From the NCBI GenBank assembly GCA_024231855.1, contig JAAEQD010000047.1, forward strand, positions 1 through 59,146: DNA of 59,146 nucleotides, written 5' to 3'. This document shows, piece after piece, positions 1 to 59,146 of the stretch (position 1 is the first letter of the stretch; each line of letters starts with the position of its first letter). Made by a program: the position numbers and the translations under genes. The notes under the pieces are model-generated. The model had not been told where the DNA came from, made no database searches, and saw nothing but the letters and a program-made list of their open reading frames with translations. The stretch comes from Candidatus Zixiibacteriota bacterium. Its GTDB lineage: Bacteria > Zixibacteria > MSB-5A5 > UBA10806 > 4484-95.

Positions 1-686
1 GGATTTTTCTCCTTCTCACGGCGGCACACTTCCGAGGCTGACTGGCTGCGATGGTGACCGTCGGCGATATACATGCAGGGCAGCTTACCGAAAGCATCGG
101 TAATCCCGGCAATCATATCGGTATCATCGATAACCCAAAATTCGTGACGGATTCCGTCATCAGCGACAAAATCCGCGTTGGGGGTTTTGGCTGTGATCGT
201 ATTAAACAGCTGCCTGATATTCGAATCGGCTCTAAACGTGGTAAATACCGGCCCGACTTGTGCCCGCAGAAAGGTTATGTGATTGGCCCGGTCGCTCACT
301 TTTTCCGGACGAGTATGTTCATGCTTTTTGATCAGGCCGTTATCGTACTCCTCTACCGATACCAATGCTGCCAGGCCATGCTGACTTTTACCATCCATCG
401 TCAGGCGATACAGGTAGAAACATGGTTTGTCGTCGCGAATCATTATACCGTCATCGGCCAGGCGGGAAAGATTATCTTTACCTCGTTGATAAACTTCCTC
501 GCTATAAGAATCAACGTTGTCATCGAATTCCAACTCGGCTTTATTTACGCGTAAAAACGAATTTGGATTATGCTGCGCCATCTCTCTGGCTTCCCGCGCG
601 CTTAAAACATCATAAGGCGGCGAGGCCACCTCTTTGGCGTGTTCGGGTTTCGGTCTCAAACCTTTAAAAGGCTTCACCGTTGACAT
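1..686 (-). CDS. DUF1015 family protein, N-terminal part (runs off left edge)
   Basis: A minus-strand reading frame opens with ATG at 684-686 behind a clear GGAGGT ribosome binding site (691-696) and stays open to the left edge, about 228 codons. The translation begins MSTVKPFKGLRPKPEHAKEV and contains VASPPYDVL, HEHTRPEK and YIADGHHRSQSA, which I recognise as the DUF1015 family. Family members are usually a little over 400 residues and often lie beside serA, so roughly half the gene is present. Its biochemical function is unknown. Plus-strand frames over this stretch are shadows. The family call is from conserved N-terminal and HxxxxE/GHHR-type motifs seen by eye. Confidence 0.85.
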   Translation of the reverse strand, partial: MSTVKPFKGLRPKPEHAKEVASPPYDVLSAREAREMAQHNPNSFLRVNKAELEFDDNVDSYSEEVYQRGKDNLSRLADDGIMIRDDKPCFYLYRLTMDGKSQHGLAALVSVEEYDNGLIKKHEHTRPEKVSDRANHITFLRAQVGPVFTTFRADSNIRQLFNTITAKTPNADFVADDGIRHEFWVIDDTDMIAGITDAFGKLPCMYIADGHHRSQSASEVCRREKEKN

Positions 687-1010
687 TTGAACCTCCGTTG
701 TATTTACAGCCCCATATTCTCTGAACTAAGCTGATTATAATAATAAATCTACGCCAAAATCCAAGCAGATTTATTCGGGTTTTGCCTAAATTTTCTAATT
801 ATTATTAAAATATAGATAAAAATGCTTGTAAGATTGGGCTACGGGCAAATCTGTTATTTACGAATAGCTGTAATTCATTATATATCAGGCTATTATGCGG
901 TATTTAATATTGCAACCAGAAAGCCCATTCAATGAAAGGGATAAGGACAAGAGAGAGATACTAAAAGCCCCCGGCTTTCCAGTCGGGGGCCTTATCTACT
1001 CAAAATTAAG
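687..1010. other. intergenic region between two minus-strand genes
   Basis: AT-rich, with no convincing gene on either strand. It should hold the promoter of the DUF1015 gene (a TATAAT-like minus-strand hexamer lies near 733-738, but I see no -35 at good spacing) and it contains the terminator of the propeller gene at 963-990. Nothing else is evident. Confidence 0.5.
963..990 (-). terminator. rho-independent terminator of the propeller gene
   Basis: A ten-pair stem (GCCCCCGGCT at 967-976, loop TTCC, AGTCGGGGGC at 981-990, one G-T pair) is followed on the minus strand by TTTT (963-966), 21 bases past the stop of the gene at 1011-2486. The core CCCCGRCT-TTCC-AGTCGGGG recurs three times near 15.4 kb. 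Confidence 0.8.
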
Positions 1011-2486
1011 TTACTTTACAAGCGTCATTGACTCAATAACAGAAAAATCGCCGGTGTGAATCATATAAAAATAAATACCTGATGTTACGTTTTCGGCATT
1101 CCATACCAATTGATGATTACCAGCCGGCCGCGCGCAATCCTGAAGTGTCGTTACTTTGCGGCCCAGTATATCATAAATTGATACAACCACGTGAGATTGC
1201 CTGGACAGATTATAATCGATTATCGTAGAACTATTGAAAGGATTAGGATAGTTCACGCAGAAATCGTAACCGGTTGGATAAGCGTTGTTCGGATCGGGCA
1301 CAGTACTCTGATTTTCGCCCTCAAGTAATAGAAGATATATATCGGAACCCCATTCACTGAATGAATTTGTTGAACCCACGACAATATAATTACCTTCACT
1401 ATTTTGCTTAATGCAAAACGCCTGGTCGAAATCGTAACCGCCGTATGTGTTTGCCCAAATCAAATCTCCTTCGGAATTCGTTTTTAATACGTAACAATCA
1501 TAAGATTCGATTATATCGCCATTACCACGATAGCCGGCAATTATAAATCCATCATCGGATGTTTGGGCAACACTGAGCGCTCGTTCAGCGTTATTGTCAC
1601 CAAATGTGCGGGTCCAGATGGTATCGCCCAGGGCATCGGTTCTAACCAGGTAAATATCACCCCACGCCACATCGAACGAAAGTGTTGATCCGGCGATTAT
1701 ATATCCGTCATCGGATGTCTGCCGAATCGAATAGGCCAGGTCATCATCTACACCGCCATAAGTATTAGTCCATATCTCTTCACCGGTGGAATCAAGTTTT
1801 ACTACGTAAAAATCACAATGGCCTGCTCCATATGATTGCGTCCAACCCGTTAGAATATATCCTTCATCTGACGTCTGTTGAATACTGTAGGCTTCCTCGG
1901 CAAGGAAACCGTTGTTTTGATACTCCCAGATCGGATTTCCCGCAGGGTCGGTTTTTACGATTAACATATCAATTCGTCCCAGTCCAAGCGGGACTGTCCA
2001 GCCGGCCAATATATAGCCGCCGTCGGAAGTTTGCCCAACCGAATGAGCTTGCTCATCTAATATATCTCCGTATGTTCGAGTCCAGAGGGAATCACCGTTT
2101 GAATCCGTTTTGATAAGATAAAAATCCCGGCCTGATTCACCTGACATATCAGTGTAGCCGCCGATTATGTAGCCGCCATCATGAGTTTGTTGAATTGAGC
2201 GCCCGGCCTCGAAACTGTCAGTCTGACCGTATTTATGGGTCCACTGACTGTCTCCGGACTCATCTGTTTTTACCAGGAAAACATCATAACAATAGGGGAT
2301 AACCGGTCCGCCTGACATACCGGCAATGATATATCCGCCATCGATTGTCTGATCAATAGCATAGGCAATATCATCAAGATTAGTTCCCAGCACCCTGGTC
2401 CATACTGTGTCGCCCGGATCAGCGATTACCGTTGACCACATAAGCAGGCATAAAATTATTGCCCGGATTATTGTTCTTGTTCTCAT
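1011..2486 (-). CDS. secreted seven-repeat beta-propeller protein with C-terminal sorting domain
   Basis: 491 residues. A signal peptide (residues 1-22, ending TVIA-DPGD) is followed by seven tandem repeats of about 50 residues, each with a core like AYSIxQTSDGGYIIAGxT and an outer strand like DxYLVKTDxxGDxxWTRTYG. The count fits one seven-bladed propeller. Residues about 415-491 carry NYPNPFNSST and end in SGIYFY...MTLVK, the FlgD-Ig/type IX sorting-domain style of FCB bacteria, so the protein is probably exported and then secreted or surface-anchored. The start is ATG with AGGAAGAG upstream. Transcription ends at the hairpin at 963-990. Substrate or partner unknown. Confidence 0.8.
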   Translation of the reverse strand: MRTRTIIRAIILCLLMWSTVIADPGDTVWTRVLGTNLDDIAYAIDQTIDGGYIIAGMSGGPVIPYCYDVFLVKTDESGDSQWTHKYGQTDSFEAGRSIQQTHDGGYIIGGYTDMSGESGRDFYLIKTDSNGDSLWTRTYGDILDEQAHSVGQTSDGGYILAGWTVPLGLGRIDMLIVKTDPAGNPIWEYQNNGFLAEEAYSIQQTSDEGYILTGWTQSYGAGHCDFYVVKLDSTGEEIWTNTYGGVDDDLAYSIRQTSDDGYIIAGSTLSFDVAWGDIYLVRTDALGDTIWTRTFGDNNAERALSVAQTSDDGFIIAGYRGNGDIIESYDCYVLKTNSEGDLIWANTYGGYDFDQAFCIKQNSEGNYIVVGSTNSFSEWGSDIYLLLLEGENQSTVPDPNNAYPTGYDFCVNYPNPFNSSTIIDYNLSRQSHVVVSIYDILGRKVTTLQDCARPAGNHQLVWNAENVTSGIYFYMIHTGDFSVIESMTLVK

Positions 2487-2643
2487 CGCTCTTCCTTTCT
2501 TTGATAGTTTAAGTGATACTACTTAATTTACTCAAAGAAGTTTGTCGGATTCCCCTGGATTGCGTAGTAAATATATAACCTGAGAGAAAAACAGGGTATA
2601 CTCAATTTTCGTATATGGGTACTCTATTTTGAATTGGAATGAA

Positions 2644-4293
2644 TTAATTAAGTGAGTCTAGAAAAGCGAATATATCGTCTTCGGCTTCAAGCATTAATTT
2701 TTTGCGAAGTCTATAGCGATGGTTTTCAATCGTTCTTTTAGATGTGAATAAAACCTTGGATATATTTGTCGTGGATAATTGTAATTTTATCAGCATGCAT
2801 ATTTTCATTTCCTGGTTGGTCAGAGTCGGGTATTTATCATTGAGCTTAGCCTGAAAGCCCGGATACAGTTTCTCGAATTGATCTTTAAATTGCCGCCACT
2901 CCCGGTGGATATTGAACATACTCTTGAAATCTAAAGCCCTCTTTAAGTCGAATTTCGTTTTATGTTTGATGCCTTTTAAGCCAGATAACTCACGTTCAAG
3001 TTTCGCGATTGTTTCATTCCTCTGCGCCAGGTTTTCGGCCATCATAACCGTCTCTTTATTCAAATAATAAAGTTTCTGCTGAAGTTGCCTTTTCTCCTGT
3101 TCTTTTTTTTGGATTTCGACTTGAACCTGAAATTCTATGACTTTTCCGCTTAATTTTTCATTAAAGATATTATCTTTTGTTTGTGAAACAAGATTGCTAT
3201 AGTAAAGAGCCTTCTTGTAGTTTTTGCGCCTCGAGTAAAGCTCGGACATGGTCGTGTAAATACTGATTAGTTCATGGTTTAGATCGAATTTTTTTACGAT
3301 AGTTAAAGCCTTTTTCAAGTATTTTAAGGCTTTTATCGTTTGGCCTTTATAAGTATAACTGGAGCCGATGTTTGATAATATTATCGCTTCTATATGTTTA
3401 TTTCTTAAGACCATTTTATATGTATACGCTTCCTTAAAATACTTTAATGATTCATCATATTTCTTTTGCTTCTCATAAATAACGCCAATATTATTTAAAG
3501 ACAACACCGCTTCATGGTATGCTTTTTTATTCTGTCTTATTCTCAATGCCTTTTTATGGTATTCAAGGGCTTTGCCGAATTTTCCCAGATCTCCATAATC
3601 AACCCCAATGTTGTTATAGTATTTGGCAATCGTAATATCACCCTGAATACTCTCGCCATTTATCAAAGCTTTTTTATGATACTTAAGAGCGTTCTCCAAA
3701 TCGCCAAGTTCGGAATATATATTGCCGAAATATGAAAACACCGTCGCTGTATTTTCTTTGTCGTTTAATTTGGCAAGTAATCGTGACGCGTCAGAAAGGT
3801 ATTCCAACGCTTTCTCATAATTAGCCAATTTCGCGCAGGTTCTGCCTAAGCTCATTAATAGTAGCGAAGATAATTTTCTGGACGAGTATTTTTCGCTTAA
3901 CGATGATGCTTGTTGATAATAATCAAGGGCGTCGGGGAATTTGCAGGCACACTCTAAGGTTGTGCCTAAGTCATATAAACAAGTGACTAATTCCTCATTA
4001 GCTTTTATATGTCTGTAAGTAATAGCTGCCGATAGAAGGAGTTCGCTTGCTTTGCGATAATTGCCCAATTTATTATGGGCGTTTCCCGCATTGTGAAAGG
4101 CTTTGGCTTTATAAATCTTATAATTGGATTTAGCGGCATATTCGATTGCAATCTTGGCATATCTTATACATTTCCTGGGTTTGATTTCCAGTAATATGTC
4201 GGACAACCCAATCAAAGTTTCAAGTTTCATCTTGCCTGAAGATCTAACCAATTTCTTTTCAAGATCTGCGATTGTATCTGTTTTTAACTCCAA
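2644..4293 (-). CDS. TPR-repeat regulator with LuxR-type C-terminal HTH
   Basis: 549 residues with no signal peptide or membrane segment. Residues about 40-390 are a run of tetratricopeptide repeats of the Rapsyn/PilF type (for example ALEYHKKALRI, NNIGVIYEKQKKYDESLKYF). A charged coiled coil rich in Gln/Glu/Lys follows (about 385-440). A LuxR/GerE-like helix-turn-helix sits at the C-terminus (LTNQEMKICMLIKLQLST, then ISKVLFTSKRTIENHRYRLR). This architecture is common in Bacteroidetes-like lineages, where TPRs sense a peptide or partner. There is no receiver or kinase domain. The start is TTG at 4291-4293 behind GAAGGAAA; the target is unknown. Confidence 0.8.
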   Translation of the reverse strand: MELKTDTIADLEKKLVRSSGKMKLETLIGLSDILLEIKPRKCIRYAKIAIEYAAKSNYKIYKAKAFHNAGNAHNKLGNYRKASELLLSAAITYRHIKANEELVTCLYDLGTTLECACKFPDALDYYQQASSLSEKYSSRKLSSLLLMSLGRTCAKLANYEKALEYLSDASRLLAKLNDKENTATVFSYFGNIYSELGDLENALKYHKKALINGESIQGDITIAKYYNNIGVDYGDLGKFGKALEYHKKALRIRQNKKAYHEAVLSLNNIGVIYEKQKKYDESLKYFKEAYTYKMVLRNKHIEAIILSNIGSSYTYKGQTIKALKYLKKALTIVKKFDLNHELISIYTTMSELYSRRKNYKKALYYSNLVSQTKDNIFNEKLSGKVIEFQVQVEIQKKEQEKRQLQQKLYYLNKETVMMAENLAQRNETIAKLERELSGLKGIKHKTKFDLKRALDFKSMFNIHREWRQFKDQFEKLYPGFQAKLNDKYPTLTNQEMKICMLIKLQLSTTNISKVLFTSKRTIENHRYRLRKKLMLEAEDDIFAFLDSLN

Positions 4294-4476
4294 AACGTGC
4301 TTTCCTTCGTCTGATTATTATTTCCTATTTCTTATCTATTTGATTTATGAGTTATTTTCAAGGAAATTTCAATACATGAGATTGTTATCTTGCGGATTTT
4401 GGGTCGAATCGATATTCGGGTGTTTAAAAGATAACTAAAAGGGATGGGATCGATTTTCCACCCTTTACTTGTTTGC

Positions 4477-4505
4477 TTGACTATTACAACCGGCCGGCAT
4501 AAATT
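4477..4505 (+). promoter_or_regulatory. sigma70-like promoter of the MFS gene, possibly leaderless
   Basis: TTGACT (4477-4482), a 17-base spacer and TAAATT (4500-4505) precede the ATG at 4518 by only 12 bases. Transcription would start about 4511-4513, leaving no room for a Shine-Dalgarno sequence. Inferred from hexamers only. Confidence 0.45.
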
Positions 4506-4517
4506 CAGGCTTCATAT

Positions 4518-5678
4518 ATGAACGACTTAAGCAAACCTGACAGCCGCTCGATGTATCGTTTCCTGATGTTGCTTACTATTGGTTCCACTTTGGGCTTACA
4601 GGCCTGGCGCACGCTTTTTGATAATTTCTCGGTAAAGGTTGTCGGTCTGGACGGCGGACATATCGGAGTGATCCAATCGGTTCGCGAAATTCCCGGCTTC
4701 TTAGCCCTTCTGGTGATTTTTATCATGTTACTGATTAAAGAACATCGAATATCGTCATTATCGATATTGACTTTGGGAGTCGGCGTTGGCATAACCGGCT
4801 TATTCCCATCATATTTCGGATTGATCGGTACCACGGTCGTCATGAGCCTGGGATTTCATTATTATGAAACGACTTTTCAATCGCTGACTCTTCAATACTT
4901 CGATAAAAAAACATCGCCGCTTGTCTTTGGCCGCTTGCGCAGCGTCGCGGCAGCATCAAATATCGCCGTGGGAGCCTTGATATTTTTACTGACGGCTTAT
5001 CTTACGTTTACCCAGATGTATCTGTTTATCGGAGGGCTGATTCTCCTGATAGGTATTTGGAGTTACAGCCGGAATCCGGCCGATCCGGATATTGTCTCCC
5101 AGCGCAAACGAATGATTTTACGCAAGCATTACTGGCTATACTATTTCCTGACCTTCATGGCCGGCGCCCGAAGACAAATATTCGTCGCCTTTGCCGTTTT
5201 TCTATTGGTGAAGAAGTTTGAGTTCAGCGTTCAGGAGATTACAGCATTATTTGTGATCAACAATGTCATTAATTACTTTCTCGCTCCGTTTATCGGCAAG
5301 GCGATCGTCCGTTTCGGCGAACGCAAAGTCCTCTCCACCGAATACTTTTCGTTAATCTTTGTCTTCGTTGCCTATGCTGCAGTCGATTCCAAGATTATAG
5401 TCGCCGTGCTTTATATAATAGATCACGTCCTATTCAACTTCGCCATGGCGATTCGCACATTTTTCCAGAAAATCGGCGATCCCCGCGATATCGCGCCAAG
5501 CATGGCGGTCGGCTTCACGATAAACCATATTGGAGCGGTGATATTCCCCGTGATCGGCGGTATCCTGTGGATGATAGATTATCGTATTCCGTTTATAGCC
5601 GGCGCGATTTTTAGCCTGATATCGCTATTAGCTGTTCAGCTAATCACCGGCCAGGTGAAGCGAGCCGCCGACATATAA
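4518..5678 (+). CDS. MFS-type membrane transporter
   Basis: 386 residues forming about 11-12 hydrophobic segments in two halves, with a central cytoplasmic stretch rich in Arg/Lys (SQRKRMILRKHYW, about residue 195). Conserved major-facilitator style motifs are present, such as the loop after segment 2 and FGRLRSVAAASN in the first half. The substrate cannot be told from sequence. The gene stands alone on the plus strand between minus-strand genes. No good ribosome binding site precedes the ATG, and the promoter-like hexamers lie unusually close to it. The minus-strand frame at 4505-4843 is a shadow. A drug or sugar efflux role would be a guess. Confidence 0.75.
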   Translation: MNDLSKPDSRSMYRFLMLLTIGSTLGLQAWRTLFDNFSVKVVGLDGGHIGVIQSVREIPGFLALLVIFIMLLIKEHRISSLSILTLGVGVGITGLFPSYFGLIGTTVVMSLGFHYYETTFQSLTLQYFDKKTSPLVFGRLRSVAAASNIAVGALIFLLTAYLTFTQMYLFIGGLILLIGIWSYSRNPADPDIVSQRKRMILRKHYWLYYFLTFMAGARRQIFVAFAVFLLVKKFEFSVQEITALFVINNVINYFLAPFIGKAIVRFGERKVLSTEYFSLIFVFVAYAAVDSKIIVAVLYIIDHVLFNFAMAIRTFFQKIGDPRDIAPSMAVGFTINHIGAVIFPVIGGILWMIDYRIPFIAGAIFSLISLLAVQLITGQVKRAADI

Positions 5679-5824
5679 ATTAATATCTTTATTAATGATT
5701 CGCGTTTTTCTATTAATTCTTATTGACTTTATTGCCGGATGTGCTACTTTGTTATAAGTAGTTGTTGTTCATAAAGTAATGCCTATTTTAATAACTGTCA
5801 AAATTAATTTCCGAGGAGGTTTAA

Positions 5825-6745
5825 ATGAAACATAATTCTCATATCTATGTAGCTTATAAAGCGATTGATTTTCTCTATGAATCGTTGGAGAATCTGCACT
5901 ACGAAAGTGGAAATATTGCAAGTAAAAAAAGGAGAAAAGATATCAGGGAAAAAGGCAGGGACCTTGAACGATTACTGAAATTCCATAAAAACAGGGTACT
6001 GGAAGCGAGCTGGGCGCCGGATGGTATTTTGTTCGACATGGCGCAATATCATACTTTTAAGTTGTTTTCCAAAAAAGATTTTAAGGACGCAAAAAAATTC
6101 GGTAAGGAACCTCATGAAAAAGATGATCATACATATTATCGCGCCAAAGGAGGCGGGGGATTGGCATTTAAAATCGATCACTTGTCAAAAATCATAAGTG
6201 ATATAATCAAGTTGAGAAATTATAACGACAACTACTCATTGGAGCATATTATGTATATGTTCCTGCTTCTTTCACATTATGTTGTCGATGCTCACGTGCC
6301 TATGCATTGCGATATCAGAGATGATGTTCCTTCCGATAAAAAGCCTCAAGATGGCGTATACTATGAAAAGTTTAAATTGCATAATAAGATTGAAAAGGAA
6401 TGGGAAAAGGCTTGCACATATGTTGGTGTTCAGGAGGAAATACCGGGGATGGAGAATGCCGATAAAATAGCGATAAAAAACAATCTTATCGAGAAAGTTG
6501 AATTCGACGTTTCTAATGAGTTACACCGCAATGAAATAAAAACATATATATTCAAGCGCAAAAGCCTCATGAGAAGTGTTGTTAATATTTGCATAGATTC
6601 CAAGAATCGAAGCCTAATACTTGTTAAATCTAAAAATCCTGAAACTTACGATAAAACAATCTTTCCTGATATGACCAGAGAAATATTCAGCGCCGCGATT
6701 GGTAATCTGATATCGATCTGGGTCTGTATCTGGGCCGGCGAGTAG
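5825..6745 (+). CDS. zinc-dependent phospholipase C / S1-P1 nuclease-like protein
   Basis: 306 residues, mostly helical. The motif LLSHYVVDAHVPMHCD (around residues 148-163) matches the HxxxDxHxPxH zinc-binding signature of the phospholipase C/S1-P1 nuclease fold, and His residues near the N-terminus (NSHIYVAYKAIDFL) could be the remaining ligands. The start is ATG behind a textbook GAGGAGGT (5813-5820). Unlike most family members there is no signal peptide, so it may act in the cytoplasm or be a diverged non-catalytic relative. It stands alone and is convergent with the kinase-like gene downstream. The superfamily assignment is fairly firm; the substrate is unknown. Confidence 0.65.
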   Translation: MKHNSHIYVAYKAIDFLYESLENLHYESGNIASKKRRKDIREKGRDLERLLKFHKNRVLEASWAPDGILFDMAQYHTFKLFSKKDFKDAKKFGKEPHEKDDHTYYRAKGGGGLAFKIDHLSKIISDIIKLRNYNDNYSLEHIMYMFLLLSHYVVDAHVPMHCDIRDDVPSDKKPQDGVYYEKFKLHNKIEKEWEKACTYVGVQEEIPGMENADKIAIKNNLIEKVEFDVSNELHRNEIKTYIFKRKSLMRSVVNICIDSKNRSLILVKSKNPETYDKTIFPDMTREIFSAAIGNLISIWVCIWAGE

Positions 6746-6931
6746 CAAAAGCCGGGTAGGCGTCCGGTCGCCTAACTTAATATCCGGTCTGCTCGATGAG
6801 CGGATTATGGCAAGTTGCAGGTATAAAGGTGTACTTTCGGGCAAATTGATGACGTATGAGACCGGTATATAGGCGGCAATATTTACTTTATACATATAGT
6901 ATATTTTTAAATTATTAAATCCGGCGATAAT

Positions 6932-7861
6932 CTAGCCAGTTTTTAACCAGGTAGTCTCCTCTGATTCCTTGATATACCACCGTGAAATCATTTTTTCAAT
7001 ATTACCATGGGGGCCGCGTCGAAAAATCAATTCATGAGCCTTCCCTCGAATGAAAAGCGTGTCATCAGACCGAGGGCAAAGGAATTTCCTGACCGGGAAA
7101 AAACCATGAATTTCCAGTTCACCATTATCCTGGCCAACGATTCGGCACTCTTGACCCGACCTGATATCTCTATACGTACCTTCATAATCTGCCGTAGAAA
7201 TTGTATCGGCTATAAGCGGTATCGAGAGAAAACGCTTAATCTTGAGGTTATAATCGGGCCAATCCCCGGCTGAATTTTCGATGCTTATTTTCGACATGTC
7301 ATAATTCTTAAAAAGCTCATTTGAGATATCGCGAAATTCGCCGACGAATCGCATATATCCTTCATGTCCATACAGGTTCCTGTTTTGACCGTACTTAATT
7401 GTCCGGATGAAATTGTCTTTTTTGATCCTTGTTTTCTCTTCGCGTTGCTGGTAAATCTTGAGTAATGCTTTTCTGTAATCAGCCTGGTAGAAATAAACCA
7501 AGGAAGGATTTAATGGCCGAATTATCTCGGGAACCCGGTAGGCGTAATCCAGAATTATATCCCGATCCACATCCAACTCAAGAAGCACGCTCATTGTCCC
7601 CTGGAAAAGAGCGCTATCCATGATAATTATTTTTTCCGAAGCAAGTGTTTTCTTTACGAATACTTGCCAGTGTGTCAGGGTAGTGTCAATCCATTCTTGC
7701 GGGTCGGTTAAATACCATTCATGAATGGGATGAGGAATATGGAACTCATGGAAGAACCGCGCGTCATAACCGGTCAATAAATATTGCCTGTAGAGGAATT
7801 GGCAGGTGGAAGTTTTTCCTGAACCGCTTATACCCTCAACAAATATTACTCGTGATTTCAA
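6932..7861 (-). CDS. P-loop kinase-like protein with C-terminal beta domain
   Basis: 309 residues. A Walker A motif at the N-terminus (FVEGISGSGKTSTCQFLYRQ, about residues 7-26) and a Walker B/lid layout (KIIIMDSALF; YFYQADYRKALLKIYQQREE) resemble thymidylate/deoxynucleoside kinase-type P-loop kinases. Residues about 218-305 form a separate beta-rich domain (YEGTYRDIRSGQECRI... LFIRGKAHELIFRRG) resembling the small barrel found in DUF3471-like tails. The start appears to be TTG at 7859-7861 with a poor ribosome binding site, so it could lie slightly elsewhere. It is a single gene; the substrate is not identifiable. Confidence 0.6.
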   Translation of the reverse strand: MKSRVIFVEGISGSGKTSTCQFLYRQYLLTGYDARFFHEFHIPHPIHEWYLTDPQEWIDTTLTHWQVFVKKTLASEKIIIMDSALFQGTMSVLLELDVDRDIILDYAYRVPEIIRPLNPSLVYFYQADYRKALLKIYQQREEKTRIKKDNFIRTIKYGQNRNLYGHEGYMRFVGEFRDISNELFKNYDMSKISIENSAGDWPDYNLKIKRFLSIPLIADTISTADYEGTYRDIRSGQECRIVGQDNGELEIHGFFPVRKFLCPRSDDTLFIRGKAHELIFRRGPHGNIEKMISRWYIKESEETTWLKTG

Positions 7862-8026
7862 AAGAACCCGCGTTTTTATTGAATCTTAAGAAATATAATC
7901 TATACTTATACTATTATACAATGATTTGCTCAATCAGGTTACACTCATATTGACTCAACCTGACTTAAGTGGTTATCGTCAACCGTATCATATATCGCTA
8001 AAATATTCGATGTTATTCGGGCTAAT

Positions 8027-11000
8027 TTAATCCTTGGTATCCAGAACTTCACGCGTTTTGATAGCCAGGGCCTGGCTGGTGAAAGGTTTCTGGATGAAGG
8101 CGATGCCCTCATCCAGAACACCGCGATGGGCGATCACGTTATCGGTATAGCCGGACATATATAGCACTTTCAGGCCTTGGTATTCATTGGTGATCTTAGT
8201 ATAGAGTTCTCTACCGTTCATTTCGGGCATGACTACGTCGGTGAACAGAAGGTGCACCGGACCATCGTACGACTCCAAAGTCTTTAAAGCATCCGCGCCG
8301 TTTTCCGCTACAAGGACCTCATATCCCTGCCTTCGGAGGATTGTAAGGGCTAGCTGGCGCACTTGATCGTTGTCTTCCACCAACAAGATAGTCTCAGTAC
8401 CGCGCAGGCTGCCGATCGCTTTTCCGGGGGTTTTTTCCTTAACAAGTTGCTTCTCGGAAACGGGCAGATAAATCTTGAATGTCGTGCCTTTACCGATCTC
8501 GCTGTATGCCCAGACGTTTCCACCATGCTGTTTGACGATTCCGAAGACCGTTGCCAGGCCCAGGCCGGTGCCCAATTCGCCCTTGGTAGAGAAAAAAGGT
8601 TCGAACATATGTTCTAATACCTCGTCGTTCATTCCGCATCCTGTGTCGCTGATGGACAGCATAACGTATGGGCCAGGCTTTACATCCTGATGAATAGTTA
8701 TATATTCCTCGTCCAGGTTCGTCGGGGCAATCTCTATAGTCAGACACCCGCCTTCGGGCATGGCGTCGGCGGCATTGACTGCCAGGTTCATTATCACCTG
8801 TTCTATTTGACCAATATCCGCCATAACCGTCCAGATATCAGGTGATGGGATGATCTTGATCTCGATGTCCTCACGGATAGTGCGCCGCAGCAGCTTTTTA
8901 AAGCTGGTCACCGCCCGGTTCATGTCAACTGGCTTATATTCCAGGGTTTGTCTGCGCCCAAATGCCAGAAGCTGACGCACGAGGTCCCGGGCTCGTTCAG
9001 CAGCGAGTACTATTTGGCCCGCGTATTCCTGCCGTTTTTCAGCAGAGCCTAAATTGCCAAGTAATATCTCGCCATAGCCGAGAATTGGGGAAAGCAGATT
9101 GTTCAAGTCATGGGAAATTCCGCCAGCCAGCCGGCCAATAGATTCCACCTTCTGGGCTTGGTGGTATTGTTCCTCGAGATGGGCTTTTTCTTCTTTGACC
9201 CGCTTACGCTCGCTGATATCGATTGCTAGTCCGGCCAGATAAGCTCTCCCATCGATCACCACTTTTCTACCGGTGAAATAGTATGGCAGTTTTCTCCCAT
9301 CCTTGGTAACAATAAAGTTCTCCATCGAACTCCAGCCCTTATCGTAGACCTCCCGCATTCTTTGAGCGCATTTATCCCTATCCGAACCCTCTTCGAAAAA
9401 GTCCAAAGCCATCATTCGGTCGAGCTCGTCCTCCGAGTAGCCGGTTACACTCGCCCAACTGTCGTTTCTTGACTGTAAGAGGCCGCTGTCTTTTCTGATA
9501 ACATAGAATAGCCCAGGTAAGCTTTGGATTATGTCGGTTGAATAATCCCGCTCGGCCTCAAGAGCCTTCTCCGCCTGTTTGCGCTCGGTAATATCCCGCC
9601 CGTTCACAACGAAACCCATTATCTTTTTACCCTCACTATAGTAGGGGTAATAAGTGATATCCATATAACGCCGACCAGTAATTGGAAATTCGAACCAATT
9701 TTGATAGTTTACTTCCTTACCGTCCAAACAACGATCGGCGTTAGGCTTGATGGCAGAATTAAAGAATTCCTCTCCAAATACTTTAACCGCTGTATTCCCA
9801 ATCAGCTCTTCAGGAGTTAATTTGAACGCGTCCATATACGCTTTATTAGCGGCAAGATACTTGAACCGTTTATCCAACAGCGCCAGCATATCAGTGGAAC
9901 TCGACACAATATGTTCATATTGGTGAAGCGCCTTCTCCGCCAGCTTGCGCTCGGTGATATCTTCCAGACACACAAGAACAAAATTCCCCTCCGTCGTACT
10001 CAGGGGCGTCGTAGAAACCAGGACATGCATATCGATCCGACCGTCGGGGTGATCGTATGGGAATTCCGCCTCAAGCTTGTGAAACGCCCTCCCCGATTGG
10101 AAAGTTTTCAAGACAGTGCTGCGCACAGTGCAGGTTTCGCAGGCCGGACCGTAGCCGCAGCCTTTGGGATCATCAATGGCATTGACACAGCGCAAAGCTT
10201 CCCCGCCGAAAAGTCCAACAACCTCTTCGGCAGGGCGGCGGGCCATCGAAACAGCCCGACCATTCAGTTTAACGATTCGCCGTTCACGATCAACTAGTAA
10301 CATGATCAACGGAGCATTGTCGTAGATTGCTCTTAATTCCGATTCGCTCTCGCGGAGTGCCAGTTCCGATCGTCTCTTCTCGCTAATATCCGTAACCAGG
10401 GAGATTATCTTGTCAACCTTACCATCCGTAAGCATGGGAACAAACTTGACCTCAAACTGCGCAACCTTGGATTCGGAAAGATAAATAGTTGTTTCGAAAG
10501 TTTGAGGCCCTTTTCCCGCCAGAAGTTTATCGATTGACTTCTGTGTTACTTCTTTGTATTCATCAAGCGTAAAATCAAGCACGGATTTACCGATGACATC
10601 CTTCATCTCGTGTGGAAAATACACCCTATTCATGTAAAGGATATTACCTTTCGTGTCCAGGATTTGAATAATATCCTTGGTGTTATCGGTCAGTGATTGC
10701 CATTTTTCCTCGCTCTCCCGTAGTGTTTCCATCGAACGGGCGGCCTTGAGCGTCTCGCTACAATAGGAGGTCAGGATGGCGCCGATCTCCACGTCCTGCT
10801 TGATGAACGGGGGCTGGATTTTACCGTGCAGGGTCAGGGCGCCGGTAACGCGGCCTGTTTCATCGGCAAGGGGGAATGCCAGCACCGAACCGTCGTGATA
10901 GCCGTCCCATCCGCTGGACTTGATATTTCTTTCTTTCTTGACATCCTGGATCAGCAACGGTTTCTCTTCTTCGATAGCGCGCTTGAGAATCGAATCATTG

Positions 11001-11692
11001 GGTAAAGGGAAGGGGATATATCGCGGCGCGTGACCCGGATCAAGAGTATGAACCAGACGGATACCCTCTTTTTCTTTCAGATACAGACTGCCGCCGGTAG
11101 CCAGCATATGCTGACCGATTTCCTCAAGCATAAGAGCCCCGAGCTTTTTTGTCTCGGTACAGTAGGAAAGCGAGCGAGTGGTATCCACAACGCGCCTCAG
11201 GCGCGTGTTGATCTGGGATAAATGTTTGTTGGTCTCTTCTAATCCCTCTGTCCGATCGGCTACCATAAACTCCAAATACTGCTGGTATTCGCGGTTCTCA
11301 CGTTTCAGTTGCGCTTTTTCCAGAGTGGTTTCCACCGCGTGTATCAAAACCGATAAGTCCTCGATGGGTTTAAGTAAATAATCCCAGGCGCCCCCGTGAA
11401 GGGCCTCAACGGCATCTCCGATTACGCCGGTTCCCGAGACCACAATCAGGGGCGTGTCCGGAGATGTCGCCGTGATCCGGGCCAGCACTTCCAGACCGTC
11501 CACCTCGGGCATGCGCAGATCCACCAAAACCAGATCCACCTTTTCGCGGGCGAAAATCTCCAACCCGATACGGCCGTTTTCCGCGGTCAGGGTCCGGTAG
11601 TCCCGGTCATCCAGACAATCGGCGAAGCTCTGCCGGATAGCAGCTTCATTATCGATTATAAGGATCGTAGTTTGCCTGGTTTTGCCACTCAT
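8027..11692 (-). CDS. hybrid sensor histidine kinase (REC-GAF-4xPAS-HisKA-HATPase-REC)
   Basis: 1221 residues, no membrane segment, so a soluble multi-input sensor. Order: receiver (1-125, phospho-acceptor Asp58), coiled linker, GAF (about 170-320), PAS1 (335-440), PAS2 (450-585), PAS3 (595-705), PAS4 (715-830), HisKA with phospho-acceptor His861 in GGISHDLNN, HATPase with N-box around 969-976, DTGCGM (1016-1021) and GTGLGLA (1041-1047), and a terminal receiver (about 1100-1215, Asp1152). PAS2 carries four Cys (502, 512, 518, 521; pattern CxGxGPxCxxC) that could bind metal or sense redox. There is no output-domain gene beside it, so signalling probably passes to a distant partner by phosphorelay. 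Confidence 0.9.
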   Translation of the reverse strand: MSGKTRQTTILIIDNEAAIRQSFADCLDDRDYRTLTAENGRIGLEIFAREKVDLVLVDLRMPEVDGLEVLARITATSPDTPLIVVSGTGVIGDAVEALHGGAWDYLLKPIEDLSVLIHAVETTLEKAQLKRENREYQQYLEFMVADRTEGLEETNKHLSQINTRLRRVVDTTRSLSYCTETKKLGALMLEEIGQHMLATGGSLYLKEKEGIRLVHTLDPGHAPRYIPFPLPNDSILKRAIEEEKPLLIQDVKKERNIKSSGWDGYHDGSVLAFPLADETGRVTGALTLHGKIQPPFIKQDVEIGAILTSYCSETLKAARSMETLRESEEKWQSLTDNTKDIIQILDTKGNILYMNRVYFPHEMKDVIGKSVLDFTLDEYKEVTQKSIDKLLAGKGPQTFETTIYLSESKVAQFEVKFVPMLTDGKVDKIISLVTDISEKRRSELALRESESELRAIYDNAPLIMLLVDRERRIVKLNGRAVSMARRPAEEVVGLFGGEALRCVNAIDDPKGCGYGPACETCTVRSTVLKTFQSGRAFHKLEAEFPYDHPDGRIDMHVLVSTTPLSTTEGNFVLVCLEDITERKLAEKALHQYEHIVSSSTDMLALLDKRFKYLAANKAYMDAFKLTPEELIGNTAVKVFGEEFFNSAIKPNADRCLDGKEVNYQNWFEFPITGRRYMDITYYPYYSEGKKIMGFVVNGRDITERKQAEKALEAERDYSTDIIQSLPGLFYVIRKDSGLLQSRNDSWASVTGYSEDELDRMMALDFFEEGSDRDKCAQRMREVYDKGWSSMENFIVTKDGRKLPYYFTGRKVVIDGRAYLAGLAIDISERKRVKEEKAHLEEQYHQAQKVESIGRLAGGISHDLNNLLSPILGYGEILLGNLGSAEKRQEYAGQIVLAAERARDLVRQLLAFGRRQTLEYKPVDMNRAVTSFKKLLRRTIREDIEIKIIPSPDIWTVMADIGQIEQVIMNLAVNAADAMPEGGCLTIEIAPTNLDEEYITIHQDVKPGPYVMLSISDTGCGMNDEVLEHMFEPFFSTKGELGTGLGLATVFGIVKQHGGNVWAYSEIGKGTTFKIYLPVSEKQLVKEKTPGKAIGSLRGTETILLVEDNDQVRQLALTILRRQGYEVLVAENGADALKTLESYDGPVHLLFTDVVMPEMNGRELYTKITNEYQGLKVLYMSGYTDNVIAHRGVLDEGIAFIQKPFTSQALAIKTREVLDTKD

Positions 11693-11842
11693 CTTTAAGC
11701 CCCAATTAGATTAATTTACAGCCAATTTATTCCATAATATCATTCTCAATAATGTTAATATTCAGAGAATGCCCCCTTTCAATATATCGGCAGGGTGAAC
11801 CTCAATGTTAAAACCGGCGTTTCTCTTTTCGTCTTGTTCTTA

Positions 11843-11871
11843 TTGACATTGACTCTTTGCTACACTAAATT
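11843..11871 (+). promoter_or_regulatory. sigma70-like promoter of the Trypco1-STAND operon
   Basis: TTGACA (11843-11848), a 17-base spacer and TAAATT (11866-11871) lie about 109 bases upstream of the Trypco1 start. Near-consensus -35; not tested. Confidence 0.5.
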
Positions 11872-11979
11872 GATGTGAGAGAGCGTTGCATAAAATCACG
11901 TTGGATTGTCGCAGTAAGTAAAACATAATCATTAAGTTTTTAGCATCTTTTTGAGAGCATTCAAATTGGAGACAAGCTA

Positions 11980-12303
11980 ATGAAACAATTAGTCGAATTC
12001 CCTTTAGATGATGGCAGCTCAATTTTAGTCGAAGTTGATGAATCCGAAAGCGCCGGGATGGCGGCCCCGGTCGCGTTCGGTGAGAAAACCATCGAGAAAG
12101 CAAAGCAAAGTTTCGAAACGGCCCTTGATAAGGTCAAACCAACCGCCAATGCCGTGATTTCCAAATTGCGGGATTTGACCGAACAGCCGGATGAAATCAA
12201 TGTGGAATTTGGGATCAAATTGAGCGCGGAAACCGGCGCTATTATCGCGTCTGCCGGTATTGAGGCGAATTTTAAGGTGACACTAAAATGGCAGAAGAAT
12301 TAG
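11980..12303 (+). CDS. trypsin-co-occurring domain protein (Trypco1 / CU044_2847-like)
   Basis: 107 residues. The start VEFPLDDGSSILVEVDE and the later INVEFGIKLSAETGAIIASAG followed by a final beta strand (FKVTLKW) match the small Trypco1 domain, known to be encoded next to trypsin-like/STAND proteins in predicted NTP-dependent conflict systems. There is no signal peptide. It overlaps the next gene by 16 bases (ATG at 12288, stop at 12301-12303), implying translational coupling. GGAG at 11968-11971 serves as ribosome binding site. Its biochemical role is unknown; by context it is likely a partner or regulator of the protease-STAND protein. Confidence 0.8.
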   Translation: MKQLVEFPLDDGSSILVEVDESESAGMAAPVAFGEKTIEKAKQSFETALDKVKPTANAVISKLRDLTEQPDEINVEFGIKLSAETGAIIASAGIEANFKVTLKWQKN

Positions 12304-15300
12304 AGAAAAAACCTGTAGACACCAGAGTCAAACTCCAGAAATTACGGGATTTTACCGTTCAGATTCGCCATGCCGAAACGGACGCGATTGTCGGGACCGG
12401 TATCGCGATATCGATGGAGGGCGAAATCGTGACCTGTCGGCATGTCTTCGAAGCCGCCGTTGTTGCGCCATCCGATGATTTCACCAAGGCTGAAGTCGGC
12501 GTCTATTTCCCCCAGGCCAAGGGCGAAAAGAAAGATCGACGGGCAAAACTGGATCGTTACTTTTCGGATTCCGATGATGACGCGGTCGTGCTGCAGGTAA
12601 TCGACGGTTCGCCGTTAGCGCCCGAGCAGATCGCTATTCTGAGTGATGCCGAACGTTCGGAAGGTAATTTGTTTCGCAGCTTTGGTTATCGTAGGTTGGA
12701 TAATTTCATTTCGGGACGGGCTGATGGGAAAATTATGGGCATCGTCGATTCGCCACAAGGTGCCACGTTACTGGGCGAGCCGATTCAATTGGACTCCAAG
12801 CATATCAATCGAGGTATGAGTGGAGCCGCCGTTCTTGATGAGAAGCGAAATCTTGTTATAGGTGTCATTTCGGATACCTATTTCGCGGATCAAACCGGCA
12901 AAGACCGAGACACCGGCTGGGCGGTCGACGCCAATGTGCTCACTTTTGATCCGCTTAAGGTGCCGCTTTATGATGGCGAGTTCCTGGAACTCAAGGAATC
13001 GGCGAAACCATCCGATGAGGTGATGGCACAGGCGAAAGCCTCTATCGGGCAAAATCTCAGCTTGACTGAACATCCTGCTCCTAATCCGATAGATGAATGG
13101 GTTGGCCGAGTGGATTTGCTCGAACAACTAGATCAGGATTGGAACGATCCGAATACTAAAATTATCGGCCTGATCGGTTTTGGCGGCGAGGGCAAAAGCA
13201 GTCTAGCCGGCAAGTGGATTGCCGATCTGCTTAATAATCCGGATCAAAAGCAGCCGGATGGTCTGTTCTGGTGGTCATTTTATGACCGGCGCAGTGTGGA
13301 CGAATTTTTCGAAGCCGCCCTGACATATCTCAGCATTAAAGATGAAAAATTACTGGCAAGCCATAAATCGCCTAGTGCCCGCGCCCACCTGATTTCCGGG
13401 ATGCTTTACGGCGGCAAATACCTGTTCGTCCTCGATGGGCTGGAGGTGATGCAGAAGCAGGAAGGCGACGACTTCGGCGAATTCCAAAGCGATGATTTAC
13501 GCACGTTCCTCGAATATTTCAGCGCTCCCAGTCATTCCTCATTTTGCCTGATTACCAGCCGCGCGCCGGTATTTGATTTGATGGACCCCACCACATTCAA
13601 GCATCATGATATCAATCGTCTAAGCGATAACGAGGGCTGCGACCTGCTGAGAAAGGTCGGCGTGACGGGCGCTGAGCCTGACTTGAAAAAAGCCGTCAAG
13701 GAATGGGACGGACACGCCTTAACCCTGAGCCTGATTGGCGGCTATCTTGTCAAAGCCCACAAGGGCGATATTGCCCGTATAGGCGATATCGAACCGCCAA
13801 CCGCCGATGAACCTCGCTTCGAACGCGTTCATCGTATCCTGCGCCGCTACGCCGAGCATCTGAACGACGACGAACGCGCGTTTCTGCAGCTCTTCAGTGC
13901 CTTTCGTACGCCTGTTGAGGAGGAAGCTTTTGAGAAAGTCTTTCGCACAAAAATATCAAAAAAAGCACTAAACGCACCAATTGCCGCTCTCAGCGATAAA
14001 GATTTTATAGCCTTACTAGACCGCTTGCAAACTTACCGCATGTTGCGCTATGACAAGTTGGAAAAACACTACACCACTCACCCGCTGATACGAAACCACT
14101 ACTTTGCCCTGCTTAGCAAACGGGACATTTCCCAAACCCAAAACGCGCACAATCAGATTAAAGATTACTACCTCTCTGTAGCGGGTGATACGCCTCATCA
14201 CCCCACCTTAGACGATTTGATTCCGCTGATTGAAGTTGTTCATCATGCTTGCCAGGCCGGGGCGTATGATGAGGCTTTTATTATTTTCGTTGAACGAATT
14301 TCTCTTCATAATCGCTTTGTCATAGTCCATGAATTAGGTGCTTCTGAAACAACACTTGCACTGATGGTTGAATTCTTTTCTGATGGCGACATATCTCAAC
14401 AGCCGCAGGTGAGCGATCCGAAAAATAAAAGTTGGATTTTGAATACAGTTGGTTTCTGCTTAATGAATCTGGGTCGTTTACGTGAAGTCGGGCCATTCTA
14501 TGAGAGAATGGTTAAAGGATATTTGGCTGAAGAAGACTGGGGGGGAGCAAGCGGCGGCTACCAAAATCTATCAGAACTCTACTTTTTTCTAGGTCGTCTG
14601 GCAGACAGCGAGCGGGCGGCAGTGAAAGCCCTACAACTTGCCCGTCGTGTGGAGGAAAAATTCAACGAAAGCCAGTCTATGAGCCATCAGGCGTTGGCTG
14701 CTCATTTGATAGGCGATTCAGATGTTGCATGCAAGATCTTTAAAGAAGCAGAAACAGTAGAAATAAAAAGGCAACTGGATAATACGCGATATCTGTACAG
14801 TAATCGCGGCATTTTTCATTCCGATCATCTACGGCTAATGGGCAAAGCGGATTATGCCCAGCGCATCACCGAAGCCAATATGGTGATTTGTAAAAAAGCG
14901 CATTGGGTAGAAGATATCAGCATGTGTCATCGTGTTTTGGGTGATTTAGCTTCTGATGCAGGCGATCATCCACAGGCGGGTCAGCATTATGAAACTAGCC
15001 TCAAAATTGCTCGGAGTATTACAAAGCAAGATGTTCAAATTGGGGTACTGCTCGCGCGGGGCCGTTGGCAGGCAAAGCGGGCGACGCAAGCACCGGACCA
15101 AGCAGACTTACAGCAGGCTTTCAGCGATCTTAACGAAGCTTTAGACTATGCCACCAAGAGCGGCTACCGGATTTATGAGGCTGATATTCGGGTGGCGCTG
15201 GCCTGGGCGCATAAGGCAAGCAAGCAACCGGAAAAAGCCCGGCAGGAAGCCAAACGTGCCCTGACTATGAGCGAGGATATGGGCTACTACTGGGGCAAGA

Positions 15301-15332
15301 AAGACGCGAAAGAAGTTCTGGAAGCAATTTAA
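12288..15332 (+). CDS. trypsin-like protease fused to STAND/NB-ARC NTPase and TPR sensor
   Basis: 1014 residues, cytosolic. Residues 20-220 are a trypsin-like protease with apparent triad His52 (TCRHVFE), Asp98 (DDDAVVL) and Ser178 (GMSGAAVLD). Residues about 268-620 are an NB-ARC/STAND NTPase: Walker A GFGGEGKSS (297-305), Walker B YLFVLDG (to 384), sensor-like LITSR, a GxP-type GHALTLSLIGG, then a winged-helix-like part. From about 640 to the end are TPR-like helices, the likely ligand-sensing part. This is the layout of STAND conflict or antiviral ATPases: the sensor detects a signal, oligomerises, and activates the N-terminal protease. The target and trigger are unknown. It follows Trypco1 with a 16-base overlap. 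Confidence 0.85.
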   Translation: MAEELEKKPVDTRVKLQKLRDFTVQIRHAETDAIVGTGIAISMEGEIVTCRHVFEAAVVAPSDDFTKAEVGVYFPQAKGEKKDRRAKLDRYFSDSDDDAVVLQVIDGSPLAPEQIAILSDAERSEGNLFRSFGYRRLDNFISGRADGKIMGIVDSPQGATLLGEPIQLDSKHINRGMSGAAVLDEKRNLVIGVISDTYFADQTGKDRDTGWAVDANVLTFDPLKVPLYDGEFLELKESAKPSDEVMAQAKASIGQNLSLTEHPAPNPIDEWVGRVDLLEQLDQDWNDPNTKIIGLIGFGGEGKSSLAGKWIADLLNNPDQKQPDGLFWWSFYDRRSVDEFFEAALTYLSIKDEKLLASHKSPSARAHLISGMLYGGKYLFVLDGLEVMQKQEGDDFGEFQSDDLRTFLEYFSAPSHSSFCLITSRAPVFDLMDPTTFKHHDINRLSDNEGCDLLRKVGVTGAEPDLKKAVKEWDGHALTLSLIGGYLVKAHKGDIARIGDIEPPTADEPRFERVHRILRRYAEHLNDDERAFLQLFSAFRTPVEEEAFEKVFRTKISKKALNAPIAALSDKDFIALLDRLQTYRMLRYDKLEKHYTTHPLIRNHYFALLSKRDISQTQNAHNQIKDYYLSVAGDTPHHPTLDDLIPLIEVVHHACQAGAYDEAFIIFVERISLHNRFVIVHELGASETTLALMVEFFSDGDISQQPQVSDPKNKSWILNTVGFCLMNLGRLREVGPFYERMVKGYLAEEDWGGASGGYQNLSELYFFLGRLADSERAAVKALQLARRVEEKFNESQSMSHQALAAHLIGDSDVACKIFKEAETVEIKRQLDNTRYLYSNRGIFHSDHLRLMGKADYAQRITEANMVICKKAHWVEDISMCHRVLGDLASDAGDHPQAGQHYETSLKIARSITKQDVQIGVLLARGRWQAKRATQAPDQADLQQAFSDLNEALDYATKSGYRIYEADIRVALAWAHKASKQPEKARQEAKRALTMSEDMGYYWGKKDAKEVLEAI

Positions 15333-15335
15333 CAG

Positions 15336-15355
15336 CCCCGACTTTCCAGTCGGGG
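15336..15355. repeat. palindromic repeat copy (CCCCGACT-TTCC-AGTCGGGG)
   Basis: A perfect eight-pair stem with loop TTCC starts 4 bases after the stop of the STAND gene. It is the same core as at 967-990 and 15507-15526. It could act as a stem-loop mRNA end, though no T-run follows on the plus strand. Confidence 0.7.
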
Positions 15356-15405
15356 GGCGTATTACAAAGTATCATAATCTTTTAATTGCTAATAGAGTGC
15401 CGCAT

Positions 15406-15427
15406 GTCGGGGCTGGAAAGTCCCGAC
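15406..15427. repeat. palindromic repeat copy, inverted orientation
   Basis: GTCGGGGCT, loop GGAA, AGTCCCGAC forms a nine-pair stem with one G-T pair. The sequence is the reverse-complement version of the neighbouring copies. Confidence 0.6.
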
Positions 15428-15506
15428 TGTTAAAGGGATAAGAGATATATGATATAAATAGCAGTCATGCTGTTAAGGGGATGAGAAATAACTAAAAAAG
15501 TAACAG

Positions 15507-15526
15507 CCCCGACTTTCTAGTCGGGG
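15507..15526. repeat. palindromic repeat copy (CCCCGACT-TTCT-AGTCGGGG)
   Basis: A perfect eight-pair stem with loop TTCT. ATTTT follows on the plus strand, and a six-T run lies a few bases beyond on the minus strand (15493-15498), so it may stop transcripts in both directions between the convergent genes. Confidence 0.65.
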
Positions 15527-15545
15527 ATTTTGTCAAAGCACTGAA

Positions 15546-15585
15546 CGACCGGCCCGGGTTATCCGGAACCGGTCGCTATCTTTTT
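15546..15585 (+). terminator. rho-independent terminator facing the STAND operon
   Basis: CGACCGG (15546-15552) pairs with CCGGTCG (15569-15575); a T-rich run (15579-15585) follows on the plus strand. It lies between the convergent STAND and spermidine-synthase-like genes. Confidence 0.65.
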
Positions 15586-15604
15586 ATCATATCAGCAGCT
15601 TAAA

Positions 15605-18031
15605 CTACCAGGCTGATTTGTACGAATGCAGAAGCATCGCCACGAAATACAATGCCGCGCCGACAAGCAGAGCGATACTGAACCCGTAGGCCATCGCCAC
15701 CAACAGTATTCCTGTCGCGCCAAGCACCGAGGCGGCCCCGTTGACCGCGAAACCCCAGTCGATAAGTTCGCCGACTCTCAAGCTTCCTTTGGGGAATGGC
15801 ATGCCCATGAAGAAACCAAGCGGAGCCAGGAGGACGGCGGCGATGAGAATTCGGGGCCAGATCGTTAAACCTGCCAAAGCCGAGACTAACGGTTCAAAGA
15901 CGATGATATTCAGTACGACCCAGGCGATAATGCCGATAAAGGCGGTCCTGTCGCCGAACATGCGGGAAAATCGGCTGCCAATTCCCGAGGCGATCAGCAA
16001 TGTCAGCAAAACGGTGGCGATACTGTAAACCGAGGGACCAATGAATCGGGCATACTGCTGTGTAAGTATGACTTCGATAATCATGAAGGCCGCGCCTATG
16101 AAGAAAAAGTACAGCCAGGGCACGGCTTTAAGCTTCTCGGCGCTTATGAAGTATGGGATGAGATTTAGCGGGATCAGGATAAGCAATACCACCGACATGA
16201 TCAGCAGAATCAACAGTTTGGAGATCGGGAAACCGAAAACCTCCAGGCCGGAGACTCTTTGAAGTTTATCCCACTCGAAATTCCTCCATAATCCCATCTG
16301 GGCCACGAACGGCCGGTTATCAGTAGCCGGTGACAAATCGATCCTGGCCGAGTCGCCGACATTCTGCCAGCCCTCGGTTATAATCCGGCAGGGAATATTG
16401 TCCTTTAGCGAATCGGGGGCCGGGTAGAGCAGATGGATAAAATCATAGTGCTCCAGCTGCAGGTCCCAGAAGGCGTGATAACGAAGGCTGTCATCGAGAG
16501 GCCGTTTGGATAGCAATAATATATTCCGTCGGCGTTGCGGCAGGTCATATACCGCGATATGTGATTCCACATCCTCAACGCCCAAGCCGGCCAACGCGTC
16601 CGTGGCGGAACCCACCAGACGGGGTACATAAAACTGATGTTCCATCACCAAAAACCCGCTATCGGATAGAGCCGCCCAGTAATCCTCGATAGCCTCGGTG
16701 GTAAACAGGTAGTTCTCCGCCATCGCGAAAGAGCCTGACGCCAAAGCTGAAAAGGTGTTGGAACTGAGCGAATAGATTATATCGAACTTATTTTCGTAGC
16801 GTCCCACATAAACACGCGCGTCTTCAGTGACAGCGGTCACCCGAGGATCATCGTAAATATGCCCGGTGAATTCAGCCAGGGTCATGATTTCAAAAGGCGG
16901 TTCAGGTTCGATTTCATCTTCAGCGGTGGCCGCTTCTGCGGTTGAATCAATATTATCCGCCGTGGAATCAGCCGATACGGCGGCATCCGTCGAATCGTTT
17001 TCTTCCGTGGTTTCTGTTGGTTGCTCTTCAGGCGGAGGAGGGTAGATAGTGGGAAAATAACCTGATGAATCGCCATGAATCATCATATGATTGATATGCG
17101 GTATAACCTCGGTAGCGTGGATTTCAGTAGCGCCTTCCTGCAATGCCTGCAGGACATCGGCACCGCCGCCCGAACCTAGCGAGAGAAAAGTACAGGAATC
17201 AAAAAGCCCGATAAGATAATCGACCGGCAGATTAAATTCGAATTTCAATGAATCGGGCCGGTCCCAGTTCCCGTCAAAACGTGTAACCGGGGAATTCGCC
17301 ACATTATCGATATTGATATTTCGATGTTCACCATCGCCGTAATCATGTACCTGGATTTTTGCCATGGCGTCCCAGTGTTCGTAGATAAGCGGAAGCATCG
17401 GATCTCTTCCGGAATCAAGCAGTGTTTTAGCGTTGGCTCCGAATAGAACCATGACTGCCAACAAAGCTACAGGAAGGATTTTCAACCATCGTATCGAGGC
17501 GATAACAGCCGCGATAAGAACGGGCAGTGCAATCCAGAAGACTGTCGCGGCGGTTCCAATTAAGTTCATCGCCAGCAGACCCAGTATCACACCGGCTCCG
17601 GCTCCCAGCAGGTCGGCCATGTAAAGCCGCGGCATCTCCTTGTGGTTACGGCGAAACAACAAAGCCAGCGCCATACCGCCAAAGAAGAAGGTTGAGGCCA
17701 GGATGGTGATCAAAAATAGCAACTTGCCGAACATCTCAAAACTGTTGAACATGCCCGAAAATTTCATTCCCAGATGAATTACAGTCGGAGGACCGATCAG
17801 GGCCATTAAGCCGCTTAATGACAGTAATACACCGAGAAGTGAATTCTTATTGAAAGAAGGGAATAAACGCAGTGCAAGCGCTCCAATTCCAAGTCCCATA
17901 ATCGCTAATGAGAGACTAAGAAACGCGAAAGTATAGAAATACTCCGCCGCGAAAACTCTTGTCCAAACCAGTTCCAGGCCCAGAAGTGTCATCGATAAAA
18001 GCGCGATAACGGTAAATTTGCTATTTCTCAT
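15605..18031 (-). CDS. membrane protein with spermidine-synthase-like methyltransferase fold
   Basis: 808 residues. Residues 1-200 hold about six transmembrane helices, 215-560 a soluble Rossmann domain of the SpeE type (glycine motif LSLGSGGGAD at 284-292, later DARVYVGRYENKFDIIYS), and 590-808 further membrane helices. The second conserved Asp of true aminopropyltransferases, expected after the DII strand, is a Ser here, so polyamine synthesis is doubtful. The Rossmann domain is interrupted at residues 331-379 by an acidic Pro/Thr/Glu/Asp/Ala-rich linker. Membrane SpeE-like proteins of this kind are widespread in uncultivated bacteria, with no established function. Start ATG behind AAAGG. 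It stands alone, convergent with the STAND operon. Confidence 0.75.
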   Translation of the reverse strand: MRNSKFTVIALLSMTLLGLELVWTRVFAAEYFYTFAFLSLSLAIMGLGIGALALRLFPSFNKNSLLGVLLSLSGLMALIGPPTVIHLGMKFSGMFNSFEMFGKLLFLITILASTFFFGGMALALLFRRNHKEMPRLYMADLLGAGAGVILGLLAMNLIGTAATVFWIALPVLIAAVIASIRWLKILPVALLAVMVLFGANAKTLLDSGRDPMLPLIYEHWDAMAKIQVHDYGDGEHRNINIDNVANSPVTRFDGNWDRPDSLKFEFNLPVDYLIGLFDSCTFLSLGSGGGADVLQALQEGATEIHATEVIPHINHMMIHGDSSGYFPTIYPPPPEEQPTETTEENDSTDAAVSADSTADNIDSTAEAATAEDEIEPEPPFEIMTLAEFTGHIYDDPRVTAVTEDARVYVGRYENKFDIIYSLSSNTFSALASGSFAMAENYLFTTEAIEDYWAALSDSGFLVMEHQFYVPRLVGSATDALAGLGVEDVESHIAVYDLPQRRRNILLLSKRPLDDSLRYHAFWDLQLEHYDFIHLLYPAPDSLKDNIPCRIITEGWQNVGDSARIDLSPATDNRPFVAQMGLWRNFEWDKLQRVSGLEVFGFPISKLLILLIMSVVLLILIPLNLIPYFISAEKLKAVPWLYFFFIGAAFMIIEVILTQQYARFIGPSVYSIATVLLTLLIASGIGSRFSRMFGDRTAFIGIIAWVVLNIIVFEPLVSALAGLTIWPRILIAAVLLAPLGFFMGMPFPKGSLRVGELIDWGFAVNGAASVLGATGILLVAMAYGFSIALLVGAALYFVAMLLHSYKSAW

Positions 18032-18563
18032 GCAACAACCTTTTCTAAATCAAATTTAACTTTATTGCCGGTAATTAGCTTCTCGCTGATACCCGTCAAG
18101 CGAATATATCGGCGAATCATTTCCTATTACGTGTTTTATTATGGATTTGTTGTCTTAAGTGTATTACTTGCCTTATCAGTATTTTATCAAAGGCTTTTAT
18201 TTTCAGTAATATAGCCGCACCGGGGCTTGAATCCCCTGATGCCAGGCTTATGATTCTTCGGACTGAATTTGTGCTTAAGATAATGTTTCGTTTGATAATT
18301 ATGTAATCCCTATCGGCTTAGCTATAATATGGGTGTTCGACGAAGTATACATATTAACATATTATACAACCTGCTCATTAATATTGAAAAGCCTGCAACA
18401 AACTTAATCTAGGATATTATTTGTCGTTTGTATAATACAATATACAGATATTCGCGCTTAATTGCCCTGACTGGGGGCTGTAGGCGTATGAAGTCAGAAA
18501 CACAAATGCCCTATTGGAGGAGATGATTAATTCTCCGATTTTTGCAGGAAAGAAAGTTGGGAT
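18032..18563. other. gene-poor region upstream of the CheW-like remnant
   Basis: AT-rich with no supportable gene. It holds the promoter side of the SpeE-like gene, one copy of a tRNA-3'-half-like repeat (18213-18264), and at 18515-18525 a GGAGGAG-ATG that opens a 32-codon frame running out of frame through the CheW-like fragment. Confidence 0.5.
18213..18264 (-). repeat. tRNA-Met-3'-half-like dispersed repeat, copy A
   Basis: Read on the minus strand this 52-base stretch has an AATCATAA segment like a CAT anticodon loop, then GGGG-ATTCAAG-CCCC like a T-arm, then GGTGCGGCT. It is roughly two-thirds identical by eye to 34255-34305. No 5' half or paired anticodon stem is present, so it is not a functional tRNA. 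Confidence 0.4.
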
Positions 18564-18779
18564 GTGGCCAAGGAAGTTGTCGGACTGGTGGTGGACGGTG
18601 TATCGGAGGTACTCAGAGTAGAATCCGATACGCTTGAGGACGCACCCAAGCCGGTATCGGGGGAATCGACTTATTCGGGGGCTGAATACTTAAAATCAAT
18701 CGCCAAGCTGGCGGACAGATTCTTGATCTATCTCGATCTGGGCAAGATAATCTCTACCCGCGAATTGCCGGCCGCTTAA
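18564..18779 (+). pseudogene. CheW C-terminal fragment
   Basis: 71 codons from a GTG. The peptide EVVGLVVDGVSEVLRVE, then YLKSIAKLADRFLIYLDLGKI, is the C-terminal half of a CheW chemotaxis adaptor; full CheW proteins are about 150-170 residues. The frame closes with TAA at 18528-18530 just upstream and no N-terminal half is visible, while a GGAGGAG-ATG (18515-18525) opens a different frame across the junction. This looks like a decayed or truncated cheW rather than a working gene. No other chemotaxis gene lies nearby. It is followed by a good terminator, perhaps inherited from the intact gene. Confidence 0.6.
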
Positions 18780-18803
18780 ATAAGAAACTCTCCTATCTTC
18801 AAA

Positions 18804-18836
18804 ATCCCGTGGGGCTTATGTCTCGCGGGATCTTTT
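18804..18836 (+). terminator. rho-independent terminator after the CheW fragment
   Basis: ATCCCGTG (18804-18811) pairs with CGCGGGAT (18824-18831, one G-T pair) and is followed by CTTTTT. It isolates the nos cluster from upstream transcription. Confidence 0.7.
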
Positions 18837-19005
18837 TAGATTAATCGGTAATTATCTTTAATATAAGCTTCCATTTTATTAGCATTTACATAAGGATATC
18901 CTGTAACACATAGATATAAAAGGAGATAGCGAGGTTTTGTATCAATAATCACAATTCAAAATCAAAAAAAATGGAGTTAATGGATTACTGAAGTTCATTT
19001 TTTTC

Positions 19006-19034
19006 TTGACAGGATGACTGGAATTGGCTATTTA
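19006..19034 (+). promoter_or_regulatory. promoter of the Rrf2-hemerythrin-nos cluster
   Basis: Consensus TTGACA (19006-19011), a 17-base spacer and TATTTA (19029-19034), 75 bases before the Rrf2 start. Confidence 0.6.
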
Positions 19035-19036
19035 CT

Positions 19037-19048
19037 GATATTGATATC
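19037..19048. promoter_or_regulatory. candidate operator palindrome (possible Rrf2 autoregulation)
   Basis: GATAT-TG-ATATC directly follows the -10 hexamer, with further partial symmetry (TTT/AAA) outside. It is well placed to block transcription start. Assignment to the adjacent Rrf2 protein is inference. Confidence 0.35.
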
Positions 19049-19108
19049 TGAAATTCGCTAATTCGTAATGGGTACGAGATTAGGTGAATGGGATTTGTGG
19101 AATAGAGA

Positions 19109-19513
19109 ATGTTATACCCTCGATCCGTTACATATGCTATTGATTCATTAAGCTTCTTGGCCGGTTATGAGCCGAACACTTTTATCAAAGTGAAAACCAT
19201 CGCCAGTGAATTGGGTATTCCCGAGCATTATCTGGGTAAAATTTTTACCTCGCTGGTCAGAAAGAAGATTACCATTTCTGCCAAAGGCCCAACCGGTGGT
19301 GTGGCTTTGGCGCAAGATCCCGCTAAGCTAACACTTTATGCGATCCTGGAAGCTTTAGATGCTTTGGAGCAGATCGAGGAGAATTGTGTTCTGGGATTAA
19401 ATTCCTGTTCAGGCGATGAGTCGTGCCCTTTCCACAATGAATGGGGCCAGTTCAGGGATAAACTATCGTCCATTGCCAGAAAAACAACGCTGGCAAGCCT
19501 GGTGAAGCATTAG
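19109..19513 (+). CDS. Rrf2-family transcriptional regulator with three-Cys cluster site
   Basis: 134 residues, normal for the family. The N-terminal winged helix includes the recognition region IPEHYLGKIFTSLVRKKI and GPTGGVAL in the wing. Cys93, Cys100 and Cys106 (CVLGLNSCSGDESCPFH) match the Fe-S ligand site of NsrR/IscR-type members (C-x6-C-x5-C). Such proteins sense NO, iron-sulfur status or redox. Placement at the head of a hemerythrin-nos cluster favours NO or nitrosative-stress sensing, but this is inference. A consensus promoter with a palindrome lies immediately upstream. Confidence 0.85.
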   Translation: MLYPRSVTYAIDSLSFLAGYEPNTFIKVKTIASELGIPEHYLGKIFTSLVRKKITISAKGPTGGVALAQDPAKLTLYAILEALDALEQIEENCVLGLNSCSGDESCPFHNEWGQFRDKLSSIARKTTLASLVKH

Positions 19514-19620
19514 ACGCGGATGGCTGACGGTACGGTCGCGAGGTGAATTTGGCTAATGCTATGTATTTCAATACTATATCACAATCTGGCGGACAGAGTT
19601 AATTATCGGAAGTTAAAGAT

Positions 19621-20175
19621 ATGAAAGCGATAGAAATCCTGATTAATGAACATAGGTTAATTCTAAAATTCCTTGATCTTCTTGATACCGTCCGGGATGG
19701 CTTGATTCGGGGAGAGGTTCCTCCCAAGGAGTTTTTCGAGCGAAGCGTGAATTTTGCCAGAGAATTCGCCGATAAATTTCACCATTTCAAAGAGGAATAC
19801 ATAATGTTTAGCCTGCTCGCCAAAAAACGAAACGGACTATTCAAAAATGAAGTTAATCGATTGAGAAATCAACATGAGAGTAGTCGGGCCTACATAGATA
19901 ATGTATTTAATTCTTTTAATAGATCTGATAAGATTAGCAATAAGCGAATAAAATCTATTGACAAGAATCTTTGGAATTATATAATTGACTTGAGGGATCA
20001 TATCGATTACGAAGACAACATTTTTTTTCCATTGGTAGAGCGTGAATTATCGGATGAAGACCTTGATCTTATACATGCTGAATTCATTAAGATTAATGGA
20101 TCAAATGGCGGCAGGGCATTTGAAAAGGGGCGCGAACATTTAAAGATTCTGGCTTCCTTGTTAAAGGGCAATTAA
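19621..20175 (+). CDS. hemerythrin HHE-domain protein 1
   Basis: 184 residues, all helical, with the diiron-binding pattern: NEHRLIL near the start, FHHFKEEYIMF (about 59-69), NQHESSRAYI and LRDHIDYEDNIFFP. These supply the His/Glu/Asp ligands of a hemerythrin-like four-helix bundle. Family members bind O2 or handle NO and sense redox. It is clearly a paralogue of the next gene (FADKFHHFKEEYIMF is shared almost exactly). The ribosome binding site is weak (GGAAG near 19608). Its place between an Rrf2 regulator and nos genes suggests O2 or NO handling for denitrification. Confidence 0.85.
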   Translation: MKAIEILINEHRLILKFLDLLDTVRDGLIRGEVPPKEFFERSVNFAREFADKFHHFKEEYIMFSLLAKKRNGLFKNEVNRLRNQHESSRAYIDNVFNSFNRSDKISNKRIKSIDKNLWNYIIDLRDHIDYEDNIFFPLVERELSDEDLDLIHAEFIKINGSNGGRAFEKGREHLKILASLLKGN

Positions 20176-20181
20176 ATGTTT

Positions 20182-20193
20182 TATCTTAAGATA
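20182..20193. promoter_or_regulatory. perfect 12-base palindrome between the hemerythrin genes
   Basis: TATCTTAAGATA lies in the 82-base gap between the two hemerythrin genes. A possible protein-binding site; no factor can be assigned. Confidence 0.2.
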
Positions 20194-20257
20194 GCGTTTC
20201 TCAGCGGAAATCTTAGCAAAGCCATATTAGAGGTATCATAGCGAAGGAGGATTAAGT

Positions 20258-20809
20258 ATGAATGTTATTCGAATTCTAAATAAGGAGCATGAACTGATTT
20301 TGGAATTTCTCGATCAGTTATCGAAGGCTGCAAAATTGATATTTGAGGAGCAAAATCCATCCAGGGAATTTCTTGAATTGACTGTTGAATTTGCCCGTCA
20401 TTTCGCCGACAAATTTCATCACTTTAAAGAAGAGTATATAATGTTTGGTGTTCTGGCCCAGAAAAAAGAGGGTTCTTTGTTAAGCTTGATTGAACGCCTG
20501 AGACAACAGCATGAACAAGGTAGAAATTACATTCAAGAAATATCCGAATCCACAAATGGGTATGACAAAGACCTGGATAGCGCCATCAGGACTGTCCATA
20601 GGAATCTGAAAGATTATGTAACTAATCTTCGGCGTCATATTGATTATGAAGACAAGACTTTTTTCCCTATCGCGGAAAAAGAGCTAACCGCTGAGGAACT
20701 AGAAAACCTTTTGAGCGAATTTAATAAAGTAGACAAAAAATTGCCGGAATACAATATTGAGAAAAGCCGGAATATCGTGGAGCGGATGAAAGCGTTACTG
20801 GAGAATTAA
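20258..20809 (+). CDS. hemerythrin HHE-domain protein 2
   Basis: 183 residues, tandem paralogue of the preceding gene. Ligand motifs: NKEHELILEFLDQL, FADKFHHFKEEYIMFGVL, RQQHEQGRNYI and RRHIDYEDKTFFP. It has a strong ribosome binding site (GGAGG at 20246-20250). Its stop overlaps the next start (TAATG at 20807-20811), so it is translationally coupled to the flavin/Fe-S oxidoreductase. The duplication suggests either dosage or a split between O2 and NO ligands. Confidence 0.85.
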   Translation: MNVIRILNKEHELILEFLDQLSKAAKLIFEEQNPSREFLELTVEFARHFADKFHHFKEEYIMFGVLAQKKEGSLLSLIERLRQQHEQGRNYIQEISESTNGYDKDLDSAIRTVHRNLKDYVTNLRRHIDYEDKTFFPIAEKELTAEELENLLSEFNKVDKKLPEYNIEKSRNIVERMKALLEN

Positions 20810-22740
20810 TGGACAATTCCAAACTCAAGGTCTCGGTTCATTCGCTGGAATGGTACCGGGACAATGTTCCCTGCCGGAGCGCTTGCCCGGTAGATACGGA
20901 TTCGGGCCAGTATGTTCAATTGATCGGCGAGGGTAAATATGCCGATGCCTTTCAAGTGGCGCGATCACCTAATCCCTTGGCTTCTATTTGCGGCAGGGTA
21001 TGCGCCGCTCCCTGTGAAGATGCTTGCCGCCGGTCGGCTATTGACGCGCCGGTATCTATAAGGGCACTGAAACGGTTTATTACGGAACGTTACGGGAGCG
21101 AATCACTTCAGCCCAATACTTTCCGGTCATTATTGAAAGACGAAAAATCGGCAGGAGCGCAATCACCGGGTCATCTTGGCGCGTTCCCTAAAAATCCCGA
21201 ACCGACCGGGAAAAAAATCGCGATAATAGGCTCGGGACCGGCCGGATTGGCGGCCGCTCACGATCTGGCCTTAATGGGGCATACGGTAACGGTTTTCGAA
21301 GCTCTGGACGAAGCCGGAGGAATGATGCGTTTCGGTATACCCGAATATCGTCTGCCGCGTTCGGTTATAGCCAAAGAGATAAGTAATATTGTTAGCCTGG
21401 GTGTTACGATTAAAACAAAATCACCCATTACGGCTGAATATGGCATCTCTCAGCTTAAGGCCGAAGGTTACGAAGCCATCTTCATTTCAGTTGGAACCCA
21501 GGCTGGAAGTTCCCTGAATATACCCGGCGCCGATCTCGATGGTGTGGTCAAGGCGGTTGATTATCTTCTTAATATTAACAAAGGCTACAAAGTTGATTTA
21601 GGCAATAATGTTTTAATCATCGGAGGCGGAAGTGTCGCCCTGGATGCCGCCAGAACAGCCGTGCGCGGATTCTATTCACCCCAGGATGCTATCGATACGG
21701 TCGCCGATGCCGGCGATATCCATGTCGCTATCGACGCCGCCAGAAGCGCGGTGCGTGAAGGTTCGCTTAATGTGCATGTGGCTTCCCTCGAATCATTCGA
21801 GGAAATGCCGGCGGCTCAAACTACCCAGGGACATGAAGAACTCGATGAAGCGCGATCCGAAGGCATTGTGTTTCACCCATCCAAAGGACCCAAACGGATT
21901 ATTGGAGAAGGCGGCCAGGTTAAGGGTATAGAATTGATTGATGTTGCCAGCGTTTTTGACGAGAGCGGACGATTCAATCCCAGTTTCCGCGAGGGAACCG
22001 AAGAGTTTACCGCTTTCGATAGTATAGTTCTGGCTATCGGACAGATAGCTGACACGAGTTTTATTTCGCCCGAAGATGGTATCGAACTTACGCCAAGAGG
22101 GAACGTCAAGATCGATTCAGATACTCTGGCCACGTCGGCGCCCGGTATTTATGCCGGCGGCGATGTTGCTTTCGGACCCAGGATATTAATCGAAGCCGAG
22201 GAAAACGGCAAACGTGCCGCTCGATCGATAAATGAGTACCTTTCCCCATCGCCTGTTACCGTAGAAACCAATATCGTTATAGAGCAAATTCCTATCGATC
22301 AGTACCGGATGCCTCCGTTTTATGAAAAAGAAAATCGCTGTCGGCCGGATACTATAAAATCCGAACGGCGCACCGGCATAAACGAAGTTGAACAGGTTTT
22401 CGCCGAACACGAAGCTGTAAAGCAGGCAAATAGATGTCTGCAATGCCACATAGAAACTGTTTATGACGCCGAATTGTGCGTGCTCTGTAATCGGTGCGTG
22501 GATATTTGCCCCGAAGAGTGTTTGGAGCTTAAACCATTCGACCAGGTAGAAATCGAGGGTCTGGATGTTTCCGGGATCAGTTCATTATCGGAAAACGGCG
22601 AAGTATTTAGCGTCATGCTCAAAGATCATACGCGTTGTATAAGGTGCGGCTTATGCGCCGAACGGTGCCCGACCGGCGCCTGGACTATGCAACGACTGAA
22701 TTTTGTTGACGTTATCAAAGGAGATATTGATGGCAAATGA
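20809..22740 (+). CDS. GltD-like FAD/NAD(P)H oxidoreductase with four Fe-S clusters
   Basis: 643 residues, soluble. The N-terminal domain has two four-Cys sets typical of the glutamate-synthase small subunit family (Cys22/26 and Cys61/65/69/73). An FAD-binding fold follows with GSGPAG (141-146) and a second NAD(P)-binding motif LIIGGGSVALDAA (about 263-275). The C-terminus adds a bacterial ferredoxin part with two [4Fe-4S] sites (CVLCNRCVDICP, CIRCGLCAERCP). Such enzymes pass electrons between NAD(P)H, flavin and ferredoxin-like centres. It is coupled upstream to a hemerythrin and overlaps the Rieske start downstream, so it probably feeds or regulates this electron chain. Glutamate synthesis is unlikely because no GltB is present. 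Confidence 0.75.
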   Translation: MDNSKLKVSVHSLEWYRDNVPCRSACPVDTDSGQYVQLIGEGKYADAFQVARSPNPLASICGRVCAAPCEDACRRSAIDAPVSIRALKRFITERYGSESLQPNTFRSLLKDEKSAGAQSPGHLGAFPKNPEPTGKKIAIIGSGPAGLAAAHDLALMGHTVTVFEALDEAGGMMRFGIPEYRLPRSVIAKEISNIVSLGVTIKTKSPITAEYGISQLKAEGYEAIFISVGTQAGSSLNIPGADLDGVVKAVDYLLNINKGYKVDLGNNVLIIGGGSVALDAARTAVRGFYSPQDAIDTVADAGDIHVAIDAARSAVREGSLNVHVASLESFEEMPAAQTTQGHEELDEARSEGIVFHPSKGPKRIIGEGGQVKGIELIDVASVFDESGRFNPSFREGTEEFTAFDSIVLAIGQIADTSFISPEDGIELTPRGNVKIDSDTLATSAPGIYAGGDVAFGPRILIEAEENGKRAARSINEYLSPSPVTVETNIVIEQIPIDQYRMPPFYEKENRCRPDTIKSERRTGINEVEQVFAEHEAVKQANRCLQCHIETVYDAELCVLCNRCVDICPEECLELKPFDQVEIEGLDVSGISSLSENGEVFSVMLKDHTRCIRCGLCAERCPTGAWTMQRLNFVDVIKGDIDGK

Positions 22741-23248
22741 AGAAAGGGAATTCAAACGGGATCGAAGATCATTTTTAGGTAAGCTTACTCTGGGGTTGTT
22801 TGGTATTGGTATTGTCGGGCAAGGTTGGACTTATTTGCGAGCGTTAGTTCCCAATATCCTCTATGAACCGCCGGTGAAATTCAAAGTTGGCCGACCCGAA
22901 GAGCTTGCCGAAGGAGTAAACTTCATCGAAACACAACGGGTATTTATCATCAAAGAGGGCAGTCAGTACTCATGTATCTCCGCCAAGTGTACCCATCTGG
23001 GGTGCACCGTTAAAAGCGTTTCTTTGGATCATGAACAGACGGTCAAGATTGGAGGTAAGGAAGTGACGGTAAATAGTGAATTCCTCTGCCCTTGTCATGG
23101 GTCCAAATTCCGCCAGGATGGTTCGCCGTACTCCGGCCCCGCGCCAACGCCGCTCCCCTGGTTCAAGATGGAAATCGCCCCGGAGGACGGTCAACTGGTT
23201 GTGGATGTTTCTTCGGCGGTTGACAGCGATATCAGGTTGAAGGTGTAG
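22730..23248 (+). CDS. Rieske [2Fe-2S] protein of a bc-type complex
   Basis: 172 residues from ATG 22730, chosen over an upstream in-frame ATG at 22703 because AAAGGAG (22717-22723) is correctly placed. The N-terminus RDRRSFLGKLTLGLFGIG is a Tat-style membrane anchor. Cluster ligands are Cys87/His89 (CTHLGC) and Cys120/His123 (CPCHGS), with the disulfide Cys92-Cys122. It accepts electrons from quinol and passes them to cytochrome c on the periplasmic side. It overlaps the preceding stop by 11 bases and is followed after 7 bases by cytochrome b, forming a quinol:cytochrome c reductase module linked to NosZ. Confidence 0.92.
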   Translation: MANEEREFKRDRRSFLGKLTLGLFGIGIVGQGWTYLRALVPNILYEPPVKFKVGRPEELAEGVNFIETQRVFIIKEGSQYSCISAKCTHLGCTVKSVSLDHEQTVKIGGKEVTVNSEFLCPCHGSKFRQDGSPYSGPAPTPLPWFKMEIAPEDGQLVVDVSSAVDSDIRLKV

Positions 23249-23255
23249 GGCCGAT

Positions 23256-24755
23256 ATGAATTATCTAAAAGCGTTAATCGATCAAGTTAGCTGGACCTGG
23301 CGACCTGAGAGTAACCGGGAAGCCGGCGATGCCGTCGTGAAAAATTTTCTGATTCACTGGTTCCCCCACAGAGTCAGCCTGAAAAGCCTGTCATGGGGAT
23401 ATTCGTTCTGGCTTGGAACAATCTCATTTGCCCTGTTTTTAATACTCAGCGTCACCGGCGTAGCGTTGATGTTCTTCTATGTTCCATCCGTTGAAAGAGC
23501 TTACTGGTCGATAAAAGACCTCGAGTTCGTTATCAGTTTTGGCGCCTTCCTTCGCGCCTTACATCGTATAGCGGCTCATCTGATGGTAGGAGTGGTATTT
23601 CTGCATATGTGCAGAGTGTTCTATACGAACGCCTATAAGAAAGGCTCCTTCGCCAAATCAAGCCGGCCCGTTAACTGGGTTTTGGGTGTGCTGCTCTGGG
23701 TGCTGACACTGCTGTTGTCGTTTACTGGTTATCTACTACCCTGGGATCAATTGGCCTTTTGGGCAATCACGGTTGGAACTTCGATAGCCTCGGCAGTGCC
23801 TGTATTCGGCGATACCGTTCGCGAGTTCATTCTGGGCGGAACGTTAATAGGCCAAAACACACTCATCCGTTTCTATGTGTTACATGTGTTTTTCCTGCCG
23901 GTGATATTATTGGCGATAATTATCTGGCATATGTGGAGAGTGCGCAAAGACGGTGGTCTGGCTGTTATGGAGCAAGTCAAACAAGCCGGTGAGCCGGTTA
24001 AGGAAACCAATATTGAAAAAGTCAAATCTAAATCTTACGCTCTTATGGGCATTGCCAAAGGGACATCGGTGGAGATATATGATAAGGAAATTCTCAATTC
24101 CGAAAATTCGGTGGCAAGTTCTCCGCATGTAATCAGGCGAGTATTAATCGTAGTATTCCTGACATTACTGGTTTCATCGATCCTGGCGCTGTTTGTCAAC
24201 GCTCCCCTGGAGGAACCGGCCAATCCATCGGTGACTCCCAATCCGGCAAAGGCTCCCTGGTATTTCCTGGGCTTGCAGGAGCTCGTGGGCTATAGCGCCT
24301 TTATCGGCGGAGTATTGATTCCCGGCCTGGTTGTTTTAGGCTTGATGGCTATTCCGTGGATTGATAGGGAACGAAATGATATCGGCTGTTGGCTGAAAAA
24401 AACATCCGAGAAGAAATGGTTGTTACTCGGCGTCGTTTTCGGTTTGGTTACCACCAGCCTGGCAATATTCATCGGGATCAACTATCCATCAAGGGAGATG
24501 CTAGGCCATATATTCTTCAATCAATTCTGGTTCGATCTGCTCAATCCGGCCACGGCCTTGTTGATCGTATTCGCGTTATGGTTTTATCTCGTTAATAGAA
24601 CCACCGGATCCAGCCGTACGGCATCAGTCTCATTATTCTCATGTTTTATCGTGGCTTTTATAATATTAACGATTGCCGGGACGTGGATGCGAGGGCCGAA
24701 CTGGATTTTCTATTGGCCCTGGGAAAGCTGGCCGACTATGCCAATTAAATATTAG
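23256..24755 (+). CDS. cytochrome b (b6-type plus subunit IV-like, fused)
   Basis: 499 residues, about 10-11 membrane helices. Heme ligands are His103/His117 and His210/His225; the 14/15 spacing is that of cytochrome b6. WRVRKDGG follows the fourth helix, as in b6 proteins. The C-terminal part begins VTPNPAKAPWYFLGLQELVG, matching the subunit IV-like domain of Firmicute and other menaquinol:cytochrome c reductases. It forms the quinol oxidation core with the adjacent Rieske protein. The fusion of b6 and subunit IV parts gives a full-length cytochrome b. The next gene follows after 13 bases. Confidence 0.92.
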   Translation: MNYLKALIDQVSWTWRPESNREAGDAVVKNFLIHWFPHRVSLKSLSWGYSFWLGTISFALFLILSVTGVALMFFYVPSVERAYWSIKDLEFVISFGAFLRALHRIAAHLMVGVVFLHMCRVFYTNAYKKGSFAKSSRPVNWVLGVLLWVLTLLLSFTGYLLPWDQLAFWAITVGTSIASAVPVFGDTVREFILGGTLIGQNTLIRFYVLHVFFLPVILLAIIIWHMWRVRKDGGLAVMEQVKQAGEPVKETNIEKVKSKSYALMGIAKGTSVEIYDKEILNSENSVASSPHVIRRVLIVVFLTLLVSSILALFVNAPLEEPANPSVTPNPAKAPWYFLGLQELVGYSAFIGGVLIPGLVVLGLMAIPWIDRERNDIGCWLKKTSEKKWLLLGVVFGLVTTSLAIFIGINYPSREMLGHIFFNQFWFDLLNPATALLIVFALWFYLVNRTTGSSRTASVSLFSCFIVAFIILTIAGTWMRGPNWIFYWPWESWPTMPIKY

Positions 24756-24768
24756 GGAGCAGGTAGAT

Positions 24769-25974
24769 ATGACTAAAGATAAATTATTCAAAACGGACAG
24801 GATTCTAATCCTGATAGCCGGCCTGGTGTTTGCCGCGATTACTCTCGCTACTATCATTAAAGACGAAATTCCTGATTGGAAATACTACCAATCCGAATTC
24901 AGGGCGATCGCTACGGATGTAGTGGGTATCGATAAAGCTTCGAAAACGCCCCGTGGTATCCAGCAAATATGGGTGGATGATTTGGATCGGGTTGACCGCT
25001 GTATTACCTGTCATCAGGGTATATTCTGGCCGGGTTTCGAACGTGAGCCCCAACCATATGCCACTCATCCAGATCTGGAAATATTTAAAACTCATCCAGC
25101 CAAAGAATACGGCTGCACCATTTGTCATGGCGGCCAGGGCTACGCGGTCGATATGGCGTCGGCTCACGGATTCGTTAAATTCTGGGAAGAACCGTTACTG
25201 GCCGGCGCGGTCGCGGCTGATTATAATATCAGCGACAAGAACGCGATGATCGAAACGAATTGCAATGTTTGCCATCGCTATGAGCGCGAAACAGAGGGCA
25301 TGCCATATATTAACTTGGGCAAAGACCTCATCCAGGATAAAGCCTGTTGGGGATGTCATATAATTAACGGTTCCGGAGGAACGATAGGACCTGATTTAAC
25401 TCACTCCGGGGAAAAGCACAGCGAAGGCTACGATTGGAGTAATTATAGCGGTTTTAAATCTGTCTTTAACTGGCATTTTCAGCATTTTGATGAGCCCGCC
25501 GGTATAGTTCCCGAAACGGTTATGCCTAAAATGGGTCTTCAAACGAAGGAACGTCACGCGTTGACTATGCTGATGATGAGTTGGCGTGACGATGATATGC
25601 CGGCTCAATACATTCCTGGCTTCAAGCAGGAAGAGCAACTTCATCCCGAAGAGATTCAAAAACGCGATGAACTGCTGACCGGGGACGGGGCATTCTTTAT
25701 CAAGCAGGGTTGCTTCGGCTGTCATTCAATTCAGGCCTATGGGATTAAATCACCCACTGAAAAAGGGCCGGATTTAACATTCGCTATAGATGATGTCCGC
25801 GTTCGTTTCAACCAGACATTGCAGGAATTCATTTTCGATCCGAGTCAAAGCGGGACGATGTCGATAATATTTTCGTCGAAGGTGATCTTAAGCGATGAGG
25901 AAAAATGGGCTTTAATCGACAAGCTTACCAAAGCTAACAACGAATATAAGAAAATGCGACAACTGGAAAATTAG
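24769..25974 (+). CDS. membrane-anchored pentaheme cytochrome c
   Basis: 401 residues from ATG 24769 (AGGGAGCAGG upstream); the longer in-frame start at 24673 overlaps cytochrome b and lacks a ribosome binding site. One N-terminal membrane anchor (residues 11-30) is followed by a periplasmic domain with five CxxCH heme sites at 78-82, 116-120, 165-169, 193-197 and 315-319. Candidate axial Met residues include those in VMPKMGL. It lies between cytochrome b and nosZ, so it very likely takes electrons from the Rieske/b complex and delivers them, directly or through a small carrier, to NosZ. No name is established for this arrangement. Confidence 0.9.
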   Translation: MTKDKLFKTDRILILIAGLVFAAITLATIIKDEIPDWKYYQSEFRAIATDVVGIDKASKTPRGIQQIWVDDLDRVDRCITCHQGIFWPGFEREPQPYATHPDLEIFKTHPAKEYGCTICHGGQGYAVDMASAHGFVKFWEEPLLAGAVAADYNISDKNAMIETNCNVCHRYERETEGMPYINLGKDLIQDKACWGCHIINGSGGTIGPDLTHSGEKHSEGYDWSNYSGFKSVFNWHFQHFDEPAGIVPETVMPKMGLQTKERHALTMLMMSWRDDDMPAQYIPGFKQEEQLHPEEIQKRDELLTGDGAFFIKQGCFGCHSIQAYGIKSPTEKGPDLTFAIDDVRVRFNQTLQEFIFDPSQSGTMSIIFSSKVILSDEEKWALIDKLTKANNEYKKMRQLEN

Positions 25975-26016
25975 TTACGTGTTATTTACTAAACCTACTA
26001 ACAGAAGGAGGAAGAA

Positions 26017-27930
26017 GTGCTGAAATTTCGTTCAATGACGAAACACTTCACGTGGGGAATTTTATTAATCGCCTTGTTTGTGTTCCAGACCGGATGCGGC
26101 GGACCTGAAGGCGAAGGCAGGGGCGGCAGAGGAGCCGGCAGATCGGATGTCACCGACGCGGCGCTGAAAACTTATGTCCCGCCCGGCGACCTGGATGAAT
26201 ACTATTTATTCTATTCAGGCGGTCACAGCGGGCAAGTATTCGTGTCGGGTGTGCCATCGATGCGCCATATCTGCACCATTCCCGTATTCACCCCGTATCC
26301 CGGAACCGGTTACGGTTTCGACAATGAGACAAAGGAGATGCTTGGCGGTTATTCCTGGGGCGATTCGCACCATCCAGGTTTCTCAGAAACAAACGGCGAA
26401 TATGACGGGCGCTGGCTATTTATCAACGATAACGCCCAGGGCAGAGTGGCCCGAATCGATCTGGCAGATTTCAAAACCAAGCAGATTCTCTCGATTCCCA
26501 ATATCTCGGCCAATCATGGTTCATCGTTCGCTACCGAAAATACCGAGTATATCACGATGGCAACCCGTATGTCGGTACCTTTTCCTGAAGGCACCTACGC
26601 CGATGTCACCGAATACGCCGATAAATACAAAGGCATTGTTGCCGGTATAGCCGTTGATCCCAAAGACGGTGAAATGTCTTTGGCTTGGGAAGTTGTGATG
26701 CCGCCATTCAACTATGATCTCGGTGATGCCGGTAAGGGTATCAGTCATGGCTGGATGTTCTGGACATGCTATAACAGCGAACGCGAATTTATCGAAGGCG
26801 CCAAACTTGAAGTGACAGCTTCACAGCGTGATAAGGACTACGTAGTCATGCTCAATTGGCAGGAAGCTGAGAAAGCGATAGCCGCCGGAAAATTCAAGAC
26901 ACACAATGGCGCTAAGGTCATCGATCCGGCCAAGGCCCCCGGCGTGGTCTATTTTGTCGGCCTGGCGAAAAGCCCTCATGGTGTTGATGTCAGCCCCAGC
27001 GGTCAGTGGATAATCGGTAGCGGTAAGCTTTCTCCGACAACAACCGTATACAATTTCGAGAAAATGCTGACTGCGATTAAAAACAAAGATTTTGAAGATG
27101 AGGTCGATGGTATTCCGGTTTTAACTTACGAATCCGTTCGTGAAGCTGAAATCCCGGTTGGTCTGGGTCCGTTACATACGCAGTTCGATGATCGCGGCAA
27201 CGCTTACACATCGCTATTTGTCGAAAGCGCTGTCGCCAAGTGGAAACTACCGCCATATGATCCAGGCGATGTCAACGATTCGAAGAAAATGGAAAAATAC
27301 GTATTGGAGAAAATTCCGGTTGCTTATAATATCGGCCACCTGGTATCGGCCGAGGGTGATTCCAAATCTCCCGACGGTAACTATCTGGTTGCCTTAAACA
27401 AGCTTTCGAAGGGCAGGCACTTATCGGTTGGTCCGTCAATTCCTGAGTCGGCTCAGCTTATAGATATTTCAGGCGATAAGATGAAACTGTTGTATGACGC
27501 GTTTACCGAACCTGAACCGCACTACGCGGTAATGATCAAGGCCGATAAGATCAATACCTTCGAGGTTTACAAACGGGGTGAGCATGTTAATAAAAACGCG
27601 GTCTGGACTCCGGAAGAAACCTCGATTACGCGTACAGGACGTAAAGTCGAAGTGAAAATGATTGCCGTTAGAAGTTTCTTCGCGCCCGATGTCATTCGGG
27701 TTAGAAAAGGTGATGAGGTTACGATTCATCTGACAAATATAGAACAGACTCGTGACGAGCTTCACGGCTTTGCAATAGATAATTACGACATTAACATTGT
27801 AGCCGATCCCGGTGAGACCAAGAGTGTAACATTCAAAGCCAATAAAGCCGGTGTATACGCGTTCTACTGCACCAATTTCTGTTCGGCTTTGCACCAGGAG
27901 ATGCAGGGATATCTTCTGGTAAAACCATAG
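26017..27930 (+). CDS. nosZ: nitrous oxide reductase, clade II lipoprotein type
   Basis: 637 residues; GTG start with a strong AAGGAGGA. A Sec signal ends in a lipobox (FQTGC, Cys27) followed by a Gly-rich linker, so this is an outer-facing lipoprotein rather than a Tat substrate, as in clade II (atypical) NosZ. CuZ His ligands are visible in DSHHPGFS (118-119), GPLHTQFD and EPEPHYAV. The C-terminal cupredoxin domain holds the CuA site CTNFCSALHQEM (Cys618, Cys622, His626, Met629). It reduces N2O to N2 in the periplasm, the last step of denitrification. The upstream bc module supplies electrons; nosDFLY downstream mature its copper sites. A strong terminator follows the gene. Confidence 0.97.
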   Translation: MLKFRSMTKHFTWGILLIALFVFQTGCGGPEGEGRGGRGAGRSDVTDAALKTYVPPGDLDEYYLFYSGGHSGQVFVSGVPSMRHICTIPVFTPYPGTGYGFDNETKEMLGGYSWGDSHHPGFSETNGEYDGRWLFINDNAQGRVARIDLADFKTKQILSIPNISANHGSSFATENTEYITMATRMSVPFPEGTYADVTEYADKYKGIVAGIAVDPKDGEMSLAWEVVMPPFNYDLGDAGKGISHGWMFWTCYNSEREFIEGAKLEVTASQRDKDYVVMLNWQEAEKAIAAGKFKTHNGAKVIDPAKAPGVVYFVGLAKSPHGVDVSPSGQWIIGSGKLSPTTTVYNFEKMLTAIKNKDFEDEVDGIPVLTYESVREAEIPVGLGPLHTQFDDRGNAYTSLFVESAVAKWKLPPYDPGDVNDSKKMEKYVLEKIPVAYNIGHLVSAEGDSKSPDGNYLVALNKLSKGRHLSVGPSIPESAQLIDISGDKMKLLYDAFTEPEPHYAVMIKADKINTFEVYKRGEHVNKNAVWTPEETSITRTGRKVEVKMIAVRSFFAPDVIRVRKGDEVTIHLTNIEQTRDELHGFAIDNYDINIVADPGETKSVTFKANKAGVYAFYCTNFCSALHQEMQGYLLVKP

Positions 27931-27945
27931 AGATGGATTGAATCC

Positions 27946-27977
27946 GAGGGGATAGAATCTCTATCCCCTCATTTTTT
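27946..27977 (+). terminator. strong terminator/attenuator directly after nosZ
   Basis: GAGGGGATAGA (27946-27956) pairs perfectly with TCTATCCCCTC (27960-27970), an 11-pair stem with loop ATC, followed by ATTTTTT. It lies inside the nos cluster between nosZ and the maturation genes. Confidence 0.9.
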
Positions 27978-27986
27978 GAGGAATCT

Positions 27987-28622
27987 ATGAAATCTTTATT
28001 TGCATGGATAAGTAAAGCTCTGGATGTTGATTTGAATGTCAAATCACGTCTGGTGTTAATTATGGCGGTATTGATTCTGCTCCCGACATTTATATTTCCC
28101 TTATGGTATATGACTTTCTGGTCATATCAATATCCGGACGGACTTCGACTTGATATCTATAGTTATAAACTTGGCGGAGGTGATGACGGCAATGATATCA
28201 CCGAAATTAATATTCTAAACCATTACATCGGTATGGCTGCGCTTGAGGAAGAAAATTTCCTGGAGTTAAAATGGATCCCGCTGGCACTCGGAATCTTTTT
28301 GATCTTGACTTTACGAGCGATCATCTTCGGAAAAGTTGGTAAGATTCTGGATGTATTGATGATGTTTACGTATTTCGGCGCTTTCAGCCTGTGGTCGTTC
28401 TGGTATAAACTTAATGCTTACGGCCATGACCTCGATCCCCACGCGTCCGTGGAAATCGATCCTTTTACTCCGCCTGTATTCGGATTCGAGCAAGTAGGGC
28501 AATTCAAGGTCTGGAGCTACCCTCATATCTCGTCATATATGCTCGGGGCATTCGCTATACTTCTTGTCCTGGCAATGTATTTATCTTTGAGGAAAAGAAC
28601 TAACCAATTAGAACTAAAGTGA
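27987..28622 (+). CDS. nosB: nos-cluster integral membrane protein (NosB-like by position)
   Basis: 211 residues with about four hydrophobic segments (25-45, 95-112, 120-137, 180-200). The periplasmic stretch contains NHYIGM and many charged residues. There is no heme motif. A membrane protein gene directly after nosZ is characteristic of clade II nos clusters, where it is called nosB and has no established function; the symbol here rests on position and topology. It follows the nosZ terminator by 10 bases, with GAGG as a modest ribosome binding site, so it depends on read-through or an unseen promoter. Confidence 0.65.
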   Translation: MKSLFAWISKALDVDLNVKSRLVLIMAVLILLPTFIFPLWYMTFWSYQYPDGLRLDIYSYKLGGGDDGNDITEINILNHYIGMAALEEENFLELKWIPLALGIFLILTLRAIIFGKVGKILDVLMMFTYFGAFSLWSFWYKLNAYGHDLDPHASVEIDPFTPPVFGFEQVGQFKVWSYPHISSYMLGAFAILLVLAMYLSLRKRTNQLELK

Positions 28623-28629
28623 GGAAATA

Positions 28630-29121
28630 ATGAAATCTTTTAAGAAACCATTGAATCTTATAGTCATACTGGCGATTTTCATGTCAGTATCGCTTCCGTC
28701 GGTGCTTTTGGCCGATGAATCGCCGGTCAAGTTCGAAGCGCCGGAAGTAATGGCGGTTCCCGAGAGAGTAGAGCCTAAATCGGACACCGACTGGCAAGCA
28801 AAAGTGAATAACAAAAACGCTGAAGTTATCGAGGTTCTGAATATCCTGAATCCCGTGGCCGCGTTTCTTACGGCGGCGTTCGAGCAATTCGGCGATGAGA
28901 TGGGCGAAGTTACCCATGAGGAATGGGTGGACACACAGGCGCATCTTACCAAAGCCCTGACTTTGTATGGCGAATCCCAGAAGTTGATGGAGAAGGAAAA
29001 GTTCTCGAAACAACTATTCCTTGACCTCGAAGAAACCTGGCAGTTGCTGGTAAAAGTCGGTGTTGCCGGTATCAGAACGAAGAGCATGGTTGATAACGAT
29101 CTGGCGAGGATGAGTAAATAG
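28630..29121 (+). CDS. exported helical protein of the nos cluster, unknown function
   Basis: 163 residues. A signal peptide (1-28, SVLLA-DES) is followed by an acidic linker and then an alpha-helical domain (NKNAEVIEVLNILNPVAAFL through ETWQLLVKVGVAG). There are no Cys, no CxxCH and no obvious metal site. It follows the membrane protein by 7 bases with GAGG at 28621-28624, and precedes nosD by 24 bases. I do not recognise the family; the position suggests a role with the nos membrane complex or copper-site assembly. Confidence 0.75.
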   Translation: MKSFKKPLNLIVILAIFMSVSLPSVLLADESPVKFEAPEVMAVPERVEPKSDTDWQAKVNNKNAEVIEVLNILNPVAAFLTAAFEQFGDEMGEVTHEEWVDTQAHLTKALTLYGESQKLMEKEKFSKQLFLDLEETWQLLVKVGVAGIRTKSMVDNDLARMSK

Positions 29122-29145
29122 GATAATCGGAATCATCCGCTTGCT

Positions 29146-30498
29146 ATGTTGAAATTTGTCGTAATATTCATAGTTGGTTTGTCGGCGTATCCCTTATGGG
29201 GTTCGACTTTAAATCTTGGTTCAACCGATGACTTACTCAACGGGCTTTCTCATTCTAATAGTGGCGATACACTGTATCTTCGCGGCGGCGTCTACACCGG
29301 GCTGTTTGAAATAAATGTTCCGATAACTCTGACCGGAGATTCTTCCGCTATAATCGACGGTGATCGAGGCGGAGATGTCGTTACAGTTACCGCGGATTCT
29401 GTCGTAATCCGCGGCATTACCATTCAAAGCTCGGGGACGCGGCTTCTCAAAGACCATGCCGGTATTAAGATAACCGGCAATTTCGTTGAAATCACCGATT
29501 GCCGGATACGGGATAACCTTCACGGAATATATGTTAAAGGTGGAAGCGATATCAGAATTCATAACAATACGATTCTCGGCAGATTTGATATCCAGGAGTC
29601 CGACCGCGGCAACGGGATTCATCTCTGGAGTACGGCCAATAATGTTATTTCCTGTAACGATATAAACTATGCCCGGGATGGGATCTACTTTTCCTTTGCC
29701 AATAACACTCAAATCCGGAGCAATCATATTCATCACCTGCGGTACGGCCTTCATTATATGTATTCCGACTCTAATGTTTTCGAGGATAACCTGTTTGATT
29801 ACAATGTCGCTGGCAGCGCCCTGATGTATTCCGAATTCATTGAGTTCAAGAGGAACATATTCGCTCATTGCCGGGGATTCAGGGCTTACGGAATATTATT
29901 GCAATCGGTAGATTACTGTTCGGCTTATGATAACCTGATCCTGGATAATACCAAGGCGATCTTTTTCGGAAATTCAAGTTTCAACAGATTTGAATCTAAC
30001 GACATAGTTCAGAACGATCAATCGATTCAAATCAATGTGGCTTGCGAGGAGAATGTACTTGTTAGTAATAATTTCATCTCGAACCTGTCAGAGGTTATGA
30101 TGGATGAGTCCATTGTAAGCGTAACGAACTGGTCTGAAAACGGCAGCGGCAATTTCTGGTCGGATTACTCGGGTTATGATCTGGATGGCGATGGTATCGG
30201 CGATACACCGCATCAATTGCAGAGTGTATTCGAATTCCTCGAGCAAAAAAGTCCGCCGGTTCGTTTCTACCTTTACAGCCCGGCCTCCCAATTGCTAACG
30301 GTGGCGGAAAAAAGACTGCCGATACTGCGGAAAACAATGGTGGAAGATTCGTTTCCGATATTTAGATTAATTCAAAACGCCAATATCCCCTGGGATAATC
30401 TTGAGGAGCATTCGATTAACTCCTCATATAGCCATCTGGCTTTATGGATAGCGGTATTACTGCTACCGTTGGGATTCAGTTGGGTGGCGCGCAGATGA
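29146..30498 (+). CDS. nosD: NosD copper-site maturation protein
   Basis: 450 residues. A signal peptide is followed by a right-handed parallel beta-helix of CASH/NosD repeats (for example IRDNLHGIYVKGGSDIRIHNNTI and NNTQIRSNHIHHLRYGLHYMYSDSN). A C-terminal hydrophobic anchor is visible (LALWIAVLLLPLGFSWVARR). NosD works in the periplasm with the NosFY ABC complex to supply sulfur/copper for the CuZ centre. Its TGA overlaps the nosF ATG (ATGA at 30495-30498), so the two are coupled. Confidence 0.93.
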   Translation: MLKFVVIFIVGLSAYPLWGSTLNLGSTDDLLNGLSHSNSGDTLYLRGGVYTGLFEINVPITLTGDSSAIIDGDRGGDVVTVTADSVVIRGITIQSSGTRLLKDHAGIKITGNFVEITDCRIRDNLHGIYVKGGSDIRIHNNTILGRFDIQESDRGNGIHLWSTANNVISCNDINYARDGIYFSFANNTQIRSNHIHHLRYGLHYMYSDSNVFEDNLFDYNVAGSALMYSEFIEFKRNIFAHCRGFRAYGILLQSVDYCSAYDNLILDNTKAIFFGNSSFNRFESNDIVQNDQSIQINVACEENVLVSNNFISNLSEVMMDESIVSVTNWSENGSGNFWSDYSGYDLDGDGIGDTPHQLQSVFEFLEQKSPPVRFYLYSPASQLLTVAEKRLPILRKTMVEDSFPIFRLIQNANIPWDNLEEHSINSSYSHLALWIAVLLLPLGFSWVARR

Positions 30499-31388
30499 TT
30501 AAACTCGAGGAATTCTCAAAAAAATACGGCTCGTTTCAGGCAGTATATCCTACCGGATTTGAAGTTGGAGATGGGCAAACTTATGCCTTATTGGGACCTA
30601 ATGGCAGCGGCAAAACGACGATTTTTAAAGCCATGGTGGGCTTATCCAGACCAACAACCGGAAAAGTACTTATTGATAATAGTGATCTCTGGCAGAAGCC
30701 TGAGAAAGTTAAGGCCAAGTTATCATTTTTACCCCAGAGAATCACGATTCCGGAAAACCTCAAAGTTTGGGAGGCGCTGGACTTTTTTACCAGGCTCAAA
30801 CAAGCCCCATCGGGCCGGTTGGAAGAAGTTCTCGCGTATATCGAATTGATGAGCGATATCAATCAGTATGTCGGTAAATTGTCGGGCGGGATGCTTCAGC
30901 GTCTGGGATTGGTGATTACATTTTTAGCCGATACTTCTGTTTATATTCTCGATGAACCAACTTTGAACCTCGACCTTCAGGGTATGAAAAGTTTCCGGAG
31001 ATATCTCAAATATCTAAAGGAACAGGGAAAAACGATCGTATTCTCATCCCACGCGCTTCTGGATGCCGAAAGCCTGTCGGATAGGGTCGGCGTATTAGTC
31101 GATGGCCGATTGGTCCTCGATTTGACCGTAACCGAATTCCGGGCAAAAGTCAAAAACCGCAGCAATATAATCTTAGTCTTGGCGGATAAAAATCCGGGCC
31201 TGGTCGAATTGGCCTATAGGCATGGCGCCCAGATGGCCGAATTCGAGAATGGATATTTTCGCTATCGGGCCGATCTGGTCAGCCAGATAAAAATTATCGA
31301 AGCGATCCGGCGCAATGGAGATGAAATAATAAACATCTCAACCGAAAAACCCGATCTGGATCAGATAATTAGGGAGGACGATGTTTAA
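30495..31388 (+). CDS. nosF: NosF ABC transporter ATPase
   Basis: 297 residues from ATG 30495, within the ATGA overlap with nosD; the longer frame from 30444 is rejected. Walker A is GPNGSGKTT, the signature LSGGMLQR, Walker B VYILDEPTLN, and the H-loop FSSHAL. It pairs with NosY to energise transfer of a sulfur-containing species for NosZ maturation. It overlaps nosL by 8 bases. Confidence 0.95.
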   Translation: MIKLEEFSKKYGSFQAVYPTGFEVGDGQTYALLGPNGSGKTTIFKAMVGLSRPTTGKVLIDNSDLWQKPEKVKAKLSFLPQRITIPENLKVWEALDFFTRLKQAPSGRLEEVLAYIELMSDINQYVGKLSGGMLQRLGLVITFLADTSVYILDEPTLNLDLQGMKSFRRYLKYLKEQGKTIVFSSHALLDAESLSDRVGVLVDGRLVLDLTVTEFRAKVKNRSNIILVLADKNPGLVELAYRHGAQMAEFENGYFRYRADLVSQIKIIEAIRRNGDEIINISTEKPDLDQIIREDDV

Positions 31389-32109
31389 AACGATTCTAAT
31401 AATAGCATTATGTCTGATTATGATATCATGCCAGATGAAGGTCGAACCGACTATCGATAGCGGGATCGATGAATGCAACCATTGCACTATGATAATTCAG
31501 GATGTTGATCAAGGCGCGGTTACTATTGACTCTGAGGATAATCTGGTCACTTTCTGTTCTCCGGTATGTTTACTTATCGGCAAAAACGGTCTCAAGGCTC
31601 AGAACAAGCCATTTCAGTTTGCCGAGTATCTTTTCGACCATCTGGATACCGGCCCGATTCCGGCTGATCGGGCATTTATCGTACATGGTGACTTTAATAC
31701 CGCCATGGGACATGGTTTGCTGGCGTTCAAAAGCAGGTCCGAAGCGGTAAAATTCGCGAAAGACGTTCAGGGGAAAATTCTGTCCTGGAATGATCTTCGT
31801 TATCAGCATGAAACGCCTGATGTATTCCTTGATATCGAAATTGGCGGTGAAACGGAGCCTGAAGCTTTCGAGGTAATGAGAAATCAGGTCGTATCGATAG
31901 CTTTCGATAATCCAACCGCTCAAGATATAAAAGTAAATTTAACCGGTTATGATTTTGAGATAGAAATCCCGGCCAATAACCGGAACACTTCAAATCTGAT
32001 TGCCGGGAAGCCCGGACAGGGATTCGTGTTCCAGGATGAGGCCGGACGGATAATCGCCTCTTTATTCGTCACCGGGGATCACACCGATGAGGAAGCGGTA
32101 TATCGTTAA
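31381..32109 (+). CDS. nosL: NosL copper chaperone lipoprotein with C-terminal extension
   Basis: 242 residues. The lipobox MISC (Cys17) is followed by the Cu(I)-binding motif CNHCTMII, and TFCSPVCLL lies in the NosL core. NosL delivers Cu(I) to apo-NosZ. The protein is longer than a typical NosL (about 180-200). Residues from about 160 form an extra beta-rich domain (DIKVNLTGYDFEIEIP, GQGFVFQDEAGRIIAS) that I cannot assign. The start overlaps the nosF stop. The gene order nosD-F-L-Y places nosL inside the ABC gene pair. Confidence 0.88.
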   Translation: MFKTILIIALCLIMISCQMKVEPTIDSGIDECNHCTMIIQDVDQGAVTIDSEDNLVTFCSPVCLLIGKNGLKAQNKPFQFAEYLFDHLDTGPIPADRAFIVHGDFNTAMGHGLLAFKSRSEAVKFAKDVQGKILSWNDLRYQHETPDVFLDIEIGGETEPEAFEVMRNQVVSIAFDNPTAQDIKVNLTGYDFEIEIPANNRNTSNLIAGKPGQGFVFQDEAGRIIASLFVTGDHTDEEAVYR

Positions 32110-32136
32110 TAATGGATCGCTTTAAAGAGAATAGTA

Positions 32137-32961
32137 ATGACTAAAATTATCGAAATAGCCAGGCAGGAATTGAAACTGAACCTTCGCAACAAGTGGATTT
32201 TGGGAGTATCCCTATTGTTTGGGATATTAACCCTGTCGATCGCGTATTCGGGCATGATCACTTCGGGATACATAGGTTTTCAGGATTTCCGCCGTACCGG
32301 CGCTTCTATAATCAGCCTGGTTTTGTACCTGGTACCTATCTTGGCTCTTATGATGGGGACTTATACATTTGTTTCTTATAAAGATTATACTAATTGGATC
32401 GTAACCCAGCCTATCGCGCGATGGAAAATAATTATCGGAAAATACCTGGGCGTTTTGGGGACATTAATCATCTCGACCGCTTCGGGATTCAGTATCGCCG
32501 GTATCATTATTTCCGTTCAGATCGGCGCCGAGGGATCATTGCGTTTTTTGCTGATCGTCTTGCTTTCATTTTTACTGGGAGCGGTGTTTCTCAGTCTGGC
32601 GTTTTTGCTGGCGATAATAGTCAAGCGTCGCCAGGCGGCCGTTGGATTTTCTGTCCTGGTCTGGTTCTTCTTTGTTATTTTTTACGATCTGTTGATGATG
32701 AGCAGTACGACTTACTTATCATCCAGCACCCTTAAATCCAGCCTCTTTATCGGTCTGTTGTTGAATCCGGTTGATATGATTCGCGTTACCAGTTTGATAA
32801 TCGTCGGCGGCGAATCGATTTTTGGGGCCGCGGGAGTAGTCGCGGTCAAGATGCTGGGTGATATGGGGGCATTAGTCGGATTATCATTAATTATTATAAC
32901 ATTCTGGGTGGCGATGCCGCTGACTCTGGCTATTAAGCTATTTGGAAAACAAGATATTTAG
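32137..32961 (+). CDS. nosY: NosY ABC transporter permease
   Basis: 274 residues with six membrane helices in the ABC-2/NosY pattern (N-terminal EIARQELKLNLRNKWI, then helices with TYTFVSYKDYTNWI between). It forms the membrane half of the NosFY transporter that cooperates with NosD. It is separated by 27 bases from nosL. It is the last canonical nos gene; the MerB-family frame begins about 75-115 bases later on the same strand with no terminator evident between. Confidence 0.92.
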   Translation: MTKIIEIARQELKLNLRNKWILGVSLLFGILTLSIAYSGMITSGYIGFQDFRRTGASIISLVLYLVPILALMMGTYTFVSYKDYTNWIVTQPIARWKIIIGKYLGVLGTLIISTASGFSIAGIIISVQIGAEGSLRFLLIVLLSFLLGAVFLSLAFLLAIIVKRRQAAVGFSVLVWFFFVIFYDLLMMSSTTYLSSSTLKSSLFIGLLLNPVDMIRVTSLIIVGGESIFGAAGVVAVKMLGDMGALVGLSLIIITFWVAMPLTLAIKLFGKQDI

Positions 32962-33076
32962 TCAATAATCGTAATAATTAGTAGTCCGAAAGCCCTCTGG
33001 TCATTTTTCTCAGGGTACCTAATTAAAAGGGGTCTTTATTACTGAAAAAATACTGATCGGTCAAGAACGCCGGATC

Positions 33077-33784
33077 GTGGAATTACCGCGACACGAATGG
33101 GAACAGAGTCTGTCTCATGCTCCGTCGGCCGTCGCGGCTCTATTGAGTTTTATGTCCGATGACCATAGTCTCGTTCGTAACTTCGTGGTCCGGGAAATTC
33201 CAAACGCGGGACAACCTCTTTCACCCAAATTTATTGCTCAAGAGTTGAAATTGTCATTGGAACGAGTAAATGAAATACTCGATGATCTTGAAAAGAATCT
33301 TGTGTTCCTGTTCAGGAACAATTCCGGTGACGTTAGCTGGGCGTATCCCGTAACCTGCGAGACTACTCCTCATCATTTCACATTCGAGTCCGGCGAACAA
33401 ACCTATGCCGCCTGAGCGGTCGATACGATTGCCACGCCTTTCGTGCAAGGGCGCTTGAGAAATACCCGGTTGTCGGCTCAAGTCAATACCCAATGCGCTC
33501 ATACCGGTCGATCAATTGTCATGGAAATCGATAGTGATTTGAATATAAGTATATTGGAGGGCGGGATCGCCCCGTTAGTTTTTGTGCCACCCCTGGATTT
33601 ACCGAATTGGCCTGATCCAAGTATCATCGATAACTTCTGACGTAAGTCGGTATTCTTCTGGTCAGAAGAACAAGCAAGAGAGTTCTGGGCTAAGTCCGAC
33701 CTTGTTGAAGGCAGGTTTTACACATTGGAGCAAGCTGTTTACTCAACACGCGTTTTCCAAAGCGCGTTGTTCGCGTTCAAGTAG
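33077..33784 (+). CDS. MerB-family (alkylmercury lyase-like) protein, predicted double-selenocysteine protein
   Basis: One reading frame interrupted only by TGA at 33413-33415 and 33638-33640, ending at TAG (33782-33784): 235 residues from GTG 33077 if both TGA are read through. The pieces match MerB throughout: an N-terminal winged helix (LSLERVNEILDDLEKN), then YAA-U-AVDTIATPF against the MerB motif around catalytic Cys96/Asp99, NTQCAHTG against the Cys117 region, and IIDNF-U-RKSVFFWS against the catalytic Cys159 region. Both TGA sit at catalytic Cys positions, and Asp116 is kept at +3. Each TGA is followed by a SECIS-like hairpin. Upstream, AAAAGGGG (33025-33032) and ATT at 33038 could give a start 13 codons earlier. 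Alternative: pseudogene. Organomercurial cleavage itself is not shown. Confidence 0.8.
33439..33462 (+). promoter_or_regulatory. SECIS-like hairpin for the first UGA
   Basis: Lower stem TTTC/GAAA (33439-33442 with 33459-33462), asymmetric internal loop GTG/A providing an unpaired U, upper stem CAAG/CTTG, apical loop GGCG (33450-33453). The loop begins 34 bases after the UGA. The GG at the loop start and the bulged U resemble the bacterial fdhF SECIS. Folded by eye. Confidence 0.5.
33653..33670 (+). promoter_or_regulatory. SECIS-like hairpin for the second UGA
   Basis: TTCTTCT (33653-33659) pairs perfectly with AGAAGAA (33664-33670) around loop GGTC (33660-33663). The loop starts 19 bases after the UGA, almost the spacing of E. 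coli fdhF (18), whose loop is also GGUC. Confidence 0.7.
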
Positions 33785-33879
33785 CCAAAGTGGAGTCTAC
33801 GCCGCAACGAGCGATTGGGCCGATTTAACCTTTCAGGATATCCCTGCCTGATTTTGGATCACCGGAAACCGCCGGATAT

Positions 33880-33987
33880 CTATTTACTCTTCTTCTCTTG
33901 TTTTAATTTGCGTTTTTCTTTCGGACTGCGCTGGGCTTTTTTCTGTGTTTCCCTTTTGCCCTTATCTTTTTTTCCCTTGTCACCCAT
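33880..33987 (-). CDS. small lysine-rich conserved protein (35 residues)
   Basis: A 35-codon frame starting MGDKGKKDKGKRETQKK, with 17 Lys and 3 Arg, behind a strong AAGGAGAGA ribosome binding site (33993-34001). Short Lys-rich proteins beginning MGDKGKKDKGK are widespread in diverse bacteria and archaea and have no known role; nucleic-acid binding is plausible from charge alone. It is antisense to plus-strand frames here, which are shadows. It is convergent with the MerB-family gene. Confidence 0.75.
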   Translation of the reverse strand: MGDKGKKDKGKRETQKKAQRSPKEKRKLKQEKKSK

Positions 33988-34254
33988 TTTTATCTCTCCT
34001 TGTTTTAAAATGTCCTGTATTTCTCAAGCTGTCCACGAAAGCCGATAAACAGCTACAACACCGATACCTAGAATCATGTACTTGATAATTGTACCTTTTC
34101 AAATGAATTCTGACAAGCAGTATTTTAGATTTAGAAGCACAAATTCCGGGGATATATATAGGCATATTACTCGAGCAGCTTTATTGCATTATTACAATGT
34201 AGTATACTCAGAACCTTTTGTTATAAAAACCTGGTAAGTCGATGTTGGATTATT

Positions 34255-34305
34255 AGCGGCGCCGGGATTGGAATCCCAGACACGATGGTTATGATTTACC
34301 GGACT
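34255..34305 (-). repeat. tRNA-Met-3'-half-like dispersed repeat, copy B
   Basis: Homologous to 18213-18264. The minus strand reads AAATCATAACC, then GGGATTCCAATCCC, then GGCGCCGCT: a CAT-anticodon-like loop, T-arm-like hairpin and acceptor-like end. There is no paired anticodon stem, so it is not a working tRNA. Confidence 0.4.
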
Positions 34306-34870
34306 TCGTTTTTGTGAATCTGTTGAGACCAGGCCAATTAGATAGTCCTATCGCCCCGGGATGACGGACAATTATCAGTATTAGGGCCGCTCCGAGAGCG
34401 GCGGCTAAACAGACCGCTTGTGACAACGTGAGCGGTCCAATGACGGCGACGAGCTTTTCGGGCGCCCATGTTCATACTCCAGATATAGCACAATCCCAGT
34501 AGAATCCCGTTTCGGAGTGGAATCTCCTTTCGCCGACAAAACTAAAACGCCAACAACATAAATATTACCTTACTCAATGTGTAAATGATCGCGTAATTTA
34601 AGACGCCATTTATTTCACGCAGCATGTTTGCGTTTCCAGTACACCGTTAGAATCTTTTGAGAGACCCGGTAAAAGATTAAGAGATCGCTTTGATAATTTT
34701 AAGTTAAACAGTCTCTGAATTCAAATGCCTTCTTGGCAAGGTAGGTTTTGGATGGTCATAAGCGCGGAAATACCAAACGTTAGAATCGGATATTAATCTT
34801 ATACAGACAAGCACCTGATCGGATTCGCGAATCGCGGTTTCGTCAGGAGCGGCTATTTGCCGGGTAAAAA

Positions 34871-34929
34871 ACTAAGGCTAAAAAATGAACCTGTCCCTCC
34901 CATAAATCGGTCCAGTTTTAGCCTTAGTA
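34871..34929. repeat. 13-base perfect inverted repeat with 33-base spacer
   Basis: ACTAAGGCTAAAA (34871-34883) and TTTTAGCCTTAGT (34917-34929) are exact reverse complements. The spacer contains a TGAACCTGTCCCTCCC segment. It could be a small mobile-element remnant, a structured RNA or a bidirectional terminator. Confidence 0.6.
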
Positions 34930-35102
34930 TTGATATACCCAGACTCCGCCTATTCTAAGATACTACGATTCGAGCCGCCGACCTTTTGTCGATCGACTAG
35001 ATCGTCCGCCGCGGGTACAGGCCCGCGCGCTCCTCGGCATCAACCGCAGCCCCATGCTAGGCGAATGTTTTAATTGATGGTTTTTCTATCTTCACACTCC
35101 TA

Positions 35103-37268
35103 CTACACCACTGAAAAACCAACAGCGTCCTTATTCCAATGAACAATAGCTCCATTGCTATTAACAATAGTCCTGTCGTAAGCCCATAAGGTAATGGTAT
35201 AACCGCATTTATCCAGGTTTGTCGTATCTAGGGACCATGGCGCGTTCGCGTCACCCTGATCTACCAGTGAGCCATAACTACGGCATCGAGGACTGGCTTG
35301 AGTTCCGTGGGTGTGAGTAGTTGGTTGAAGTTCCAGTCTCCACTTCCAGAAATACTTGTCCAATGCCCTAAGATGTCCCGGTATAGTATCTCCCTGGCTG
35401 TAACTGTGGCAGTCGCCTCCATCTATTACCAGGTCGAGATCGTAGGCAGTATTAACCACGCCACCTATTCCGGGATTTACTGTATAGTTAGTGTTGTCAA
35501 GTATAATGGTAACCACATCGGAGTAATGGATAACACTGGAAAGAGTAAGCGGGTAATCTTTAGTGTATGCCAGCCTGAGGTCATAAGTTCCCCCCAGCGA
35601 TCCGGTAGCCCACTTAGCCAGCAGGTTGGTTCTTTCCAGGATTGGCGGTGTCGCTGTTGGATCTTCATCAAAGGGTATCCAACCATCCGGGCTGGCCTCC
35701 GTTTTGATTTCTTTGGGGTACTTGGGATCAAAGGGGTTTGGATGCATAAGTTGAAAAGTCACCGAGTTTGATACCGGCAGCCAGTTGCCTAATCCATGGG
35801 GAGTGTACTCAACTTTGTAGCGTACCGTTCCCGGAGAGCCCGTATTATAGATGCGTCCTCCGATTCTCACCATACCTCCGAAAGGACGATCCATGGCGGG
35901 CTGATTGCAGTTTAAAGGATTAAGTACACCCGATGATGGGTTTGCCAGATATGTAATCGAACTTATATTATCAATAGGAACATTACCAACATCATAGATG
36001 AGATCCATAAGTTCAGTGCTTACTCTCCCGGGACGAATCTGGACTACAATATCAAGACTGTTGCCCCAGTAATTGAGGTCGTTAGGATCAGTGGTTGAAG
36101 GGGGTACTGCCCATGATAAAACGGCACGGATCCTGACGATATTGGGATTTTTACAATTCTTGAGGCGTTTTGAGAAATTGGCCGGAAGCATGACGCTATA
36201 ATACAAGCCCTCGGAAGTTTTCCGGGCAATATCAAACACTTCAACGCTGGATGTTCCGAGATATGAGTCGAAAGTGCCATTGTTGTCCCAATCAGCCCAG
36301 AAGGCTACATATTCCTTTGAACCGGTTTGGCAAAGGTTACCACTGTATCCGGTTGACTTCTTGACATGTATTACCGCGCCCAGAATGTCACTGGCTGTAT
36401 TAAGCCCCGCGCAGACGATTTCCTCGTATGTAGTATTGGCTTTTTTCTCTAGAAGGATATCGGTAATTTCGCCCATATTAACTTTGAACTTTTCTATAAG
36501 CGAGATATCCATTTGTGCCGATGTGAGAGATAACTCTTTGCCTCCTTTTATCATCGGATATACCGCGTCATAAACCAAACGATGGTCGGGGACATCGGCT
36601 TTTCTATAGCCAGCTACAAGCTTGCTCCACGGCACCGGCTTGGGTTTAAGAGTCGGGATGGCTGCGTCAAAATCAATAATTTCCAGCAAATCCGACTTCT
36701 TTTCGAGATAACCCGCTTTAAACAGGCACTCCATAGAATTTTTAGGTTCAATCTGTATAAGAGCGTCTATCGTGTTTCCATAATGTGGGGTGGCATTGGG
36801 ATCTAGAGAGGGCATCTGGTTCCAGGAGAGAACCGCCCGTATTTTTGGCATAACAGCAGTACCACAACATTTTCGATGTTTATAATCATCAAGAGGCATA
36901 TAGACCATGTATTTTAAGGGGTGCTGAGGGCCTGTAGGGGCTTCAGATATGTCGTATACTTTGAAACTGGTAAGTCCTACATCTTGAAAGCCGGCGCCAT
37001 CATCCCAATCCACGAAGAATCGTACGTATTCCGTGGAGCCATCCGAACATAACCCACCGCTGTAGCCGGTTTCACGTTTTACGCTGACCACTGCTTCAAG
37101 CTGGACCATTTGAGGATTAAATCCAACACACGTGACTTCCTCCCAATAAGTATTTTCCTGGATAGAAATATCCAAATTGGCGGACAAATTGGCCAATAAT
37201 GTTTTACGAGTTTTTTCCATTTGATGAATTTCGGGTTTTGACAGCTTAACATCTTCTTTTCGCGACAT
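35103..37268 (-). CDS. 721-residue protein with internal duplication, unknown function
   Basis: The start is ATG behind AAGGAGGAGA. There is no signal peptide and no membrane segment. Residues about 40-190 and 270-430 are two copies of one domain: EVTCVGFN / EIVCAGLN, then VKRETGYSGGLC / VKKSTGYSGNLC, then EYVRFFVDWDDGAGF / EYVAFWADWDNNGTF, then VYDI / VFDI, ending with IRAVLSW in both. The DWDxxGxF stretches look like calcium-binding-style loops. The remaining C-terminal 290 residues are beta-rich. Several conserved Cys are shared by both copies. I do not recognise the family. It stands alone between two gene-poor kilobases, which suggests an acquired gene. Confidence 0.8.
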   Translation of the reverse strand: MSRKEDVKLSKPEIHQMEKTRKTLLANLSANLDISIQENTYWEEVTCVGFNPQMVQLEAVVSVKRETGYSGGLCSDGSTEYVRFFVDWDDGAGFQDVGLTSFKVYDISEAPTGPQHPLKYMVYMPLDDYKHRKCCGTAVMPKIRAVLSWNQMPSLDPNATPHYGNTIDALIQIEPKNSMECLFKAGYLEKKSDLLEIIDFDAAIPTLKPKPVPWSKLVAGYRKADVPDHRLVYDAVYPMIKGGKELSLTSAQMDISLIEKFKVNMGEITDILLEKKANTTYEEIVCAGLNTASDILGAVIHVKKSTGYSGNLCQTGSKEYVAFWADWDNNGTFDSYLGTSSVEVFDIARKTSEGLYYSVMLPANFSKRLKNCKNPNIVRIRAVLSWAVPPSTTDPNDLNYWGNSLDIVVQIRPGRVSTELMDLIYDVGNVPIDNISSITYLANPSSGVLNPLNCNQPAMDRPFGGMVRIGGRIYNTGSPGTVRYKVEYTPHGLGNWLPVSNSVTFQLMHPNPFDPKYPKEIKTEASPDGWIPFDEDPTATPPILERTNLLAKWATGSLGGTYDLRLAYTKDYPLTLSSVIHYSDVVTIILDNTNYTVNPGIGGVVNTAYDLDLVIDGGDCHSYSQGDTIPGHLRALDKYFWKWRLELQPTTHTHGTQASPRCRSYGSLVDQGDANAPWSLDTTNLDKCGYTITLWAYDRTIVNSNGAIVHWNKDAVGFSVV

Positions 37269-38292
37269 AATTCTCTCCTCCTTTTAATTTTAGCGCGTAG
37301 GCCGTAATGAGAAGCGCACCCACACTGACGAGTAAACTCGACGGCGCCCATGGACGATTGTTAGGGCTGCTATCTGATTGACATACTACATAAAAGTAGT
37401 TTAAAACCACCACCAACGACATATTTGTCGCTTATTAACATTTACACAATCTCTTAGGATGAAAAGCCGAATAGCCAAATATCTTCGGATTAATATTTTG
37501 CTATAAAATACTCGGAGGCATTATTTTGTCAATAAGACAAATATGCACCATACCTTACGTATACAAATATACGTAAAATCCTTAGGATATTAAGCTATGA
37601 CAATCCATTTCACGACAGCTGATCTGAATTTCAGGTATCTAATAATAGCATTTAACGCTGTTATTCGATAGGAGTTGTTGGATATTAATACTCCACGAAA
37701 TATTCGCCGAGTTTGAATATTATTCTGAAGTCGATGACGAAGCGTGGCGATGGAGTAATTCTCGGACCGTTGGATAATGCTGGAAATTAACTGCCGCAAT
37801 AGTGCGGATGGTAAGTTAGTAGATTCATTTCATGAACACTTATACAGCTTGGTTTTGCCCGGACATTGCTGCTCAATCTATAAACCTTTATAACTCGTTG
37901 AAAGCCAAATAGCGGCGCCCCGATACGTACAGGAAAAGAAGACATTATTCAGGGCTGCCGCTTACCGGAAAACCGAAATTAGTCGAAACCAACACTTCGC
38001 TCAAGACTGGAACCTTAAGATAGTTATTGGATTAGGGTGATTTGGTAGCTCCGGTAGTTTTCGCATTTGATTCGCAAACCGAATACGATTAACTCAAAAT
38101 TCAATTGTAGAATAGTGAAAATGCTGAAAAGGTCGTGGGTTCAAAGCGGGTTGTGTATATAGTAATCAACAATCCAACCATGGGATTGTTTAGGCAAAAC
38201 CAATTTATAAAAGTATAGGCTATATAAAAAGTTCGCTTCTCTGGCCATGCTTTCAATTATAATATTTTAATTAAAGATTGAGCGGCTAGAGC
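37269..38292. other. 1.0 kb gene-poor region upstream of the 721-residue gene
   Basis: AT-rich, presumably with the promoter of the gene at 35103-37268. A 69-codon minus-strand frame at 37590-37799 has no ribosome binding site or recognisable motif. A tRNA-like, interrupted sequence lies at 38035-38150. Nothing else supportable. Confidence 0.5.
38035..38150 (+). pseudogene. interrupted tRNA-like remnant
   Basis: A D-arm-like GGGT-GATTTGGTA-GCTC (38035-38051) and a T-arm-like AAGGTCGTGGGTTCAAAGC (38129-38147) are separated by an expanded segment with no proper anticodon arm. It resembles a decayed tRNA with an insertion of roughly 45 bases. Low certainty. Confidence 0.3.
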
Positions 38293-38844
38293 TCATTCTT
38301 CATCGATATCGATTACATTATTTTCATATATGCCATCGACCGGTTCACCATCAGGTGTCCAAAAGGCGAAGCCCAGTTCAGCGTTATTTCCACTTGCTTT
38401 GAATTTTTTCTTGAAAAATCTAACTTGTTTCTTTAAATGACCGTGTATTTCGTCTGGATTGTTTACAGTAAAATAGGCTTTGGCAACTAATCCATGTCCC
38501 GGTGACAACGGATCCTGTTCAACAGCTGGATTTACTTGATAGATACCCATAATTAATATCGATTTATTTTCGTTATTGATTTGACCATCAAGCATATCGA
38601 AATTTCCACAGCGGCTTTCTATAAAGCTAATTGAATCGCATGTCATATCTATCTCTTCATCTTCAAATGAAAATGGAATTTGGAAACCAGCCAGCGTATC
38701 ATGATTGTTTATGGAAATATCTATAGCAAATTGATTAATTCCTAATTCCTCAAAGCCACCAAAGGAACATCGATTATTACCGGCATTAGCGGCATTTAGC
38801 ATAATAATTACACATACTGCGGTCATCATCAACTTATTCATCAT
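38293..38844 (-). CDS. secreted cohesin-like small protein
   Basis: 183 residues with a signal peptide (1-21, NAANA-GNN) and a single beta-rich domain. The pattern AIDISINNHDTLAGFQIPFSF ... CDSISFIESRCGNFDML ... ILIMGIYQVNPAV resembles cohesin-like domains common in FCB-group secreted proteins. It has two Cys that could pair in the periplasm. A strong AAAGGAG precedes the start (two consecutive ATG codons; either may be used). It lies 21 bases downstream of the large propeller protein and is probably co-transcribed. A dockerin-like pair exists in the RHS protein of this window, an intriguing but unproven partner. Confidence 0.65.
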   Translation of the reverse strand: MMNKLMMTAVCVIIMLNAANAGNNRCSFGGFEELGINQFAIDISINNHDTLAGFQIPFSFEDEEIDMTCDSISFIESRCGNFDMLDGQINNENKSILIMGIYQVNPAVEQDPLSPGHGLVAKAYFTVNNPDEIHGHLKKQVRFFKKKFKASGNNAELGFAFWTPDGEPVDGIYENNVIDIDEE

Positions 38845-38865
38845 TATCTCCTTTTAATTTTACTA

Positions 38866-41190
38866 CTATTTAAGTAATATTATTTTTTGGGTTTGAGAGC
38901 AATTAACGTCTTCATATTTGGCAAAGTAAACACCCGTACTTACATCAACACCATCAGCATTAGTACCATCCCAGGTTACAGGCGATAACATTTTTTTATC
39001 CGGTATATCAATAGACTTAACTAGCCTACCTGCCACATTATAAATTTTTAATTCGCCAATATCAGAAGATCCAATATTAATACTAAAGTTGATGGTGCTA
39101 TTGAATGGATTGGGATAAGCTGTCAATAATTCTGTTCCTTCGGGTAGAGGAGGCTTATCATCTTTTATGCCGGTTGGATCATCGAACCGAATCGTTATCA
39201 AGCCATACTCTCCACCGGGCACATAAACATACGGCAGATCGATTGACATGAAGCCATTAACAAACCTGCTAAAATAGCCGACATGATAAGGTTCTAAGGG
39301 GCTCGCGTCAATATCCCATACTAATACATCGAATCCGGTAGTAAAATCGGCCATAAAAAGCTTACCATCATAAAACTGAACATCATCATATCTGCTGCTG
39401 ATTTCCCAATGACCAGTTATATCGGGATAGCGGAGATCTGATATGTCCCAGAGCTGATAACAAGCACCAAACATATAAAGAAGAGTATCCCGCGAGTAAC
39501 AGGCGCCCGAACCCAAATTCATATCCTCAACACAATAAAGTGTTGGATTTGTCGAATCCGAAACATCGTAGATCTTCATAGAGCCGTGGTAGCTCAACAG
39601 GAAAAGATTCGGATAATTTAGATGCGATGGATTGGGCGAACCATAAAGATCCGTATCATGGTAAACGGTCATATTCGACGGATCAGAAATATCGGCAATA
39701 AGGAGACATCCATACATCTGGGGTGAGATCCACCAATAGTTTATATAAACAAGGTTATCATGAATATGGAAGTTTATACCATTCCCGCTAGCCCGTAAGT
39801 AAAGCCTGCCAAGCTCGACCGGCGAAAAAGGTTCTGATATATCGAATATCGTGAGTTTAGACGGCGTCAGGATGTACAATTTATCATCAATTATTTTCAT
39901 CTGAACAACATAGGTAAATCCCGGTATTTCGCCGACAACTTGAGGATTGGTCTTATCAAGCATGTCGAGAATAGTCAAATTCTCCCAATATGTACCGGCG
40001 TAGGCTACATCATCCTTGGCGGCAACTGAATTACAGAATGAATATTGCATTTCATGATGAATTAATTCGCCTCCGGCACCATCGCCCCATTTGTGTACAT
40101 ACAAGCCGGGGTTAAAGCCATCATAATACCAGCCATGATAACCAATACCGTAAGAATAACCATTATGCTGAATAAGATCGAGATAACCGGCGTGGGGAAC
40201 GATAAACGAGGTGTCAAGTATTTGGGGATTACTAAGATCATCGAGCAGTATTTCGTAGATTTCTGTATAAGCACTATCCCCATCCGGGTATTGATTGCAG
40301 CCGCCCCAAAAGCCAATCCTTGATTCGTCGATATATTCCACATCGAATCCTGAATATCCACCATCATGCGGTACAGTACTTAAATGCTCGGGATGCGGAG
40401 CCGGATTAAACCGATAGATTGCCAGACTGTCCATGGTGCACATATATATAATGTCATCAATTAGCTTGAAATGCCCGATTTGGGTGATATTTGAAATGTA
40501 AATACTATCAACAAGGCAAGGAATAGAGTCGGGTGAATTCAGGTCAAATATACCGAGGTATTTTTTGGGAGATGGATTCCGATGGGTAATCAGCGATAAC
40601 AAGTAATTATCGAGTATGTATATGTCATTCTGATAATAAGCATCATTAAATCCAATAGAATCCTGTTGTACTTCGCGTTCCAATACCGGATTGGTTCTGT
40701 CCTGGATATTTAGTATACCCATGCCCTGATAGGCAATATAATAGAGAGAATCACCGGACACGCAAATCCTCAGCGCCGCGTATTCGGTTTGATAGCGGCT
40801 TAACTCCGATGGATTTTCAAAATTATCTCCTTCGTATATAGCGATTCCGCTCTGTGAGTTGGCAATGTACAGGTATTGTCCATCGTGCTCTAATTCGTGA
40901 ATTAATCCACGGGTAATTGCCTGCCCCGTAAGTACTGGTATACCATCTTCGCCAAGTTCATAAATCCGCAGTGTTGTTCCGGCGCCGAGGTAGAGATGGT
41001 CGTCATAAATAAGCTCGCATTTTGGATTATTGGGAAGAGCATAGCTCATCAAGGTGAAATTCGTGTCGGGGATATGAGCGGTAACAGGCAATATGTCGTG
41101 TTGATTTGCGCGCACGAATGGGTAAGGTTGGGCATATAGCACCGATGCCAGGAATAAGATAATTGAAATAACTAGAATGCAAAACCGCAT
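38866..41190 (-). CDS. secreted LVIVD-type propeller protein with sorting domain
   Basis: 774 residues from ATG 41190, preferred over an in-frame ATG at 41235 because a clean signal peptide (MRFCILVISIILFLASVLYA) begins here and AAAGG lies upstream. The body is a long run of beta-propeller repeats of the LVIVD/YncE type (IFDISEPFSPVELGRLYL, IADISDPSNMTVYHDTDLYG, VWDISDLRYPDITGHWEI). The C-terminal 85 residues begin TAYPNPFNSTINFSI and end in a Lys, the type IX/FlgD-like sorting domain. It is probably secreted or surface-bound; ligand unknown. It likely forms an operon with the cohesin-like gene. Confidence 0.8.
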   Translation of the reverse strand: MRFCILVISIILFLASVLYAQPYPFVRANQHDILPVTAHIPDTNFTLMSYALPNNPKCELIYDDHLYLGAGTTLRIYELGEDGIPVLTGQAITRGLIHELEHDGQYLYIANSQSGIAIYEGDNFENPSELSRYQTEYAALRICVSGDSLYYIAYQGMGILNIQDRTNPVLEREVQQDSIGFNDAYYQNDIYILDNYLLSLITHRNPSPKKYLGIFDLNSPDSIPCLVDSIYISNITQIGHFKLIDDIIYMCTMDSLAIYRFNPAPHPEHLSTVPHDGGYSGFDVEYIDESRIGFWGGCNQYPDGDSAYTEIYEILLDDLSNPQILDTSFIVPHAGYLDLIQHNGYSYGIGYHGWYYDGFNPGLYVHKWGDGAGGELIHHEMQYSFCNSVAAKDDVAYAGTYWENLTILDMLDKTNPQVVGEIPGFTYVVQMKIIDDKLYILTPSKLTIFDISEPFSPVELGRLYLRASGNGINFHIHDNLVYINYWWISPQMYGCLLIADISDPSNMTVYHDTDLYGSPNPSHLNYPNLFLLSYHGSMKIYDVSDSTNPTLYCVEDMNLGSGACYSRDTLLYMFGACYQLWDISDLRYPDITGHWEISSRYDDVQFYDGKLFMADFTTGFDVLVWDIDASPLEPYHVGYFSRFVNGFMSIDLPYVYVPGGEYGLITIRFDDPTGIKDDKPPLPEGTELLTAYPNPFNSTINFSINIGSSDIGELKIYNVAGRLVKSIDIPDKKMLSPVTWDGTNADGVDVSTGVYFAKYEDVNCSQTQKIILLK

Positions 41191-41338
41191 AGTAAAACCT
41201 TTAAATAAATATAATAAATACTGCAGAAAACGCAATATCTTTTAGGCGCGTGCCGTCAGGATACTCCTCCGCCATCAAATCTCCTTGCCTATTGACATTC
41301 GATAGATGTAGAATTAACTACTGTTGCATCAAACACCG

Positions 41339-41758
41339 TTATTGTTTTCTATAATATTTACCGCAATCACTATTAATTACAATTACAATATCTGCCTTAT
41401 CGTTATATGCTTGTATTGGCAAAGCCACTGCCCTCTTTCCAAATCCCTCCAGTAATGTATGACAGGGATAATTTAGCGGTTCAAGGTAATAGCTAATTCC
41501 AACATCTTCAAAAAGGATAGATTGGCCGTATTTCTCATCCCATACTGACCATTTTCCTGTGTCTTCATATGACAGTGAATCATTATATGGATGGAAATAC
41601 AATCGAAATATCCCTGTTTCTTCAAGTATAAGCGAATCAACACCTTCTTCGTGATTTGCCAAATACTTTCCTACCATTTCCGACCTTTCTACCTTCCTTA
41701 AATCACAATGCAACAATGTTAACAAGGCAAATATCGAAACAATGACGAATTTTTTCAC
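41339..41758 (-). CDS. small lipoprotein downstream of the RHS protein (candidate immunity protein)
   Basis: 139 residues, GTG start with AAGGAGCC upstream. The signal peptide ends in LLHC, a lipobox-like site (Cys19). The mature part is a small beta-rich domain (GIFRLYFHPYNDSLSYEDTGKWSV, ILFEDVGISYYLEPL). It starts 34 bases after the end of the giant RHS gene, the position normally taken by the immunity gene of a polymorphic RHS toxin. I do not recognise the family, so an immunity role is inference; it may simply be an unrelated lipoprotein. Confidence 0.55.
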   Translation of the reverse strand: MKKFVIVSIFALLTLLHCDLRKVERSEMVGKYLANHEEGVDSLILEETGIFRLYFHPYNDSLSYEDTGKWSVWDEKYGQSILFEDVGISYYLEPLNYPCHTLLEGFGKRAVALPIQAYNDKADIVIVINSDCGKYYRKQ

Positions 41759-41792
41759 TTAACTATTGGCTCCTTATCTAATCTATTTCACT

Positions 41793-44700
41793 CTACCTGG
41801 ACCAATCAAAACCATCAAGTTGAAATGGCGGGCTCCACTCAATTGGCTCCTCCCAATGAAAAAGCTGATACATATTACCGCCAAACAAACTTCCTCGATC
41901 GTAATAAGACATATAATGTTCAGGATTAAACAGCTGACCTACACCTTTAAGGCCAAAAAATTCTCCTGCTTTTTCTCCTCCAAATTGACAAGACCTTAAA
42001 AGCGACACCATACTGGTTCGATTGTATATCAATACTTCATAGCTTTTGTTATCCCAACTTGGAATAATAGAAGAATAATATGAGCCTAAGAAAAATTCCG
42101 TGGGAGTTCTAGTTGAATTGACGTACTTTTCCGGAGTGTCTATATTGTAAAACCTTGTTAGTCCGGTTAGCGGCTCACCGGTAAGAAGTGCAACAGTATT
42201 AATTTCATAAAACTTTGATCGCATTGCGTCAAGTCCTTGTATATCCCTAACATCCGATGTCATATCTGAGTTTGGGCCGAAAGTATATACTTCCGGTCCT
42301 AATTCAAAAAGCCATGCCGGGGCAAGGCCGAACATCATTCTTTTGAAGGTTGATGGGTAATTATTTGCAGATCCAGCATTCGAAATTTGATTATCCATTA
42401 GAGAGGACATTGCTCCAGAAGGTATATTAAAATTAGGTTGATCCATCTGAAAGTTAGAAATGCCGCTAATATCTTCAAAATATGTTTTTAAAATCCAATT
42501 GTAATCTATTGCAGAACTACCATCTTCATCCTTCATACGCATTAGATTTCCGCCAACATAGCTATAAGGAGAAGGAAACTGCCTGGCAGGGTCAACCTGC
42601 TTCCATTGGCAGGAGAGAGGATCATAGTACCTTGCCCCGAAGTAGTAAAGATTAAAACCGTCTATTTTATCTACCCCTTCATCATCCAACTCCTTACCGG
42701 TAAACTTGTAAGCTACATCGGGAATGGAATGATCTATATAATTGGGACTGGCGTCACCTGAGGGCAGGTAATGCAGATCGGCAACCGGATCGCCGTTATT
42801 ATCTATAACCATCCGCGTGGTGCCAAGATGATCGGTGAGATAATAATTGGGCCCTTCGCCGTTATTAAACGAGGCTATCCGCCCATTCGGGCCATAAACA
42901 TAGCAGACATTATCAACCGACTCGCCGCCTTTGTAAAACTCGGTAGCTTCTTTCCCCGCATCATGGATATAAAAAGTTGATGTAGTATCCGGTTCAAGCC
43001 AGAAGCAGCAACTTAATCCGTGTCCATCCTTGAAATAATTGACCAATTTAGTAATATCACCCCCAATTATTAAGCCATCACAATTCAAATCCATTCTCAT
43101 TGCTGTATCAGGTAATGAGTACATTCCCCTAAAGTAAAGGACAAATCTGGTAAGATCACTGCCAATGAGAGAACCATCACCGTCCATATCACCCGGTAAA
43201 AATGGGCAACACTCCAAGCTTGCGCAATCATCATCATGGGTGCACAGATCATAAGGCCCCGACTCAACAAGACTTAAATGATCAACATCGCATTCAAGAT
43301 CACTAGAAGCTTTTTTCACTCTCTTGCCCGCCGGTTCATATGTAAAATCGAGGTAAGAGAGCTCATTTTCAAAGATGCCGTCCCAATGGGAGCTACTCAT
43401 TAAATTGCGCCAGTTATAGGAATACACCGAGTTGCCCCGATAGTTATCCTGAGTGCAGTTGCCCAGAGCGTCATAATCGTAATTGCCAGGTGATTGGTCC
43501 GGATTAATATAGTCAAGCTTATTCGAATAGGGCGAATTGGAGTAGTTGTAAGTCATTGTGGTATAGTTTTCATCATCGGTGAAATGTCTTACCTGTGTCT
43601 CAATATTGGAATTTTCATCGTAATCGAATTGAATGCCATCTTTGAGGGTATTGAAATACCAGTTGTCCATACTACCCTTGAACGCGAATTTTGCTTCAGT
43701 CAAACGATTAATTTCATCGTAGTAGAATGTATTTCCAAAATATTCTTCACCTCCAGAGGTATAGTAATGGTAGACAGCCCAACTCGGAGTGCCATTGAAC
43801 TTAAGCGGGAAGCTTCCCGAAGGATTATCCTGCAAAGCGATTTCCTCTCTGAGATGATATCCTAATCTCATACAGAATTTATCGTTAGCGTCCGGCGTTA
43901 ATTTACCATCAACGTAATCGGTCCCATTAATCTCGGCCAGCCAGCCAGGCGCGTTATAATAGTAATCAATCTTCTGTAAACCATCACCTAATACACATTT
44001 TTTTACCGCGCCATCAATAAAGTATTCATATTCCGCCAATCTCTCATCGGCTTGACCTTCCAGGTATCTATCAATAGTCGCCAACCTGGCTCTTTCATCA
44101 TAGTTATACTTCAAGACCAACAGAGGTGTTTCACCCGCGACATCCTCGGGGTATTCCTGTTGTATTTTTTGATAGGACATATCATAGTCCGAATATACCT
44201 CTTTACAAACCTCATCCAGACCCTCGATGAAGGTAGCCTCACAAAGAAGTTCGCCGCTATTGCCATATGTAAAGCATTTCTTCGCGTCGGTTTCAGAGTT
44301 GTCGTCGCCATTATCCGATACTAATAAGCTGCCTCTTACACGAAGAGTATCAAGTCGGAATCCGGCAATCGTTGGAGTTTCGAGTTTTCTTGGATCCTCA
44401 TAAAGTGAAACACCGTATGAGTCATATTGATAACGTAATACTTCTCCGATTTCCAGCCAGGATAGATAAACAGTTTCAGGTAGAGGTGGGTTGTCCTGTG
44501 GGGTAATCTCGCCTTGCATGCTAACCCTACCAAACACATCGTAAACGGTTTCAGTCCACCTATCCGGGCTTTGCTCGCTATTTTGGCTGAAACGCAACTG
44601 ACCTTTAGCATCATATATAAATGTGTTCTGACCATAATCGCTACTGGCATCGGTCAGAATCCTTCCGAACGAATCAAAAGTTTTAACGATTTCAAGGTCA

Positions 44701-47700
44701 CCGTAGTTAGGATCGCTCTGATCTTCAAGCTTACTGGCTAAAGGGGGCGTGACGCTGGTGACATCTCCTACTATATTGGCATCATATCTTGTGGTTAGGT
44801 TCAAACCTCCCGGGATCGAATCGACTGTGGTTTCAATTGTTTGACCAAATATGTTTGTATACTCGACCGCTATCAAACCATCCGGATCGATCGTGACATT
44901 TCTATGCAAATCATTGGTCCCATAGCCATTTATCGGGGCTGTATTGGTACCATAACTAAAAGCGGAAGATTTTTCAGTAAAATCGGCGCCGGGTACATAG
45001 ACAAAATCGACCCTACCCTTAGGATCATTCATATAATGATACCTTGTATAAGCTACTCCACCGCAATCAGGAATATAATCATCATCATCGTCGTAGTATT
45101 CATTTACACTGTCAACATATTCCGGATTATAACGATGACCCAGCTGCACGGCTTCATACGGCTTGTACTCCTTGTGGACTCTGAAAAATTCATCATATGA
45201 AATAGCGCTCACGAAATCCGGGGCCTCAATAATGTTATAAGTACTCACGTTTTGCATATTCTTGCCCTGACCATCATTGTAAGAGATTTCGACCAGACTA
45301 GGTACATACTCTGAACTTCTTATAAACTCGACTTGATCGAAGTAATATGCGTCTAGATAATACTTGTTTAAAGAAACAATTTTAATACTAACTTCCGCGG
45401 TAACAGCATCGGGAGGAGATGTAAATGTATGCTGACACTCAGTACAAAGAGCAGGATCGTCAGCCAGCGTGATTATTTCTTCATTTGCGCCGCATTGAGC
45501 GCCTATTTGATTGAACCAATCTACGCATAAAATTACTTGAGAAGTAGTAATACCATTGGGATCCCAGGCATTTACGCTAAGCGTATAATCTGTATCGCCA
45601 TATATAATCCCGGTTCTTGTCTTTTGAGAAATACTATATAGCCCATCAGCATATTTAGATGGAGGATCAATGATCAATACCTTTGCTCCCATAGCCGGAT
45701 TATCACATAGTCTGCAATTATCCAGGTCATGGTATAATTCAGTACGAAAATACTCATCTCTTGGAATCACTTTCCAGCCAAATTTGCCATATTCAAAGCC
45801 GCTATTAATTAACAGATTTCTGTTCGGATAAGTCGTGGATAAAGCAAAATTAGGATAATCTTCAAAATCCTCGAAATTTTCTATCGATTCAGATTCAAAC
45901 ATATAGAACATATCATTGGAATTAACATTTTGGCGATATTTATCTGTCAATGTCATCGGCTGGTTATAAAGATCATAGACAAACCTGGTCGAGAAGCCAT
46001 TATCATCAGTCTCAGCTATCATTTTGCCCTTATCATAATTGATCTTTTTAGTTGCTGCCCTGCTATCGACAGGATAGAATGCTATGTTATCAATTAAGTA
46101 TAACGTGTTATCTTCATCGCAGATTATAGTTATGCATAGCTCATCATCCTGGGAGCCGAATTCCCAGGTGCCCTCCAGGAATTCCACATGCCATCGACCG
46201 TCTTCGTCTGCAGATGATGAATGCCAATTAATGGGCTGATCAATCTCATAAATGCCGACAACAGCGTTGATCCCTCCACTTTTAATTCTATAGTCAAATC
46301 TCAATATGTAATCACCTTCAAAGGGCATTGGTTCGGCATCGGGATGGCAAACTCTAATAGAATCACCGGCATTACCGCTAATGAGAATACCATCTTCGCG
46401 AGGATCTTCATAGCCATATTCATCTTCCCAGGAGTTTCCGTCAGGCATTTTACCTGGATTCTCATCCCAAATAACCGTTATACCATCTGATGTATATATG
46501 TCGCCATGAAGCATATCGCCATCACCGGCGCAATAATTCACTAATGGCGGATACATCACAAATAAAGGATCAGCATTCACGAAAGCGGCGGTGTTGAAAA
46601 TACCCCCATCATCATAATGATGTATTGTCTGTACGCCTAAAGCATCTACTTCGTTTATCACATTGCCCAAATGATCATATTCGATAATTTCATTTTGCAG
46701 AGCCCATTCATTATCCAACCAGCCATATTGCTCGGAGGGATAAAAACATCGAACAGGAGTTAAATACTCAGCCCACTCAACTTTGGTACTACGTAGGGTA
46801 ACGCTGCTTGGAGTTGCGATATTCTCATCATTTACATCAGTCTGATAATGCTGTACAAGCATGTTTCGAGCTTCCATAGAATCATATACCACGCCGTCAG
46901 CTTCAAAAGCAAAAGTAATTTCCGTCGTTTTTAACTTACTATAACTCGGTTGGTAGAACTGTTTCGTTTTACTAACCTGGCCATTGATACTATTGTATTC
47001 AAATCTCGTCCAGATATCTAATTTATCGGCCCATGAATATGTAGAATTTAAGTAGGTTTGAGTGATAGTCGGATAATCGGTTGAATCAATATGTGCCGGG
47101 ACACTGCAACTGTAAAAGTTAATCGTTGAATCAATAATATCATCGCCGGCATCTATAATGTAAGTCTTATACGGAACACCGTTTAAAAGAAGGCCATAAC
47201 CCAAATCTTCATCGGTAAGATCCGGGAATTCCGGATTATCGGTAAACACTGTCGATGATAACCCGCAATAATAATACCTCTCTATAGAGCCGTTATCGCC
47301 GGGTAAGTCTACCACGCTCTTGTGATATTTCGCCCGCTGAGTGCTGGCATCGGTTGTACCATCATAGTAATGATAATTCCAGGTCGTACCGGTTATATCG
47401 TCATCATCAATTGAATATACGGTCTTTGAAACGCAGGGATAATCGAAGACATTACTATAAAAATCCTCGTTGGCGAAATCAAACTTGTAATTTCTTCTTA
47501 ATGAATCATAGGCGGTTGCTTCTACAAGATCATCATCTACAAACTCTCTAAAACTTGTACAGTAATATTTTTCGTTGGAATAGTTGTAGGCGTAAATATC
47601 CGTGGTGGGGGCTCCAATATAAAAATTAGAATAGTATATATCAGGATTTTCATCGTCATCGTACTCAGCCCAAGGATCATCGGCTTCATATCCCTTAATC

Positions 47701-50468
47701 GGTCGACCATATCCCCATCGGCTTCTATGTCGCTCACTTGTTGAACCAGCACAAGAATAATAAGCGTATTGATTATAGCTCCCATTAAATTCGAACCATA
47801 AATTATCATCCTCGCCCGGATACGGATAATTGCATTTGTATATGTATTTGTAATTCCAATCGGAATCTTCATTGCCAATATTTTTTTCATAGCCAGCAAA
47901 CATATTATATCTGAGGCTTCCATCTTCTTCCGGGATTCCATAGACAAAATAATCGCCGAAAGACCACATAAGAATAACATCAAGATGACTGAGGCCATTA
48001 CTGATAGTCAAATCGATTTCTGTGGAGCTCCATTCGGAACCTGTCCACTCTTGTATAATAAGATCATCGCTGTGACTATCTACTATGGCAACATAATCTG
48101 GCCCGGATGTCACATTGAGGTTATAGCCGTCATCAACTTCATTGATTGCGGTTATTCTTTTATAACAAGGATTTTGATTGCGATATATATTAACTATTTT
48201 GCAAAATGTTCCGTCCACATGGTTTGAATTCCATGGCCTGTTTGTTACAGCATAGGCAAAAAAGTCTTTCTGAGCTGTAAGCCAAATCTCGCCCCAGCCA
48301 GCATGAAATTGCGTATAACCGCCTTCTCTCATAAAATCTGCAATCCAGCCAACTTGAGATATATTCCAGTGATTGGCAACAGGATCCCATAGATATAAGT
48401 TTATGAATTGAGTCCAATTACTCCTCCAATCACCTAAAGGATAAGGGTCGTGCTCACCCGCATCATTATCATGGACCCCCTTAGCTATAACAAAGTAATC
48501 ATCAGAGCCAATCCACCTAAATTTCATATCCTGGTTTTTACTTCCTGAATCCAATACCTGCACTACTCCACCCGAACCGGGAACACCATTCCATTTCCAT
48601 GCAATAATAAATCTTGACTGTTGTTCATAATCTAAATCAGCTACCAGACCATCATAATAACCTTGCATAACAAAATAATCTTTTCCCGCTAATATGGTAA
48701 AAAACGGTTCACCGTCTATTGGTAAATCAATACATTGATCGAAGCCATGATTTGATTCTTTTATCCATGTTCCATTATGTTTTATTAAAAAATGTGAATT
48801 ATGGGGACCGGCTCTATAAAGAGTAGTGGGAGAAAATACATGAACAAAATAGCAATCTCGGCCAGCACGCAATTTCGTCTTTATTCTAGTTTGAGAATCT
48901 GAAGTTGGGCATTTAAATTTGTTAATATTCTTCAATTCACCTTTTCTTAGTTCATATAAATATATCGTATCATTCTCCATATCAGTAGAACCAAATACGA
49001 ATGAATTTCCGGCACTAGCCCATGAGGAAGCATCAACATCATCAAAGACAGCTTTACGCCAAAAACCATCCCAGTAATAAACAAGCAGCTGATTGATATT
49101 ACTACCCTCTTTCAATATAAAATGCTCAGAAGATCTGGTTCTTAAAATCGGATCATCCTCATCGCTTAAATTAGTCACATTTGTATCGATCTTGGCATAT
49201 TCGAGCGTTTCCTGTTCGTATCCATACTCCACTTTAGAGCCGCCCGGATACCTGATTGATTTGAGAGCGCCAAAATAGGGCGTCGCGCCACCCGGATTTA
49301 AATAATAATCGAATTTCATACTGGGAATTGTGCTGTCATTATAAGCATAATAAGAGATTTCGGTCAAATAGCGCTTTAAATCATAAGGATAATCATCATC
49401 AACATTCGAAAAAGTATAGCTAAAATCATACTTGCCCAACCAATCACCATCACAGCCAAACATCACAACGCTATCGAGATAAACAGAATCATGTCGAGCA
49501 AAATTCGAATGAGGCATTTTGTTATAGTATTCTCCCGGTTGGCGGGAGTCCGTATAAAAAACAACTGTTCTGCCTATCGCATCGATTATAGTATCTGGGT
49601 GAGAGCATCTCGTAAAATACCTATCTTCGGTATCATAATATCCTGACTTGGTTTGTTGCTCGTAGCATATGGTAATATTATTTAGACGATTTACACTTTT
49701 AACGGTTTTTAAATCCCATTGATAGGCAACATGTCGAACCTCTGAAATACTCGGATGATATACGCCACCCTTTATTGTTAAAATACTATTTCCTAAACCC
49801 AGAGATACTCTTGTAGCATCAAAATTGAGTCCTTCAGTTGATGGAATATTCGGATCGATATAATCTCCAAATAACAACACCGAGCCATCTTCTCTGGTTA
49901 TTTCCCAGCCGATTACATATTGAACATTATCCTCTATTTGACCGAATACGCGCTTAATTTTCCAGGCACGGAAATTTTCCAGCATATATTCTTCATGTTC
50001 AGGATCTGTCACGACCGGAATTAACGCTATCATTCCCTTACCGGGAGAATTATAAAAATAATTATCATCAATAAAATCAACCGTACCATTTAAATCAGCG
50101 ATTATCGATGGCATTTCCAGGCTCCAACCGACGCCTGCCCAGGATGATTGAACCTTATCATTGTTTTGATATACCATATCTTCTATTTCGCTGCTATATT
50201 CTATCCCGAGTTCTAAGTCAAAACCATTCGGACCAGGGAAAGATACTAAATTCAAGCCGTGCTCAACATTGCCGGTGAATGTATTCACATCATCGGATGA
50301 AACTCCATCCGATTGAAAAGGATTGGGAGCCTCTTCACCGCCAATATTCAAACCTTGATAGCCAGCCGATGAAAAATCAGCTTCCAAACATAAGCCATCA
50401 TAATGAACAAACAAAACCAATAATATTAATATTGGCGCACAAAATTTGAGAAATTGCGACTTGGACAT
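41793..50468 (-). CDS. giant RHS/YD-repeat surface protein with dockerin-like insert and variable tip
   Basis: 2891 residues, ATG with AGGAGGAGA. Signal peptide at 1-27; N-terminal SpvB/RHS-type region (NTFTGNVEHGLNLVSFPGPN; SWAGVGWSLEMPSII). A long middle of YD-repeat shell is interrupted by carbohydrate-binding-like beta sandwiches (about 1380-1480 and 1555-1720, NLLINSGFEYGKFGW). About 2410-2490 is a dockerin-like EF pair (DMDGDGSLIGSDLTRF; DLNCDGLIIGGDITKL). Then comes the RHS core (YYLTDHLGTTRMV ... FTGKELDDEG ... FGARYYDPLSCQWKQVDPA). The final ~265 residues form a unique tip with no motif I know. RHS proteins encapsulate C-terminal toxins or act as adhesins. A good promoter lies upstream. 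Confidence 0.88.
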   Translation of the reverse strand: MSKSQFLKFCAPILILLVLFVHYDGLCLEADFSSAGYQGLNIGGEEAPNPFQSDGVSSDDVNTFTGNVEHGLNLVSFPGPNGFDLELGIEYSSEIEDMVYQNNDKVQSSWAGVGWSLEMPSIIADLNGTVDFIDDNYFYNSPGKGMIALIPVVTDPEHEEYMLENFRAWKIKRVFGQIEDNVQYVIGWEITREDGSVLLFGDYIDPNIPSTEGLNFDATRVSLGLGNSILTIKGGVYHPSISEVRHVAYQWDLKTVKSVNRLNNITICYEQQTKSGYYDTEDRYFTRCSHPDTIIDAIGRTVVFYTDSRQPGEYYNKMPHSNFARHDSVYLDSVVMFGCDGDWLGKYDFSYTFSNVDDDYPYDLKRYLTEISYYAYNDSTIPSMKFDYYLNPGGATPYFGALKSIRYPGGSKVEYGYEQETLEYAKIDTNVTNLSDEDDPILRTRSSEHFILKEGSNINQLLVYYWDGFWRKAVFDDVDASSWASAGNSFVFGSTDMENDTIYLYELRKGELKNINKFKCPTSDSQTRIKTKLRAGRDCYFVHVFSPTTLYRAGPHNSHFLIKHNGTWIKESNHGFDQCIDLPIDGEPFFTILAGKDYFVMQGYYDGLVADLDYEQQSRFIIAWKWNGVPGSGGVVQVLDSGSKNQDMKFRWIGSDDYFVIAKGVHDNDAGEHDPYPLGDWRSNWTQFINLYLWDPVANHWNISQVGWIADFMREGGYTQFHAGWGEIWLTAQKDFFAYAVTNRPWNSNHVDGTFCKIVNIYRNQNPCYKRITAINEVDDGYNLNVTSGPDYVAIVDSHSDDLIIQEWTGSEWSSTEIDLTISNGLSHLDVILMWSFGDYFVYGIPEEDGSLRYNMFAGYEKNIGNEDSDWNYKYIYKCNYPYPGEDDNLWFEFNGSYNQYAYYSCAGSTSERHRSRWGYGRPIKGYEADDPWAEYDDDENPDIYYSNFYIGAPTTDIYAYNYSNEKYYCTSFREFVDDDLVEATAYDSLRRNYKFDFANEDFYSNVFDYPCVSKTVYSIDDDDITGTTWNYHYYDGTTDASTQRAKYHKSVVDLPGDNGSIERYYYCGLSSTVFTDNPEFPDLTDEDLGYGLLLNGVPYKTYIIDAGDDIIDSTINFYSCSVPAHIDSTDYPTITQTYLNSTYSWADKLDIWTRFEYNSINGQVSKTKQFYQPSYSKLKTTEITFAFEADGVVYDSMEARNMLVQHYQTDVNDENIATPSSVTLRSTKVEWAEYLTPVRCFYPSEQYGWLDNEWALQNEIIEYDHLGNVINEVDALGVQTIHHYDDGGIFNTAAFVNADPLFVMYPPLVNYCAGDGDMLHGDIYTSDGITVIWDENPGKMPDGNSWEDEYGYEDPREDGILISGNAGDSIRVCHPDAEPMPFEGDYILRFDYRIKSGGINAVVGIYEIDQPINWHSSSADEDGRWHVEFLEGTWEFGSQDDELCITIICDEDNTLYLIDNIAFYPVDSRAATKKINYDKGKMIAETDDNGFSTRFVYDLYNQPMTLTDKYRQNVNSNDMFYMFESESIENFEDFEDYPNFALSTTYPNRNLLINSGFEYGKFGWKVIPRDEYFRTELYHDLDNCRLCDNPAMGAKVLIIDPPSKYADGLYSISQKTRTGIIYGDTDYTLSVNAWDPNGITTSQVILCVDWFNQIGAQCGANEEIITLADDPALCTECQHTFTSPPDAVTAEVSIKIVSLNKYYLDAYYFDQVEFIRSSEYVPSLVEISYNDGQGKNMQNVSTYNIIEAPDFVSAISYDEFFRVHKEYKPYEAVQLGHRYNPEYVDSVNEYYDDDDDYIPDCGGVAYTRYHYMNDPKGRVDFVYVPGADFTEKSSAFSYGTNTAPINGYGTNDLHRNVTIDPDGLIAVEYTNIFGQTIETTVDSIPGGLNLTTRYDANIVGDVTSVTPPLASKLEDQSDPNYGDLEIVKTFDSFGRILTDASSDYGQNTFIYDAKGQLRFSQNSEQSPDRWTETVYDVFGRVSMQGEITPQDNPPLPETVYLSWLEIGEVLRYQYDSYGVSLYEDPRKLETPTIAGFRLDTLRVRGSLLVSDNGDDNSETDAKKCFTYGNSGELLCEATFIEGLDEVCKEVYSDYDMSYQKIQQEYPEDVAGETPLLVLKYNYDERARLATIDRYLEGQADERLAEYEYFIDGAVKKCVLGDGLQKIDYYYNAPGWLAEINGTDYVDGKLTPDANDKFCMRLGYHLREEIALQDNPSGSFPLKFNGTPSWAVYHYYTSGGEEYFGNTFYYDEINRLTEAKFAFKGSMDNWYFNTLKDGIQFDYDENSNIETQVRHFTDDENYTTMTYNYSNSPYSNKLDYINPDQSPGNYDYDALGNCTQDNYRGNSVYSYNWRNLMSSSHWDGIFENELSYLDFTYEPAGKRVKKASSDLECDVDHLSLVESGPYDLCTHDDDCASLECCPFLPGDMDGDGSLIGSDLTRFVLYFRGMYSLPDTAMRMDLNCDGLIIGGDITKLVNYFKDGHGLSCCFWLEPDTTSTFYIHDAGKEATEFYKGGESVDNVCYVYGPNGRIASFNNGEGPNYYLTDHLGTTRMVIDNNGDPVADLHYLPSGDASPNYIDHSIPDVAYKFTGKELDDEGVDKIDGFNLYYFGARYYDPLSCQWKQVDPARQFPSPYSYVGGNLMRMKDEDGSSAIDYNWILKTYFEDISGISNFQMDQPNFNIPSGAMSSLMDNQISNAGSANNYPSTFKRMMFGLAPAWLFELGPEVYTFGPNSDMTSDVRDIQGLDAMRSKFYEINTVALLTGEPLTGLTRFYNIDTPEKYVNSTRTPTEFFLGSYYSSIIPSWDNKSYEVLIYNRTSMVSLLRSCQFGGEKAGEFFGLKGVGQLFNPEHYMSYYDRGSLFGGNMYQLFHWEEPIEWSPPFQLDGFDWSR

Positions 50469-50596
50469 CTTCTCCTCCTGCGCCCCCCAAAAAAGTAGAT
50501 CTTCAGTTTTTAATCTTTATAAAATATTTATTGTAGCGACCGTAGCTATTTACTAGGCTTATTACATTTATTGGTCTATTTGCCTAACTGGATTAA

Positions 50597-50626
50597 ATAA
50601 TACAAAAGGATATACTTATCTGTCAA
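50597..50626 (-). promoter_or_regulatory. sigma70-like promoter of the RHS gene
   Basis: On the minus strand, TTGACA (50626-50621), an 18-base spacer and TATTAT (50602-50597) lie about 130 bases upstream of the RHS start. Near-consensus hexamers in AT-rich DNA. Confidence 0.6.
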
Positions 50627-50679
50627 TATATTTTTTACAAATTTCTTAACTATTTTATAATTGTATTACAGATAATTAG

Positions 50680-52143
50680 TTATAAGGTCGAGATTTCAAC
50701 GAAGGAGGTTTGACCTGATCGCAAAAGCTCGATTGCATTAGCTTTAAGTAATCCGTAACTCGTTGTATGAATTAAAGTTCTGTACTCATTCAAAGGCGCG
50801 TTATTCAATATCAACGATGATATCTCATCATTAATTGGCAATATTTCGTATACCCCAGACCTGCCTAAATAGCCGGTGCCTAAACACTTATCACAACCAA
50901 TAGGAGCATAGAAAATTTGCTTGGAATCCGCTTTTAATCCTAACTTTTCCAGCTCTATAGCAGATGGGTTATATTCAGTTTTGCAATCAGGACAGAGAAG
51001 CCTGACCAGACGCTGAGCTGCAACCATCGATAAGGATGAAGCTATCAGATAAGGTTCGACATTCATGTTGATAAGCCTGGTGATAGCCGATGCGGCATCG
51101 TTGGTATGAAGCGTTGATAGCACCAGATGGCCTGTTAGCGATGCCCTAACCGCGATTTCGGCCGTCTCGTGGTCGCGTATTTCGCCGACCATGATTATAT
51201 CCGGGTCTTGACGAAGGAATGTCCTTAAAGCGTTAGCGAATGTATAGCCGATCTCCGGCTTGATCTGTGATTGGTTTATTCCATCGAGGTTGTACTCAAT
51301 TGGATCCTCGATTGTTATAATATTGGTCTCGCCGCTTTTAATATGATTCAAGGCGGCATACAATGAGGTGGTCTTGCCTGAACCGGTTGGGCCGGTGACC
51401 AGGATAATGCCATTAGGCTTTGAGAGTTTCTCCTTAAACATTTCAAGCTGCGGAGGAGCCATTCCCAGTGACTCGAGATCAAGCTTTAACTGTGATTTAT
51501 CCAATATTCTGATAACAACCTTCTCACCGAAATCCGTCGGAATCACAGATACGCGCATATCGACTATCCGATCTTCACCCTCAACCCTGATCCGGCCATC
51601 CTGAGGGCGACGCCTTTCAGCGATATCCAACTCGGCCATCACCTTGATTCGAGAGATAACCGCCTGCTTCTTTTCAAGCGGAATTGGTGTGGATTCCTGG
51701 AGCTTACCGTCAAGCCGATAACGAATTCTTACCTGTTTGGCTGCCGGTTCGATATGAATATCGCTGGCGCCCCACTTGATACCGGAGGAGATCATCTCAT
51801 CAACGAGCTTCACAACCGGAGCTGTGTCTAGTTGCTTTCTTAAATCTGATATGTCGATGTTTTCGCTCTTTGAGTAGACTCTGTATCTAAATGATGATGA
51901 AGATGATTTCGGGCCGGCTTTAGTGCCATACAGCTCATTGAGTTTCATCTTCACGGCAGATTCGTCGGCATATTCCAGCTTGACCCATTTACCGGTTGCC
52001 AAAGTAAGCGAATCGATCTGATTGCCGTTGAATCCTGTCGGTACTAAAAATATAACAGAGCCATCCTCAACTCTTAGCGGAACGGCCAGTAACTCCCTGG
52101 CGACCTTCTCAGGAATCAGATTCTTTAAAGCATCTTCTGACAT
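50680..52143 (-). CDS. pilB: type IV pilus / type II secretion assembly ATPase (PilB/GspE)
   Basis: 487 residues. An N-terminal MshEN-like domain precedes the ATPase core with Walker A GPTGSGKTTS, Asp box IITIEDPIEY, Walker B DIIMVGEIRDHETA and His box STLHTNDA. The zinc motif is CPDC ... CDKC, typical of extension ATPases (PilB, GspE) and absent from PilT. It powers pilin or pseudopilin assembly at the inner membrane. It is the last gene of the pil/gsp-like operon, directly after the pilin gene. The N-terminal MshEN region is shorter than in most PilB, so GspE is an equally fair name. Confidence 0.9.
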   Translation of the reverse strand: MSEDALKNLIPEKVARELLAVPLRVEDGSVIFLVPTGFNGNQIDSLTLATGKWVKLEYADESAVKMKLNELYGTKAGPKSSSSSFRYRVYSKSENIDISDLRKQLDTAPVVKLVDEMISSGIKWGASDIHIEPAAKQVRIRYRLDGKLQESTPIPLEKKQAVISRIKVMAELDIAERRRPQDGRIRVEGEDRIVDMRVSVIPTDFGEKVVIRILDKSQLKLDLESLGMAPPQLEMFKEKLSKPNGIILVTGPTGSGKTTSLYAALNHIKSGETNIITIEDPIEYNLDGINQSQIKPEIGYTFANALRTFLRQDPDIIMVGEIRDHETAEIAVRASLTGHLVLSTLHTNDAASAITRLINMNVEPYLIASSLSMVAAQRLVRLLCPDCKTEYNPSAIELEKLGLKADSKQIFYAPIGCDKCLGTGYLGRSGVYEILPINDEISSLILNNAPLNEYRTLIHTTSYGLLKANAIELLRSGQTSFVEISTL

Positions 52144-52572
52144 CTAATTAGTGGCGTCGTCCAACAGGGCGATTAACTTTCCATCCTGGTCTATTTGCCA
52201 GCGATCCTCAGTTTCATCGTTATCAAGATTGGTAGCAACCGCAACAGCCGCAAATGTCCGATCAGTACCTGATATGCTGTAAGTGTACCGGGCTTCCGAC
52301 ATGAGCTCTATACCAAGCTCGGCAAACGCGTCCGGTGTTTCCGAAGAAGCGGAAACGTCCTCACCCGGCACCCAATAAGAATCGTACTCCTCGCGATAAG
52401 TCTGCTGCATGGTGTAGATCTGCTTTAAGATAAGCTTGGCTTCGGTCTGCTTTGCTTTAACTGTCGCCCTGGTATACCGCGGAATTGCCAAGCCCACCAG
52501 GATACCGATGATAACAACAACAATCATCACCTCGATTAGCGTAAAGCCCTTGTTTTGCTTAAAATACCTCAT
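52144..52572 (-). CDS. type IV pilin / GspG-like major pseudopilin
   Basis: 142 residues. The leader MRYFKQNKG is followed by the class III cleavage site G-FTLIEVMIVVVIIGILVG, with Glu5 of the mature protein present. The globular part has AKLILKQIYTMQQTYREEY, like GspG/PilA proteins. It is the most likely main subunit. It ends just before pilB (stop adjacent to the pilB ATG) in the same operon. A prepilin peptidase is needed but none is in the window. Confidence 0.88.
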   Translation of the reverse strand: MRYFKQNKGFTLIEVMIVVVIIGILVGLAIPRYTRATVKAKQTEAKLILKQIYTMQQTYREEYDSYWVPGEDVSASSETPDAFAELGIELMSEARYTYSISGTDRTFAAVAVATNLDNDETEDRWQIDQDGKLIALLDDATN

Positions 52573-52584
52573 ATATAACTCCTG

Positions 52585-53136
52585 TTAAAAGTTTCTCATC
52601 ATTACCAGCCCGTCAAAACGCCCCCGCTGTTTTTTATTTTCAAGGATAAATGAATATTGAATGCCATCTATAACCGACAGTTCATCTGTGTTTATTTTGA
52701 AATCGCCATCGGTGTCAAGCTGATCGATATTCCTAATATCAACAGCGCTGCTATCTGATTTAATCACAAATTTGAACTCAAGATCGCTGACTGTAAAACC
52801 AGCAGGAATAATGGCATCCCTGTTTTTATACAACCTGCCCAGGTTATCTGTTTCAAATTTGCTACTTCTCAGATTGCGTTCCAAAACAGCCAAACTGGAG
52901 CTTTCCGCCTCGATTACCTTGATGCCATTGGTGATCGTGTTGTTTAACGACCTGGTCACAAGCCTGGCACAATCGGTAAATGAGCTTTCGGATTCCCATT
53001 TAAGATAAGCCTTGCTCGAAGTCAGATAGATGAAAAAGACTATAGTGATTACTATCGTGGTCAGCAGTAGCGAGACCAAAAGTTCTACCAGTGTTAAACC
53101 GTCAATATTATTAAGATTCAATATCAAGATAAACAT
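52585..53136 (-). CDS. prepilin-like protein (PilW/GspJ-like minor pilin)
   Basis: 183 residues. N-terminal DG-LTLVELLVSLLLTTIVITIVFF is a prepilin cleavage site and hydrophobic helix, with Glu at position 5. The C-terminal part is beta-rich with an Asp-rich stretch DTDGDFKINTDE resembling a calcium loop. It overlaps the upstream prepilin gene by 26 bases, and its first codons are inside that gene. It probably contributes to the pilus tip or priming complex. Confidence 0.8.
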   Translation of the reverse strand: MFILILNLNNIDGLTLVELLVSLLLTTIVITIVFFIYLTSSKAYLKWESESSFTDCARLVTRSLNNTITNGIKVIEAESSSLAVLERNLRSSKFETDNLGRLYKNRDAIIPAGFTVSDLEFKFVIKSDSSAVDIRNIDQLDTDGDFKINTDELSVIDGIQYSFILENKKQRGRFDGLVMMRNF

Positions 53137-53473
53137 ACCTCTTCAAGATTACAGGCTTTCCCTCGATTTTACTTCGCATCGATGTGACAGTAACCAGAAG
53201 CAAATTATCGAATTGCTCACAGATCGTGTTCACATAAAATGATTTATTATCCACAGTCATCGTCGTCTCACGATCTATATATTCTTTCGAAGCCAACACC
53301 TTCTCCATTACGCTTTTAGCAAGTTGATGATTGGTCAACAAGTCCTCAGACGACAACCGGGAAACATACTCCTGGAAGAATACCGAGACCGGGATCAGCA
53401 CCACGCCGAGAATGGCCACGACGATCATCACCTCCAGAAGGGTATAACCTTTACAATCCGCCGATTTTCGCAT
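53111..53473 (-). CDS. prepilin-like protein (PilV/GspI-like minor pilin)
   Basis: 120 residues from ATG 53473; an in-frame ATG at 53530 would add 19 residues of hydrophilic leader inside the preceding gene. The start MRKSADCKG-YTLLEVMIVVAILGVVLIP is a prepilin leader and helix with Glu5. The later part has LAKSVMEKVLASKEYI, typical of GspI/PilV. It overlaps the neighbouring genes on both sides, showing tight translational coupling. Confidence 0.8.
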   Translation of the reverse strand: MRKSADCKGYTLLEVMIVVAILGVVLIPVSVFFQEYVSRLSSEDLLTNHQLAKSVMEKVLASKEYIDRETTMTVDNKSFYVNTICEQFDNLLLVTVTSMRSKIEGKPVILKRYVYLDIES

Positions 53474-54800
53474 AACCTGTTCCACCGGCAAAGACCGCCG
53501 GTATAGTTTCAAGTCTATCTCCCGATTCAACAGCCGCGTCCACCAGCCAGTTTATAAACACCGTGGGCGAATCGTACATATAAAATGAACCCGTGGATAA
53601 ATTACCCGAGATATTACCTGACACCTTGCTGTAACCGGTATTGAATATGACCCCAGAGAAACTACTTCCAGGCGATATATCAACGGTTTTCATTATGTTT
53701 CGATGACCTGGCTTGTTGGCATTAATATTTTCAAGATCGCAAAGTATCGAACCCTGGCAGGGCTTTAAGCCACTTAAATATACACATCTCTCATCATCGG
53801 CAATCTCACCCAGGCAAACAACAACACCATTGCCAGACAGCGTTGCATTCTCAGTGATTTCGACTTTTGATTTGGCAATAAGCTGGGCCGCGTAAACGGC
53901 ATCACCCTTGATTTCAACATCATTATCAACCAGTATTATCAGGTCTTTCAGATAGCAATTGCCCTCAATTTGAACTTCACCCTCAACCTCGACAATCCCA
54001 TAACCATAAACCCTAGATATCTCATTAATAACAAGATTGCCATTCACCTTAAAATGTCTGCCTGTCATATTCAGTGATTTTTCATTGATGCTTATAATCA
54101 AACCTGAATTAAACTCAATCAAAGAATCCTTCTGAATTTCCGGCCAGTTGGCATCATCAAGTATAAATGTTTTATCGATCTCTCTGCTTGAACTAAAAGC
54201 TATTCGATCAATCTCAGACTGGAACTGCTCTATAATGGAATCGTCGAATGGCGGCAGCCTGTTATTAGGACTTTTTTTAATCTCGCCAAACACGAGCTTT
54301 TTCCCTCCGAATCGCTTACCTTTAAATCTACCCGGTAATACACCTGATGGGCTAACTAATACATCGCCAATGATTGTCGTCCGCCCAGCTAAAGTTAAAG
54401 GATAGTCCTGACCGCCGAGATTGATCGCGTTATCGAATTTATCCTCTGGCACAGCCCCGATTAAGCATCTTAAAGTTTTATCACGAGTACCGGCTTTGCC
54501 TTTCGATTCACACAGCAAATAAGCGCCGAACGGCCTGACATTAACCTCATATCCTTTGAGCGAATCGACCTCGCCGGAAAACGCCAATCCGTAATTCGAT
54601 TCCTGATTTAGTTTTGCCACCGCAGCCTCGATACCCGACTCGGCCATATAAAACGCTTGGGTATCCATCACGTCCTGTAGAGCCAGACGCCTGTGATAAC
54701 TGCCGTAGAGCACAACCGCCGAATATAGCGTGGTTATTAACAGCAACGCAACCATCACCAGAAGCAGCACCGAACCGTTTTTTGATCTAAGTTTATTCAT
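53451..54800 (-). CDS. PilX-like minor pilin/pilus assembly protein with long C-terminal domain
   Basis: 449 residues. The N-terminus NGSVLLLVMVALLLITTLYSAVVLYGSYHRRLALQ and QAFYMAESGIEAA match the PilX/GspK-type N-terminal segment, which lacks a strict Gly-Phe cleavage site. Residues about 150-400 form a regular beta-solenoid-like run (EVEGEVQIEGNCYLKDLIIL, DVEIKGDAVYAAQLIA), as in polymer-forming or bactofilin-like proteins. It probably caps or initiates the pilus and presents the beta domain outside. It overlaps both the PilP-like and PilV-like genes by a few bases. Confidence 0.75.
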   Translation of the reverse strand: MNKLRSKNGSVLLLVMVALLLITTLYSAVVLYGSYHRRLALQDVMDTQAFYMAESGIEAAVAKLNQESNYGLAFSGEVDSLKGYEVNVRPFGAYLLCESKGKAGTRDKTLRCLIGAVPEDKFDNAINLGGQDYPLTLAGRTTIIGDVLVSPSGVLPGRFKGKRFGGKKLVFGEIKKSPNNRLPPFDDSIIEQFQSEIDRIAFSSSREIDKTFILDDANWPEIQKDSLIEFNSGLIISINEKSLNMTGRHFKVNGNLVINEISRVYGYGIVEVEGEVQIEGNCYLKDLIILVDNDVEIKGDAVYAAQLIAKSKVEITENATLSGNGVVVCLGEIADDERCVYLSGLKPCQGSILCDLENINANKPGHRNIMKTVDISPGSSFSGVIFNTGYSKVSGNISGNLSTGSFYMYDSPTVFINWLVDAAVESGDRLETIPAVFAGGTGYAKIGGL

Positions 54801-55278
54801 TTAACTCAAGTTCAAACTCTTTGCCTTGATATTCAAGTTTTAAAATATCTTCCTTAACTTTCAGAATCTTAGTCGAGGTAAGGGTATCGCCGGCTACCAC
54901 AACATAGGTTTTACCGGCTCTGTCTGTCAAGATACCGCAGGTTTTATTTTTACCCTTGATAAGACCAATGTATTTAAAAGGTTGGTCGATAACGATCTCC
55001 GGCACAATCATAGGTTGTTCTGTTTCAACAGGCTTGGTTATCTTATTATAGAATGGTATAAAGGGATCATGTAAGTTATCCACAAGTTTATAGCCCCAAT
55101 CAAAATCAAAACTCGAAGCTCTAATGGTTTTATTGGCCGGGGTTTTTAAATCATAGCTTGCCTTCATATATTCAGTTTTTGACTTGGGTATAAATAAAGT
55201 CAGATTATACGCCCAGATACCGCCGAACGCTACAAGCAGCCCAACGAATATTATCTTTTTGAACTTACTTGCATTCAT
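54793..55278 (-). CDS. PilP/GspC-like inner-membrane assembly protein
   Basis: 161 residues. One N-terminal membrane segment (8-30) replaces the lipobox of typical PilP, which makes it GspC-like. The C-terminal HR-type beta domain reads PFKYIGLIKGKNKTCGILTDRAGKTYVVVAGDTL. It would link the inner-membrane PilMNO ring to the secretin. It overlaps PilO by 4 bases (ATG at 55276-55278). Confidence 0.75.
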   Translation of the reverse strand: MNASKFKKIIFVGLLVAFGGIWAYNLTLFIPKSKTEYMKASYDLKTPANKTIRASSFDFDWGYKLVDNLHDPFIPFYNKITKPVETEQPMIVPEIVIDQPFKYIGLIKGKNKTCGILTDRAGKTYVVVAGDTLTSTKILKVKEDILKLEYQGKEFELELNE

Positions 55279-55811
55279 CGGTCAAGCCTGTAAAAGTTAA
55301 TCGTCGCCGACATCTCAATATCCGCACTCGAAGCTCCTGATGTCGCCATCTCGAATCCGGTAAATCCCATCACTTGAATTTCATTCTCTATATAATGTGT
55401 AAATTGCATTAACCTATCAAATCCGCCCGATAACTCAAACTTCACAGGAAGATAAAAGATGTCACCATCATTGGATTCCTTGTTGTACTCGATTTCTTTA
55501 AGCTCCAAATCAAACGATTTTATTTTCTCTAGCACCGAGCCTACTCTTGAATTGTATGAAACGGATATCGAATCTCCTTTAAGCTCCTTGCTGATACGCT
55601 GAAGATTAAAATAACGATCCATAAAGGCTTTCTGATTGATCTCAAGCTTTCCAGCGCCCGAAGCATAATTTTCGGCATCGGATAACCTGGCATAACGTCC
55701 ATAGATATTAGACAAGCCCAGTAAAGTCACGGTCAAAAGCAGTACAATTGAAACGACAAGTACCGCGATCATCGCCAGGGATCTTCTATCGATATTGGGC
55801 AAATAATTCAA
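55275..55811 (-). CDS. pilO: PilO-like protein
   Basis: 178 residues. One membrane helix (12-34) is followed by a coiled region and a ferredoxin-like fold (FYLPVKFELSGGFDRLMQFTHYIENEIQVMGFTGFEM). This is the PilO pattern of the inner-membrane alignment complex. It overlaps PilN by 4 bases and PilP by 4 bases. Confidence 0.82.
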   Translation of the reverse strand: MNYLPNIDRRSLAMIAVLVVSIVLLLTVTLLGLSNIYGRYARLSDAENYASGAGKLEINQKAFMDRYFNLQRISKELKGDSISVSYNSRVGSVLEKIKSFDLELKEIEYNKESNDGDIFYLPVKFELSGGFDRLMQFTHYIENEIQVMGFTGFEMATSGASSADIEMSATINFYRLDR

Positions 55812-57091
55812 TATTTCACCTCAAGTTTCAGTGAATAGCGGTAGAGGTTATTTTGATATTTGAATGGAATATCATCCGGTATGTTCTCGGTTATATGATT
55901 AAGTGATACGATATCAACCGAGGTTACGCCCTCAAGGCTCTCCAGAGCATGAGCTAACAACGCCGCCTGTGATCTATTGACCGAATAACCTTTCAAGGCA
56001 ACTGTCGATCCGCCACCCAAATTATCAGATATCTCCAGGTATCTGTACCATAAACTATCCGGCGACATTTGGGCCAGGCCCGATATTATCTTGCCGTAAG
56101 TGGAATGACGATCTGAAAGATTAGAATAAACAGTTAGCTCGTCTTCAAGCACTGATACTTTATTTTCCAATAGTTCACTATTGGCCCTCAATATCTCGAG
56201 TTCGGTCAGAATTCCGCTACTCTGAGATTCCTTTACGGATAAATAAATATTGGATGTCACCAGGATAATAAGCATCGATAGCATTGCATATACACAATAT
56301 CTGAATGCCTTATGCAGAAATGAAAAGCGGAGGGCGGTTGATCTTTCAGATGACAGATTTATATCTTCAAGCCCAGTACCTTTATCATATGATTTAAGAC
56401 TCTCAGCTATATCTAATTCATCTATGCCGGATTCATCGCCTTTGCTTAAGCCCGGATTATCAACATAATCAATATCACTCTTTTGAGCGTAAATTCTGCG
56501 GCTGCCATTGTCCTGGCTGATTTTTTCAATAAGTTCCCCGCGAACCAGATCACGTTTGACTTGTCCAAAGGCTTCCCCATCAAACATTAGACTGGCTCTG
56601 GGCAGAATCCTGGCCGGAATCAAGCCCTTCATCTCGCAATAGCTCTCAATTAGCGAGATGGTTTCTCGATTGATGAAACAAAAGTATAAATCAGTATGAG
56701 AGGAATTCTGAAGCTGGGTGTAGCTAAAATCAAGCGTTTCATCATCGATACCTGACGGCCAGATCTCATGACGATGGTTGATTATCCATTCGGATACCGC
56801 TTCCTTATCTACATCGATTCTGAATATCCTTTGAAAAACCTGCGGCCCGGCGACAAACACCGTTGTCAAATAAGGAAGTTTGCTTGTCTGGGTTGAATCA
56901 TCTAATCTAATTAAGCGGCTCGAACCATTATACGAGACATGATCATACAAAGAGGGAACATTGTCCTCCCAAAAAAGTACGTACTGATGATCAACGCCCT
57001 TATACAAATCGGTTATCACCGACAAATTCAATTTGGATAATGGCGATTTAAGAAGTTCAGGCAATTTAGTCCTGAAGATATTTGGAGACAT
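55808..57091 (-). CDS. PilM/PilN-like fused inner-membrane protein (GspL-like)
   Basis: 427 residues from the ATG at 57091 (MSPNIFRTKLPELL); an in-frame start at 57121 lies deeper inside the secretin gene. The N-terminal 230 residues form a soluble, possibly PilM/GspL-type actin-like part. One membrane helix lies at about 273-293, then a coiled coil (about 295-330), then a PilN-type periplasmic ferredoxin fold (SLWYRYLEISDNLGGGSTVALKGYS ... LKLEVKY). It stands in for separate PilM and PilN and couples to PilO. It overlaps the secretin by 26 bases. Confidence 0.7.
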   Translation of the reverse strand: MSPNIFRTKLPELLKSPLSKLNLSVITDLYKGVDHQYVLFWEDNVPSLYDHVSYNGSSRLIRLDDSTQTSKLPYLTTVFVAGPQVFQRIFRIDVDKEAVSEWIINHRHEIWPSGIDDETLDFSYTQLQNSSHTDLYFCFINRETISLIESYCEMKGLIPARILPRASLMFDGEAFGQVKRDLVRGELIEKISQDNGSRRIYAQKSDIDYVDNPGLSKGDESGIDELDIAESLKSYDKGTGLEDINLSSERSTALRFSFLHKAFRYCVYAMLSMLIILVTSNIYLSVKESQSSGILTELEILRANSELLENKVSVLEDELTVYSNLSDRHSTYGKIISGLAQMSPDSLWYRYLEISDNLGGGSTVALKGYSVNRSQAALLAHALESLEGVTSVDIVSLNHITENIPDDIPFKYQNNLYRYSLKLEVKY

Positions 57092-58970
57092 CGACTGCCC
57101 CCTCCGAACCATAATACACATGAGGTGTTAAATATATAACCAACTCTGACTTAGTCTTGATTTTAGATCTGTTGCGAAACAGATAACCCAATATGGGAAT
57201 ATCTCCCAGGATGGGAAACTTATCCTCAGTAACGTTCTCGGTCGTCTGGATCAGTCCACCCAAAACAATTGTCTCACCGCTTTTAAGACGGATAGTCGAA
57301 TCAAGTACCCGATGATTGATAGTGGGCGGAATATCGGGATCGAAAGCTCCCTGTGGTGTATTGAATTCAGGATGAACCTCGACTATTATCTCACCGGTAG
57401 AATTGACCCAGGGCGTAACACTCAGACTCATCGATGCTTCAATCGTCTGGAACTTTTCAGATACTTGAGAACTGGGAGTCTGCTGCCCAAGTCCATAAGT
57501 CGTCTCGGTTTTAAGAAGATAGTACTGCGTGGTACCGACATCGATTTTAGCTGAATGACCGTTTAAGGTAGCGATTTGAGGCCGGGATTGAACATTCGCA
57601 TTACCGGATTGAACCATGGCATTCAACCTCACAAAGAAGCTCGATGGTAGTTTACCCACATTCTTTATAGATAAGCGATCAGCCAAATCCTGTATATCAT
57701 CATTCAAATCATCCCCATCGGCATGAACATCTACCTCCGGATAATATGTTTTGCCATGAGATAACGAATCGCCAAAGCCGAAGTTGTTCATCTTTATACC
57801 GAATTCGCTTCTGTCGGTAATCGTGTAATCAATCACCAATGCCTCGATTAATATTTGCGGCGACGGCTGATCGAGTTCTGTTATATAATCTGTGACCTCT
57901 CGCACATAGCCGGAAGGTCCAAACAACATTAGACCATTATGGTCTACAACCACCTGTAATACGACTTTTGAGGATAACGCGGCTGGGACTAACCCTAGCA
58001 CGCTTTCTGCCTTCAAGTGTTCAAGCTTTAAAAGCTTAGATTCATTGACCTCGGCCATTGAAGCCGAGCCGAAGAAATAAATATCACCATCGGTACGATA
58101 AGTATAATTAGTACCTTTAAGAATATAATCGAAAGCATTAGCCGATGGCAGGTCTTTCACCGAAGCCGTTACTGTCCCGGTAATCTCACCATAGATGAAG
58201 ATATCAACTCCCAGTTTATCGGCTAAATCTTCAATTAGAGACCTTAAATCGACTCCGGCGACATTCAGATTTACTAAATCATCTTCAACCTTAATGCCAA
58301 ATCCCCGTTTTGCCCTCTTCTCCTGTGATACAAATGGCGCAATATAGAATATATCGCCATCGCGTCTCATTTGAAGGTTGTTGGCATCGAGAACAGCGGT
58401 CAATCCCTGTTCGAAATCAGCATCCTTAATATAGCCGCTGATATTGCCGGTTGCGCCCTGATCCAAAACCAGGTTGCTTCCGCAGCTATCTATAATTGCT
58501 GCTATAAAATCAGATATCGGTAAATTCTTGACATTGATCGTCAACTGGTCGTCATCACAATGAACGACAGCCGGGATAATCTTCTCCTCGGGCCTTTTAA
58601 GATGGAATGATATGATATTACCGTTTTTTTCATATATGAGATCATAGCGCTCGATTATAAACTGAAGCGCATCAACCAACTTAACGTTCTCAAGATAAAC
58701 TGAACCAACTGCCGAAATCTCCGGATCAACCCAGAAGTTCAAGCCGTGAGACTTGGCTAGAGCAATAAGGATATCCCGGATCTTAACATCCTTGAAATCA
58801 ACCAGCGGAACCTTAATCTCGGTATCTACAATAGGTTCTGGTTCAGGAGGTGGAGCAGCCATAGAATCTGCTGCGGATGGATCTGGCGGCTCTTCAGCAT
58901 ATGCTAAGTTTAAACTAAATAAAACGATAACTAATAGTAGACCCCCCAGGACCATTCTATTCACAACCAT
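57066..58970 (-). CDS. pilQ: secretin (PilQ/GspD)
   Basis: 634 residues from ATG 58970; an in-frame TTG at 58982 is possible, but the signal peptide MVVNRMVLGGLLLVIVLFSL starts here with GGGG upstream. A Pro-rich linker precedes three STN/N-domain repeats (VDFKDVKIRDILIALAKSHGLNF; ISDFIAAIIDSCGSNLV; VDLRSLIEDLADKLGVDIF). The C-terminal secretin pore begins about 350 (QILIEALVIDYTITDRSEFG) and includes the conserved TIRLKSGETIVLGGLI and PILGDIPILGYLF. It forms the outer-membrane channel. It is the first gene of the operon and has no pilotin nearby. Confidence 0.92.
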   Translation of the reverse strand: MVVNRMVLGGLLLVIVLFSLNLAYAEEPPDPSAADSMAAPPPEPEPIVDTEIKVPLVDFKDVKIRDILIALAKSHGLNFWVDPEISAVGSVYLENVKLVDALQFIIERYDLIYEKNGNIISFHLKRPEEKIIPAVVHCDDDQLTINVKNLPISDFIAAIIDSCGSNLVLDQGATGNISGYIKDADFEQGLTAVLDANNLQMRRDGDIFYIAPFVSQEKRAKRGFGIKVEDDLVNLNVAGVDLRSLIEDLADKLGVDIFIYGEITGTVTASVKDLPSANAFDYILKGTNYTYRTDGDIYFFGSASMAEVNESKLLKLEHLKAESVLGLVPAALSSKVVLQVVVDHNGLMLFGPSGYVREVTDYITELDQPSPQILIEALVIDYTITDRSEFGIKMNNFGFGDSLSHGKTYYPEVDVHADGDDLNDDIQDLADRLSIKNVGKLPSSFFVRLNAMVQSGNANVQSRPQIATLNGHSAKIDVGTTQYYLLKTETTYGLGQQTPSSQVSEKFQTIEASMSLSVTPWVNSTGEIIVEVHPEFNTPQGAFDPDIPPTINHRVLDSTIRLKSGETIVLGGLIQTTENVTEDKFPILGDIPILGYLFRNRSKIKTKSELVIYLTPHVYYGSEGAVDVSKYLQD

Positions 58971-59003
58971 CGAATACCCCAAAATGATGTAATGTTACTG
59001 AAT

Positions 59004-59035
59004 ATAATAAACAAATAAATAGCATCAATTGTCAA
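59004..59035 (-). promoter_or_regulatory. possible promoter of the pil operon
   Basis: Minus-strand TTGACA (59035-59030) and TATTAT (59009-59004) are separated by 20 bases, longer than ideal; a TTTATT at 18 bases is an alternative -10. The position, about 35-60 bases upstream of the secretin start, fits. Confidence 0.35.
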
Positions 59036-59146
59036 GCCAAATCCTAAATTCAATAAAGCAACAGAATTAACAAAGCCCGGAAAGATTCCGTTTTGATCTT
59101 TTATACGCTTATAAAGCTCTAACTGTTTGAGCGTGTTATACAATAA

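What the first reader, a model, noticed from the sequence alone, without database searches (positions are those of the whole stretch)
33077..33784. MerB-family protein with both catalytic cysteines encoded by UGA: a predicted double selenoprotein
The frame is interrupted only by two TGA codons (33413-33415, 33638-33640). MerB of E. coli plasmid R831 uses Cys96, Asp99 and Cys159. Here the first TGA replaces the Cys of the YAxC-AxD motif with Asp kept at +3. The Cys117-region motif (QCAHTG) follows in frame. The second TGA falls at the Cys159 position just before VFFWS. Random decay hitting exactly these two codons, both as TGA, with the rest of the frame intact, is very unlikely. Selenolates would be far stronger nucleophiles and mercury ligands than thiolates. 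TGA is an ordinary stop for other genes here (nosD, the oxidoreductase), so general UGA reassignment does not explain it. I am not aware of a described MerB selenoprotein with two Sec, but cannot search.
Basis: partly seen in the sequence, partly recalled or inferred. Interest (0 to 1): 0.95.

Follow-up and report, generated by a model that had tools for sequence, protein, structure and literature searches.

The report
Double-selenocysteine relative of mercury lyase MerB
A gene related to MerB, the bacterial enzyme that splits methylmercury, carries the codon UGA at both catalytic cysteine positions in bacteria of many phyla, each followed by a conserved RNA hairpin, so it likely makes a mercury-detoxifying protein with two selenium-containing amino acids, which ordinary gene surveys would miss.

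The parts
33038..33784 (+). Predicted full gene of the double-selenocysteine MerB relative; ATT start at 33038 inferred, GTG 33077 is the first standard start; TAG stop 33782-33784
   Evidence: Frame and read-through; N-terminal resemblance to homologues P0024 and L011
33025..33032 (+). Possible ribosome-binding site AAAAGGGG ahead of the ATT start
   Evidence: Sequence; function inferred
33413..33415 (+). First in-frame TGA, predicted Sec at the MerB Cys96 position (read-through residue 113)
   Evidence: TGA at this site in the window, L011 and 79 of L015-L094; aligned to Cys96
33422..33424 (+). Asp116, equivalent of catalytic Asp99 of MerB
   Evidence: Asp in all 83 rows that cover the site (window included); aligned to Asp99
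33436..33452 (+). SECIS-like hairpin 1: stem 33436-33441 with 33447-33452, loop CGUGC, 20 nt behind the TGA
   Evidence: RNAalifold on 81 sequences; 98.4% of cells paired, two pairs with changes on both sides; broken in L085 where site 1 is TGC
33638..33640 (+). Second in-frame TGA, predicted Sec at the MerB Cys159 position (read-through residue 188)
   Evidence: TGA in the window, L011, L012 and all 80 of L015-L094; aligned to Cys159
33653..33670 (+). SECIS-like hairpin 2: stem 33653-33659 with 33664-33670, loop GGUC, 12 nt behind the TGA
   Evidence: RNAalifold on 82 sequences; 574 of 574 cells paired, two pairs with changes on both sides

Best explanation
The gene is a MerB-superfamily enzyme in which UGA stands at both catalytic cysteine codons (96 and 159), each followed by its own conserved hairpin, and it is predicted to be translated with selenocysteine at both sites and to cleave organomercurials such as methylmercury. 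Shown here: the two UGA codons and their conservation in genomes titled from many phyla, the hairpins with compensatory changes, the complete Sec machinery in the same genome, the MerB fold in a confident model, and the kept Asp99 equivalent. Inferred: SelB with Sec-tRNA reads each UGA thanks to the hairpin behind it; Sec96 and Sec159 then act as the pair of nucleophiles that grips the mercury of R-Hg+, Asp99 protonates the leaving carbon, and Hg(II) stays between the two selenolates until it is handed to cellular thiols. Untested: selenium in the protein, the substrate, and the gain over thiols. Expected advantage (general chemistry, recalled): selenolates are deprotonated at neutral pH and bind mercury more tightly than thiolates.
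Against: No protein, Se-75 or enzyme data exist. The 80 loci were found with peptide patterns that lie over the two hairpins, which favours forms keeping those residues, and only the best 80 of 123 relatives were kept. Taken alone, the window's two hairpins do not fold clearly better than shuffles (z -0.97 and -1.23), and Rfam gives no SECIS match. Part of stem 2 comes with the protein motif: Cys relatives L013, L111 and L117 still have 6, 4 and 5 of its 7 pairs, against 2, 3 and 0 of 6 at site 1. A few positions outside the hairpins also have low codon entropy (Ser182 0.27, Ser153 0.34, Ser104 0.39). Shuffle controls of the pair counts do not allow for relatedness. The curated MerB cut-offs are not met (56.1 of 193 bits; 52.1 of 200), so the substrate could differ. 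No conserved neighbour was found, and mercuric reductase was not searched for. selA was not over the cut-off in 7 of 79 holder genomes. The bin holding the window has 8.5% contamination, although G056 (1%) has the same gene.
Confidence: 0.8

Rival explanations
1. The protein is a genuine double selenoprotein but not an organomercurial lyase: it binds or moves another soft metal or cleaves another organometal(loid), for example copper handling for the neighbouring nitrous oxide reductase cluster or an organoarsenic or organotin substrate.
For: It lies 115 nt (from GTG 33077) behind the nos cluster on the same strand, scores below the MerB and SaoL cut-offs, and no mer genes stood out beside it in related loci.
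Against: In G056 (82% identity) none of nine other window genes tested, including nosZ, nosD and the NosL-domain gene, matches within about 8 kb on either side. Asp99 and the two positions 96 and 159 are kept, the closest fold is mercury-bound MerB2, and 7 of 45 same-strand upstream neighbours are MerR-family regulators.
Confidence: 0.17
2. The UGA codons are read as tryptophan or another amino acid by a local change of the genetic code; public metagenome proteins indeed show Trp at both sites.
For: 23 of 34 database homologues span both sites and all 23 show Trp at both.
Against: In DNA no TGG occurs at either site. Six other homologues end exactly at site 1 and three exactly at site 2, which points to gene callers using table 4 or table 11 on the same UGA (inference; the DNA of those proteins was not seen). 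34 of 82 family genes end with TGA, and 6 of 33 larger window ORFs do. MerB has Cys at both places, and hairpins behind each UGA have no reason under this reading.
Confidence: 0.01
3. Pseudogene or sequencing error.
For: Two in-frame stops; a decayed 3' remnant of the same family exists in G105 (L012).
Against: Same two codons in separate assemblies; differences between window and L011 fall mostly at third codon positions also between the two UGA (30 of 49) and behind the second (16 of 22).
Confidence: 0.01

Closest known systems
MerB, organomercurial lyase (PDB 3f0o, 3f2f, 1s6l; NCBIfam NF009710, NF033555)
   Different: Cys96 and Cys159 are replaced by UGA-encoded predicted Sec; about 21% identity over the superposed part; far below the curated MerB cut-offs; no mer operon seen beside it
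MerB2 (PDB 5c17, mercury-bound)
   Different: Cys at the first and second positions in the alignment; 16% identity
SaoL, MerB-like organometallic lyase (NCBIfam NF040728)
   Same: MerB superfamily; listed as a selenoprotein in PMC13188914 Table 1
   Different: Listed there with one Sec in a CU motif; here two UGA, after Ala and Phe; 47.6 bits against a cut-off of 140
One-UGA MerB-like gene in G064 (L014), window's phylum
   Same: UGA at the Cys159 position with the same hairpin UUCUUC CGGUCG GAAGAA, 7 of 7 pairs, 12 nt behind it
   Different: Site 1 is Cys without the hairpin (3 of 6 pairs); only about 25% identical
Known bacterial and archaeal two-Sec proteins (e.g. MduS, MbdU, FrhD/VhuD; PMC13188914 Table 1)
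   Same: Two Sec in one polypeptide
   Different: None is listed there as a MerB-domain protein

Membership tests
MerB superfamily (Pfam PF03243) | Pfam gathering score | tested here: met
   50.8 bits, cut-off 27
MerB superfamily (Pfam PF03243) | MerB fold | tested here: met
MerB proper (NF009710, NF033555) | Curated cut-offs | tested here: not met
   Window protein 56.1 of 193 and 52.1 of 200 bits; best E among the 79 read-through proteins 1.5e-17, bit scores of the others not shown
MerB proper (NF009710, NF033555) | Cys96 and Cys159 as catalytic thiols | tested here: not met
   UGA at both positions; predicted selenols instead of thiols
MerB proper (NF009710, NF033555) | Asp99 | tested here: met
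   Asp in all 83 rows that cover the site
MerB proper (NF009710, NF033555) | Cleavage of C-Hg bonds | not testable with these tools
   needs an enzyme assay
SaoL (NF040728) | Curated cut-off | tested here: not met
   47.6 of 140 bits
SaoL (NF040728) | Single Sec in CU motif | tested here: not met
   Two UGA, preceded by Ala and Phe in the window; motif taken from PMC13188914 Table 1
Bacterial selenoprotein | In-frame UGA at Cys positions of homologues | tested here: met
Bacterial selenoprotein | Stem-loop immediately 3' of each Sec UGA | tested here: met
   L085 and Cys relatives compared
Bacterial selenoprotein | selA, selB, selD and tRNA-Sec in the genome | tested here: met
Bacterial selenoprotein | Selenium in the protein | not testable with these tools
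   needs Se-75 or mass spectrometry

The most novel reading that the evidence does not exclude
Anaerobic bacteria of many phyla, including mercury methylators themselves, carry a selenium-armed methylmercury lyase with two selenolates in the active site; it is a major unrecognised route of methylmercury breakdown in anoxic sediments, hidden because its gene looks like three fragments to gene callers and fails surveys that demand Cys96 and Cys159.
Probability: 0.4. Interest if true: 0.93.

Novelty: new variant of a known kind. Interest (0 to 1): 0.83.

Why it matters
At least one survey of methylmercury degraders built its merB screen on conserved Cys96 and Cys159 (PMC9948709, passage seen), and standard gene callers stop at UGA (recalled; nine of 34 database homologues end exactly at a UGA site). 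This family would slip through both, so potential demethylators among Anaerolineae, sulfate reducers, syntrophs, Acidobacteriota and others would go uncounted. If active, it would be a mercury enzyme whose two metal-gripping residues are both selenocysteine, a direct biological use of the mercury-selenium affinity that is otherwise known from mercury toxicity (recalled). It would also make part of anaerobic methylmercury breakdown, whose genes are largely unsettled (recalled), testable with one gene. The two UGA-hairpin pairs in one short frame, with a natural half-variant (L085), are a compact system for studying repeated Sec insertion.

Tried and rejected
Pseudogene or error: rejected by conservation of both codons and by third-position-biased change. 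Code change (UGA = Trp): rejected by absence of TGG and by TGA stops in the same genes. Nos-linked copper role: not supported, since the 16-kb stretch around the G056 copy has no match to the nos genes and no operon is conserved (scanned: 45 same-strand upstream neighbours within 320 nt and 30 of 33 such downstream neighbours, L029, L065 and L078 left out for length). Viral origin: 63 stretches matched a pattern in viral contigs, none a relative. Rfam SECIS: no match; one SAM-SAH match at E 1.1, below its gathering score, taken as chance. Single-sequence folding of the hairpins: not clearly better than shuffles. selA co-occurrence inside the window's own phylum is uninformative because 116 of 132 genomes have it over the cut-off. 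hgcA link: over cut-off in 16 of 41 holders (the window's genome, G056 and 39 of the 80 loci, the other 41 not tested) against 113 of 395 in the phylum of G168. For 17 holders that I took as delta-, desulfo-, syntroph- or proteobacterial from titles it is 10 of 17, Fisher p 0.011, or 10 of 18 with L038, p 0.018. Phylum by title is soft (one search puts 'Deltaproteobacteria' titles in Myxococcota), two of the 17 are titled only 'Proteobacteria', the 395 include some holders, and shared habitat could explain it: a hint only. The tree shows no clean phylum pattern; transfer between phyla and mis-binning were not separated. Literature searches. Seen: passages of PMC9312934; passages of PMC13188914 and two of three parts of its section 7, with all of Table 1; of PMC2398784, PMC12013277 and PMC5029168 only that find calls returned no MerB; passages of PMC9948709; for the rest, search listings. 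The two papers by Haft and colleagues (2023, 2025) are not held, so their contents are known to me only through that review. 'Not in print' is claimed only within these searches.

Full report
What is in the window. The frame 33077-33781 is open apart from TGA at 33413-33415 and 33638-33640 and ends in TAG. Read through, it is a 235-residue protein with a Pfam MerB domain (50.8 bits, cut-off 27). It scores below the curated cut-offs of MerB proper (56.1 of 193; 52.1 of 200) and of the MerB-like selenoprotein SaoL (47.6 of 140). A profile of the family aligned to solved MerB chains places the first TGA on Cys96, Asp116 on Asp99, Cys140 on Cys117 and the second TGA on Cys159. The translation start is probably ATT 33038 behind AAAAGGGG (33025-33032), which restores the N-terminus seen in homologues (inference).

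A family, not an oddity. A protein search gave 34 homologues. Of these, 23 span both sites and all 23 show Trp at both; six end exactly at site 1 and three exactly at site 2 (one of the three, P0021, has Cys at site 1). That pattern suggested that some databases had translated UGA as Trp and others had stopped there (inference; the DNA of those proteins was not seen). DNA from genomes settles what the codon is there: in 80 loci fetched from named records (best 80 of 123 relatives), 79 have TGA at both sites and one, L085, has TGC then TGA; TGG never occurs. The same-class relative G056 (82% identity) also has TGA/TGA. Because the peptide patterns overlie the hairpins, I repeated the count without patterns: of 400 genomes in the phylum of G137 the four strong matches (over 360 bits) all have two TGA, and the next match has 63 bits and no TGA. 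Three of those four are also among the 80 loci, so this adds one new holder and shows that no close Cys/Cys form turned up. In the window's own phylum 5 of 132 genomes match: the window and G056, both TGA/TGA; a decayed 3' remnant (L012); a distant Cys/Cys form (L013); and a distant one-TGA form (L014). Titles place 71 of the 80 loci in eleven named phyla, chiefly Chloroflexota, delta/Desulfobacterota-type groups and Acidobacteriota, nine unplaced (binning and title errors possible).

RNA signals. Behind site 1, 20 nt on, lies a six-pair stem around CGUGC; behind site 2, 12 nt on, a seven-pair stem around GGUC. RNAalifold found both unprompted on 81 and 82 sequences. For site 1, 98.4% of cells pair and two pairs show changes on both sides; for site 2, 574 of 574 cells pair and two pairs show changes on both sides. 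Examples are L083 (UUCCUC with GAGGAA) and L094 (UCCUU with AAGGA); the window itself has one U-G wobble in stem 1. Codons 121-125 and 193-198 under the stems are nearly frozen at silent positions (normalised codon entropy 0 to 0.42) against a mean of 0.87 at 97 other positions, although a few serines elsewhere are also low (0.27 to 0.39). L085 is a natural control: with TGC at site 1 it keeps only 4 of 6 pairs of hairpin 1, while TGA and hairpin 2 are intact. Cys relatives L013, L111 and L117 have 2, 3 and 0 of 6 pairs at site 1 and 6, 4 and 5 of 7 at site 2, so part of stem 2 follows from the protein motif alone. A distant one-UGA relative, L014, has Cys and 3 of 6 pairs at site 1, and UGA with 7 of 7 pairs at the same distance at site 2. 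Against this, each window hairpin alone does not fold clearly better than shuffled sequence (z -0.97 and -1.23), and Rfam has no matching SECIS family.

Machinery. In the window's genome selD, selA and selB lie side by side on one contig (C243:34297-38494) and tRNA-Sec with anticodon UCA on another. SelD itself carries an in-frame TGA in a UxxK context, the motif given for Sec-containing SelD in PMC13188914 Table 1. Of the other holder genomes, 79 could be searched: selA is over the cut-off in 72 and present at any level in 75. UGA remains a stop: 34 of 82 family genes end with TGA, as do 6 of 33 larger window ORFs.

Function. The kept Asp99 and the two chalcogen positions make organomercurial protonolysis the simplest reading, with selenolates instead of thiolates (inference). 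There is no conserved operon; 7 of 45 same-strand upstream neighbours are MerR-family regulators, a family that includes mercury sensors (recalled). The nos cluster beside the window gene has no match in the 16 kb around the G056 copy. The mercury-methylation gene hgcA is over the cut-off in 16 of 41 holder genomes tested, the window's own and G056 among them. The background in the phylum of G168 is already 113 of 395, so the excess (10 of 17 by title, p 0.011; 10 of 18, p 0.018) is only a hint that methylators may protect themselves.

Known or new. PMC13188914 Table 1 (119 families) lists one MerB-like selenoprotein, SaoL, with one Sec in a CU motif. PMC9312934 lists a MerB-like entry with the same accession. 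I found no two-Sec MerB in the searches named under Tried and rejected, and in NCBIfam release 20.0 the family matches only the two MerB models and SaoL, weakly. I therefore rate it a new variant of a known kind: a double-selenocysteine branch of the MerB superfamily, not a member of MerB proper or SaoL.

Noticed in passing
window 26017-32961: Sec-pathway type nosZ (TIGR04246, 865 bits) followed by two unassigned ORFs, nosD, an ABC ATPase, a NosL-domain protein and an ABC-2 permease: a nitrous oxide reductase cluster behind cytochrome b and c genes.
   Followed up: partly
G000:C381:14794-15783: Full-length hgcA (442 bits) in the window's own genome: the organism may be a mercury methylator.
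   Followed up: partly
L014 (G064:C75:3334-3768): A distant MerB-like gene with Cys at position 96 and UGA at position 159, with the same hairpin as the window family: perhaps an intermediate or a second origin of Sec in MerB-like proteins.
   Followed up: partly
L012 1504-1689 (G105): Decayed 3' remnant of the double-UGA gene with further stops, next to unrelated sequence: loss of the gene in one lineage.
   Followed up: partly
P0002-P0020, P0022, P0025-P0027: 23 public metagenome proteins show Trp at both UGA sites, apparently because their contigs were translated with table 4; such artefacts could hide other selenoproteins.
   Followed up: partly
G099:C64:9741-11075: A selA match over cut-off with one in-frame TGA: error or something odd.
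   Followed up: no
window 12288-15332: 1014-residue protein with trypsin-like, NB-ARC and TPR domains, a make-up reminiscent of defence or signalling NTPases (recalled).
   Followed up: no
window 41793-50468: Single ORF of 2891 residues on the minus strand, not examined.
   Followed up: no
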